Assembly (NCBI RefSeq): GCF_003144195.1
Contig: NW_020290049.1
Location: forward strand, 5,762 to 66,150
Source of the DNA: Ceraceosorus guamensis
Lineage: Eukaryota; Basidiomycota; Exobasidiomycetes; Ceraceosorales; Ceraceosoraceae
Direction of reading: 5' to 3'
DNA: 60,389 bases
Shown: positions 1 to 60,389 of the stretch, one piece after another
Layout of the letters: each line of letters starts with the position of its first letter
How positions within the stretch are numbered: the stretch's first letter is position 1
Program-made: the position numbers and the translations under genes
The notes under the pieces: generated by a model
The model's database searches: none
What the model saw: only the letters and a program-made list of their open reading frames with translations
What the model was told of the DNA's origin: nothing

Positions 1-2
1 CA

Positions 3-3000
3 CGTCGCGACTTGACCTGTTCCCCTTGCTGTCCTTCGGTCTGCGCAGTGTTTGGTTTGTGCAGCACCACCTGCCATGGACCGTGCGACTGTGGCACCGC
101 CAAACGATCGGCCATCTTTGCAGAGATTGCATCTCGAGAGCAACACGATGGAGATGCCGTTCCGACCCCGGAAAGTGATTATCAGGCACACCGCGCTGCT
201 AGTCGCGCCCCTCGTGCTCTCCCGGAGACTTCGACCGCGCCGGGACATGAAGCCACTTCTCGCACTACGAAGCGGAGCGTCATCGGTGGCACCGAGCCAA
301 GGAACCTTCAGACATCCAATGGTCCAGCCATCTTGCGGAAGCGCACGTGCAACGACTGTTGCAACGCCATTTGTATTCCCAGGAAAAATTGCAACGAGCA
401 CCCAACCTGCGGTCCAGACGACTGCACAGACTGCCCACCGTATGCAGCGGAAAGATCCATCGAAGCGTCGTCCGGCTTCGATGATGGATCCGAAGTAGCC
501 TCGATCCTGTCACGAGACGACAACACTAGCCGCTTCGAGTCAGTCGACATCTACCCGCGCGCTGAGGCGAGTCCACTACTGCAAGAGCTTGTGGATTCGT
601 CTGGTTTCCAGCGCCGCGACGTCCCGCCGCCGCATCACAACCCGCCCATTCATTGCGCCAAATGTTGCTTCAAGCAAAACTGCGCGCCGTCTACTGATTG
701 CAGCCATTGTCCGCACGGACAGCGCCGTGATACGCATCTTGGGCTTCCTGCTTTGCACAAGCGTGGCTGTGATGCTTGCTGCAACGTGCCTTGCGGATGT
801 GCCGGCATCAAGAACGCCGATTGCTCCACCTGCTCGGACAGTCTAAACGGAATTGCGCCTGCACCTCAAGCAGGATGCGAGACCAAAGCGTGGCTCAAAA
901 GAAGCCCATCGACATCTGCGTCTCCAGATCCGCCACTCTCCGGCCGCGAACTCAACTCGTTGGCCAGATTTGATGTGGACTCACGCGCACAGTCGCCACG
1001 ACGTGCTGAAGAGGTCATGGTCAGCCCGTACGATTGCCCAGCGTGCTGCTCTTCGAAAACGTGCTTTGCATGCTCATGCCCCGAGCCTCCATTGCTGGCG
1101 CTTGCTGAGCGCACGGCTGCATCGCCCCTCACGATCGACGCGGATGTGAGCGCACAGCCGCAACGAAGATCTGAGCAGGTGCTGGTCACCCAGTACGATT
1201 GTCCGGGGTGCTGCAATGCAGGAATCTTGTGCTTTGCGTGCCAATGCAAGCCTCCAGTGTTGTCGCTCGCTGAGCGCACGGCGACGTCGCCGCTCACGAT
1301 CGATGCGGATGCGGGCACACGTCCACAACAAAGGTCCGAGCTCATGGAAGGAAGTCCAGATATTTGTCCTGCGTGCTGCTTCGATCCTGGCTTCTGTAAC
1401 GGCGCCTGCGGGTGTGGTGGGGCTTATGAACCTCGCTCACTCTCTCTGCCAGGGATACACTCGGTTGCGAGTATCGCCGAATCACCTCGAGCTAGATCCG
1501 CTCACGCCGCTCGTCAGGAACCCAGTACAGCTTACGTAGCCAGCCTAGGCTCGGTGCTCGCAGGCCGAGGAGAGACTGGACACCATTCGCGTCTTGCGAC
1601 GAGGGATGAGAACGACTGTAACACTTGCTGCGGTACGCCTGCAGGGTGTTCGGGCGATTGCGACTGCAAAACGCCTCCGGTGCTGCAAGAGATCGCAGCC
1701 CGCGTGCCTGCCACGGAGACTGAAAGCACTTCAGTGGCTCAGGCGCAGCCGCGCAGCGAGCTCGCGGCGATCGATGCGAACAGCTGTCCTGCGTGCTGCG
1801 CCGATCCAGTCACATGTGTCGAGTGCGAGTGTCCGCCGCTTCTCCACGCAAAGCTCGCCCACAGAGAGCTCGCGGTTAGGAACAACTGTGCTGCGTGCTG
1901 CGCCAATCCAGACACGTGTTTCGACTGCTGGTGTGATACCACACCGCCTCTCCACGCCAGACTCGCCCACAGAGCGCTCGCGGTCGCCCCAGTCATGGAC
2001 CTCGAGCGACGGGCAGAGCTCGCAAAAGGTGCGGGTAGTGTAAGCACAAGAGATGGCAGCAAAGACTGTCCTCAGTGTTGCTTGTCTCAGTCGTGCGTAC
2101 CTGGGACAGTCTGCACGGGCTGTCAGCCGCCCCTCACAAATGGTCCCGGAGCGCCATCAAGCATCTTGAGCGAGCGCGCTGAGGGTCTACAAGCAGCAGA
2201 CGGTCGGCTCAGTGAGCGTTCTGGATGTCCGAGCTGTTGTTTGCACAACTCGTGCAGCCCTGGATATAGCTGCAGTCCGTCTTGCCTTGGCAACGCGCCC
2301 CTACCGCCATGCAAAAATTGCTCTGGAAGCGGCGGCGGAGGATGGCCGCCCCCGCTGCGGCCGCGAGTAACAAAGGATGTCGGAACTTCAGGGTTAGAAC
2401 AAACGCTGAGGGAACGAAGCAGCCATAATGAAGAAAAGGAAATTTCAGCACGCGGTCTCCCAGAGTCAGAAAGGAGTTTGACAGGGCGCGCCGAGCGCAG
2501 AGTTGCCCAAGACACACCAACTCTAGCGAAGCGCTCTTCGCAGGGTGGTGCAACTTTCTCAATTGTCTCGGTCGCGTGTCCCACTTGCTGCCTCTTGAAG
2601 CTAGAGCCTTGCCCGGTATGCCCTGTCGACTGCAAGCCGCCTCCTGCACTCTTTACGCGGCGCGCGATCGAGACCGTCGAGCAGCCGCAAGTGGCATCAT
2701 CTGCCAGTATCAGCGAGGCGAGCGACGACATGACCTTGCATTCTCGTCAAGAGCCCCGGAGCACACAAGATGTCAGCATCTTGAAGGATGTCACCCTGGA
2801 CGACGTTCCAGAGCACAAAATTCCAGCACCTTCAACTCGCAGCGAGCTGTCAGCACACAGTGGTGCGCTTCGACGGGAATTCAACGGGCAGCCAAAGCCA
2901 GGAGAAGAGCTGAATTGCTGGTATTGCTGTCCAAGCGAATGCGCCAAGCACAACGCCTGCGCCACGCCGTGCAGCAATCAGGCGACGCAATGCAACGGCT

Positions 3001-5114
3001 GCGGAAAGCTGCCGGGCCATCCACCCGTCAAGCGAAGCGTGGTCGAGGTCGATGGCGCCATCGGCGCAGCGACACACAAGCGCGACACGCAAGAAAGATC
3101 GATACTTGTCCACGCCCCTACATTGGACAGACGAGGAGAAAAGTTTCAGAGGTGTGATAACTGCTGCCCTAAAAAATGCGGCGCCACTCGCGGTGGCTGC
3201 ATCAGGCCGTGCAATGACGAAGGTGTGCAGTGCAATGGCTGCTACGGCCACCTCGTCTTGCCTTCTTCGCGCAAACGAAGCGAGAATGACGTCGAGCGCG
3301 CCATCGGCACAGCGCCAAGTAAGCGTGACATGGACGAGGGTCTCACGCAAAGCCATGCTCTTACATTAGAAAAGCGACTTAAACAGATAGTCAGATGCGA
3401 CAATTGCTGCCCTATCAAATGCGCCGCGACGGGCAGCTGCGGCACGCCATGCAGCAACGTATTGGTTCAGTGCAACAATTGCCCCGGACCGATCATCTAC
3501 GGCCCTCCGGCAATGCTCGGCATCCAACACACCGATAGCTCGACAGAGCAGTCAACAATGCCTCTTGTCGCTCGGAGCCACACCAGTGATGCGACTCGAA
3601 GCGTAAGCATGGGTACAGCCCTTCTCAAACGGCAGCAATTCGAGTACGTCTGCGCTTTCTGCTGCCCAGCCGTTTGCGCCCAGAAAAATACGTGCGGCCA
3701 GCCGTGCGACCTAAAGACACAGTGTACTGGCTGCCCCGGGGCTGCTGTGCTCACTGCCAGGGCCGGTCTACAAGATGTATGGGAGCAGCATACCATCTCG
3801 TCGGGTTCTGAAAAGCGCGGATCGGCACACTTGTCTGATGGTCACCCGTCCAACGCACTGGACAATAGAGATGCTTCCCACTTTGCCGTATACAGCAAAG
3901 TCGCGCTTGTGGCGCGCACGCTGCAGGCTGACACGAAGCGCTCTGTGCCCTCGGCTTCAGAGCATTTGGCTCCAGCCGTGCTTGAAGGACGCTCGCCGGG
4001 ATTAGGTCAAAAGCCGGTGCCCTATCGATGTGACAAATGCTGCGAAAGAAAGCAAAATCCGTGCGGTGGATGGGGTCAACATCCATGTTTGCCTAACCCG
4101 TGCGACAGAGCTGTTCAGTGCAGCGGCTGCGGCAGGGCTCCAGGTCCTCCTCCCCGCAAGCGCAACGACGAGTCCGGACCAAAACCTGTCCTCATTGCTC
4201 CAGAGAAAAGGTCCGACGATGTGACTCCACTCGAAGCAAGAACGTCTCGATCGTCAACGCTCCTTCAAAATACGCTTGAATTGCAACGAAGGTCTCCCGC
4301 AAACAACGTTGGAAAGGAAGTGTATCCCTGCGACAAATGCTGCAAGATAAAGCAGAATCCATGCGGCGGTCGTGGCCAGTTCCCGTGCATTCCTAATCCC
4401 TTTCCTTGTGATCGCGCAAAGCAGTGCACTGGTTGCGGCAAGCCTCCACCCATTATAGGACAACCCCCAAAGGCGAAGCGCGACTCTGCGCGCGATCTTC
4501 GCACACTGCAAGAGAGAAAAGACGTCCCCGCAGACGCGTCGCCCGAGAAGCGATCCAACGAGGGAGACCATCTCGAGAAGAAGTCTGAGCATCAGTCGAC
4601 GCCTCATCGCAACCCACTAGAATGGCAACGAAGGTCGCCTGCAAACCGTGTTGGAAAAGAAGTGCAGCGCTGCGACAAGTGCTGCAACATAAAACAAAAT
4701 CCCTGCGGCGGTCGCGGTCAAGTCCCATGCATTCATAATCCATTTCCTTGTGATCGTGCAAAACAGTGCACTGGATGCGGCAAGGCCCCTCCTATCATCG
4801 GACAACCTCCAAGGACGAAGCGGGACGCGACGCTTGATCAGCCAGTCGTGCCGCAAAGAGCTAGCCGAGGTGTCAAACAACCCTTGGCCGCTGGAAGCCC
4901 TGCACCTGCGCTTCAAACGAGGACAAGCGATGCAGCAAAGTCGGCTGTTGATCGATTGGAGATGCACCGACGATCCCCCGCAGGCGGAGCGGTGCCCGTA
5001 TTCCGCTGCGATAAATGCTGCACCGGGAATTGCACCGGAGGTCCCGGCACTCCCATTCCTTGCCCACCGTGCAATCGTCCTGTCCAGTGTCCGAGCTGCG
5101 GTGGTTCAGTCTAA
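3..5114 (+). CDS. Cysteine-rich tandem-module polyprotein, probable Kex2-processed precursor (5' partial)
   Basis: The frame is open from the window edge to TAA at 5112-5114, about 1,700 codons with no intron visible. No ATG or signal peptide can be seen because the 5' end lies outside; the frame reads Arg-Arg-Asp-Leu at its first codons. I count about 21 modules, each opening with C-x2-C-C. N-terminal modules mostly have six cysteines (for example CPACCSSKTCFACSC). Modules 14-20 have eight; the best conserved spacing is C-x2-CC-x6-C-x7-C-x6-C-x5-C-x2-C. Linkers of 20-90 residues carry about thirty Lys-Arg or Arg-Arg pairs, usually followed by Ser, Asp or Gly, the pattern cut by Kex2 in the Golgi. 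In fungi such Kex2-processed repeat proteins yield repellents, pheromones or RiPP cores. Release of many small disulfide-rich or metal-binding peptides is my inference. I do not recognise the module family. Confidence 0.8.
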   Translation, partial: RRDLTCSPCCPSVCAVFGLCSTTCHGPCDCGTAKRSAIFAEIASREQHDGDAVPTPESDYQAHRAASRAPRALPETSTAPGHEATSRTTKRSVIGGTEPRNLQTSNGPAILRKRTCNDCCNAICIPRKNCNEHPTCGPDDCTDCPPYAAERSIEASSGFDDGSEVASILSRDDNTSRFESVDIYPRAEASPLLQELVDSSGFQRRDVPPPHHNPPIHCAKCCFKQNCAPSTDCSHCPHGQRRDTHLGLPALHKRGCDACCNVPCGCAGIKNADCSTCSDSLNGIAPAPQAGCETKAWLKRSPSTSASPDPPLSGRELNSLARFDVDSRAQSPRRAEEVMVSPYDCPACCSSKTCFACSCPEPPLLALAERTAASPLTIDADVSAQPQRRSEQVLVTQYDCPGCCNAGILCFACQCKPPVLSLAERTATSPLTIDADAGTRPQQRSELMEGSPDICPACCFDPGFCNGACGCGGAYEPRSLSLPGIHSVASIAESPRARSAHAARQEPSTAYVASLGSVLAGRGETGHHSRLATRDENDCNTCCGTPAGCSGDCDCKTPPVLQEIAARVPATETESTSVAQAQPRSELAAIDANSCPACCADPVTCVECECPPLLHAKLAHRELAVRNNCAACCANPDTCFDCWCDTTPPLHARLAHRALAVAPVMDLERRAELAKGAGSVSTRDGSKDCPQCCLSQSCVPGTVCTGCQPPLTNGPGAPSSILSERAEGLQAADGRLSERSGCPSCCLHNSCSPGYSCSPSCLGNAPLPPCKNCSGSGGGGWPPPLRPRVTKDVGTSGLEQTLRERSSHNEEKEISARGLPESERSLTGRAERRVAQDTPTLAKRSSQGGATFSIVSVACPTCCLLKLEPCPVCPVDCKPPPALFTRRAIETVEQPQVASSASISEASDDMTLHSRQEPRSTQDVSILKDVTLDDVPEHKIPAPSTRSELSAHSGALRREFNGQPKPGEELNCWYCCPSECAKHNACATPCSNQATQCNGCGKLPGHPPVKRSVVEVDGAIGAATHKRDTQERSILVHAPTLDRRGEKFQRCDNCCPKKCGATRGGCIRPCNDEGVQCNGCYGHLVLPSSRKRSENDVERAIGTAPSKRDMDEGLTQSHALTLEKRLKQIVRCDNCCPIKCAATGSCGTPCSNVLVQCNNCPGPIIYGPPAMLGIQHTDSSTEQSTMPLVARSHTSDATRSVSMGTALLKRQQFEYVCAFCCPAVCAQKNTCGQPCDLKTQCTGCPGAAVLTARAGLQDVWEQHTISSGSEKRGSAHLSDGHPSNALDNRDASHFAVYSKVALVARTLQADTKRSVPSASEHLAPAVLEGRSPGLGQKPVPYRCDKCCERKQNPCGGWGQHPCLPNPCDRAVQCSGCGRAPGPPPRKRNDESGPKPVLIAPEKRSDDVTPLEARTSRSSTLLQNTLELQRRSPANNVGKEVYPCDKCCKIKQNPCGGRGQFPCIPNPFPCDRAKQCTGCGKPPPIIGQPPKAKRDSARDLRTLQERKDVPADASPEKRSNEGDHLEKKSEHQSTPHRNPLEWQRRSPANRVGKEVQRCDKCCNIKQNPCGGRGQVPCIHNPFPCDRAKQCTGCGKAPPIIGQPPRTKRDATLDQPVVPQRASRGVKQPLAAGSPAPALQTRTSDAAKSAVDRLEMHRRSPAGGAVPVFRCDKCCTGNCTGGPGTPIPCPPCNRPVQCPSCGGSV
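4281..4824 (+). repeat. Near-identical tandem units (modules 19 and 20) in the Cys-rich polyprotein
   Basis: Two units of about 204 bases, roughly 4281-4484 and 4621-4824, match closely in protein and DNA. Each encodes QRRSPAN, VGKEV, the eight-cysteine core with KQNPCGGRGQ and NPFPCDRAKQCTGCGK, then IIGQPP and a dibasic Lys-Arg. The stretch between them is more diverged. Flanking module 18 is related but shorter before Cys6, and module 21 is truncated. This points to recent unit duplication near the 3' end of the gene. Confidence 0.8.
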
Positions 5115-5782
5115 ATCGTCAGGATCAACCTGGTCGTCGGCTTTTTCTTTGTTGGCGCTCGAGAGCCGAGTGTGTGTAAAGCTCCCCTCTTGACATTTTG
5201 TACATCTAACTCTCGATCAACCACGCCGTAACCAAGCAATGAGAATTCCTCGTGTTCCGCCCATTTCTTCTCCCGAATGTTACTGCATGCTGCGCTGCTG
5301 GACATCTCGAGAATCAGGCATACGATTGCCAAGCTGCATGCATGCCTCTCTGTGCATCCGCAGAAAACGTACTCGCATCCAACTACGTTCCAACTTTCAT
5401 CGCGTAACTGCTTTGCCCCCGCGAATGTTGACAAAGGACGAAAGCTTCACTGTGGAAAATAGAGACGGACGCCAGACAAGTGAGGTTCGTGCGTGCGCTA
5501 CGAGCTGGACCCCGTCGAAGCAATCACAATGTATTCATTGAAGCTGCACCGCGCGGTCCAAATCTACACGTTACATCGAAGCAAACGCCGCTCGAATCAA
5601 AAAAAAAAAAAAAAAAAAAGAGTGGGGCCACAAGTACATTCCGCGATACGTTTGCCTCAGCTCCTTGGAGAAGGGGTCGGGGCATAGCTGGAGGGGACAT
5701 TTCTGATGGCCTGTGACTGTATCTAGGAGCTGGAGCTGGATGGGTAGCGCACAGCACAGCGCTGGAATGAGCAAGCAAGCGT
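5115..5782. other. Convergent intergenic spacer
   Basis: This 668-base stretch lies between the stops of the polyprotein (+) and the MCT1-like gene (-). It holds a 21-base A run (5599-5619) and only short open frames without family resemblance. I see no RNA gene. It presumably contains both 3' untranslated regions. Confidence 0.5.
5599..5619 (+). repeat. Poly(A) run
   Basis: Twenty-one consecutive A residues on the + strand (T run on the minus strand), in the spacer just beyond the 3' end of the minus-strand MCT1-like gene. No flanking target-site duplication or retroposon body is apparent next to it, so I treat it as a simple repeat. Confidence 0.9.
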
Positions 5783-8700
5783 CTAAGGTGATGCGACGTC
5801 TACGCGAGCATCTGATCGCCGCGGTGCGTCTTGATCCGACAATAGACTGAGCAGCGTGCCCAATTGTTCGATCTGACCAGCGGCGATGTAACACAAGAAG
5901 GGAAACAAAAGAGTGATGGGGGTGAGCAAAAAAGTGGATCAAAGAACCATTGTGCCCCAACGTTGTGGGCTGCCTCTGCCGCCAACGAGCGCTTGTCCGG
6001 GCACATCCGGCGCAAATGGGGGCCAAGCACTACTTACATCCTCCACGCTAGTGATCGACCAAACCTCGTACTCTGCAGGTTGCAGACCTTGCGACATGCG
6101 CAACCTGTCCTTGTGCGCCAGCTCCTTGCTGAGCAAATGAGCGCACGCTCTGCCAGGTCCCAAGCAAACAAAGCGCTGCACACCCTGTTCCACCTGCGCA
6201 ATCGCGAACATGGAGGGTGGGAGGGGGTCAGACGAGCTGGGTTTCTTTATCCAAGCAGAAGAGGAACTGCAATCTCCGCTCACGAGCTTATCGATGCTCT
6301 CTAGCCACCTGACCACCTTGGAGCTATATCCCATCAAATCCGCTCGAATCTCCTCCGCATCCCTCAGCAAACTCGCACCCTCGCTGACCGAGCTGACGAT
6401 CCCATACCCTTCCGGCCTCATGAGAGGCAGATATCGAATAGCCTCGCGCAGATCGTCCGATGCTCGGTTCATGAGGCTGGAGTGGTACGGACCTCCAACG
6501 GGCAGATTGACCGCTCGCGCACCCAGCGATTGTTGGCGTATCCTGTCCGACGCCAGCGAAACGCCCACGCGCGTTCCGGCTAAGGAAAGATCAGGCATGT
6601 ACCGGCGAGAGCGGAATGTGATGTGAGCGTGTGGGGCGGGGGTCCGCGGGGGGAAATTGGCGGAAATGTGGGGAAGAAGACGGGGGACGCGGTCCCCCGA
6701 TCAACAACTCACACAAGACCAGCTGAAGATTATTGTTGATGTTCGCAATCTGCAACAAAAAGGGATCCATCAGCAGATGCGCCCCAATCTAAAGCCCCTG
6801 CCCGAACACTTTTTCAGACAAGCCTACGAAACAGCCAGTCACTGACCTCCACCACCTCGTCCTGCGCTACATCCTCCACTCTGCCAGCGCTGATATCGCT
6901 CTGCGTGTCCCTGACCATCTGCATAGCAGCCAACAATTTGCCCGGTCTGACCATGACTCCAGACATTTGGCTCCTCTTCCAGCCCTTGACGATCTGTCTG
7001 CCCTGCCCGTCTGTTTCCATGGTCGCAGACGAGCATGCAGAATGATCATCGCCATCAGAAGCAGGATCCGTCTTGAGTCGGACCTGCGCTGTGCTCTCCG
7101 CTCTGACCACGTCGATGTCAGCTTCGCCAGATTGGGGCAAAATCGTCTCTTGTCCCTTGCCGCTGGAGGGGCATCAAGGTGTGGGAGCGCTTCGAGATCA
7201 GCACATGCAGCCTACTCGGAAGCGTGCGCCACGTTTCGCAACACTCCTCACCTGCCAGAGTTGGCAAAAGCCCACGTCTGACCGAATCGCGAGGGGGAAG
7301 GGCTCGGTCAGCCCAATCAGTCACTCTACGTCGGACTTGCGTCGCTTCGTCCGTCTTCAACGCACCTCAAAGACGCTTTCAGGTCTCTTGCAACCCTCGG
7401 GAAAGAGCGTGGTATGCTCGAGCGTGTTCAAGTGTTCCCTGACGCCCTGGAAACGCGTAAGCCTGACCGCATCGTCCAGTGCGAGGCTCGAGCTGCCAAC
7501 CAGGGCAGCATAGACCCCAGCTCCGTGTCCAGCGGCCAAGCTTGCGTGGTCCAGGATCAGATCGCGGGAAAAGTCCTGTCGAAGGACGGAGAGGATGGAT
7601 AGGCTGCATACTAGAATGCTCGGAAGACTGTTGTAGGGTAATGTGAGGGTGAGTTGATCGCCCGAGAACTGGGTGGGGTGTGGCGGAGATGTGCGGTGAG
7701 CACGTGTCGCAAGAGCGGTCAGAAGCCACCTGCCTGCCGCAGGAACATGCGCAGCTCACCACCATATCCCTCAACCAACCCCTTTTGCGCACATCCGCTC
7801 CTAGCCCGGGCATAAGTCTTTGCACTCCTTCCGTGCCTCGCCACGTGCCTCTCAGAACCTCTTCAAACGCTTCTCTCTGCGCAGCATCTTGCCCAGGCGC
7901 CGAGTTCGATGTGCGCTGGCTGCTGCTGCTGCTGCTGCTACTGCTGGACCGCGAGGAAGAAGAGGATGGCGATGCGAGGGAAGAGAGGCTCTCCTCCGCT
8001 TCGTGCCATACGTGCCGGGCCGATCTGAAACCTCTGTACACGTCGTTTGCCATCGTGACATATTGAGAGCCCTGTGCGGAGCAAAGTCGCGAGCACACGT
8101 GAGCCCAACAACAGTGGAGACAAGGAGCCACAGCGCGAGGGGCCAGCGTCACAGAGGAGGATGCTCGAGGGTGTGGACTGGACAGCCGAGTCAGACTTGC
8201 AGCAAAGCGAAAAGACACTCACTTGACCAGGGAAGATCAATGCCGTCTTTTTCCTCCTCATACCGCTGCTGCCCGTCGTCGTCGTCGTCGTTGCCGCACC
8301 ATCCCCTTGATGTCCCTGCGCAGCACTGCTCTGCATCTGCGTCTGTTCCTGCGCGTTGCTGGCTGATCCAGTGCCGCTCCCTGCTCCAGATCCTCCAAGT
8401 CCGTGTATGCGACTAAGACTTCCATGCGCTTTTGCGCTGCGCGCACTAGGTGCATTGGCTATGCCCGCTGCAGAGGCGTTGAAGGAGGAAGAGGGAGAAG
8501 AGTAGGTGTGGATGGGTAGGGGACGCGTCGTTCGAGACGTAGGCGCGTACTAATTTGCACACAAAAGGAATCAACGGAAAAGAGATGAAAAGAAAAATTC
8601 AGCGTCGAGCGAGCATTGAGCAAGTCGCCGCCGAGTAGACCTTTCCTGAAGCAAAGCGTATGTTGCGCGGCTGCTGCGAAAGCTCTGCTCCTTGCCCCCT

Positions 8701-10089
8701 CCTTTCCCAAAAAAATAACCCTAACTCTCGCCTGTGCCCTCTCGCCCGCTTTGCCCGTCCCCCTCGTCAAGCGCAACTCTCCAATGCCCAACGCGAATGA
8801 AGGGCGCACCCTTCGACGCAAAAGGGCGGTGAAAGAGCCACGACGTGCAGGGCAGGCAAAACCTTTTGCCTTGCCTCCACCGCTCGCCAGCCAGCCAGCC
8901 CCTCACTCACCTCGTGCCTATAACTCCGCACAATCTTGCTATCCGCATCCCCATCGTGCGCGCCTCCATTTGCGCGTCCGGCTTCTGGGATGGGACGGGA
9001 CGCGCTGCGCCTCTTGCCATACCCCACCACGGCTCCCGTACCCGAAGTGGACTTGGATCGCGCATGGGTATCGACGACTGCTTCAGCACTCCGCACAATG
9101 TTGCCCGACTGCTCGTCTCCTTCCCTCGACGACGACGATCTCTGCGCGTCCTTCATCTGCTGCTGCCCCTTTGCGCCCGTCTCGTCCATCTCCCGCTCCG
9201 ATGCCGGACCAGATCCAGATCCAGATCCAGATCCAGATCCAGATCCGGACCCGGACCTAGCCGCAGCCGTACCAGCTTGGCTAGAATCGCTCGTGCTGGA
9301 GCTGGAGCTGGGAGCGGAGTGCAACGTCGTCTTTGTCCGGAGTGAAGAGGCTGGGCTGGAGGAGCCAAGCAAATGGTGAAGCGGTGCAGCAGATGAGGAA
9401 TTTGCAAGCCTGAGCGAGCTCGCCTCGGAGCTATACCTGCTTGACGTCTCCACCGCTCGAGTCCTATCGCGCGAATGGGCCAGCATATGCGGATGATCGA
9501 GCGCGCGCGGATGAGAGCGCAAGTCTGGCGCGTCTCGGTGAGTCGCAATGTGGTCGAGCGAGCTGGAGCTGGAGCTGTAGCTGGTTAGAGGAGGAGGAGG
9601 AGGAGGAGCATCTTCATGCTGATGAATAGCTATCAAGGCGCTCAAATCTTCTCTCGCGACGGCATCGCGATTCCGACTGCGTGTGTGCTGCGCGTGAGTG
9701 CTCGACGCTCTGCTGTGCACATACCGGTCGACAGTAGGTGAGGAGTAGGAGTAGGAGTAGGCGCTCCCAGATCCTCGCTGCTCAGACTGTCCAATGGCTG
9801 CCACTCCCGCTGCTGCTGCTGCTGCTGCTGCTACCGCGACTCCTGCATCTTCGCCCACCGCCGCCGCCGCCGCCGCGACCGCCGCCTCGGCAATTTCCCG
9901 CTCCCGCAGCTCATTCGTCCCCCTTTGCCCTCGTTTAGATTCTGAGCTGGACCAGCGCACGCGAGCGCGAGGATGGTGGAGCAGCAGCAGAGCGTGCAGG
10001 GCGAGGTTTGCGTTTGAGCAAGAAGCTTGAAGAGGTTGCGCTGCTTGACTTGCCGCCGCTGCTCTTGTGAATGTGAGTGGATGCAGCAT
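5783..10089 (-). CDS. MCT1: Malonyl-CoA:ACP transacylase-like protein, mitochondrial type, with a long N-terminal extension
   Basis: FabD/MCT1 transfers malonyl groups to mitochondrial acyl carrier protein for type II fatty acid synthesis. Exons on the minus strand read from the right: 10089-8911 (low complexity), 8549-8223 (ending ALIFPGQ), 8071-7760 (GSQYVTMANDVYRG), 7668-about 7360, about 7175-6847, 6749-6713 (IANINNNLQLVL), 6579-6038 and 5872-5783. The joins I could check have GT-AG ends and matching phase; the one near 7360-7175 is not resolved. Family landmarks are FPGQGSQ, IANIN and the active-site histidine in LPVGGPYHSSLM. The usual nucleophile motif GHSxG reads GHGAGVYAAL, so the serine is absent. 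The first exon adds about 390 Ser/Ala/Gly-rich residues; its start MLHPLTFTRAAAASQ could be a mitochondrial presequence. That exon might instead belong to a separate gene. Confidence 0.7.
9206..9246 (-). repeat. Hexanucleotide GATCCA array inside the MCT1 extension
   Basis: About six to seven near-perfect copies of GATCCA (minus strand TGGATC) lie in the low-complexity first exon and encode alternating Ser-Gly. Because the unit is a multiple of three, length changes would keep the frame. Confidence 0.8.
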
Positions 10090-10322
10090 GATGCGTGGTG
10101 CGTGGTGGTGTGGTGGTGTGGCGGTGTGGTGCGTGGTGGTGTGGTGGTGAGGGCAGGTGAGATGAAGGGGCGCAGTGTGAGGGCGCCGTGCGGGTGCGGG
10201 TTGGGAAAGCGGAATTGCAATCGAGCGTCTGACCCTTTGTGCTGCTTCGTTGACCTTGAAGAGTTGGTCGATGGGAGGGATTGAGCGGCCGCGCGGGGTT
10301 CGATGGGCGTGGAGAGGTGGTG

Positions 10323-10397
<75 letters not shown>

Positions 10398-11326
10398 CAA
10401 GGCATGCTCATTCACGATTCACGATTCACAATTCACGATTGCAGATTCACACTCGTGACTCGTGATTCGTGATTGTGCGCGCGCAACGCGAGGTTGCATG
10501 GCGCATCGGTAGGCGAGGGAGGCGCCGTGTGCGCGCCCGTGCGTGCATCTATATAGTGCACGCATCCAGCATGCGCGCATCCATCCACATCCGCGGCCAT
10601 GCATGCACCCATGGCAGCACCACATGCCACACCACGCGCGCTGCCTTCGATTGTGAGCTATCGAGCGTAATTAAGCGCGACGCGCGCGCCATTCTTTGTG
10701 ATTCTTGATTTGCAAAAGATCACGTGCGTGTTCCTGCTCGAGCTCGTGCCCGTGCCCGTGCCTCCACTCACGTGACTCGGCGCTTCGTCGTCTTTGCATA
10801 CGCATGATCGTGAATGGTGAATCTTGAATGGTGAATCAAGATGATGACACTCAGACTCTGACTTGGACGCGTGCCGGTGCTTGCATCGTCTCCTGCTCGC
10901 CCATCCCCATGCCCATCCATCACGCCACGCCACGCCACGCCACGCTACAGTTTTGGTGTGGGACGATCAAACAGCGATCAACGGTCTTGCTTTGTGGCAG
11001 TGCACGTACAGAGGTCTTGACTTGCATCAGGCCCCGTGTGCTTCGAGGCGTCGAGCCCCGAGCATATCAGCAAACAAGCGTATATCTGAAAAGCGGGGGC
11101 GAAAGCGTTCAAAAAGGAGAAACGTTGCAGCACGAGGGGGCTGGGGCCTGGCCATCTTTCCAACTTTTTTCACACACTTTGCAACCCTCCTTCACGCCCC
11201 CGCCCACACTTGCTGAGGAGCACTCACTCGCACCAACTTGCTGCTAAAGGACGGATGAAACAGCAACGCTAGCCCTAGCACGTTCCCCATCGTCGAAAGG
11301 GGGAAATCTTTTGGGGCGAGCGAGCA
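10090..11326. promoter_or_regulatory. Divergent intergenic region between MCT1-like and VPS9 genes
   Basis: This 1.24 kb region separates two start codons that point away from each other. It carries GT-rich stretches (10090-10150), a GCAG microsatellite, a cluster of TCACGATTC-type words (10407-10475), two CACGTG cores (near 10722 and 10769), and a TATATA-like site near 10550. Open frames here are short or repetitive. It probably contains both promoters; which elements matter is not known. Confidence 0.55.
10322..10398 (+). repeat. GCAG tetranucleotide microsatellite
   Basis: About nineteen uninterrupted GCAG units in the divergent promoter region, 230-310 bases upstream of the predicted MCT1 start. 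Read as codons it gives Gly-Arg-Gln-Ala, but no gene model uses it. Confidence 0.95.
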
Positions 11327-14152
11327 ATGGAGCAGGACGCGCAGCCTTTGCTGAGTGGGCAGCAGCCGGGAGAGCGCGAGCGCGAGCGCGAGCGGACGAG
11401 TGGAGAGGGGAGGAGGGATGCGAGGGGGAGCGCAGCAGGCGGTGCGTCCGCTGCTGCTGCTGCATCAGCATCTGCATCTGCATCTGCGCGCCCAGCAGAC
11501 GAATCGGCAGCTGCTGCGGCTGCGGCTGTTGGCGTCGATGTCGACATCGACATCGCAGCTGGCATCCACACCGCAGCCGACGTGGGAGGAGGTGCGGCGG
11601 GTGCGGGTGCGGATGCGGGTGCGGATGTGGATGTGGATGCGGATGTGGATGCGGATGAAATGGCTCAGACGAAGCGCGCATCGTCGAGCGCCGGCGGCAA
11701 GTCGGAGGAGGCGAGTAGTCTGCGCTCCGAGTTGAGAGCTGCATCGATGGGCATTCACGCGTCAGCATCGGGCAAGGGCGTGGGCGTGGGCAAGGGCGTG
11801 GGCGTGGGCACGGGCGCGGGCGTGTTGAGGTACGAACCTAGAAAACGTCGTCCTTCAAGGATCGCTCTCGTTGCACCTGCACCTGCTGTTGCTGCTGGCT
11901 CGAAACCATCTCCTCCTCCTCCTCCTCCTCCTGCTGCCGCTCCTCAGGATGCGCAGCTTCGACCAGCCCACTCCGCTCATCAGGCTTCTGCGGACATGTC
12001 AAAGAGGATGGCATCGTCGCTTGAACGTCTTGCGACGCTTCCACCGCGTGCGAGCGCGGGCGCTGTGACAGAAGAGCTCGTACCCGCCTCCGCCTCCGCG
12101 CCTTACTCGCAGCAGCGCGGGAGAAAGGCGCAAGATGTGTCCGCATCAGCTTCGCACTCGCGCTCCTCGACGCATTTGGCGCCTTTTTCCGATGCACAAG
12201 CAACGATGCTGGACTCTCTGGCTGGGATTGCCTGTGCGGGCGGCAGCAGCAGCAGCAGCAGCGGCAGCAGCGCGCAAATCAGCAGCAGCACATCCGCACG
12301 CGCCGCCGCCGCCGCCGCCGCCGCTCTTCCTCGACCCGATCCTTTCCACAACGACGCACTCGAGCCGCGCGTATCGACCGCATCAGCAGCCGAGCGCGAC
12401 GACGAAGGAAGCGGAGGAGGAGCTGAAGAGTGGCGGCGGCGAGAAGCAGCGGTGCTGCTGCGGAGGTCTCTGAGCGTTTTGGGAGTGCGAGAGGATGGCG
12501 TGGGGTGTGCGATCGTCGGACGAATCTGGGCTTGTGCAGCAAGCATGAGCATGCCGGGGACAAATATGGATGGGAATGCGCAGCAAAGAGAGACGCAATC
12601 GTCGTCTTCGTCGTCGTCGTCGTCGTGGGTGGACCGTCGTAAAGGGGGGATTACTACTGGGGAAGCTGAAAAGAGGCAGAGGAAGCAGTGGGAGTGGGAT
12701 GAAAGGCGGCGGCAGGAGGAGGAGGTAAAGGCGCGGAGCGTCGATGCGAGGTCGACGCTTGGAGGAGGCGATGTGGACAGGATGAGCGGAGATGAAGAGA
12801 AATGTTGGAGAAGCTTGACCAGACTGCTGTGTACTCGACGAGTGAGTTTTCGCAGATCCTGTGGGCGGGGGGGTTGGGTGACGGGGGTTAGGATTGGGGC
12901 TGTCTTGCCTTCTTTCGCCCTCTTGCCGCCGCTCCGAGTGCTGGCCGCCATTTGCGCGCTTCATCTCTCCGATCGCTCTGCTGAATGGATATGCTGACTG
13001 ATAGACCTATCCCTTGACGCCTTCCTCCTCCCAGGCTATCCTTTTGCTCTCCAACAAGACCATCACCACTCGAGCGCATGAGAACCTCTTGGATCTGGCG
13101 TTGGAGCACATTATCCTGCTCGCCCATCCGCTCAAAGCAGCTGCGGAGTGGAAGGGTCCGGACGGCGCGGATGGCGCGTACTTGAAAGAGATGAGAGGCG
13201 GCGGCACGGTGGGGAAGGATGGACATGAGGATGGCGGTGGGAATGGCAGTGTGGAATTTGTGAGCTTGTCGGGCTTGAGAGGAAGTTGGCTTCGGACGAT
13301 GAAGCCGGTTGCGGGGGGGCCGCTTCGCCCCACGAACAGCTTGGAAGTGCGCTCCTTTTTAAACAAGGAGGACTCGCCTTGGATCAGAGGGATTTTGCAC
13401 GGGGATGAGATGGAGTGAGTAGCGCCTTTGTTCTAGCGGGGGGGGAGACATGGAAGGGGAGCCGCTCTCGATTTGGCCTTCATGCCCCTCGCGCGTCACT
13501 GCTGATTTGAATTCTACCACAGAGCTTTCGTGGCCAATTTGCCTCCTCTACCCACCGCGTGCACTTCTGCGCCGACTTATCCTCGCTTTGCGCTGCAAGG
13601 CGCTCCAAAATCTCTCGGCTTACGCCTTGCTGCTACCTCCTCAGAAGCGCAAGGCGGAGCCATGGGTCCGGATGAGGAGACTGCAGGATCTCCGACGAGC
13701 GTCGTTGGGTTCGACACTTCACTGCGCACAAAGGAGAGTAGGACTTTGGCGCCCATGTCGAGCTTGTTCAAGAATAGATTGGATGCCAGCTTCGTGGAGC
13801 ATGATGCGAAGGATGGGCGGCTAGAGTCGGGAGGATCGAGAGAGAACTCTTTGGCCAACACTCTTGCGGCGCCCTCGCCCTTTTTGACGCCTACGACCAG
13901 ACCGAGGAGCGCCACCTCCAGCTCTCGCACCAGCTCCAGCTCCAGCTCGCCAGCCTTGATCCTCTCAGCGCCATGCAAGGATGAAGACGCCTCATTGACA
14001 CGCGACGAGAAAGAGTGCACCGTGCATGTTGCGCTCCTGCAGGAAGAAGACGCGCTGGACTTTGGCAGGAAAAGCGTGCTCGCAACGCTAGGTGCGGATA
14101 TGAGACGACGGCTGAGCGATGAGCTTTCGCGCTGCGAGCCTGTCGACGCATC

Positions 14153-14185
<33 letters not shown>

Positions 14186-14326
14186 TTTGCCGCTCTTGGA
14201 CAGGGAAATCGTAGAGGTGGTGGTCAGGTGAGAAGGAAGATTTTGCGTTGATGTTCCTCTGTTCATATCTCTGTGCGCGGTCAGAAACTGACGCAAAGAT
14301 TCGAATCTATTTGGGGGCGTCGCATT

Positions 14327-14362
<36 letters not shown>

Positions 14363-16572
14363 CACACAGCTTTGCGGCCATCTTTTTGCCACCGACGACA
14401 TCTTCGTCCGCATCTGAGCAGCTCGGGACGCCCCTCCAGCCTTCCGTTGCATCCCATCCATCTCAACCCGAGGAATTGGGAGAGTCGTTCCAGGATCTTT
14501 GGGAAAGCTTGACAGGGCAGATTGATGGCATGATCATCGCGAGGGGCCAGACGCACCTGTGCACGAACGAGGAGGCGCAGAGGTTGGAGGTGCAAAGGCT
14601 TTTGGATGAGGTGGAACATGCGCTGTGTGTGGAGGTGTACGATCGGTGAGTCGAACGCCCTCCGCTCGAGCTGCAGCACTGCGGCTTGCACGCTGAATCA
14701 GCATCCACCCTCGGCTCGGCAGCATCTTTTGCCCCATCCATTCGGCTGATGAGGCGCAGAACGCTTCTTTGAAACAACGCATCGCTGCGCTGAATGTGTT
14801 GGGCATGAATCTGGCGCATTTAGGATTGGACGTACGCGAAGATGCGAGCTTTGAAAGGCACAAAGGTCAGGCTGTGCGCGATGCGCTACACGACCTGACC
14901 AAGAGGTGTGGGGCAGGTGAGTGTGTATGTGCATGAGTGTCGGTTTGCACAAGATGCGCGGATTCTCGCTTCAGCATGTCATCTGTGGGCAGCGCATCTC
15001 ACCGAGCATGGCTTGCATGGTTTTGCTTTTGTGCAGTGCTTTGCACCCTCAACGATATCAGCTGCAGAGCGCCAAAGAAAAAGTTGGACGTACTCCTTGC
15101 TGCTCATAGATTGCTTGTGGAAGGTCTTGAAGACTTGCCGCGCTTTCGACTAAAAGAAGATGCGGATGCGGACGTGGTCGATGGAGCAAAAGCCGAGATG
15201 ATCGACGCGAAGACTTTGCAAGGAGAGATCCAGGAGCCCGCCACGCTCCAGACCAAAGACGAACTGGGGCAAGCCGCAGATGCGCGAAATCGACCGTCGA
15301 CATCGAGCACGGATCTGATCCTTCCGTTGCTCATCCATTCGATCATCAGCACCTCGCCTCCGCAACTCGCCGCTCACTTGCTCTACGTAGAGAGGTTCAG
15401 ACCGGCCTCGCTCATTCGTGGCGAGAGCAGCTACTGCCTCGTCAATATGCAAGCTGCAGTCACATTCTTGCAAAATGTGCAGCCTGAAACGTTGGGTTTG
15501 CAAGGTGCAGATTTGATCGCGTGAGTGGGCGTGCTCTGCGATGACCAGACGCACGGTGCGCCGCTGATAATGGTCGCTTTCTTCGACTCGTGATGCAGCT
15601 TTCCAAAGCCGAACACTTCTCTGTCGAACGGCGGTGCAGCACAAACTGCGAGTGCGAGAGTGCTGAGCAGCCCATCAGCTGCTACGCCCATGCCCATGCG
15701 CTTTAGAGGTCGCGTAGCACAGGAGATCGGAGAGCTAGCTGGCATGTCCAATCGGGTCATTACTGGAGGTAAGCAGTCACGCCAAAGCTTTGGCACGAGC
15801 TGCGAAGGCTAAAGCGCGGAGCTGAAGCCCAAGCTGAATTGGCTCTTTCTGCTTCGCTCACTACGTCGCAGTGATGGGCAGTAGCATCTCTGCATTTGGC
15901 CGAATGATGGGCTCTAGCCCTGCGAGCGCACAGCAATCGCCACTTGCGCTCCTCTCGCAGTCGCAAAGCGATGCGCGCGCAAACGTTCAAGATGCCTCGC
16001 ACGCTTTCACCACTCGCCAGCCATCGAGTGGCCTGACCAACTCGCTGAGAAGTTTCGCACGCGTGCACGACGGTTCGAATCGAGGCGCAGGTAGCGCAGC
16101 GGCCGCTTCTTTGCAGAGCGTCAAGGATGCTTGGACAGGCAGCGCGGGCTCGGGTGGGAGCGATTATGGTCGCGATGCGTTCGCAATGCCTTCTCATTCG
16201 GATGCGAGAGCTGTTCAGCCTGACGTGGCTAGCAGCAGCAGCTTCTCGCCTCCACTTGCACACCCCGCTTCTTCTTCTCCTGCCAATGGCATCAACCTGC
16301 AAGCTGGAGATCGCATGTCCTTTGGACATCGACTGGCCTCTATACCTGTGCTCAACAGACTTGGACTGGGCTCTTCGCCCTCGTTGAGCAGCGTCGCGCT
16401 CCCCTCGTCTTCTCAGCAGAGCACATCACCCATCAAAACAACTCGAGAATTGCCTGGTCCGCCACCGCCCGATAAATTCGCCAAAAGGCAGGGGAAGAGC
16501 AAGAGTTTGGCGACAGAGCTGTCCAACTCTGCCCTTGCTGCGCCCGCCCAACGCGCATCTGGGCCTCCTATT
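11327..16572 (+). CDS. VPS9: VPS9-domain guanine nucleotide exchange factor (Rab5/Vps21 activator)
   Basis: Vps9 activates Rab5/Vps21 at early endosomes. Exons: 11327-12841, 13005-13414, 13523-14227, 14370-14645, 14702-14916, 15037-15520, 15599-15768, 15872-16572, all GT-AG with agreeing phases. The first 505 residues are low complexity (acidic, Ser/Ala, Asp-Val runs). The helical region follows, for example LDEVEHALCVEVYDR and LGMNLAHLGLDV. The VPS9 domain is clear in exon 6: DLILPLLIHSIISTSP, LYVERFRP, GESSYCLVNMQAAVTFLQNV. After it comes GELAGMSNRVITG, spliced to VMGSSISAFGRMMG. From 15872 the frame becomes Ser-rich and has no stop before the next gene's domain. If the 15768 donor is not used, the frame stops at about 15813 and the protein ends soon after the VPS9 domain. 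An intron before 14370 has a 15-unit CT run just ahead of its acceptor. Confidence 0.8.
14329..14358 (+). repeat. CT dinucleotide run forming an intron polypyrimidine tract
   Basis: About fifteen CT units lie 11 bases before the acceptor AG at 14368-14369 in the VPS9 gene. The position makes it a natural polypyrimidine tract, and its length is likely to vary between strains. Confidence 0.9.
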
Positions 16573-16643
16573 GTGAGTTGCAAATGGATCAGAGCAACAC
16601 GAGTCGTGGAAGAGCTTGATTGGCTGACATTTGTGCCTCGCAG

Positions 16644-17843
16644 AACCGATCTGGCAGTCCAGAGCCGTACGGCTCAAAGATACCTGCCTCACTCCAGTCC
16701 CCTTATCCTCCGCTGTCTCGACCTCCAACGTCTTACAGACCGCTGCATGTCGTGCTTGCGAGCACAGGCAGCGTGGCCAGCATCAAGGTACCTTTGATCG
16801 TGGATGAGTTGCTCAAGGTGAGGTGGACTAGTGTTTGCCGACCTGTTGGACCTCGCACACGCTCTGATCTTGACTTTCACGTCTAGCACGACAATGTTCG
16901 GGTTCAGGTGGTCGCTACTTCGTCTTCGCTGCATTTCTTCAAAGCGAGCGACATCTTTCATCTCAATCGGGCGAGCGTACCGAGCGTGGACGACTCGAAA
17001 GATGAAGGGAAGGAGGAGCTGGCAAAAAGCGAACGCTATTCAGTACAAGACCTCGCGGCGGAAAATCGGGCGGCTGTGCGCGGAACGATGCCGGCAGATG
17101 CAGATCAACCACGAGCGCACGTTTGGACGGACGTGGACGAGTGGGATCAATGGAAGCGCGTCGGTGACCCCATCCTGCACATCGAGGTGAGCTTTACGGA
17201 GTGATCGGAGCGGACGACTGCTCGTTTGCTGCGTCTTCTTGCTCTGCTCATCCCCCGAGACTGACCTTCTCTGGTGTTAGCTGAGGAGGTGGGCAGATAT
17301 CGTGCTCGTCGCTCCTTGCAGCGCCAATACTCTTGCGAAAATCACAGCGGGCATCTGCGACTCGTTACTGGTGCGCATCGCTCGTCTGATGGTGCTCCCC
17401 CCGCATTGCTTGCCTGACGATGCCCAGCTGATCAATTCCACCACGCCACACCCGTGTCGTGCCCATAGACCTCCTTTCTGAGAGCGCTCTCTCCGACAAC
17501 CCCGACGGTGCTGTTTCCGGCAATGAATACGCTGATGTACATGCATCCTCTGACGGCTCATCAACTCGCCTTGGCAAGCACCACGCTCGGGTACGAAGTG
17601 GTGGGACCCATCTCGAAGATGCTAGCTTGCGGAGATCTCGGTGAGACGAGGGCGATTTCGCTTAGTGGAGCCTAGGCGGTGGCCTTGACGTTTGCAAGCT
17701 CACACAAGGGGACTGCCTCCCGGTCTCTTTGATGATGACGGATGATGCCAGGTCAAGGAGCGATGACGGAATGGACGGATATTGTCCAGCTGGTTGTGCG
17801 ACGCTTTGGCCTGACTAGATCTCGCGCGGCCCTGCACGAATAA
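16644..17843 (+). CDS. HAL3: Phosphopantothenoylcysteine decarboxylase / HAL3-SIS2 flavoprotein, in frame with the VPS9 gene
   Basis: This FMN protein decarboxylates phosphopantothenoylcysteine in coenzyme A synthesis; in yeasts relatives also inhibit the Ppz1 phosphatase. Exons: 16644-16817, 16887-17186, 17281-17370, 17469-17640, 17752-17843 (TAA). The fold opens with LHVVLASTGSVASIKVPLIV. Catalytic landmarks are present: His in ILHIELRRWAD, the Asn of the PAMN motif (VLFPAMNTLMYMHP) and Cys in KMLACGDLGQGAM, all known to matter in plant and yeast enzymes. SANTLAKI is the usual flavoprotein signature. The frame joins at phase 0 to the exon ending 16572, so either this is the C-terminal half of a fused VPS9-HAL3 protein, or the real start lies in the shared Ser-rich stretch (ATG near 15874 or MSFGHRLASIPV near 16315). 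Ser-rich N-terminal extensions are normal for HAL3 proteins, so both readings are open. Confidence 0.85.
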
Positions 17844-19145
17844 AGACTGCTGCCTCGACTCTCACCCACTCGACTTCGACTTTTGGCCCCCTCCCCCGCG
17901 CCCCCGCCCGCCTTCTTCTAAAGCCTTGCAGCAGCAAGGCGGACACTGCTGCTCCTTCTCTTCTGTGCCCCAAACCATTCTACCGCTCGATGCCCCCTCT
18001 TGCGCACGCAAGTCGTCTCTTGCAGACCGAATGCGCACCAACATGGTGCCCTGTAATTTATCCCTTTTTTCCATTTCGCTTCCCTTGCAGCACCGCGTGC
18101 GTGACTTGTCATGCTCCCATTCACTGCACCTGCTCATCCTCTCGCAATCCCATCAAGACGGTGGAGGGGAACATTTTTGGGTGCTTCTCGCACGCATCCA
18201 CCCCGAGAAGCTGTATCACGTCATGCTTGTGTTGTTCGAGTTTCTAATACGGCATCAATCAGCAAGGTTCTCGCGAGTCCGCACCTCTTGACCCCTTGTG
18301 CGCACCGAAGATTCCTCGTCTCTGACACGGCACTGTCCTCGCCCGAGCTGGACAAAAGTGTCGGGGGGGCAAGCTACAAGCATCCAGCAAAGTCCTCGGG
18401 TGCGTCGACGCAGCGCCAGCTTGACACGACGAGCATTCTACCCCTGATTCCCCGAGAATCGCGAATGGGGGGGGCGGCCTTCATTCAGTCTGAGAATAGG
18501 CGTACGAGCGGGGGCATGCGATCGAGCGCGGCCGTACGCTTTCTTCCCGGAGCTTTGCCCTTCATCCGCCCGAATGTCGGCCTCGATCGGACCTTTTCCC
18601 CCCCTCCGACACATTCGCGCGCTTTCCCGCTTCGAAGCTTTGCCACGACGCTTTCTTCAGAAAGAAAGCGAGCGACGATTCCCTCGCGACGAGGAACAGC
18701 CTTGCCCCCCCGCATCGAAAGATTAGGCCGTTCTCAAAGGGGATCACCAGCGCAAACGATGATGACGAGGGCTCTGCGAGCGGATATGAGACTTGCTCGC
18801 ATGTGAAAAAGGCAATCTTGCCCTCGTGCTGTGTTTCCCTGTGCTGCTGCATCTCCTCACCATGGCGCTATGCTCCGCAGTCGCGAGGTTAGCGGACACT
18901 TTGCGCGTACCACACGCATCGCTCAAGAAGAAGGAAAAAAAGTCATCCACATTCTCAAATGCTACGTGCCCGCGATCGGATCACCGCGCGCTCCACCCCG
19001 CTTTTGCCCGAGCTTGCTTCCCTCACGCTAGAGTGGGTGCGCGTCTGAACGGAGAGGAGAGCAGCGCGGGTGCGATGAAATGAGGTGGATGGCGATGATG
19101 CGCTGCTGTCACGAGTTTTCGCCTGCAGTGCACCGACTGCTTCTT
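17844..19145. other. Convergent intergenic region, no convincing gene
   Basis: About 1.3 kb between the stop of HAL3 (+) and the stop of the complex I subunit (-). A 231-codon open frame on + (18111-18806) has no family resemblance and lacks low-complexity or domain structure typical of its neighbours, so I do not call it. I see no RNA gene. Confidence 0.5.
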
Positions 19146-20131
19146 TCAGGCCAGGTCGACGTGCTTGTAGCCGCGCACCTGCGATTGCAAGGGAAAGAGC
19201 AATCTAGATGAGCAGACGCTCGCGCACAAAAGGACCGCACCCGGCACCCGCGCACCGATCGCCATCATGGACGCTTCTAGGCCCCCCAAGCTAGCAGTTG
19301 CGCAGTACAATTTGCCTGCTCCCGCTCACCTTGGCATCCTTGAGCAGTTCGAGGTACCTATCGGCCAAAGGTTGGCAAACCTGATAATGATTCACCCCTT
19401 CACCTTTGTGACACTTGACCAGCTCTTCGCGCACAATGCGCGCCTTCATCACCTTGACCCAGTCCGAGCGAATCTTTTCTTCGCGCGCCTCGACGGTCTC
19501 TGGTGGAGCGAGTGTGCGGGGGGCAGGGTGCAAATGGGGGTCAGCACAGTAGAGAGGTGCGCGAAAGGGGGTTGACGAGAGGGATGGCTCGAGCGTAGCG
19601 TGAGGCTTTCAGTCCCCGATGACTTGCCGACGTCGGAGCGCGCCAGTGTGAGGCACTGCAGCTTGCAGCTCTTGCGCGCAAAGAGAAAGCGCGCACCGCT
19701 TCAAAGATGCCTCGTGATCAGATGGCCCCATGGCAGCGCAGTGCTGCTTCCCTCTTGCCCCTCTGCATGCCGACCAATGTCTCGTGTGCAAGCCAAAGGG
19801 GAGGGCCCCCAAGTACGCGCATGCGCATGCGCCTGCTCTTGCAATCCCCACCGCACTCTGCTTGCAAACTCCACCCGCACTCGAGGTGCAGGCCAGGCCA
19901 TGTGCAACATTTCACCCTTTCCCCTTGTCTTTTTCCGTATCGCAATGCCCTCCAACCTCGATCGATCCCCACATGCTGCTGGCTGCTCCCCACTCCCCAC
20001 CTCACCCACTTGGACCCTCTGATCTTGGCACATGCGCAGCAAGGTTCTTGCCCGGCGCTGCTGGCTGCGCCCAACTACTCACCTTTGATGGCATCGGCGG
20101 ATGGAAGTTGATAAGGCTGAGCAGAGGACAT
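19146..20131 (-). CDS. NADH:ubiquinone oxidoreductase 12 kDa-type subunit (NDUFB10-like)
   Basis: An accessory subunit of mitochondrial complex I, membrane arm, intermembrane-space side. Three exons: 20131-20083 (MSSAQPYQLPSADAIK), 19499-19330 and 19178-19146, with GT-AG ends and phases that give an 83-residue protein, a normal length for fungal forms. Recognisable family text is KIRSDWVKVMKARIVREELVKC, then HKGEGVNHYQVC, LADRYLELLKDAK and the final VRGYKHVDLA. Two cysteines with eleven residues between them fit a Mia40-type twin-cysteine pattern. The first intron is long for this window (583 bases), so an extra small exon inside it cannot be excluded. Recognition is from memory of the family. 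Confidence 0.75.
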
Positions 20132-21060
20132 TTTGGGGCCTGGCCTTAGCTTTCGTTGACGGACTTTTAGACTCTGGCGGGCGGGGGGCGTGATCAAGCC
20201 TTCGAGAATCGTAGGAAGCGAAAGAGCCGATCGCTTCGGATGCGGGCAGAGGGGGGGCAAAAGTTTGCACAAGTGCGGGGCTCGGGTTTATGCTGTGATG
20301 CGGGGGGGGGGATGATGGGAGGCAGGTCGAAGGGTTGGCGTGCGTTGTGGCCTGATGGTGATGAAAGTGTGGCGCAGAAAGGTTTGGATGCACACAACCG
20401 ACCAGGAAACATCAGCTTAATTGCCCCGTCCGCGTTGGCGTTGCTAAAGCATCGCGATTGGATTCTGATTGAATTCTGATTCACGCGATTGTGCGCGCGG
20501 CGACCTCGGTGCGCGGCAGCTGTTGCACAACCACGTGATACCGTCACGTGACTCTTCAGTACACCGCACGATTTCAAAGAGCGCATGCATGCATCTATCT
20601 GCTTCTTGATCGAGATGTTGGATTGTTTTGATGGCGACCACATCATGCCACGACATATGCCATGCCATGCCCCTCCACTCCTTGTGATCTTTCGCGACTC
20701 GATTTCGGGAAAATTGTGGCCACAAACAGGTCACGCAAACACTTGGCGCGTGAATGAAATCGCTGGATGAGGATGAAGAAAAGCCATGTCACAGTGTTGC
20801 TCCATTTCGATCGTAGAGTTGCGCGATGAGGAGATCTCGCCTGCGCCACGAAGTTTTACGCATCGCGCCTTCATTTGTGCTCACATCACCTCAGACGTTA
20901 ACGCGACGCCCAGGTCAAAAAGGGATCGGGCTTTCGAATATTCGCGTTCGATCGCTCGAACTGCAATAGAGCCGACAGCATTGTTCGAGAGAAGAACTTC
21001 GCGCGCCTCGCTTTGCCCACAATTCCCCCCCTCGCAAGTGCCGACGATGCAGACAGACCA
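20132..21060. promoter_or_regulatory. Spacer upstream of the complex I subunit gene and downstream of gene B
   Basis: About 930 bases without a supported gene. It contains two CACGTGA words close together (near 20532 and 20547) and several short inverted words. It should include the promoter of the minus-strand complex I gene and the 3' region of minus-strand gene B. Confidence 0.45.
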
Positions 21061-24000
21061 TCAATGACCGCTGCTCATTCGAGTCAGGATATTGGCAGCT
21101 CCAAGCACCTGCTCTTGCTCCAGCGCATCACCTACGCCAGCCATGGACGACTTTAGACGCGTCAGTCGTCCTTGGTAGCCTTGACTGGACGCATTCTCCA
21201 ACGCAGCCGTCGTTCGCACAAGCCGCCGAGGCTGGCTGGACAGCGACGCTTCATCCGCTGAGCCAGAGGCGGTCGTGGGCGTCTGCTGCGCATCTTTTTG
21301 CAAAAAAGACAGGCGAGCAAAAGGCGCGATTCAGGATCCTAACACTAGCTCGACATTTCACGCGAATCACTCACGCTGCTTTTGCTTGATCGATTTGCTC
21401 TCAATCGGCCAACGAGACTTTTCTTTGATGCTCATCAAGGGTACGACCTGCTTGATGGGCGAGCGAGCTCGAGCAAGCCGTGTCTGGCTTCTCTTGAGTT
21501 GAGAGGAAAACGGCGTAGCGAAGATCTGAGTATCATTTTTGCCCGCGAGCGTCGATCGATGGCCCCTGATCGCCTCTGGGCTCGTACCTATGCGGCTGGA
21601 TATTTGCGTCGCTCGATGCACCCCTGCTTTGTATCCAGCATATCGAGCGCTGGTACCGATGCGATTGGCAGGAAAGCTGAACTGAATCTTTGACTGATTC
21701 GGAAGAGTGGTTCAGAGTCGGCGGGTGATCAAATGAAAATGACCTCGAGACGACAGGTTCCTCACCACCTCTTTTGCAAAGCTGCTGCTCAATATACGAG
21801 CTTGAACCTGCGCACCTTCTTCGATTGGCGGTGGTTGAGCTCTCCGCAGTATTCTTGTCAGTGCTGGAGCCGAGTGCATGTACGTGCGCGACGATTCCTC
21901 TTGACCCTTCACCTCCTCTGGACACATCGACTGCTTCACTTTCTCATCCTCTCGCTTCACTTTTCGCTTGATACGAGTCAAAGTCCTTCCGAACTGCGAA
22001 CCAGAATCGGATGAACTCGGGCGCGGGACATGGCAAGACTCCTTGATACCCTCGGGCGACTCCTCCACCAGCACATCTTCTATCGGAATAAAGTCTTCCT
22101 GAAGGTGCAGCGCTGAAGATAGGGGTACGATGGCTCTGCTTCCAAGACCGCGCATAGGATGCCGTTCGTGCGCCACAAGGTCTCTGCGAAGAAGCCTGCG
22201 AGTATTTCCTGAATAAAAGGCGCCGTACGCCTCCGTTCGAGGCATGCGGATCGGCTTCTTGACGACCGATGTCAAAGGCGCTGAGCTCGGCGGAACCTCG
22301 CTCAAGGCAGTGCGAGACGAAGCGTTGCGCGATCGATTGACAGCTGTGTTGGCCGAGTTTCGGGCAGACGTGCTTCCCACAGCATGGACCTTGTGTTCCC
22401 ATCCTGGCTTTGGGTAGTTCGGAGGCGCTCGCTTCCCGGGCATCTTACCGCGCTCCAGTAGGCTCAAGTCGTTCTTGACGCGCGATGTCGCCTCGACGAC
22501 GCTGCGTGTCTGGTGAGACAAGTGCCACTTTTGCTCTGCATACCAGCTCGGCTGCGGATCGTGGTGCCATCGTCCATTTTGACCAAAGCCGTCGATTGGA
22601 GAAGCTGCTAGCTCGGCGTTTGATGGTCTCTCGCGATGTGTGTAGGAAGGAGAGACCAGCTTCAGATCCTTGTGCATCTTCTGCTTGCCTTTTCCCGTCC
22701 CACTTTGCAAAGTCGAAGTCGCTGCTGTCTCTCGATGATGAGCAAGACTGCCAAGCTCGATCTGCGTAGCTCGAGTCGTTCGATGTGAGGACACGGGACT
22801 GTGTGGCATGCTCGTTTCCGAGATCTTGACGCCATCTTGCTTCCGGCTTGCGACAGAATGCTGCGACCGAGTTGGTGCCAATCTTCCGGGCGTATGGTTG
22901 CTTGGAGCGTACGGATTGAGATAACGAAAGTGCGAGGCAAAGGAAGACAAGACGCTTTCTTGGGACTTTTCGCGCTGCAGATTACTCGCCGTGTGGCCGT
23001 TTCGGACAGCTTGAGGGACCCGCGGACCAAGCCCATCAACTCCCGCTGGGCGAGTAGGCTTGATATGCTCTCGCATCGACGCTCGAGCTAATGACGATGG
23101 GCTTGTCGCAGCTCCGTCAGAGCTTTTCTCTCCCTTGAGCGATGCGGTGATTTTCGAGATTGCTTTGCGAAGAATCTCGTTCTTGCCGGGCCTAATATGC
23201 TCGTCGAGCGCCTTGACAGGCTCGCTTTCTCCTGGCCATCGTCGAGCTAGCTCTGGAGGAGTGACAAATTTTCGAGCGCTGGAAATGGGCAGCTTGCTCC
23301 GATGGACGGTAGCACGCCGTGCAATAGCCGTGGGAGTCATCGCGGTCGTCGTGAGCAATACAGTGCGACGCATCAATACGAAGACTCGGCTCGGGCGAAG
23401 CGCTTTCCCAGGATTTGCTGAGCGACGGTGAAGATGATGAATCGGCGCTATCTCCGACGACTCGGTGCGTGAAGGACTTGACTGAGCCGCTCCATGAAGC
23501 ACGTAGCCTCTTCCAGCAGGGTCCTCACGCAAGTGGACGGGAGAGGAGAGTTGAGACGAAAAGAAAGCACGATGATTGGGCGACGCTCCTGGGCTGCTAA
23601 ACAGCTCCTCTGCTGGTCTGGGGCTTCCCGCACGCAAAGGAGAGTTTGCCTTTGGACTGGACTTGCTTCCGACAGAGCGGCTACTGCGCGGGTTTCCGTG
23701 AATGTCAAAGCCTGTATCTGCTCGGAAAGGTGCACTTTCGACTGCGCGAACCGCATCTTTCACCTTGACCGGAGGCACGGCCGGGCCTTTGAGCTTGGCC
23801 TTCTTCGGATCCAGACCCGCCTGCTGACGACTTGGCGTCTTTGGCGGACCGATCTTGACGGGCTTGAGGGGAACGGGCTCGACATGAAAGTCGCCATGTG
23901 GCGCCTGGGCCAGATGGTCCGAATATGTGAGAGCCTTGGGCTTCTTGACGGTCCCGGCAAGCTTGCGCGTGCCAAAGAGGAATGAGCTGGCCAGCATGTT

Positions 24001-24852
24001 GCGATTGTGCCACTCCGCTGGGCGTTTGCGCTGACTCCGACCGACCGATTCGGCCGTTGACTCGAGCTCAGGATCGCTTGCTTTCGGCGACTTGTTCAGA
24101 TCGAAAGAGATTCGCCGGGATGAAGATTGGGTCCGCGAAGGTGGTGGTGACGTGGCAGAGTGACCCAGTGAGTCTCTCCGAGGAGGACTCAGAAGCACAT
24201 CTCCGGGCGCAGAGTCGCTTTGTGGAACGATGTGTACTGGGGATCGAACGAGCTGCTCCCCTGGATCGCTGTACATTCCCGGAGAGCCAGGCGGTGACTC
24301 AAAGGGGAGAGCGGATCTTTGAGAGCCGTGATGCGGGACATGTTCCTCGTAAGGATGAGCATGTCCACCGTGTCGCGCACCTCTGATCTGTGCGACTTGC
24401 GTCTCGAGATCCCTGAGCGTTGCGCGGTGTTCGGCTGCACTTTTTGGCGACATGGATGCAGCGTCTATGCTCTTCATCATGTGCAAGAAGTTTTCCGCCT
24501 CTGTTACTGGACTCAGTGGGCTTGGTGGTCCTCGCTTGACGAGTGTGGCTGAGATGTTGTCCCGACGCTGATGTTCGTGCTGATGATCGTGAACATTCCA
24601 CGAAGTGTTGCTGCTGCCAGAGCTAGAGGCCGTGCGGTCAGGAGAAGGAGAGAAAACGTCATGCATGGTCTCGTCGGATCGTGTAGGTCCGCGGGAAGAC
24701 GTTGGGGAAGGAAGAATGTGCATCGTCTGATCCGAATGAATAGGTGAATGGGCCGCCGGCTTTCTTTCAGCCGTGTCTGCAGCCTTCTGCTCGGGAGTCA
24801 ATCCGCTCTGTGCATGGATAGGAGCGTCATTCAGCAAGCCTATAGGTGGCAT
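21061..24852 (-). CDS. Gene B: large Ser/Pro/Arg-rich protein of unknown function, paralogous in part to gene A
   Basis: Exons 24852-21766, 21687-21375 and 21293-21061 join with GT-AG ends and matching phases to about 1,200 residues. I chose MPPIGLLN as start: it is the first ATG after a TATATAG word at about 24932-24939, and no upstream exon joins in frame. The protein is mostly disordered, rich in Ser, Pro, Arg and Lys, with basic patches such as RIKRKVKRE. Residues about 105-165 (ENFLHMMKSIDAASMSPKSA, then EHRATLRDLETQVAQIRG) resemble a stretch near the end of gene A. No enzyme motif is visible. Its stop at 21061 follows a helical-looking segment. Function unknown; the tandem arrangement suggests a shared origin with gene A by duplication. 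Confidence 0.6.
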
Positions 24853-24967
24853 ATCATCGCGCGCACGGTCCCCTGCACTGCTCGAGGCAGCTGAACGGTC
24901 TGAAGAGCGCACAGGCCTCCACCTTATGCACCTATATAAGTCTCTTAAAATCCTTTAGGTCGAGCTC

Positions 24968-27900
24968 TCATTCGATGCAGCACTCAACTCTCCTCATAGC
25001 AAAACTCACCGATCCGGCGGTATTCGCAATCTCCCAGTCCGTGCGTGGCCGTTTTGCAGCAGCCTTCTTCTCAACATACAGCATCGGTGCTTTGCCCTCG
25101 GAGTCTGTTGCGATTCTGAGCGTCTTTCCCGCATGAACTGCTGCACCCGAAGCAGTAGCCTCATGTGCGCCCTCTTTGATGACGATTGCTTTCTGCCGAC
25201 CTACGCTGTGCGCGCCAAACGCCCGTTCGATCGATTCTGTCGAGCGCGCTCGCTTGTGTTTGGGTGACTCGGGCTCCATGGACATCTGCAAGGCTCGCTG
25301 CAAGTCGTCCGGATCAGTGTCGGCCACGTTCATGCCTGTCTTTGCATGGATGTGGTGAGCCAAATCAGCGGTGGAAATGCCGGACGGTAAACGAGTAGGA
25401 GCAACAGGGGGACCATGTTGCCATCCCGGACCAAGAATGTCACCAGCAAGCTGGTGGAACAAAGCCTCTTGTTGCGCGTGGTTCTGCTTCAATCGTGCCA
25501 AATTTCGCCGTTCAGCACCCAAAAAGTCGAGCCTGTGACCGAGCTCATACACTTCGTGCGAGGGCACGTGCTGCATGCCATGCACGCTCAGGCGGACCTG
25601 GTTGAGCGCATCCAAGTGCTCCTTGCGAGTTCTAGGCGACATTTGGTTTGCGTCTTGCTGTTCCATCTCGTGCAACAGACTTGCCAGACCCAGATCCACA
25701 GGCGAGTCGGGAGAATGCGGAGGTGACCTCAAGGGGGAGCCTCTGCGGTAGATTGCTTGCTTGAGCTTGGGGATAAACTCTCGCTCCTCGTGAATGGTAG
25801 GCATTCGCTCGAGAGGCTTTGGGATCTTTCGGCGCAACTTGGGCTTCCTCAATATTGTCTCAGTACTCGATGGCCGCAGAGGTGTAGCAGGCACGCGAGG
25901 CTGAAAGATAGCTTTGGTCAGCCGTGGCTGAGGCAGAGCGTGCGCTCTCGACTGCGCATGCAGCCACGCCAAAGTAGCTTCTGGCGTTCGCACCTTGGAG
26001 TCAGCCGTCTGCACCTGCTTGTTGTAGTCGGCAATGCGAGGGTTTGGGCCCACATACGGCGTGCCGCGCTGAGTAGAGACCACAGTGCTCATCTCCGGCT
26101 GAGGTTTGTTCGGCGAAAACGCGTACGCGTAGCGCTGAAGCTTCTCCACCCCCTTTTGACGTTCCTTGGCCGCCATGATCTCCAACGGAGTGGCAAGGCG
26201 AAACTTGCGCGCAGCAGCTTCAGGGGCGCTTCCGAGCGTGCGGCGAGCCTTTGGCTGTGCCAGCACCTGTCCGCATTCGGCGCAGGTGAGTCTGCCGCAC
26301 TTTGAACACTCGAGCACTGCATTGATCTTGGATTTGCTGCTCTCTCCTTGCTCAAACATTCTTGCTTTGCCGTCCAATGCCAGTTTCGAGAATCGTTGCA
26401 GCTCCGGTGAGCGCCGTTGAAGCTGCGGCGAGCGTGCAGCACTCGAAGTCGACTGCTTTCTTGGCCGACCGCGTCCTCTTCTGGGCTGCGGAGCGTTCGC
26501 CTCCCCGACAAGACTGGCCTCGTATTCGGACCGCAACCATTGCGGAGTCGTACGTTGTCTGAGAGAGCGTCTTGGCGCTATCGAGTCATCGATCGTTGAA
26601 GCACCAGCTCTATGCTGTTCAGAATGCTGCACAGCCGCGCCATTATCCCTTTGATCCAAAGAACGAGAAGGCCCAGCCTCTTCCCCTCCAGACTTTCGCT
26701 TACGATTGCCGGTGAGCTCCGCGTGCTGAGCGTGAGGTTGTTGCCCATGCGCAATGGCCAGATGCTCTCCAAAACGGGAGGAAGAGAGTCGGCGCTCGCT
26801 GGTAGATGGGTCAGCGCCAGACAAGGGGACGATTCGCTGTTCATCTCGGTGAGATCCTGGTTGGCCTCTGTGTGTAGAGGAAGGGGTATGAGAGCTTTCT
26901 CCGACGCTTGGTAGCGCGTGTGCTGCTGCACTATCGGGGTGCGACGCTCCCTGTGGCGTCGCGAGAGAGAGCCAATCATTCGGTGCCGCGTGGGAGGCGG
27001 TCGCTCGTGCTCCAGAGGCACTCGTGTGCGTGCGGACAGGTCCAAGGTTGAGGTCGGGAAGATCCAAGCCGGGGCCTCGCTGCCTGCCTGATCTCGACGC
27101 ATGGCCCGCATGCCCACGCGGTCCTTGTCTGCCGCTTGACGGGCTGTGTGATGTGTGACTACTTGTCCCTGCACTAGTCGACGTTGTGTAAAAGTCCGAG
27201 GTGTGCAAAGACATTGATGCAGTGCGATTGCGCACAGGTCCACGCCTGCTAGAGCTGCTCGAAGAGGATGAGCTCGAAGATGGCTGCGTCGTCGTCATGA
27301 AATCCGATGTGTGCAAGGGATCAGAACTCGAGTCGCTCGTCGTATGTCTTGCGAGAGGAGGTTGGGAGACTGCTCGTTGCTGGGTCTGTATCCCGCCACC
27401 CGCAGGGACGGGAGGAGATGCGGACACCACATGTCGCACGATTTGCCTCCCGCTATTGGTAGCAAGAGCCGGGCGTGGCGCGTCATGCTCTGTGCTCGAG
27501 TGCGTTGCGGTGTTGCCAGGGGAGCTGCGGCTAGGCGCTTCCGCTTGTGGCGGTGAAGACACGAGGCGAGAGTGGTGGATTCCGACCTCTCTTATTTCTT
27601 CACGCGCGGCTGGCTGGGAAGCAGCTGCGGTTCGGTGCGGTACCGACGGTCCCGGCAAAACGAGGGGCGAAGATTGACTGCCAAGTGTGGCATGCTGTCG
27701 CGTAGCAGCAGCGTCAGCAGAGTCGACATGAGACGGAGATATTGCGCAACTCACGGGCACTCGTACAGCATCCAAACTCTCCTTTCCGCGACTCGCTACA
27801 TTTTCGAAAGCTTGCACCATCTGCTTGACGCTGGGTCTGACGAAAGGTGCGGCGGGGCCAACTTCAGCGGATGTGGGTGGTGTTGGAGCGCGCAAGACGA

Positions 27901-30621
27901 GTTGTTCCGGTGCATATGTCTGCTCCCCTTCGCGCCGAAGCAGAGTATCCGTAAGGGCTGGAAGTGAGCGACGATACCTGTCCAAAGACTCGTTTTGTCT
28001 TCCTGACGAACTAGACTGCAAGCGCCTCATGTCTTCTTGTCTGGCAAGGGAAGTGCGTACGACTTTCTTGTCAGGAATGCTGGGAGAGATGTTCATGAGC
28101 CTAGGCTGGTCGGACAAATGCTGAGAGTGAGAAGTGCTCGACTCGCCGTCCACTGGTCTCGCGACGACCAGTTCAGAAGCGAGGATGGGCTGCTGGCGAG
28201 CAGAGGGCGACTGCACGCGAGCCAAATGGCTATCCCACGCACTTGCCATCTTCTTTACGTGACCCGAGCCCCATAATGGCGAGCCGTGTGAACGCTCCGG
28301 TCCGCTCAGATCTATGGTCGATCTGACATCTGATGCAGGGCGCGACGTATCGTCGAAGAATTCCGTCAAGGAGGGCAAGCGCGAGCGCGAAGCTCGCTTG
28401 TCGAGAAGTTGGACGCGCAGCTCGTCCATGGCTCGTTTGTCGTTGTGCTGCGCTTCGTCAGGAGTTCGCTGCGATGCAGATCCCCTCAATGGGGCTCTGT
28501 CAGCAACTTGGCGAGAGTCTTGCTCTGCTTCTCGTGCAGGACTACCAGGCGGCGTTCTTGCAGGCCTTGCGGGACGAACAGCGTCAGTTTCCCGTGCCGG
28601 CAGTCTTGGCACCTGCGTCAGAAGTTCAATTCGCTGATTGGACGGCGAGCGCGGTGAGACGCCTTGATAGTCAGGTCCAGTACCTTCAGGCCTTGCTTGT
28701 ATCGCTGGCCTCGGAGCCGGCGCTTGGGGTCGGAAGGGATTTGCAATCCCCGCCCTTTGAGAAGCGATAGTCTCGCTTACCTGCGTGTGGAATCCTAGAG
28801 TGCCTGGTGGAGCTGTAGAGCTCGACGCAGCCGGAGGACGAAGACTGTGAGCCTGATTCTTGTGTTTGATCGACTTGATCGTCTCGCGCCACATCTTGTC
28901 AACTTCTTCATCACTGAAGCGGTGACTTGGACCTGGAGCAGCAGTAGACGGTGCAGCCATAGGCAAAGCGGGCTCTCTTGAAGTGGTCGCACGCACAGCG
29001 TCCCGTGGAACGGTAGCAGGCGACTCCCCGCCTAGGGCACGGTGTGAGACCGTGTCGTGCAGCGAGCCAGAAGGTGCGGCCTGACTAGCGCCTTGTGCCC
29101 TTCCCTTGGTACGCAAAAGAGCCACGACTCCCGGAGAAAGCGGGCTTCGAAGTGTGCTTTGCGATGTTCGAGGCATTTTTGACCTGTCCACATCGAGCTC
29201 TTGCGCTGGTCTCTTGGTTGCCGAACGCCACGCGGCACCGGCGAGGGTGTGCTGCATCGGGACGTCGTGTAGACTGTCATGGGCCAAGTTTTGGAGCGTA
29301 GCAGGAGCAGGTAAAGGTGTCGTAGGTGCATGTGTGTGCGCATCGCCGTGCACCACCCGCCCTTGGTCCGGAGCAGCCGTGGGAGAAAGACGACTCTGGG
29401 CGTCTTTCAACGCATGCGCACGCGTGGAAGAGTTCGCATGATCGGCATCGTGTTGCGCAAACTCCTTGGCGGGCGTAGCAAAACGTTCCTCGACGAGTTT
29501 CCGTGCAAGTTCAGGATGATGTTGCTGCACAAAAGCAGGCAACTCCATCCTGTACCTTCCCGGCGCTTCTGCAAACCGCAGCAATCTCTCGGCAACGCTC
29601 GGATGAGCTTTGTGCGCTAGCGCCAACAGCTCGGCCGAAGGTCGTGGACGAGGGTTGCGATTTTGCGTGTCAGATGATTTGTCGGATGAAGTGCGCGACG
29701 ATGCTGCGCTATCCGACCTTTCACTGGTGCTACCCAGACTCTCGGACGGAGGCTGCTGAAGGCGATGCGCGTGCTCGGCCGCAGGAGCCTCTTTGTTGCT
29801 GCGCACAGGCATGGGCACATTTTCTCGCTCATTCTCAAGCATGTGCACATCGGCCGGCGGCGTTTGGTTTGCCTGAGCTCCTCTGCCGGCGGAGCGAACA
29901 GAACCTGGCGAAGCTTGAAGCGCGGTCCTTTGCGCCTTGTTGCTCGTTGCGGCTTCTTCTCCAATATGAGCAGGCCGTGCTTCTCCCAATAGCCGCTTGG
30001 ACGAGGGATGGATGCGTGGCGGAGAAGTGTTGAAGCCCTCAGCTGGCGTCGGACGCGCCTCTGCATAAGCCACGTGTCGAGGTGTCGAATGCTTTGCATA
30101 GACGCTGTGAAGGTCGGGCAGACCAGTCGTGTGCCCTTCACCTAGAGCCTGCAAAGTCGCAAGTGGCGATCGAAGGATGAGAGAAGGCCTCATCCACATC
30201 CGTGTGATCATCAATGCGGACGTAAACTCACCTCTGCTCTCACATTCCTGAGCGGTCCATCATGTCCGACCTTTGCAGCTTTTTCCCACGCCTTGACATG
30301 TTCTCCGACGCTGGGTCTAGCTTTCCAAACGACCGTTTGCTTGCCATCGTCGGAAGAGTACGTGTGCGAGGCCCAGCGCCAATACTTTTCCACCTTGTCC
30401 GGTCGATGAGATGGAGGATCACTTGTCAGAGACAGACGTGAGACGGCTCGATGGAGTGCAGGCTCAGAGCGTGCCGTGCCCTCGATAGCGCCGAGAAATT
30501 CTTGTCCTGCTCTTTTTGAAAGAATGCTGAGATGCGCATCGATTGCTGCTCTGCTCTGCGCCGCTGCCAGACAGAGCCAAGCGAGCACAAAGACGCGCGA
30601 GATGACGCGCATGTCGAACAT
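24968..30621 (-). CDS. Gene A: signal-peptide-bearing giant protein with AT-hook-like motif and CxxC pair, unknown function
   Basis: Exon 1 (30621 or 30612 to 30232) begins MFDMRVISRVFVLAWLCLAA, a strong signal-peptide pattern with likely cleavage after AQSRA. A canonical 83-base intron (30231-30149) joins it at phase 0 to exon 2 (30148-24968). The total is about 1,850 residues, mostly disordered and Ser/Pro/Arg-rich. Visible elements: a motif RPSVGEHVKAWEKAA in exon 1 echoed by RPSVKQMVQAFENVA in exon 2; two LHTSDF-type repeats beside a Ser run; RRGRGRPRKQ, an AT-hook-like core; CSKCGRLTCAECG; and near the end a module shared with gene B (MSPRTRKEHLDALNQVR). The frame ends at 24968; a donor at TCG|GTGAGT just before could lead elsewhere. 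A secreted, nucleus-acting effector is possible but only inferred; a nuclear protein with a misjoined first exon is the alternative. Confidence 0.55.
26264..26312 (-). other. CxxC-x4-CxxC segment in gene A (possible zinc knuckle)
   Basis: The minus-strand frame encodes CSKCGRLTCAECG within gene A. Two CxxC pairs four residues apart resemble half of a zinc ribbon or a tight knuckle. No further Cys or His pair is close by, so metal binding is only suggested. Confidence 0.6.
26450..26482 (-). other. AT-hook-like motif RRGRGRPRKQ in gene A
   Basis: The core Arg-Gly-Arg-Pro preceded and followed by basic residues matches the minor-groove AT-hook consensus. It lies about 170 bases 5' (in the gene's direction) of the CxxC pair. 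A DNA-binding motif is unexpected in a protein with a signal peptide. Confidence 0.6.
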
Positions 30622-33600
30622 CGCTGATTGGCTTGTGCGCCCGCGCCCGCGCCCGCGTCCACGCCAGAGCTTTCTTTTGAGCAGGGTCGAGCTCGACCGA
30701 GAGACCGGCTCGACGGTCAGATCCGACGACGTGCACGAGGATACGATCAGAGATCAGCCCCGTGATCAAGCGAGGTAGACGAGAGGTGCAAAGGGAAGAA
30801 AAAGGTGGTGGAGTGGCATAGCCTGACCAGCACGCTGTGTACTCCTTATCTTTAGCAAGGAGCGGTGTAAAAAGCCTTTCGACCTCGTCTTCCCCGAGCT
30901 TGATTTGTCCAGCTCAGAGGATTAGCAAGACGAGCACAGGTCGGATGTAGTGCTGATGACGGTCGTGAAGATCGTGAAGAAGAAAAGATCTGGACTAAGG
31001 CAAGTCGGCTGAATCTCTTTCTTTTTCGCCGATGGCACCGGCGTGACAATTGGGGGATGCGTGGGGGCATCCGAGATCCGAGCGACGACGAGTGGCAACG
31101 ACATTCTTCAACACATTACACCGAAGTTCCAAAAGCCTCGCAGCGCCCTTCAAAGGCGCATTGGGTCCAGGAAGAGAGAAGACTTGCGAAAAGAACCAAG
31201 ATGAGGGGTATTTTGTCCGTGCCCTCAAAACACCTCATGCTTTTCTTTTTCGCCACTCACATTCAAATTTGCAACATTTCGCCTCTTGACCGCGAGGAGA
31301 GAAAGCAAGAAGACTCGACGCCGCACGTTTCGCTTAATTGATGCCTTGAGGGCGCTACGAGGTGCGTTGACAAGTCGACCGCTTGGCGTTCCGTGATCGT
31401 CTCGCTAAATGCGTCTCATTTCGCCACCGCGCCCGTGCGGAACTCTGCGCTGAGCTTAGCTCTAGTCGACGATAGGAATCTGATCTTTCTTTACAAAAAG
31501 ATCTGAAATGATCAGCTTTCTACGTTTGACTTTGTGCGCCGCTTGCGTCGTCGTACCTGCCTTGAATGCTCGAGTAGAGTGTTCGCACAGCATCCGAATG
31601 GCACGGACCTCTGCATCTGCTGGGTGCACAGCAGCATCCAACCATCGTCCAGCCCAGCGTGCACATCTTGCCCGCGGCACTACGCACGACGCGCGACGAT
31701 ACAGGTGGCAAGCGCACCCCAAAAAGGCGGGGCATTCCGATTGCGCGCAACGCCCCCACCCACCGCACCGCACCGCACCGCACCGCAGCGCGCCGCAGAC
31801 GCGCAGACGAAAGCGGGGGGCTCGATTGCAATGCGACTCTTGACTCACACTGGAGCAGCCAAGCATGCAGATGTACAGCCAGCCGTTCAAATGCGCCCCC
31901 GCACGTACGCTCGTCGGCGTCGATGTTGGCATCATGCAGCGCCGACCGCAATGCGTGAATGCGTGCCGTGCCGTGCCGCCTCGTACAGTATTGATCCGCT
32001 CCGATTGTTTTGCCCGCCTTTGTGATGATGCAGTCAGCGGGGGAGTGTGCTGGTGGGAGTAGGCTACCTGACCTGCTGATGGGTAACGTCGTCTGGCGAA
32101 ACGACCGAAACTTCGTGCGCGGGCCTTTTTTGTCCCCCCTCCGTTGTTTGCCACCCCGCTCGAACTGAACATCTCAAAGCGTAAAGGTCTTTCGGACCAC
32201 TTGCTCTGATTTTGCGCGTAAAAGTCCCCCGACGCCCATCGGCACGCGCCGACGAGAGAATGTGCGTATTTGCGTGCGCGAGGGGCGAGGGGGCGTTGGG
32301 TTGGGAATTTTTTTCGCTTGCGCTCCAAGTTCCCATCCTCCGAGCAACAAAGTCGAGTTGAGAAAGTCAGCGCGGCAAACAACAGGGTTGATGGTGTCTC
32401 TGATGGCCTTTCAGAGGGGGCACGCTATAGCTTTCGCTGCGGAGGTGTTGTTGTACGGAACAGGGAAGCGGAAAGAAAGGGCAAAGGGGGGCCCCCCGTG
32501 TGTTGATGTTTGGCACGCAGCACAGCACGATCCTGTGCAGACTCGACTCGACGCTCGCTCGCCCTCTTGCTCAGCCTTGAAATTCCTTCGAAACGCCTTC
32601 CCCATCCCTTTGCCGCTGGGTCACGCGACGGGTTTTCTACCAAAAGAGTCAGTCGTACCTAGCTCATTCACGAGTGTCCCCGCTGCAGTGGTCCTCAAAA
32701 GATCCGCGCGTGCGAGCTTAGAGTCACAACAGCCGTGAGCGTGAGTCATGGTCAAACAAAAGTATATAGAAGAGACGCTTGACTCCTAGTGTGAGTGTCA
32801 CGTGCCGCGCACGCGCACGCGCACGCGCACGCCCACGCCACATGCAGATAAGTCATCCACATACCTGAGATCCCTCTCTCTTCTACCTCTTCAATCGCGA
32901 ATGCATCCATCTCTCGCGCCCCTCAAACCTTGGGTTTCTGCTCACTTTCTTGCCGAGTCGCTTCTGAACAACCCACATGGGCAGTGCAGCATTCGGGGGG
33001 GATCACGTGAACGCTTTCTCGCATCGGTCGATCGCACCGGTCCGAATTTGAATGTTGCGTGGGGGGGGGAGTGGGGTGCGAGTTGTGCGCGCTCTCGCGA
33101 GAGTTGCAAGACTCTGAGCGCCCTTCACGATGCGGAGAAGCTAAGCTGGTCCTGTCAGCCTTTGAGACGTCAGAATTGAGGGATATGGGATGAGAGTGCA
33201 TGGATAGACGCATGGAGGGGAGGATCGGATGGGCGTGGGGAAGCGTAGAGTAATTGCTCCTCGAAGTCCAATTCAAGCATCGATGGGAATGGCTTTCGTA
33301 GCAATGCCCGGCCGACCCTTCCCCCATCCCGAGTGTCGCCATTCGAATTTCCGAAATTCAAATTCAATCTGCGCGGCGGGGTTGCTTGAAGATTTCAAGA
33401 TATGTACCCCTGCGAGGTTGCGATTGCGAGCGCCCCTCCATGGAAGAGCTTCGTCTTGAAAACGTGATCGATGACTGGTGAGTCGTGAGTGAAGGACTGT
33501 TTGACGCGCGCGCCGCAAAGAGTTCTCTTCAGCACAGCAGCTTTCAATCAATTTGAAATCGTGATTCGTGAATCGTGAATCGTGAATCGTGAGTGCGCTC

Positions 33601-33983
33601 ACAAGTCGAGAATCCTGGCGCGCACGTTACGTTCATCGAGCTTGTGGAGGAGCAACACGTGACAGTCGTAACTACGATGCGGTTGCATTATTTGCTCATA
33701 TCGCGCGCGCACACGGATCATGCCAGATTCGCCTTCACGTGCGTATAGCGCTTGCATGCATGCATGCATGGCTGGGTAATCATGAATCACGTGAATGCGC
33801 AGGTGATGCGGGGCTTAGTAATGAGTCACGATCGAGTTGCCTTGGCTACGCTCAATCAGCTTGCTATTCAGCCTTGCGCGTTCTCCCTTGCTATTCCACC
33901 ATTGCACAACAAAACAAAGCATCCATCCAACGCTTCCACCCCCCTCCCGCGTGCACCCCTGCGTGCAATTCCGCCTCCGCAGC
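30622..33983. other. Long intergenic region, no convincing gene
   Basis: About 3.4 kb between the divergent starts of gene A (-) and the FMP25-like gene (+). A 306-codon minus frame (31462-32382) has Cys/Arg-rich random-looking sequence and no homology I recognise, so it is left out. The region holds ACCGC/CCGCA tandem words (31755-31800), a CG-rich alternating run (32804-32836), several CACGTGA words (near 32798, 33003, 33655, 33737, 33787), and a tandem TCGTGAA array at 33558-33597. Both promoters should lie at its ends. Confidence 0.5.
33558..33597 (+). repeat. Tandem TCGTGAA/TCGTGAT words
   Basis: Four to five near-perfect heptamers reading ATCGTGATTCGTGAATCGTG and onward. Related words recur in other spacers of this window (10407-10475 and 42617-42637), on either strand. 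Confidence 0.8.
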
Positions 33984-36900
33984 ATGTTGCCTGTTCGCTC
34001 AAGCACCACACTCTCCCTGCCAGCGAAAGCAAGCCGAACACTTGCTCTTCGACGGGCCGCACGCTTCTCATCATCCTCCCCCTCCTCCTCCTCCTCCACC
34101 TCCTCTGCCAATCTGTACGCGCACATGCCAAAGAGCGGCACGATGTTATGCACAGTTGCTGCTGCCAGACGCTCTTCTCTTGCGCTCAGTGTTGGTCAGG
34201 CACCGACCGGTGCGAGGGCCGTGCATGGCGCTGTCAGGATGGAGGAGAGGATGATGCAGGGATGTGGTAGGATGCTTGCTGATACAAAGTATGCCCGACC
34301 AACTCGCACAGATCTTGCCTTTGGAGCGCAGCGCAGCGCATCGCGCGTCGATCTGTCCACCGCCACGCATCAGCGTCGAACGTACAGCAGCGGCAGCAGG
34401 AGGAGCAGGAGCAGGAGCGGCGGCGAGGGCGATGCGCGCTCTTACGCACTCGACGCACGTACGCTGCTGCTCTCGCTCGCGCTAACGTTCGGCATCTCCC
34501 TCACCTTTTTCCATTCCCTCTTCCTCGATGCTCCACCGCACACCGCCTCTGATGCGGCGGCGGCGGCGGCTAGGATCGATGGAGGGTATGGCACGCTTGA
34601 TGCAGATGCAGAGGGGCAGAGTAGGGATGCGCAAGAGGTGGAGAAGAGTCAGCAGGAGTTGATGAGGGATAGAGCGGATAGGTTGGGCGTTCATGCTTGG
34701 GGTGGTAATCGGTGAGTAGCGGGGCACTGGCGTGGTGGCGGAGGGAGAGGGAGACATGGAGACCAGGTTCAAGGCGCGCGTGCTAACCTTCACTTTCGCT
34801 TTCGCGCTCGCAAGGTACCTGGTGGTAGCGCCCGACGCGCCCTCTCTTACGCTCGTCAAGACACCCAGGCCCATCTCCTACTTTGAAGGCATGGCTTTGC
34901 GCTCCATCGCTTTGATGGAGAAGCACGGCGTCTGCGTGGATGCTGCAGGGGACGTGTATCAGTGGGGCCTGGGATTCTTCGATAGCTCCTCGCGCGACGT
35001 TCTCAAGGGCGTAGTGGGCGCGCTGGACGAGGTGCCGCTGGCTCGTAGGAGGGAAAAGGAAAGGGCAAACGAGCTGGTTCCCAGGTCGAAAGAGACCAGA
35101 GCGAGAGCTCCAATCAAGACGTTGCAGGGAAAGGATATCATCAAGGTGACGGCGAATGATGAAAAGGTGTTTGCGCTGAGCAGAAGAGGAGAGGTCTACG
35201 TCTTCTCGGCATTGCAGAGCTTGCAGGATGCTCATCGCAAAAAGGTCGCGTGGAGCGCAAACCCGTTCAAACTGTTCAATCTGCGCAGCACGGACGAGAT
35301 CGATTACGAAAAGTACGAATTCAAACAGATCGATCGCAATGTGCCTCTGCTCAGTCAGAGCGCCGTAGCTTCGCGTGGACAAGGCAGTGCGGCAGCAGCA
35401 GCAGCAGCTTCATCGAATTCGACCAAAAGAGCGCCTGTACCCGTACAATCTCTGGGCTTTTGCCTACCCAAAGACGAAAAGATCATCGATATCCGCAATG
35501 GCGCTTCTCACTTGTTGGCCCTCTCCTCGCACGGCAGGGTGTTTGTGAGCAGCACAGACGGAGCGGGCAACGAGTATGGACAGTGCGGAACGACGCGGTT
35601 TTGGATCGGAAAGAGGTCGCACGCGCTTGGACAGAGGGGCTCGACGGAGGAGAAAAAGTTCGAACTTGGTGCGTTTAGGGATCAACAGCCGCAGCAGATT
35701 GGAGAGGGAGGAAAGAGCGTGGATCTTTTGGCTCCTCGAGATCCGCATGCTGTGCGCGGTTTACCGGACTGGGCATTGCCGCCGGGTATGGAAGGCTACA
35801 GACCACCTCAACCTTTACCTCGCGCACGGAGAAGCGTGATGACGCAAGACGAAGATTTGGAGCATGCTCTTTCCATTCGCTACAACACCACGCTATTCGA
35901 ACTGCCATCGCTGCGTGGCGTGCCCATCGTAAAGATTGCAGCCGGCTCTCATCACTCCCTAGCCCTCACGGCCAACGGCACTCCGCTGGCTTGGGGAAAG
36001 CAGACGCACGCGGCTACAGGACTTGCGGGAGCTTATCTGGGCATGGAAGCCATTCCCACACCCACCGAAGTCAACCTGAGGAAAGCCATTGCCAGCGATT
36101 CGACCGACGTCACCACCATCCACATTGAGGCTACGGCGGACAACAGCTTCTTCGTCCTCAGCAGGAGAGTTCCGCCCAGGTGAGTGCGCGCGCGCCCGAG
36201 AAAAAGGCCCAGAGGAGGAGACTTGTGTCGCACCGCCAGCGATTCAGTGATTGCCGTGACGTCTCATGGCGTGTACGGCGCGCGCAAGTCCCCCACATCG
36301 TCGACGATTGAAATTGACATCTACGGTTTTCTTCCGCTCTCTCTCTCTCTCTCTCCTTTTCACCCCCACGCGCGTCGCCATCTCTTCGGAAACACACTTT
36401 CCGTCAAAAACAGCAAATCTACACCCCTCTCCACCTCTTCCTCTCGTCAGGCAGAGAGGATAGAAGTGATTGCGTGCGGCAAGGGACAATGGGGAACGTT
36501 GGGAAATGCCATGTGGCCGCATGTCAGTGCGCCTAGTCGGGTCAAGACTGTCAGTGGACTTTTGGAATGTGAGTGTAGGCTGCAGGCTCATGTCCGCGCG
36601 CGCGGGAGAGAGGTGAAGAAGACGCGCTGTGAGCGAGAGCAGAGTTGCTAGGTTCCTGCGCGATGATGAAGATGGAGTGCGATGTTGAAGGAGGCAAAGA
36701 GCTGGGTGGATAGGTGCGGTCTCTGGTTGATCATGCTGACGAGATGAGCCTCCCCTTTTTTTGTGCTTCGCCCTTTTGAAATGCCTCGCGCCAACAGATT
36801 CGGAATTCTCGGGACAGACGCATGCTGTACCTATTCATCATGTGAGTCTTTGTCGTTGGCGCCACGCCACGCCGAGCCGAGCCGACGGGCAAGTCTTTTG

Positions 36901-37735
36901 CGTTCGTTTAGCTTTGCACTGACACGAACTCTCCTTTCGACTCTCCTTTCGATTCGCGCAGATTGCCGCCGGCGCGCCAGGGCACGTAGCCCTGGTACTC
37001 GACACGGTAGACTCTGGCGTCTCCTCTTCCTCTTCCTCTAATTCCGGCAGCGTTCCCACGCACACGGCATTCGGAAGGGACGTGATGGTGTGGGGACACA
37101 ATTCCGCCTTTCAGTTGGGCACGGGAAGGAGAAACAATCTGAACGTGCCGGCGCATCTGCATCCTTTGCCTACGAGACCTGTCTTGCCGGCGGCGGCGCA
37201 GGAACAGCAAGCATCGGGATGGAGGGGTGCGGGAGCAAAGGAAAAGGAGAGGAAGAGGTTGGCGGAGGAGGATGTGAATAGCGGAGCGTTGACGCATATG
37301 CCTGTGAGTTGCGCGTGTGGTGGAGATGCTCGCTCGAGCTGTGTGCGGCTACGAGCATGACGAGGGGGCGCAATAAGCTCATGCGATTGTTGGGAAATTT
37401 CCTCTCTCCCCCCCCCCCCTTGGGCCCCCATCGCAACGCAGCATAATCGTCTGCAGCTATCCTCGACAACGAAGACTTCTTCGCGCGTAGGCAACGTGTC
37501 CAACGTGGACTTGGACCCGGACGCGTGGACGCTGCGAGATGGCGAATCGTCGCCGCGATTGCGAGAAGAGGCGTCGGAGGGGAATGTGTCTGGTACGTCG
37601 CAGGTGGAGAAGACTTGCAATGCAGAGGAGAAGCGAAGGAAGGAGAAGCAAAAGGTGAAGAGGAATGTGCTGGTGGAAGAGGCCATCACGGCGGGCGATA
37701 CGTGCATGGCGGTGTATTGGAAAGCTCAACCTTGA
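33984..37735 (+). CDS. FMP25: Mitochondrial RCC1-repeat protein, FMP25/BCA1-like
   Basis: The yeast relative is an inner-membrane protein needed for assembly of respiratory complex III. Exons 33984-34711, 34815-36179, 36414-36568, 36798-36841, 36962-37303 and 37442-37735 all splice in phase with GT-AG ends. The start MLPVRSSTTLSLPAKASRTL is Arg/Ser-rich and free of acids, like a presequence; the frame is open upstream but this ATG fits best. One membrane segment follows near residues 155-180 (LLLSLALTFGISLTFFHSLF). RCC1-type blade text includes VCVDAAGDVYQWGLGFF, KVFALSRRGEVYVFS, HLLALSSHGRVFVSS with GNEYGQCG, HHSLALTANGTPLAWGKQ, IACGKGQWGTLGNAMWP, and VMVWGHNSAFQLGTGRRNN. A basic C-terminus (EEKRRKEKQKVKRN) precedes ITAGDTCMAVYW. 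Assignment to FMP25 rests on architecture and is not certain. Confidence 0.7.
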
Positions 37736-39707
37736 GTGGGCGTGCGTGTGGGAGGGGCAAGAAAATTTTTTCTTCTTGTCTCCGTACATCGGATGGCGAG
37801 CTTGGGGAGTCGCGGGGGAAAGACGGATTTCAAAGCTTGCCCCTTCACAAGTTCCCCTTTTGACGCTTCTTTGTTCATAGAGCCGAGCACGTCGTAAAGT
37901 GCCGAGAGCATCGCAAAGCAGCGAGCGGAAAAATTTCATGCCCCCCCGCGCAACGCATTGCACGTGTTCTTATAGATCTATACGCCCCGCTCCGCCCCCG
38001 TCATTCGCGTGAGCATGAGTTGGACGTGAGGAGGGGGGCGCGGCACGAAAGCGCTCAGTTTGCCGTCTAGGAGCCAAGCTGAGTAGACGTTGTCGTGCTG
38101 CTCAAGAGTTCGGCAGGAAGAATGTGCGCGCGGAGGGAGAGAAGGGGGGATTGATCGAGATGTGGGAGGTTTCCTGCGATTTCGGGAGTGGGGGGAATGC
38201 ATGGATGCACGCTTTTGTGGGCGATTTGGAGGGGGGTAATGTACGACTTGGCCCAGATTGCTGGCCTTTGGCCCCCCTCCCGGGGCTGTGATCACGTTCG
38301 AGATGGAAAACATTGCTCAAGACCTTTCCCGATCAAGGTTCGAGTTGCGGTCTTCGTTTGGGGCCACTTTGAAGGGGGAAGGAAGTCGAAGGCTGGAGGT
38401 TTCTGAAAGCAGGGGCAAGGAAGCGTAAAGTTCTCCTTCACGAGCGAAGAGAAAGGGGGTCCCCTCGTCAAGATTCCCTGCCCCGCACATCTGGTAGGAA
38501 AATCCGTACACGATTCCCTGCCCCGCATTCCTCTTTCTTCTCTAGCGTCGCACCTTCCCACAGGAAATTCTGCTCTTCAAGAACGGTCAGTACAAACCCC
38601 GCGTTGCCCTTCGTTGCCAAAATTCGCGCACCGATCAGCATGCAGCGCTCCGGCGCGGATCAAAGCTTCGCAAAGGTGCAATCCACTGCAGCGCTTCGCC
38701 CGAGCTGCAACAATCACAAGTGTCGAGCTTCTTGCATTCGAAGTCGAAGAAAGCTAGCGAAAGTGAATCAGAAGGGAATAGGAAGCTCCGAAGACGAAGA
38801 CCCCTCCCCTCCACTCCCCCATCCAAGCCGCTCGACCGACCGGCACGTGAAGAAAAAAAAGGCCCCCTCGCCCCGACACCCTTGGTCTTCCGTCCCGCCC
38901 AGCGATAAAGATGTAGGCTTTGCCCACCAAACCTCTATCTACACGTAACGCGCCCCCTCCTTCGTACCAAGTCGCGCATCCCCTCTCCAAACACTCTGCG
39001 AACACGGACCCCCCCACTCCGTCGCTGCAAATCAAACTCCAGCCCAGCCAATCCTTCAAGCCCCCATCTCTCTCGCATCCCCCCTCCCCACCCCCCGCAC
39101 GAAGCGCAGCAGGGGTGCCCGCACGAACAAAAAGTTTCCGGCACAAATAAATGGTTCAAGTGGGGGTTCAATGCAGATTCATTCGCACATCTGCCGGCTG
39201 GGGCCGTCTTTGTTTGTACCCAAGGGGCGCGCAGGCGCGCATTTTATCTTGCTTTCTACATCTGGACTTTTGCATCTCGCACTCTTCAGCACTCGGCGAA
39301 CAGGAAGGTGACGGTGAGAGGGGAGAGGGGGGGGGGGAAGATTTGCACATGCGCAGAAAAAGTTGCGCGTGGAGGTTTTGCTCCATCTTGGGAAAAGGGC
39401 CCCCCCCCCCCCCTCCCCCCATCTGGTCCCCTCCTTTCGTTCGCGATGCACGAATTTGGCCGAGAGAGATTGCGCGAATTGAAATTGGGCCCAGCCCGGT
39501 CCGTGACTTGTTGTCAAAGAGATTCGACGCAGTCAAGCCCTCTTGGTGAATATCTGCAATCGTAGGCCTGCCTTCTTCTTTGCCGAGGTGACGGCGCAAT
39601 CGAAGGGGAGAAACAGAATGCATGTTCCCATCTGATCCCAGAGGCACCTGCACCTTCCCAACCAGACCTGCTCGCCTCACCTACCGCTCAAATACCCCCA
39701 GCCCATG
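37736..39707. other. Convergent intergenic region, no convincing gene
   Basis: About 2 kb between two gene ends. It is rich in homopolymer C and G runs (for example 39401-39420) and short frames without resemblance. Nothing recognisable as a gene or RNA. Confidence 0.5.
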
Positions 39708-42422
39708 TTACTCTTCCTCATCGCTCTCCGTCTCAAACTCCTGCTCCTCCTCCTCCCCGGCTTCATCCTGCACGGTGGCCTGCTTCCTCAGTTGCGCAAT
39801 ATCAAAACGGGGACCATCTCCATTGGGATAGATGAAAGTCGTGCCTGCACCGTGCAGCCTGATGCCGGCAGCGCGCAGCATGGCATCTGCTTGGGCCCTG
39901 TATTCCGGAGTCGAATCGGCGTCTACCTGTAGAGGTTGCGACGCTGACGAGGTCGAGCCGGATGCACGTGCCTGTGCCGGTGCAGATCTGGACGTAGATG
40001 CAGGTGTAGACGCCTTGGCCGGTGCGGACGTCGAAGCGGACGTTGATCCAGGTCGAAAAGCGCCCGATCCAAACGTACCAGATCCGAACTGAAAGACCTC
40101 CTTGTTCTTGCCCTTTCCTTTATTCTTATCCAAAGACGCGCTCGCTAAAGGCGGCGAAGGGTCAATGGGCGATGCGCTTTTCACCTTCGTGCTCTTTTTC
40201 TCCTTTGCTGCCGTTGCACTCGCACTCGCACTCGCAGTCGCAGCCGCAACGTCCGAGACCGATTGCGACGCAGAGGCGGAACCGGAAGCAGCGGCGGAAG
40301 CGAGAAACTTGATGAGGGCTTTCCTAGCGTCCGAATTTCCAAAGGGTCCCAAGACGATGGTCTGAACCTTGTACGTCGGTTTCTCTTTTGCCTTTTGAAA
40401 AGCTTTCTGTCCAGCTGCGCCGCCACTCTTCGCTCCAGACTTGTGCTTTGCTGACTTGGCGGCACCAGAGCTGGAGCGGTTGGATGAGCGATGCGCATGT
40501 GGCGCTGCAAGACCGGCAGCGTTGTGCGTCGAGCTAGCCGATGCGCTAGCCGTACCATTGTTGGAGCTGAATGGTCCATTGGCGTGACCTTGACCCGCAG
40601 CACTTGGGTCGAGGCCAAAGAGCCTCACGGCAGCCTGTCTCGCTTCCTCCTCGAATCGAGCACCTTGACTCCTTTGATGTCCGCAAAGATCGCATCGCTG
40701 CTCGGTCAATGGCAGCGGGGCAAAGCAGCCCATGCAAGGTTGCAGCAACGTCGAGCCGCACACTGTGCAGTAGATGGCATCGACATCGACCGTCGGTGGG
40801 GCATCCTCGCGACAATACATGCAGGCTCGTAGAAGGGCGGGATTAGCCGTTTGCGCGGGAGGATGGCTTGCGCCGTTTTCGAGTCCCGCCGCAACTCCAG
40901 CTCCAGCTCCAGCTGGACCTGCACCGCCATGTCCATTCCTTCCGCCCATTTCTGTGCCCGAATCTTCTTCCTCTTCCGACTCTTGCCCGTCGGGTGGCGC
41001 GAACGGAACACCAACAATTGTAGCCCTGCAGTGAGAACAATCGCAAAAGTTGACGTCGCCTCCTGCTGCGAGTCGCGTCGGACCATGCTCGACCTTTTTG
41101 TGCTTGTCGCCGGGTCTGGGAGGCAAGGTTTGAATGATTCCTGACCTCAGATAACTGATGAGCGCAAAGAGCAGAGCCTTGATGAGCTTCTTCGAGCGTG
41201 ATTGCGAGACGCTCGGCTCGCATGCCTTTTCGACGAGACTGGTGCAGAGCGCGCTCAGATGGGCGTCGGTGCTGCACAGCTCCGTGATGCTCTACACAGA
41301 GACAAGCGCATGGTCAGCGAGGGCGCAGACGTAGAAAGCCAGAGCGAGCACGAGAGGTAGCCAATCGCGCCAAGACTGACCTCGAGCATGCTTGTGATCA
41401 GTGCTTCCGTCACATCGTCGTGCGCGGTGATGCTAGGATCAGCCATGGCCTCTTTGACAAAGGACAGGTCCTTTGGCAGTTGTTTCCTGCACTCTGCCAG
41501 CGCAGCTTCTCTCAGCTGCACCATTTCCAGCTATCAGAGGGGATGTTTGTCAGACTCGCGCTCGCGCGTTCAGACGAGGTGCTGCAGCTCACGCGATCCG
41601 CCAATTCGTACAGAGCTACGAGAGCTGGTGCTTGAAGCGACCTGACAGTCAGAGCAGCATCTCGATGATACTGCAATGCGAGCGAGACGGACACTCTCAG
41701 CTTCGCCTCTCGACTCGCTGTACGCCATTTGGGCATGGCGAAGGGCCTAGCTGTGCTGCGCGACTCACGATGAAAGCAACGACGGACTTGAGGCTATCGT
41801 AATCGGTGTCCAATTCCACTTTCAAAGCGGACTTGTCCTATGGTCACAGACGAGGCACGATGCAAACCATTCAGCACTCCTTGTGCCTCGCCGCTTATCC
41901 GAACGCTCACCTTCTACTCACCTGCTTCACATCTCCCAAAGTCTTGGCTTCCTGCCACTCGCTCTCCTTTCCCAAGCTGCTCTTAAAGTGGGAGAACTAG
42001 ACGAGGATCATGCTGTGCACCGCGATGCTCCTAGGTGTCGGCGCCGTGCCCATGGCGGTGCTAGAAGTCCTCTTTGCTTCTTTTGCGCGGGCATAAGCCG
42101 TACTAGGTGGAGCAGGAGCCTTGGTGCTGCTAAGGAAACCCTTTGAGAACAGTCCAGCTTTCGCAGCTGCGCTCGTCGCTTCGACGCGCGGGGATGCAGC
42201 AGCAGCGGGAGCGGCAGCAGACGAGTGATCCGAGTCGAAGCCGTCATCTAGCAGTGCCACCAGTTCCACATCCGCTGCTGGCCATGCCGCCATCTGCAAC
42301 TTGTTCAGTATTCGATCTTTTTCGCTCTGCTGATGGCCCAACATCATGGAGAGGCCGTCTAGTGGGACTGACGCCGAGTTGCCGCCGCCGCCGCCGCCGC
42401 CGCCGCTAGGATGGGAGGACAT
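39708..42422 (-). CDS. Conserved-looking protein with helical N-terminus and zinc-ribbon-type cysteines, function unknown
   Basis: Exons from the right: 42422 to about 42015 (join uncertain), about 41980-41922, 41837-41769, 41670-41593, 41530-41381, 41291-39708 (TAA). Apart from the first join, donors and acceptors are canonical and in phase. The N-terminus is Gly-rich (MSSHPSGGG) and then has a helical segment with QQSEKDRILNKLQMAAWPAA. Middle exons encode amphipathic helices, such as SLKSVVAFIYHRDAALTVR and LQAPALVALYELADR. The last exon holds FCDCSHC, then a run of CxxC pairs: CMYCRED, YCTVCGS, PCMGCFA and CDLCGHQR, resembling a double zinc ribbon. A Ser/Ala/Lys-rich tail follows, ending with a very acidic stretch. 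I do not recognise the family; the tail suggests a nuclear or scaffold role at most. Confidence 0.6.
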
Positions 42423-43440
42423 GTTGGAGGTGGAGTGGGCGCTGGAAGGGGGAGGGAGAATGAGATATGGGTGTGTGGTTGTGAGGGTGACGCTGGCTAT
42501 AGCCCTGACGCGAGCGGGGTGAGCTCGGCAGAAGATCGCGTGCCTAATGGAGGTGGAGGATGAGAAGAGGAAGAAATGATCGAGTCAGCAAAGACCGCAA
42601 ATGTCCACCGCATGCGCTCGTGACTCGTGACTCGTGACTGCGATGGCTTGATTCCCGCTCAAGATCAAGAACTGCAAGCTCTGCAACCGAGTGCAGTCGA
42701 GGCACGAGTGCAAGAGATGTGTGCATCTAGATGATATCATGCTGCTGCTGCCCATGCGACGCACCACCACTCTTCGCTATACGCCCATGTAGGATCGCGG
42801 TAGCGCAGACTCGTGACCACTACTGTCGTTCGAAATGATTGCTTGATCCTCGATTGTACTCGAGCTTGCTTGCTTCATTGCTTGCTCACGAGTCGCTGTT
42901 ATGAGTTCGACTTCAACGACTGCTCTTAATTGTGTCTGTCCCATACGCAGCTGCGCCCCTTTTGTGAGCGCATATGCGCAGCCTACAGCAGCCATCTCGC
43001 TGGCGCTGCTCCCCCATCAGAATGTCCAATCTAACGCCCAACTCGCGCCCACAACAGCCCCACTTTGACTCACGAGAGGTGCAATTTGTTGTCGAGGTAT
43101 GAATAGATGATAGATGAGTGGCGCACATCGAGCCTACGCCGTGCGTGCGATGCCAGAGGTCGTCATTCAGATGATTCTTGATTGTCGTGTGACAAACTTT
43201 GACTGGTGCACTCACTCGTCCGTATGAAATCATGCAAGAATGCGGGGCCTATCAAGCGGAGGCTGCACGTGCGCCGCACCCGCGGTCCACTGGGGCGCTC
43301 GCTAGCTTGTACCACACGCCTTAGCTACATGGCTCAAAGCACGCTGCAATCGCGCAACAAATCCGTGACCTTGGCGCTCGCGCTCGCGCTCGGGCCAGCA
43401 AGCTGCTGTATCCGCTCGCTCGTACGACAAGAGCATGACC

Positions 43441-43460
43441 TGCACGTGCACGTGCACGTG
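43441..43460 (+). promoter_or_regulatory. Overlapping CACGTG (E-box) array
   Basis: The 6-base unit GCACGT is repeated about three times, giving three overlapping palindromic CACGTG cores, the last extended to CACGTGA. bHLH factors of the Cbf1/USF type bind such cores. No gene start lies within about 1 kb, so a regulatory role is uncertain. Confidence 0.5.
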
Positions 43461-44314
43461 ACGCGACATTTCCCCCCCAGCCCCCATGCAGCTTTCTTTT
43501 TGCCCCCCTTTGCCCGCGCCTATCAAAATCTCGTTCATCACAAGCTTGCCACCCTCGAAAGTCTTGCAGAAAAGGGAATGGGGGGGCGCGTAACCCTCAT
43601 CTCGCCTGTCTGCGCGGAGAATACGAACTCGCAACAAGACGATCAGCGCACGAAGGAGGGCGGGGCGAGTCCGGTCCGGCTGCTTGCGCTGGTGGGTCGA
43701 TCTTGTGTGCGGACTTGACCGCAGTGAATGATATGGGGGTGGTGGGATGGATGATGGGGTTTCGCAACGCGCAGGAAAGCCTCCACTCCGTGATTCTCCG
43801 TCGGCCTGTCATCTTGCGCTCCATCGCATGTGAGGCTTGAGTGGGGAAAGAAATCTTGAATCCCCAGCAAATCGAATCACGTGAGTGTTTTAACGATGTG
43901 AAGATCAAATTTGGTAGAGTCAAGTCATGGTATATATGATGGAGTCTTGAGTTTGAGCAAGAGCCGTGGGTATTTGGCATGTCTCATGAGGCGCGAGTCA
44001 CCAGTGTGTCCAACCGATGGCCCGCATCGAATCACCATTTGAATTTGACAGCATTCGTGATCACTCCCACCATTCTGATTGCCATCACCCGACCGACCGA
44101 CCGACACGTTACAGTACACCTTATGCATCTTTGCCCCTGCAGCAGTCGAAAGTGCGCATGCGCATGGGAAGCGGCAGTTCGAGTCTTTGAGTGTCAGTGT
44201 CGCACGATGCAGCTATATAGGGGCCACTCTGACTGGTGCAGTGCGGCGAGTTATAGAGCCGCGAGTGATGAGCAATCGCGCGCGCGCGGTACTCAGCTGT
44301 GACCACGCCAACAC

Positions 44315-44316
<2 letters not shown>

Positions 44317-44366
<50 letters not shown>
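44317..44366 (+). repeat. CA dinucleotide microsatellite
   Basis: About twenty-five CA units, interrupted only at the right end (CATACATC). It lies in the long spacer between the zinc-ribbon gene and the hydrolase gene. Confidence 0.95.
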
Positions 44367-44370
<4 letters not shown>

Positions 44371-45102
44371 TCAGCATGCAAGGACGCGCGCGCAATGTGA
44401 CGCGGTGCGGTGCGGTCGCCGCGCGTCTTGATTTCTCACCAGCATGCCCACTCGATCGTGAACTCTACGACGCTACCGCAAGCGGCCGGGTGGGCTCGTA
44501 GCGTCAGACCTGCTGCCACGACATGACGCACTCGTGGCCCTTCATTGGGCGACTTCCATTCAATTCCAGTCCTTGACTACATTCAAGACGGAAGCAACGT
44601 GCTCGCGTTCCAAAAGTATCCCATGCAATTTGGTAAGCCATCTCGGCCGGCGCACAAGGTGGAGGGGCGGGGGCAAGAGATGCGATCCTTTGCACCTTCA
44701 ATAGTTGGACATGAGCCATGCGAATGGATGGTGTGTGGAGGTCAATTCATTTGTCAATTGCTGCCACGGGCCCACGGGTGCTTTGCGGCTGCTGCTGCAT
44801 GCGGCCGGCGTATCATCGTACAGCACAGCATCGATGCGGGATCTACACGATGCATGCATGCTGCGCGCGCGAGGGGCAGCTTGTAGCAGATTTCAGTCGG
44901 CAAGTGCAGCAAGCCGCCGAGTAGTCACGGGTGCGTCCGTTCGCGTACTGTGCAGTCAAACAGTCTCCGAGAGTCGCGAGTATGTTGTGCTGCTTGGCCG
45001 TCAGGCTTGTCGGCGGTACGCTAGCGTGCACACCCCAGTCGCGAGTCATTTGCCTGCAGTAGCAACCCCCCAATCAGCAGGCAATTTCGTCATACTCAAC
45101 GT

Positions 45103-45136
45103 GCAGTACCGTAGCTTACGGTACGGTACGGTACGG
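45103..45136 (+). repeat. Inverted repeat GTACCGTA/TACGGTAC followed by ACGGT tandem units
   Basis: GTACCGTA and TACGGTAC face each other across a 3-base loop, and the right arm continues as four overlapping ACGGT units. The structure could form a small hairpin. No gene overlaps it. Confidence 0.75.
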
Positions 45137-45202
45137 TAACATTACCAGCCGAGCTCAGAAGGGCCGGCCGCAAGCACCGCTCGCTCCACCTGCTTGCAGT
45201 TC

Positions 45203-45273
45203 GGGCTCGTGCTCGTGCTCGTGCTCGTGCTCCTGCTCCTGCTCCTGCTCGTGCTCCTGCTCCTGCTCGTGCT
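45203..45273 (+). repeat. Imperfect GCTCGT/GCTCCT hexamer array
   Basis: About twelve hexamers alternate between GCTCGT and GCTCCT. Both strands are open through it, but the encoded Leu-Val or Glu-His runs look like repeat translation only. Confidence 0.85.
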
Positions 45274-45946
45274 CAGGCTCAGTCTCAATCTCCATCCCGT
45301 TTGGCCCCTCCGCGCGCGGCAATCCGTCCGGGCAGCCATCTGCGGATTTTCCCAAGCAGTGATAGAGCGAAAGAGTGAGACATCGGCACGGCATCTTGAA
45401 TCTGCGTCCGCGCCCGCGCGTCCTCTTTCCAAGGTTTCTCCGCCCTGCTTACCTAGCTATACAGACGCGGACGGCAGCAAGCATGCATGCACCTGCGGCG
45501 AATAGGCCAGACTCACACTGCAGATCGATCGGCGCTCCGTCTGGTGTCTATGCCAGACATGCTGGTCTGATACTTTTGATTCCATGCTTGTGCGTGCGAG
45601 TCCGTCCAGTCCAGCTGCATGCATTCATGCATGCATGCAGGCAGTCTCGAGTTCTCAAGCTCCGTCAGGCCGGGGCCTCAATCTTGTGCTAGCGAAGGCC
45701 GGCAGAGGTGGAGGGGGGAGACAGAGGAAGGAAGTGGTGTTGCAGCCTGCGGCTCCACTCACGCTAACGGCTTTGCAGCTCCACCATCCAGCACCCCGGT
45801 GCGAGCCAGAGCTATAATACGGCGAACCACGTACCTCCTATTCAGCCCCTCACCACACACCCACGCAACATCTCATCCTCACATCCTACTCGCGCTCACA
45901 TTCGACCACGACGACGACGACGTTGGACCATTTTCGCGGATCGACC

Positions 45947-47357
45947 ATGCTTGCTCGCTCACTCGCACTCTTGCCATTGGCATGGACGCTCGGTGCCTCG
46001 CTTGCCAATGCTGCGGTCATCGCTCCTGGCCCAGGCAATGGAACCTCTTCGGGCGAGGCCATCTCGACTCCAGAGCTCACTGACGCCTCCAAAGCGGGAC
46101 CCTTGGGCCTGGACAACATCAATTGCCAGGACCTCACCATCAACGCCAAGATCAGCGCTCAGAATGGTGAGTAAGGGAGAGGAGAGGATCACGGTGGGGA
46201 AAATGTCGATGTGGATTACATCGCCAAGTAAAATCCTGATCCCCAAGCCATCTCATCTCGCACTCTCTCTGCCGCCCTCTCCGTCCCCCCTTTTCCCCCC
46301 ACCCGCCTCTTCATCTTCCTCAGTCGACTTTATCAACGTCGATGACAATTACAGCAACGCTTCCTACGTGACCGACACTCTGCTCGCCTTCACGCAGCGT
46401 CAAAAGAATTGGACAGCAGCGCACATGCCCGGCACCAAGCACACCAACAACGCCACGTACCGCATCGCTGCGCACTACTGCGAGCCCAAGCGAGGCGCCG
46501 TTGCGAATTCATCTCTGCTCGTCGCCACGCACGGCATCGGATTCGATTCTTCATACTGGAACTACTCTTACAAGAAATCCTACTCCTTTGTTCGTCATGC
46601 CGCCTCTCACGGATACTCCAGCTTGATCTACGATCGACTGGGCACTGGCGAATCAGAGACGCCATCCAAAGGAGGTTTCAGCACCGTGCAAGCTCCTACC
46701 GAGGTAGCCATCCTGACACAGATCCTGACGCAAGCCAAGAACAGCAACAATATTGGCGGTAAGAAGCATGCCCGAATCGTCGCTATTGGTCACTCGTACG
46801 GATCTGCCCAGAGTCAAGCGGTGACGGCTACCAGTCCGGATCTGATCGACGGTGTCGTCTTGACCGGATTCTCCACCGCCACGCAATTCACCGCCACCTT
46901 TATCCTGAGCGGAGCTTACACGCAAGCAAACAGCGTGAGCGAGCTTAGTCTCAAGGACAAGTCGGGCATCTGGTTGGCATCTGCCAGCAAAGTGTCCAAC
47001 GTGCAAAACTTCATCGACCCGTCCAATGCCGATTCCGCATCGATCGATTTGGCTCGCAAGACGGAGCAACCCGTAACGCTGGGAGCCTACGCTTCCCTAG
47101 CCTCCATCGCCGCGCCCGCTTCAAACTTTACAAAACCCGTCTTGGTGCTCAATGGCGATCACGATCTCCCCTTTTGCGGCGCAGATTGTCAATCGCAATC
47201 CCCCGCCATTCCAGACGGCGTAAAGATGCTCTACCCTGCCGCTTCCAACTTTACCAGCGAAATCATTCCCCTCACAGGACACGGCATCGTCCCTCACCGC
47301 ACTGGCCCAGAGAGCCACGAGATCACGCTTCAGTGGATCATCGATAACAAGCTTTGA
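45947..47357 (+). CDS. Secreted alpha/beta-hydrolase (esterase/lipase-like)
   Basis: Exon 1 45947-46166 and exon 2 46324-47357, joined through GTGAGT and CAG at phase 1, give about 417 residues. The start MLARSLALLPLAWTLGASLANA is a clear signal peptide; the frame upstream has no ATG. The hydrolase fold is visible: LVATHGIGFDSSYWN (oxyanion region), nucleophile elbow IGHSYGSAQ, likely acid in VLNGDHDLPF, and histidine in IPLTGHGIV. Two cysteines in FCGADC may pair. Several Asn-x-Ser/Thr sites fit a glycosylated secreted enzyme. The exon reading YDRLGTGES resembles the strand after the oxyanion loop. Substrate cannot be told. The gene lies alone between two minus-strand genes, with a TATA-like site about 140 bases upstream. 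Confidence 0.85.
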
Positions 47358-47737
47358 AGCGCCCTCGCCCGCCAGGCCCCCCTCGTCTTTTCTTACTCAT
47401 ACGACTCGTTTCTAATGCATGCTCCATCGGACGTTCCTCCTGCGCTTGCCTTTGCTTCGCTGCATCCTCACCGCGCTCTTTCAGCTCAGCGACAGATCTC
47501 AGTGCCGCGTTGTGCCGCGTACCGCGGATCAGATCTTCGCCCCGCATTCCGTCGAGTATCAGTATCAGAACACACCACGCAGCTCGCAAGTCTGGGCGGC
47601 GGGGGCGAGAAAAACAAAAGAGGTACATTTTCGTTCTTTTGCATGTCTGAGGAGCATCGAGAGGCCTGCGCCAATGCGGGCGCGCGCCCGCAGCGAAAAG
47701 CCTGGCAAGCAAGTGAACAACCTGGACGGGACTCGCT
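47358..47737. other. Short convergent spacer
   Basis: About 380 bases between the hydrolase stop (+) and the PRP24/SART3-like stop (-). Overlapping short frames exist on both strands, but none looks like a gene. It should hold both polyadenylation regions. Confidence 0.5.
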
Positions 47738-50700
47738 TCATTTCCGAAGCATCGCTCTGAACTGATCTTGACTTTTCGCCTTTGCTTGCGAGGGCGCACT
47801 CTCGGGTGCAGACTGGGGTGCAGACGCGGGCGCATCCACGCTCATCTCATCTTCCGGCTTGACGCCGCTGCCCTGTTTGGTCTGCGCAATCGCGCTCGTA
47901 GCCCTCGCGCTCGCACTCGCTGCACCAAAGCCGACGCCACCTCGGCCCCTGCCGCGAGCTCTGCTAGCGAATCCCAGAGCTGCTCGCGGTGCAAAGGATT
48001 GCGGCGCGTCGTTGTCCGACGGCAAAGGTCGGGCTGCTGCTGACAAGGGCGATTTGCCAGACGTCTGCGTTGTTCCGAAATCAGCTCCAAGCGGCACAAA
48101 TTCGATCGGTCGTCCATCGTAGAGCAATGTGCTTCGCAGAGCAAGCAAGCCCGCAGTCTGAAAAGCAAGGCGCAGAGAGTGAGTGCGAAAGGGCAATCGA
48201 GCAGCGCATGTGGTGATCGACCAAACGCACCTGCGCATCTTTGCAAACGACGACGGCCTTCCCTTGACCTTCCGCTCCGGGAGTCCAATTCACCTTGCTG
48301 ATGCTTCCCACTCCACCCGCAACATTCTCGAACAATTGTTGAATCTTGGCCTCTTGCGCGTCAAAGGGTAGGTGTCGCACCTTGACAGCAGCAGCGCACT
48401 GTTCAGGCGTGAGCCTCTTGGAAAGCGCATTGCCCGTCGATGATGCAGCAGCTTTGGCCAAAGAGACTTGAATGGGTTTGCCATTGATGCGCGCGTTTGG
48501 CTGACCATCTTCCTCCAGCTTTGAAAGGACAGCGACGGCTTGATGAGCATCCAAGACGTTCTTGTAATCCACAAAAGCCAAGCCTTTTGGTTTGCCATTT
48601 GGACCTCTGAGCACCCGCACGCCCGTCACTTCTCCGAACGGCGTGAACAGCGCCTTGACTTGCTCATCGGTAGCGGCGCGAGGAAGTCCGGTGATGAAGA
48701 GCTCGCACTTGTCGGCGTGGGCATCTGTACGTTGCGCTTTACGTGCGGGGTCCGATATCAAGACTTGTACCGCTGATGATTGGTTCGAATTCAACGGCTG
48801 ATCGTTGAGTGCAAGGGCAGCTTCGGCGTGTTCCTGTCCATGTTGGGCAAACGCATCTCAGCACGGGCCAACACGGTCAGCCGAACGCGCAAACAACTCA
48901 CCGGCACAGCGTAGACGACGTAACAAAATCTCCGACTGGCCTTGATGCGTCTACTGGGCCATCTGACCTCGTAGATTTCTCCAAACTTTTCAAATGCAGC
49001 CTTGATCTGCTCATCCGTCGTTCCCTCTTCAAAGTTTGTGACAAAGAGCGTGCACTCCCATCCAAGACTGACCCTGACCTCGTTCGATCCTATCAGCTTT
49101 CGATCCCTCGTGCGGGCTGCAGGCACGCTCGAACGATCGACAAACTCGACCATGGCCGCAGCGCTCGTCGGTCCGCCCGATGTGCCGGATGGAAGAGGTC
49201 GAGGAAGAAGATCAGGATCGAGCAATTCGCCGCACGTGCGGAAAAAGCGAACCAGCTCTGCGGACGTGCAATCCAGGGGCAAGTTGGAGACGATGACTGA
49301 ACTGTTCTCTCGATCTCTGTCAACGTGCGCATGGAGTGTGAGCCTCGATTCGGGAAGTCCGCTCGTTCAGCCACACTCACCGACCGCTCGAAGTGGACTG
49401 AGGCGCACCAGGTCTGGAAGGCGAGCCAGTTGTCGCCTGTCCAGCCACGCTCGAAGGACCAGCCGCATCCACATCCATCCCCGCATCCTCATCCTCCGCT
49501 TTGCGTTTTCGGCCTGCGCCATCCGCATGGCTATTAGCGTCGGGTGCCGCAGCATCGTCGTGCCCTTGCACGTTGTGCGTCGAGGTCTGCGCATAGTTTG
49601 TGCCCTGATATTGCGCGTATTCGTACTGGAAAACAAGCGCACGCAGCGGTTCAGTCCCACGCCGATTCAGATCGCAGCCATAGAGCAAATCGCCACTCAC
49701 CCAAGCTTTCCACACCACTTCCCTCTGCTGTCTGATTCTCGCCTTGACCACCTCGATCTCCTGCACCGTTCCAAAGCACATTTCAAATCTATTCCACTCC
49801 TCCATCAACTCCAATTTTTCCTTTTCCCTCTCTCCTCCAAAGTTCCTAGCGAGGGCCATCTTGTACGTGCTTCTAGCCTTCTTGACGTCTCCCACGCGAG
49901 CTCTGCACTCGGCAGCGTGGGACCAAACGGCGACATTGTTGGGTTGATCGAGCAAGGCGTCTTGCCAAATCTCTTCCGCTAGCGTTTCCGTGCCTTGTCC
50001 AATCAGACAATACTCCGTAGCGAGCCTTTCCAGTCTCAATGCTTCGTCCTTTTCCAGCAAGCCTGCTGCTCCCCCTCCTTCCTGCGCTTGTTGTTGTTGA
50101 CGAATGATGGCGTGGTAGTACATCAAGAGGCCGTAGAGGATGGACCAACGATCGGTATCGCTCCACAGCATACTCTTCGCCAAAGCCTCTTGCACCGTCG
50201 TTCCCCTCTCGCTAGCCAGATCCACCGCCAAAAGCTCTCTCTCCGCATCCATCCTGCCCAGTACGAGCTGAATCGTAGCTTCTATGCCACCTTCCCCTTC
50301 TCCCTTTGCAGCTGCATTGCCCGGCACGGACAAGAACAAGCCGCCATCAAAGACTTTGGAGAATGTCTCTTCCACCTGCACGCGCGATCGCGAGGAGGCA
50401 AACTGACGAAGCTGGATTGCCCAAAGCTCGCCCGAGAGCGGAAGAGCCTTGACCGCCCGAGCTATCAACGATTGAGCCAGTAGTGGGGAGATTCTCGGTC
50501 GACTCTGCAGGCATCGCGCGTCGTGTGACGAGAAATCCAACGCGAATCAGACTCCACCGTGCACACCTCTGACGCAAAAAGGAAAAAGACTCACCAAGGT
50601 CCAAACCGCTTCGACCCAGCATTTCTTGGCCTTGTTCCACATTTCCGCCCTGAGCGCATCCAACAATCGTCTGACATTTTTATTCTCACTCTTTCCCAGC

Positions 50701-53042
50701 ACCCTTCCCAAGTTCTTGTTCCAGCTCTCCCACTGCGGCGTCGGCGGCTGCTCGTTGAACACGCCGCTGAGCGCGGGCGGCAAGCCCAGCACGATCAGGG
50801 ATCTCTCTAGCGTTGCATGCAGCGTCTCCGTAGGCACTTGAAGCACCGTCATTTCCCGCCCTGCCGCTGCAGCTGCTTGCTTCTCCTTTTTGGATTTGGA
50901 TCCGGAAGATTGCGTGTTTGCCGAGCTGTTGATCTTGTCGAGCCTGTCCAGATAAGCCTTCCAGCCTTGCGCCACACCTTCTAGCGCATTCGCTAATTCC
51001 TGAATGGCGCTCTGGATGCGATTTGCGTCCGCCTTCTTTCCTAGCGTCGAGGCGTCGGGAACGTTTCGAGGTAGCTGCAAGACGACTCGCAGAGCTGCCC
51101 AATACCTCTCCTCGACCGAGGTGATGGTGCGTTCCAGAGGCTCCAGCTCGACGAGTAGCGCTTTGGCGCGGGACATTTGCGATGTGGCTTCGGACAGAGA
51201 TGCCTCGTAGGCGTTCGCTGGCATGTAGAGCGACACGAAGCGCGTGTAGGATGCGAAAGTCTGGTCCAGATCTGGGAAAGGGGTTGTGCAGCGTGAGGGC
51301 GCAGGTGAGCTGCTAGGCGAGCATACGAGCTTGCGCGCATCTGGCAGGCGCCTTGCTCCTCCCTTTCCCCCCTTTCCAATCCGCATTGGTGCCGCTTTGC
51401 CGTCACGCGATGCTCACCCGTATGGCAGCTCCTCAACCTTGTCAAGTAAATTTTCTGTACGCTCTCCAGTCTCTCCTGCGAGTACGTCACCTGCGCATAT
51501 TGCGTAGCCGCTTTAAGCGCTCGACGACGACGATCTCGATCGATGCGCAACTGGAACTTTTCGAATGTGAGGTAGAAGTTGAAGAGGGTTTGGGACTGTG
51601 GCGGCAAGGCGAACACGCGCGAGTGGTGCGCGAGTATGTTGAAGGTGAAAAGCGGTCACTTCGAATCAGCGTGCGGGCTCCGCTGCTGCTGAAGAGACCC
51701 AGAGCGTCGCAATATTTACGATCTCGAGGCGCACAGAGATGAAGTGTGGCTCTGCACTTGCTGTGATGACTCGTCATCGACGCACGCTCAGAAACACTTT
51801 CCCTCGTGACTGCACCGCAGTCCACATCAAATCGCCCTTCGCACCACTCACATGCTTGACGTCTGCACTAGCCCTGCTCCACATTTCCCTCAAAAACTCC
51901 CTCGTGCTGTCTTCTGAGAGTAGATGCTTGTACTCCTGGTGCGCCTGATTGTCGCCGTCATCCTGCTGCTGATCATAACGCGAGGCGTCGAGAGAGACGT
52001 ACAATTTGTCAGTCACTGCACGCAGGGTGCTGCTCGAGTAAGCGCCGGATGGATGATAGGTGACGTCCGATCGGGCTGCGGTCCAGCGCGCGATGGGATC
52101 CGTCTCGATGGGCAGGCATCGCGCGTGGTCGGTCGCAGGCACGCGCGCACGCCCATAAAGCCTCATCAACGCATGCTCGATGTAATCTTGCGCGTTGCTG
52201 TGCTCTTCCTCCTCCTCTTCCTCTTCCTCGCCGGGATCCTCGAAAAAGTCCAAATGACGACCGGAATCTTCCACATTACCTGCGAGCACCAAGCTAGACG
52301 CTGCCACAAATGCAGGCGCAAAGAGAGCGCTTCCGCCCGAGTTGAACGTGGCTTGGCTGTGCGTCGAGAGGACATCTTTCCAGCCTTGAATAGTCTCGGT
52401 ATCGGAAGTGCGCAAGAAGTGATGCACAGAGAGAGCATTGTGGAGTTGAGTGAGCGAATGAGAGAGCGTGTGCGATGAGCGTGCTTGATTGAGTTGATGC
52501 GAGAGCTTTTGCAGCGCTTCCTCGGCGTATGGAGCGCTTTGCAGCTCAGCGAGTGTGGCGTGTAGGAGTCGATGGTGATCGATCGGCGACAGCGTGTCGA
52601 GTGCGGTGGCAGGTGCGCTATTCGCAAGCGCTGTCTCCTCCTCCTCCTTCTGCTCTCCGTCACCCACCATGCTGCTCGCATCATCCATCGCGGCATCCAC
52701 CTCTCCCACTTGCTCCTGCATCGTATCCCCCACCCGCTCAAGATCGACCTCTGCTAGATCAGCGCTGATGATGTGCACAGTTGCGCTCGGTGAAGCGGTG
52801 AGCGATGCGATGCGATGCGCGTCTACCGATGGGTGTACTTTGTGTAGGCGGGGCGAGACGGGGATGAGGACGTTGCCTACTGGAGGATGACAGTCTGAAT
52901 GCTCTTCCGTCCGAATCGCCCCCCACTCACCTCTTTGCAAACAGCAGCCAAGCCAACGCATCAACGCATCGCCCATCTGTGCATGTGAATTCAAGATTCG
53001 CGCGTTCGATGCATGCGCTTCAGCGACGCGCCCGCGCGACAT
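47738..53042 (-). CDS. PRP24: PRP24/SART3-type U6 snRNP recycling factor (HAT repeats, four RRMs, Lsm-binding tail)
   Basis: Prp24/SART3 binds U6 snRNA and Lsm2-8 and anneals U6 to U4 after splicing. Exons from the right: 53042 (or ATG at 52976) to 52931, 52879-51786, 51595-51418, 51271-50595, 50505-49701, 49625-49381, 49316-48902, 48833-48231, 48157-47738; phases agree. HAT-type helices span exons 2-5 (HLLSEDSTREFLREMWSRA, LFNFYLTFEKFQ, QDALLDQPNNVAVWSHAAEC). RRMs follow: VIVSNLPLDCTSAELVRFF, CTLFVTNFEEGTTDEQIKAA, CELFITGLPRAATDEQVKAL with GLAFVDYKN, and VKVRHLPFDAQEAKIQQLF. A basic linker RKRKAEDED precedes RRM1. The last residues SQDQFRAMLRK match the conserved Lsm-interaction motif. HAT repeats are metazoan/fungal SART3-like; four RRMs recall yeast Prp24. 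The 51-base first intron removes a Trp-rich insertion. Confidence 0.85.
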
Positions 53043-53788
53043 TACATCACGTGATGCTTTCTGGACTTTGCATGGTCAGCAGGCAACGATGGGCCGCGCG
53101 CATAGATTTGGACGCTTGCGCGCGTTTGTGGAGGCTGCTGCAGGCTGCTGTTGCATGTGATCCTGCTGCTGATGGATGATCGCGAATGATGATGAGCATG
53201 ACGCAGACGTGCGTTTGGGGATACGCGCGCGCGTCTGCTCCGCGTTGCCTTGGGTTAGCATCGCCAAGCGTGCAGGTGAGGGGCAGACACGAGTGCAGAG
53301 CAGAGCAGATCGGCAAGGGTTTGCCGGCCGGTGCGTGCTGATCATGGTCAAGTGTGGGGGGTTGGAGAGCGAGGTGAGCATGAGGTGCAGCATCGCAAGA
53401 GCAGCGCACGAGCAGCTATTCAGGACTCAGGCCATTCACATTCCACGGCACACGGCTTCCGGTAGTCGTAAGGCTAGTCGCGATGTGACTCTTCTGACTT
53501 GCCAATCTCACCCACACATCGACTCCTGACCCGCACTTGCACATCCCCATTTATCATTCAACTCACGACGCTTTGCGCAGACCTCATCATCGCGCTCGTC
53601 GCTGGTGAGCGTGAGTGCGGCAAGTCAAGAGGTCGGCAGTCGAGGGTGAGTGCCTTGAGGGGGGGCAACCGAACTGCGCACCCCAAGCTCCATCGCACTC
53701 ACCACCTGCAATGGCCCCTCCTCTCCCCCATCGCAGCACACGCGAGGCTCCATCTCCCCGTCAGCTCCCTCCCCTCCTTCCCCCCATC
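53043..53788. promoter_or_regulatory. Divergent region between PRP24-like and YSC84-like genes
   Basis: About 750 bases between two starts. A palindromic ATCACGTGAT sits at 53046-53055, immediately next to the farthest PRP24 start; if the inner ATG at 52976 is used it lies about 70 bases upstream. GC-rich pyrimidine tracts precede the YSC84 start (53757-53786). No gene seen inside. Confidence 0.5.
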
Positions 53789-56700
53789 ATGGGCAATCCA
53801 CTGCCCGTCTCCTTGCCAGAAGAATGCATCAAAGCTCAAAAGGTCGGTAGGCAGCGTCGTGCACCCCACTGCCCAAGTCCGTGCATGTATGCTCATGCTG
53901 CTGCCTCCCCCCTCCCAACCCCCCGCAGATCCTGCGCAGGATGGTGGATCCGGTGCATGGCGTGGACGGTGTGGTGCCGCTGAAGGTGCTGGAAAAGGCA
54001 AAAGGCTTTGCCATCTTCAGCGTATTCAGGGTTGGATTCCGTGAGTCGCGCCCGCTTCCATATCCTCTGCGTATTGCGCCGGCCCCCGCATCCACGAGGC
54101 ACACGTACGCGCTGCTCGTCAAGCTGATCCACCAACCCCCGACGCCTCCCTTCCTGGCCCACACATCCCGCTAGTCATGTCCGCTCGAGGAGGTTCCGGC
54201 ATCGTCATAGCTCGTACAGGTCCCAATTCCTGGTCCGCACCCGCGGCCCTGGCCATCGGAGGTCTGGGTGGAGGTTTCAATGCCGGAGCTGATGTGACGG
54301 ATTTCCTCATCGTCCTCAACACCGCTCGAGCAGTCAAGGCGTTCATGTCCACCGGATCGCTGCAACTGGGCGGCAATTTGAGCGTGGCCGTCGGACCCGT
54401 CGGAAGGAGCGCCGAAGCTGCTGCGGCGGTCAATAGCGAAGGCTCGGCTGCTGCCATGTACTCTTATTCCAGGAGCAAGGGCGTATATGCTGGACTCAGC
54501 GTAGAGGGCACCGTGCTGCTCGATCGATCCGATGCCAATTCCAAAGCCTACCATCAGAGCGACTGTTCGGCCAAAAAGGTCCTTAGCGGCAGCGTCGATG
54601 TGCCCAGCTGGGCCCTGCCCCTGCACGACACGGTCAAAAAGTTCACAATGACTGGTGGTGCGGACGATGCGCGCTCCGTCAAGGATCACGGAGGCTGGGT
54701 AGGGACAACGGGTGCGATAGAGGGCATGTCGGGCGATCCTTATGCGGAAGAGAGAGCAGAGAATGAAAGGAGGAGGAACAACGTGAGCTCCACCAGCAGG
54801 GATTGGGATGAGGACGAGAGAGGCGGCGCACACTCCAGGTGGGCCACGGATGAGAGCACCATCGATGTGGACACTGCACGACAGAAGGCGCTAGAAAGGG
54901 GAATGAGGGATCTGGATGCCGGCCATCGTCCATACTCACCCAACGCGTACGCTCGATCGCACTCCAGACCGGGCCTTGCCAAACGCTTGGGATCCTTTGG
55001 ACGCTCTTCATCCCACAACTCCAACGCCTCTCGAGAATACGCTTTCGGAACGTCCAATGGCGCAGCCAGCTTTTCGGGCGGAGCATCAGGCACGCCCAGC
55101 AACTACGCGTCCGAATTTGCCGCTGCAAGAACATCTCCCTCCTCTGCCTACCGACCAGCTTCCAGCAGCGGTGGCAGTAGCAGGTTCTCCACCAGTCCCA
55201 AGAACGCCTTTTCTTCCAACGTCGGGAATCGCACGAACTTCAAGGGCGAGACGAGCCTCTTGGATGCGCAGAGCGCCAGCGATTCGTACGGCACGGGCGC
55301 GGGCACTGGACAAGCTGGACATGCAACCTACCACCTCTCCAACAGAGCTGCGCATACGCGGGGAGCAGGCGGCGGTAGTCTTGGGTTCAAACAGCAATTC
55401 AGGAACAGCACGTCGAGCGAGAGCGCGGATGAAGAGCAGCAACGGTCCAGCGCTACTTATTCGACGCATCGACTTTCGCAGAGTCAGAGCGTGGCTACCG
55501 CCTCGCAAGGGTCCAAGTGGAACAATGTGGCGACGCATAATCCGTCCCCTTCCCTCAATGCCGACCCGTTCTTTGCTTCTTCGCCTTCGTCGTCTAGAAA
55601 TCTCGCCAGCCCGTCGGGTCCTTACGCGCTCGATAGGGATGGCAATCGATCCAACAAGTCCTCTTCCAGCAGTAGCGCCTCCGCAGCGGCCAACGGTGCA
55701 GGATTCGTCTTTCCCAGATCGGGCGGTGCGGAAGCTTTGGATTCGCCCAGCGGAGCAAGAGCCGGCGCTCAAGGTTGGCGAGACGATTACGGTCTGTCGA
55801 GTGCTGATGAGCAACACAATTTCAACGGTTCTTCAAACGGCAGCGGCAATGGGTACGGACACGGATACGGGGAGAAACCGAAAAGACCAGATATGAGGCA
55901 TCGGAGCAGCTCCTCCGCTTCTCGCTTGTGGAACAGAATCCGAGGAAACAGTCAGGCTACCATTGTCCCGCCTGCGACGACTGGATCGGGATACTTTGAG
56001 GAAAAGAAGAGTGCGAGCAGACGGGACTCGACGGATCTGATCAGGTTCGAAGAGGAGAAGACCACGCCGCCCTCTTCTCCCCAGACGAACCCGCCCGTCT
56101 CTGCAAACACCGTCGACTCTTTTGCTCATTCTGGCGCCACGAGCAACTTTGCAAGCGGAGCTTTTCCCTCCAGCTCTCGAGCGCACATCGATTCGACCGC
56201 CACCACTAGCACCGCGGCGTCTCCAACGCAACAAAGAAGGGTGGTGGCGCTGTACGATTTCGAAGGACAAGAAGCGCAGGATCTGTCCTTCAAGATCGGA
56301 GATGTGATCCGGGTGATCAGGGCTACGATGGACAGGCAGGATTGGTGGTTGGGAAGATTGGAGGATGCTAGTGCGGGAGTGCAAGGTCGGAGCGGCGTGG
56401 TTGGAAGGTGAGTTTGGGCTGGATGGTGCGCGGAGTGGCAGAATGGCAAAAGGATGGTGGGCACGGTGAAGTTGGTGAATTGCTGGGAGCGTGTGCGAGG
56501 TGCGAGGTGTGATGGGTAAGGTTGCGAAGTGCGATGCATGGTGCGGTCAGCACTGGAAGGCAGAAGCCTATACTCGGAGGGGTCAAGCTGGCAAGGCTGA
56601 AGTGGACGTGATGCTGGCGAGGAACGTCGATGGGTGAGCTGATTTTCGACTTTTGTCACCATGTCACAGTTTCCCGGCCAACTACACCGAGGATCTCTGA
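53789..56700 (+). CDS. YSC84: YSC84/LSB-type actin-patch protein (Ysc84 domain plus C-terminal SH3)
   Basis: Ysc84 family proteins bind actin and phosphoinositides through the Ysc84 (SYLF) domain and endocytic partners through SH3. Exons 53789-53842, 53929-54040, 54175-56407, 56670-56700 splice in phase. The start MGNPLPVSLPEECIKAQK leads into ILRRMVDPVHGVDGVVPLKV and KAKGFAIFSVFRVGF. Then MSARGGSGIVIAR, GGLGGGFNAGADVTDFLIVL and LGGNLSVAVGPVGRSAEA are classic for the domain. A long Ser/Asn-rich linker (about 400 residues) separates it from SH3: VVALYDFEGQEAQDLSFKIGD, DWWLGRL, and the closing SFPANYTEDL, whose last ten residues come from the final exon. Architecture and length match fungal orthologues. 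VPS9 elsewhere in the window also serves endocytosis, but no operon-like link is implied. Confidence 0.92.
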
Positions 56701-56866
56701 TACCGCTCGACTCGTTCGGCGTCCACCGCATGCAAGACCACCACATCGATATCGACACGACCTCGCCTTTGTGTCGCTCATCGATTCCATCGTCGTTCAA
56801 CGAATACCGCCCGGCGTCATCCGAAGCGCCACTCGTCACGTCTAGATTACCGTACTCTCTGTACAT

Positions 56867-56955
56867 TCACCGGTCAACATCCTCATCGAGCATCCTTGTA
56901 CATTCACCTTTCGACGTATCCATCGACATCCTTGTACATTCACCTTTCGACGTGT
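56867..56955 (+). repeat. Short direct repeats containing TTGTACATTCACCTTTCGACG
   Basis: Two nearly exact copies about 42 bases apart plus one partial copy on the left (TGTACATTCACC). They lie about 170 bases after the YSC84 stop, so they may be within its 3' untranslated region. Confidence 0.75.
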
Positions 56956-56997
56956 ATCAGACATTCGCAACATTTCTGCACCATACGACACTGCACG

Positions 56998-57426
56998 TCA
57001 TCCACCTTGCCCGCCTTCATCACGCCTCGAGCGACCGCCAAACGTGCCTCGCGCTCGAATGAGCAAATGCTCGCGCACCCAATCGAAATGCTTCGTGCTC
57101 AAAAGTTGGATGTGGACGTGATAGGTGCGCGCTTGTGTGTCGGCAAACATGGGATTCGTGGGTCGCTCGGAAATGACTGGGTTGCGCTTGCTGTGTCTGT
57201 GGATGAAGCGCGGCGCTCCTTTGCGACCTGAGAGGAGACGTGGACGCTCGGGGGCTTGTTTGGACGCACGACGAGACGAGCCATCAGCGTTGACAGTGAT
57301 CAAATGGGCACAGCGTTGCGCCCTGTACGTCTGCGCTGCGCAGAGTTGGAGCTTGATACGGTGTGAGCGTCGATGAGGTGTCGGTGGCTGTGAGGACGTT
57401 TTGGAGCTGTTGGGAAAGGATAGCAT
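56998..57426 (-). CDS. Possible small basic protein, unassigned
   Basis: This frame of 142 codons starts MLSFPNSSKTSSQPPTPHRR. The first third is basic and acid-poor, like a mitochondrial presequence. The rest includes RPRLLSGRKGAPRFIH, ERPTNPMFADTQARTYHV and HFDWVREHLLIRARG, which look like real protein text. An overlapping minus frame to its right (57284-57646) has LDDAILSQQLQNVL, so the gene may be spliced across both. I do not recognise the family and am unsure of the limits. Confidence 0.3.
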   Translation of the reverse strand: MLSFPNSSKTSSQPPTPHRRSHRIKLQLCAAQTYRAQRCAHLITVNADGSSRRASKQAPERPRLLSGRKGAPRFIHRHSKRNPVISERPTNPMFADTQARTYHVHIQLLSTKHFDWVREHLLIRARGTFGGRSRRDEGGQGG

Positions 57427-58325
57427 CGTCGAGCTGTAGGCGGGCCAGGCGAGCGTGCGAATCGCTTCGCTTGCAGGGCCAAAGCGAAGATCTGGAGCTT
57501 TGATGGAAATGCGAAACGCGGAAGCTACCGTCGCTGAATCCAGAGATGCGTCTGCGTGCTGAGTTTGGCGTGTGACAGCTGTGTGAAGCTTTTTCTTCTC
57601 CTTGTCCCCGGCTCCCTGTGCTCAGCATTGAGTCACGGGACCACAAAACTGCTTTGAGTGATATTGATCATCGTTCGCTGTGGCACATACACTTGCTGTG
57701 GCAAAGCTGGTGTTCCATGCTCCCAGTGCCACACACCAACAAACCTTTGCGAAAAGATGGATTGTATCTGGTCGTTGGCAATGTGGCGAATTATGATGGC
57801 AGCCGCATTCTCCCAAGATTGCAGCACAAGGAAAAGCGAACGGGTCATCCAAGCCTTCCTCAAGCTTGACGAGTGCGCCTTGACAATTTGGAAAGATGTG
57901 TGGAGCTGATGTGGCACACGGTGCTTTGTGTGCAGACAGCACAGTGACGCAGACAGAGGAGCAAACTTGAAGGAGCTCTGCACAGACGAGCCTGCTTGTG
58001 TCAACCAATGGACGGGAGGCAGCAAGACATTCAGAGAGCTGCTTTGGAAACCCCTGCTCAGAGAGATTCATCACAGATACGCGTGGCAGGCTTCCCAAAA
58101 GAGCATTGCAGTGCAGTAGACAGAGCTTGAGACCCAAAGCAGCAAATGCTTGACAGCATGGTTTCTCCAGACAGGCCATTTGGCTTTTCTTGTGCACAAC
58201 ACAGAGGTGTGCCAATGAATGTTTTTGCTCACCTGCCTCTTGCCAACAATCCTACACCTGCTCTTTTCCCAGTTTCTCCAAAGTCTCCCCTTGCACTCAA
58301 GACTTTCATCTGCGTTGAACACAGG

Positions 58326-58836
58326 ATGTCGGAGGAAGCCCCCAGAGCAGTCGGCCCCCCTGAGGGCTTTGATCAGTGGCGCGGGCACACACGTGCATCA
58401 ACAGCCGCTTCAGCCTCCTACGCCCCCACCACAACGACTTCAGGCAGTCCTCAATCAATGTTTGAAGAGCTTTCTGGGGCAGACGCTTTGCCCGACAGCT
58501 TTTATCAGTGGCGCAGACGCGCCCGTGAATCAACTGTGGCGTCCACATCTTGCTTCACTACCACAACTTTTGGTAGCCCGGGCCTAGATGATGAGGTGAG
58601 TGAATGCGTGTGGGCAACACATTGCATTTCAGACCATTCCTCACACCGAGTTCAAGACTGATCGGATCCGGATTGGAGCGCGGGGTCGCTTATCTGTAGA
58701 TGACAAGGGCAGCGAACAAGCCGACAACAATGGCCATGATCAGGCCAACGAGGAGCGCAACAGTCTTGCAAATTGCGTTGACTGCGCGCTCGACATTCTT
58801 AAGCTTGATAACAAGCTCGACTTGATTGTCGAATAG
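58326..58836 (+). CDS. Small two-exon open frame with an internal duplicated unit, unassigned
   Basis: Exon 1 (58326-58595) starts MSEEAPRAVGPPEGFDQWRG and ends at a GTGAGT donor; exon 2 (58633-58836) starts after TTTCAG at phase 0 and ends TAG, giving about 157 residues. Exon 1 contains two related units: PEGFDQWRGHTRASTAAS with TTTTSGSP, then PDSFYQWRRRARESTVAS with TTTTFGSP. The internal repetition conserved at protein level suggests real coding. Exon 2 runs antisense to a better-looking minus-strand exon (58690 and up), so its 3' part may be untranslated or the model wrong. The 36-base intron is very short for this genome, another reason for doubt. Confidence 0.35.
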
Positions 58837-59085
58837 CTTCTTGAGGTTGCCCCCAATGTCTGCAACAGTGTCGGACATCTGGTTGAGCTTGCCGTCCGTC
58901 ACCTCAGCACGCTTGACCAGGGAGACAAGGTTGAGGTCTTGTTCCACGCGACCCACGCGCTGCTTGAGGTTTTCGAGATCCTGATTGTGGTCCTCTGTGG
59001 GAGATGCTGTGGCCTGGGTGGGCACAGGCACAATTTGTGATGATCGATCAGTTCTTAGGAAGATGGAGCAGCTGCTGGCAGGAAG
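58690..59085 (-). CDS. 3' exon encoding a coiled coil and C-terminal membrane anchor (partial gene, unassigned)
   Basis: The frame has no ATG of its own and is open upstream to an acceptor-like CCTGCCAG near 59080, so it reads as the last exon of a minus-strand gene. It encodes a Ser/Thr linker (VPVPTQATASPTED), heptad-like helices (LENLKQRVGRVEQDL, KLNQMSDTVADIGGNLKKLF, LVIKLKNVERAVNAI), and a terminal hydrophobic helix TVALLVGLIMAIVVGLFAAL followed by VIYR. That arrangement is typical of a tail-anchored membrane protein. Upstream exons may be the frames at 59.1-60.1 kb, but I could not join them with confidence. Function unknown. Confidence 0.5.
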   Translation of the reverse strand, partial: LPASSCSIFLRTDRSSQIVPVPTQATASPTEDHNQDLENLKQRVGRVEQDLNLVSLVKRAEVTDGKLNQMSDTVADIGGNLKKLFDNQVELVIKLKNVERAVNAICKTVALLVGLIMAIVVGLFAALVIYR

Positions 59086-59139
59086 TGACTCACCGCAGGT
59101 GTGCCGTCAAAGCCAATGGTCTGGCTTTCTGTTGGGGGG

Positions 59140-59345
59140 CGGGGCGGGGGACAGGGGGAGGGTAGGCCCTTTCAAACTACCAAATTGTGCTTGTTGGAGT
59201 GGGGTCAAGCTACTGAACAGATGCAGGGCAGTCTGCAACCCTCTTTGTTGGGACTCTTGTTGGTCCATTCCTTGGGAATGCTGTTGCAAACATGGCAGCC
59301 AGGGGACTGACCCTAGGAGACAGATTGGAGCGGGACTTTGGCAGC
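59140..59345 (-). pseudogene. Diverged, frameshifted copy of the 59855-59995 coding segment
   Basis: The minus strand encodes SPLAAMFATAF and then, in the next frame, GMDQQESQQRGLQTALHLFS and LQQAQFGSLKG. The same text occurs in one frame in the neighbouring copy at about 59855-59995. One extra C after the ATAF codons shifts this copy. It could be a decayed duplicate or, less likely, a pair of exons with a splice I cannot see. Confidence 0.55.
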
Positions 59346-59707
59346 CACAAGGATGAGATTGCAGACCCTTGATTCGCTGATGGCAGATAGTTAGGAGCTT
59401 TCTGGCTGCTGACCCTGTTGAATGGATGCAGAGGCACCTTCTTTGGTCTCACATGTGGCATCCAGCATCTTCTTTGAGGTAGCCAACGCCCTTTTCTTAC
59501 GCCTCTTTGCTTCTCTGTCCAAGACAGAATGGGACAAAATGGTGAAACCCAGCCCTCCAAGCTAAAGTGCTTTGGTTTGGGCTGCCAGACCAGCAGCTAT
59601 GCCTGCAAGATAACTCCTTTCTCTGTAGCAAATGCCATCACAAGCGTGCCCACTTGCGCCTGTATGCCAGCTGGGGCATGCTCTTGAGTGGTGAGCCTCA
59701 GACGTAG

Positions 59708-60142
59708 TTAAGAACACACTTGTGCCCAGAGTGCAGGCTGGCGGAGGATGCTCAAGACAGCACGCAGCGTAGCCTGGGTAATGCCTTCTACACTATCAAG
59801 ACGCTTTCCCATATGACGCTTCAGAACCTCTGCACAAGCAGCGTTGGTACTAATTTGCCCTTTCAGACTTGCAGATTGTGCTTGTTGGAGCTCAGTTGAG
59901 CTACTGAGCAGATGAATGGCAGTTTGCATCCCTCTTTGTTGCGACTCTTGTCGATCCATGCCTTGGAACGCTGTCGCAAATACGGCAGCCATGGGACTAA
60001 ATAACAGAGCCGGATCCGAGTGAGACTTGCGGAAGCCGGATTCGAAGGTGGGCATGTCAGCAGAATCCCAATCAAAGTCAAGCTCAGAGGCACGATCAGA
60101 CCGCATAATTGGCGAGCGCGAGAGCGTTGCACAGCCATGCAT
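59708..60142 (-). CDS. Unassigned coding segment, intact copy of a tandem duplication
   Basis: The frame of about 144 codons contains ATGs at MHGCATL and at MRSDRASELDFDWDSADMPT. Later text is SPMAAVFATAFQGMDRQESQ, QRGMQTAIHLLSSSTELQQA, CAEVLKRHMGKRLDSVEGI and LRAVLSILRQPALWAQ, mostly helical and Gln-rich. It stops shortly after, with a GTGTGT donor-like site next to the stop, so it may be a first exon of the gene that ends at 58690. No family recognised. The neighbouring copy at 59.14-59.35 kb shares about 45 residues. Confidence 0.4.
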   Translation of the reverse strand: MHGCATLSRSPIMRSDRASELDFDWDSADMPTFESGFRKSHSDPALLFSPMAAVFATAFQGMDRQESQQRGMQTAIHLLSSSTELQQAQSASLKGQISTNAACAEVLKRHMGKRLDSVEGITQATLRAVLSILRQPALWAQVCS

Positions 60143-60389
60143 ACATGCAGGTGGTCTTTACTCACTCGTACTCTGGTTCGTCCCTGCCAAGGAGTATCAT
60201 CATCGCGGTGACTGGCTTCGCAAGTAGTGTCGTCCGCCCTACTGATGACTGGATGTATGCAGAGGCACGACTGCAATCTCTGATGCATAGAGCCATCAGA
60301 TTTGATGCTGGGGAACATCCATCAATTGACCAAAAGACTGAGCGCCCACACGCTGGCTTACAGCTTCTTCCCTTGTTCTCTTGTGGTCC
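60143..60389. other. Right edge, no gene assigned
   Basis: A short stretch of ordinary-looking sequence, similar in composition to the preceding 2.5 kb. Open frames are short and may belong to a gene continuing outside the window. Confidence 0.3.

Follow-up and report, generated by a model that had tools for sequence, protein, structure and literature searches.

A large open reading frame with 21 cysteine-rich cores in Ceraceosorus guamensis, a candidate Kex2-processed repeat precursor

Precursors that a Kex2 protease cuts into repeated peptides are already known in fungi. According to the available part of the survey by Le Marquer and co-workers (PMC6339444), a Kex2-processed repeat protein (KEP) has a signal peptide, lacks membrane segments, contains three or more similar fragments delimited by KR or RR, and has a repeat share of at least 15%, the share being calculated as the smallest motif times its number. 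The same part of the survey reports 1,193 KEPs, 1,114 of them with a single motif type, and repeat numbers of 38 and 129, the latter marking the upper end. The peptides are usually 9-24 aa long, and the putative peptides of yeast-like Basidiomycota are longer. In that portion of the text the string 'cystein' occurs four times, in connection with two-Cys pheromone-like peptides, and 'disulf' is absent; both strings are absent from the main text of PMC9769878, and 'cystein' is absent from that of PMC7329392.

Three repetitive proteins of the smut fungus Ustilago maydis are also relevant here. Rep1 and Hum3, as described in the accessible portion of PMC4617103, are precursors of 652 and 828 aa with 12 and 17 imperfect repeats, respectively; the repeats are amphipathic, 31-55 aa long and accompanied by Kex2 sites. 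Rsp3 is a large repetitive protein with a Cys-rich part, and, according to the available text of PMC5923269, is predicted to remain unprocessed. Dikaritin RiPP precursors (ustiloxin and its kin) likewise carry cores that are repeated between dibasic sites, as far as the main part of PMC9769878 describes them.

The window analysed here is a stretch of 60,389 nucleotides from the genome of C. guamensis (contig NW_020290049.1; G000:C54:5762-66150). At its left end lies a plus-strand frame of 1,703 codons that runs without interruption to a TAA. From the base composition, a stop-free run of this length has a probability of about 1e-25, and the frame is real, as the preliminary description of this DNA had proposed in calling it single and uninterrupted. 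The earliest in-frame ATG, at position 1017, is found beyond core 4. Because it comes only after four cores, the start of the gene is placed to the left of the window, where the contig consists of 5,761 bases, all of them N (G000:C54:1-5761). The right edge of the window (60389) also adjoins a run of N, in this case of 1,987 bases (G000:C54:66151-68137).

Other genes in the window include an RCC1-type repeat gene (34720-36183, +) and an alpha/beta hydrolase gene (45768-47357, +), both assigned from Pfam matches. Two minus-strand frames of 1,080 and 1,763 codons (21712-24954 and 24968-30259), which are 13 bases apart and match no Pfam family at E <= 0.001, are perhaps one giant gene. A malonyl transferase considered for minus-strand frames at about 6,000-8,500 was without Pfam support and was dropped.

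The large frame contains 21 cores with the motif CxxCC (Table 1), whereas in 2,000 shuffles the motif occurs 1.1 times on average and never more than 6 times. Nine cores have six Cys, eleven have eight, and one has seven. The count of about 21 in the preliminary description stands, and its division into cores of six or eight Cys holds for all except core 4. Together the cores hold 149 of the 150 Cys in the frame within 515 of its 1,703 residues, and Cys makes up 28.9% of their composition. Cores 5-10 belong to a compact type with six Cys, 15-17 residues long with CxC at the end, and cores 14-21 to an eight-Cys type, 28-36 residues long. All eight of the latter end in QCxxC and are followed by G (five cores), P (two) or Y (one). 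No identical pair occurs among the 21. To our knowledge, the repeats of Rep1 and Hum3 are without Cys and repellent repeats are free of Cys clusters, a pattern that the cores of this frame, with their high Cys content, do not follow. A structure predicted for core 14 from 13 aligned modules, out of the 21, had a mean pLDDT of 63 and a pTM of 0.30, and is too weak for use. Elsewhere in the window, a minus-strand frame of 110 codons (13894-14223) contains CxxCC six times and is 13.6% Cys; a simple repeat that reads this way by chance may account for it.

Table 1. Positions of the frame, its Cys-rich cores and selected linkers in the window
Feature	Position	Strand	Remarks
Open reading frame, candidate giant repeat precursor	3..5114	+	TAA after 1,703 codons; 5′ end beyond the window
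Core 1	18..92	+	8 Cys
Core 2	348..434	+	8 Cys
Core 3	654..710	+	6 Cys
Core 4	768..833	+	7 Cys; another Cys, outside the core, 14 residues on
Core 5	1035..1079	+	6 Cys in 15 residues
Core 6	1200..1247	+	6 Cys
Core 7	1365..1415	+	6 Cys
Core 8	1617..1667	+	6 Cys
Core 9	1785..1832	+	6 Cys
Core 10	1887..1934	+	6 Cys
Core 11	2067..2123	+	6 Cys
Core 12	2226..2321	+	8 Cys
Core 13	2577..2633	+	6 Cys
Core 14	2916..3002	+	8 Cys; C-terminal family of related fragments begins here
Core 15	3153..3242	+	8 Cys; C-terminal family
Core 16	3396..3482	+	8 Cys; C-terminal family
Core 17	3651..3734	+	8 Cys; C-terminal family
Core 18	4029..4130	+	8 Cys; C-terminal family
Core 19	4329..4436	+	8 Cys; near twin of core 20
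Core 20	4671..4778	+	8 Cys; 3 of 36 residues unlike core 19
Core 21	5007..5099	+	8 Cys; ends 4 residues short of the C-terminus
Site-free stretch, cores 6-10	1170..2006	+	No KR or RR
Linker 14	3003..3152	+	Three dibasic sites; spacers 3036-3083 and 3084-3134
Linker 15	3243..3395	+	Three dibasic sites; spacers 3279-3326 and 3327-3377, each akin to its linker 14 counterpart
Linker 18	4131..4328	+	Three dibasic sites; spacers 4164-4211 and 4212-4292
Linker 19	4437..4670	+	Three dibasic sites; spacers 4482-4553 (weakly akin to the first of linker 18) and 4554-4634 (akin to its second)

Judged by sequence likeness, cores 14-21 are true repeats. When fragments of at least 8 aa were grouped by single linkage at P < 0.01, in a test whose shuffles left Cys in place, all eight core fragments of the C-terminal part joined a single group; the grouping involved up to 496 comparisons without correction, and some other pieces in the groups, for example spacer 243-254, are taken to be chance joins. 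With Cys positions fixed, 21 of the 28 pairs among the eight core fragments were alike at P < 0.01, including 12 at P < 0.001, and the remaining 7 were not alike by this test. Likeness was also seen between spacers. Three sites with related spacers are present in four of the seven linkers among cores 14-21, namely linkers 14, 15, 18 and 19. Residues 1012-1027 in linker 14 resemble 1093-1108 in linker 15 (P = 0.0005), and 1028-1044 resemble 1109-1125 (P = 0.001). Between linkers 18 and 19, residues 1404-1430 resemble 1518-1544 (P = 0.0005), and the likeness of 1388-1403 to 1494-1517 is weak (P = 0.012). Overall, 4 of 45 spacer pairs reached P < 0.01.

Dibasic sites number 32 (19 KR and 13 RR), in agreement with the thirty or so pairs previously reported in the linkers, and none is located within a core. 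KR is in excess, with 19 occurrences against a mean of 4.6 and a maximum of 13 in 5,000 linker-only shuffles, and the mirror pair RK occurs just six times. RR is about as frequent as expected (13 versus a mean of 11.4 in linker-only shuffles). Either pair is present in 15 of the 20 linkers, where random placement gives a mean of 15.2 (P = 0.69). Linkers 6, 7, 8, 9 and 11 are without any KR or RR, and residues 390-668, which include cores 6-10, are consequently site-free. Since placement is close to chance and five linkers lack sites, the title of the preliminary description, which had the modules 'separated by dibasic sites', is only partly right: the wording suits cores 14-21 well and cores 1-5 and 13 loosely, and it fails in the middle of the frame.

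The distance between sites and cores was also compared with chance. Across all cores, the nearest upstream site is closer than expected (summed distance 358 versus 536, P = 0.007), and the distance to the nearest downstream site is not below chance (P = 0.47). For cores 14-21, seven have their upstream site 6-13 residues away and the eighth has it at 29 (P = 0.011). On the downstream side, five of the seven cores that precede a linker have a site at 9-13 residues, and the remaining two at 26 and 48 (P = 0.17). With respect to sequence context, 27 of the 32 sites have S, G, A, D or E as the P1′ residue, as compared with 53 of 96 positions that follow another basic residue in a linker (Fisher P = 0.003), and Leu occupies P4 at 8 of 31 sites, as compared with 7.9% in linkers (P = 0.002); both P values are too small, because sites in duplicated units are not independent. 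The aliphatic class (L, I, V, M) at P4, with 9 of 31 sites, shows no clear enrichment over linkers (P = 0.07), a value to be read with the same caution. For four yeast Kex2 enzymes, acidic or small residues are over-represented at P1′, P2′ and P4′ of cut sites, according to the part of PMC2515848 that was available. In linker 5 an RR precedes SE, and in linkers 6 (1248-1364) and 8 (1668-1784) a single R precedes SE, a pattern that would fit either a loss of dibasic sites or the use of cuts at single basic residues.

Several of these observations would also be expected of a large, Cys-rich modular protein that is secreted or wall-bound and remains whole, with basic pairs that are incidental, as in Rsp3. 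The cores are parted by sites no better than chance would have it, RR is not enriched, and cores 6-10 have no site between them. Rsp3 itself is predicted to be non-processed and has a Cys-rich region (PMC5923269, as far as its available text goes), although this is one region and not a string of cores. Against an uncut protein stand the excess of KR, both over shuffles and over RK, the absence of sites from the cores, the small or acidic residue that follows the pair, and the three-site linkers that have been kept through duplication. On balance we regard this alternative as unlikely, though it deserves some weight.

By homology, the same genome has a kexin gene. A single genomic locus matches the proprotein-convertase P-domain (C32, L006:1240-2796, −); its frame has Peptidase_S8 and P_proprotein, and it matches yeast kexin (2id4) at E = 2e-124. 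Carboxypeptidase S10, the family of Kex1, has matches at 17 places in the genome. A strict in silico digest of the visible part of the frame at KR and RR produced 33 pieces. Fourteen of these contain a single core and are 33-91 aa in length, two contain several cores (five in 281 aa and two in 163 aa), and 17 are coreless, one of them consisting of just the first two residues of the frame in the window. The earlier proposal that one transcript could yield some twenty peptides agrees with this digest for the 14 of 21 cores that would be released singly, and not for the groups of five and two that would stay joined.

With KEPs, the frame has in common several related fragments between KR or RR sites and a kexin gene in the genome (PMC6339444, PMC7329392, PMC9769878). 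The related fragments are the eight C-terminal ones, more than the three that define the class, and their likeness was judged by an alignment test of ours, where the published procedure uses Fimo. Reckoned as eight times 46 aa under the smallest-motif rule, they account for 368 of 1,703 visible aa, a repeat share of 21.6% that applies to the visible part only. The frame differs from KEPs in its size of at least 1,703 aa, in its 21 visible, diverged cores and in the Cys content of those cores. Most KEPs have one motif type, whereas here the cores vary in Cys number and spacing. The 21 visible cores are no record for repeat number, given the 38 and 129 reported in the accessible text of PMC6339444. 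Rep1 and Hum3, to the extent that the available part of PMC4617103 describes them, resemble the candidate frame as smut precursors with long repeats and Kex2 sites, but are shorter and have amphipathic repeats. In dikaritin RiPPs a UstYa-type gene would be expected near the precursor. No match to UstYa (PF11807) was obtained in the genome, and likewise none in 14 control genomes, so the search had no positive control. Dikaritin cores are short.

Relatives of the frame were sought among proteins, in the genome itself and in the literature. A search of approximately 5.8 billion proteins gave no match at E <= 10 among 6,532 candidates with lengths of 937 to 2,980 (0.55-1.75 times the query), and a second search of a database of that size gave none at E <= 10 among the 8,000 candidates sharing most words, with lengths of about 316 to 1,004. 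In a control search, a neighbouring gene for a Ysc84-SH3 protein (54045-56411, +) retrieved 131 proteins, and the best among the matches listed was from Ceraceosorus bombacis, with 92% identity over 507 residues; the database therefore includes a close species. The C. bombacis counterpart of the frame is either outside the length limits (>2,980 aa), unannotated, too diverged or absent, and the missing protein matches are weak evidence of novelty. Within the genome (23.8 Mb, 199 contigs), no second locus was detected with the whole frame at E <= 1 or with three pieces of it at E <= 10, just 2 to 4 candidates being scored in each search. Titles and abstracts in a literature set with few subscription journals described no Kex2 precursor with Cys-rich or disulfide repeats, and a published KEP table may still hold such a case. 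A precursor this rich in Cys was not found in the papers and databases searched. The preliminary description had suggested a new precursor architecture; the frame is better regarded as a variant of published Kex2-processed repeat proteins, as these appear in the available parts of PMC6339444 and PMC4617103.

At E <= 1, the frame matched neither a Pfam family nor any PDB sequence. A match to a known zinc or structural repeat profile, which had been named beforehand as an outcome that would count against a secreted precursor, was accordingly not among the results. These data bear on a second alternative, in which the frame encodes an intracellular metal-binding repeat protein. Its CxxC...CxxC cores would hold zinc or copper in the manner of zinc ribbons or metallothioneins. 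The abundance of Cys in the cores and the QCxxC ending shared by cores 14-21, with G following in five, are features that such a protein could have, and with the N-terminus outside the window no secretion signal is on view. The lack of Pfam and PDB matches and the Kex2-like context of the sites argue against it, and we consider an intracellular protein of this kind improbable. Metal binding as such is still compatible with the missing profile match and could take place outside the cell as well.

Substitution patterns were compared in six pairs of units. Units 19 and 20 have a dS of 1.11, a dN of 0.185 and a dN/dS of 0.17; in the other pairs dN/dS is 0.25 (units 15/16), 0.43 (14/15), 0.42 (5/6) and 0.66 (9/10), units 18/19 are not computable owing to saturation of dS, and the low values are rough because dS is above 1. 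The ratios for units 19/20 and 15/16 point to a translated, constrained frame. Stronger purifying selection in the last third of the frame was considered, and is not borne out by the six pairs. An alternative in which the frame is open by chance or is decaying, in a genome rich in GC and with no working gene behind it, would suit the absence of homologues in our searches and the dN/dS values of 0.42-0.66 in three of the six pairs, but is very hard to reconcile with a stop-free run whose chance is about 1e-25 and with the two lowest ratios.

We conclude that the frame is probably the 3′ portion of a Kex2-processed repeat precursor of the KEP type, very large and with Cys-rich cores. The precursor would enter the secretory pathway by means of a signal peptide encoded to the left of the window, and disulfides would be formed, or metal bound, in its cores. 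Kexin would then cut after KR and RR; the sites and their context are seen in the frame, and a gene for the enzyme is present in the genome. The clearest part of the proposed arrangement is provided by cores 14-21, where, at linkers 14, 15, 18 and 19, the core is followed by KR, a spacer, KR, a second spacer and then KR or RR, and this unit has spread through internal duplication. As no two cores are identical, each transcript would give rise to related but distinct Cys-rich peptides and not to copies of one. Taken as a whole, the interpretation offered in the preliminary description is partly supported.

A broader reading can be put forward more tentatively, as a possibility that we would not yet favor. 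A single gene may encode 14 or more different mini-proteins that are rich in disulfides or bind metal, and perhaps more than 21 if single-basic cuts are used; this library would have been diversified by internal duplication, in a precursor confined to a narrow fungal group. It would then be a counterpart, within one polyprotein, of venom-like or plant cysteine-rich peptide arsenals. Described members of Ceraceosorus either cause leaf disease on Bombax or live on leaves as epiphytes without symptoms, according to the available part of PMC11687029. If the reading is true, one gene would enable the fungus to produce and vary a broad repertoire of stable mini-proteins. Such a gene would offer novel disulfide-rich scaffolds, and it would bear on how leaf-dwelling and plant-infecting relatives of the smuts act on their hosts or on rival microbes.
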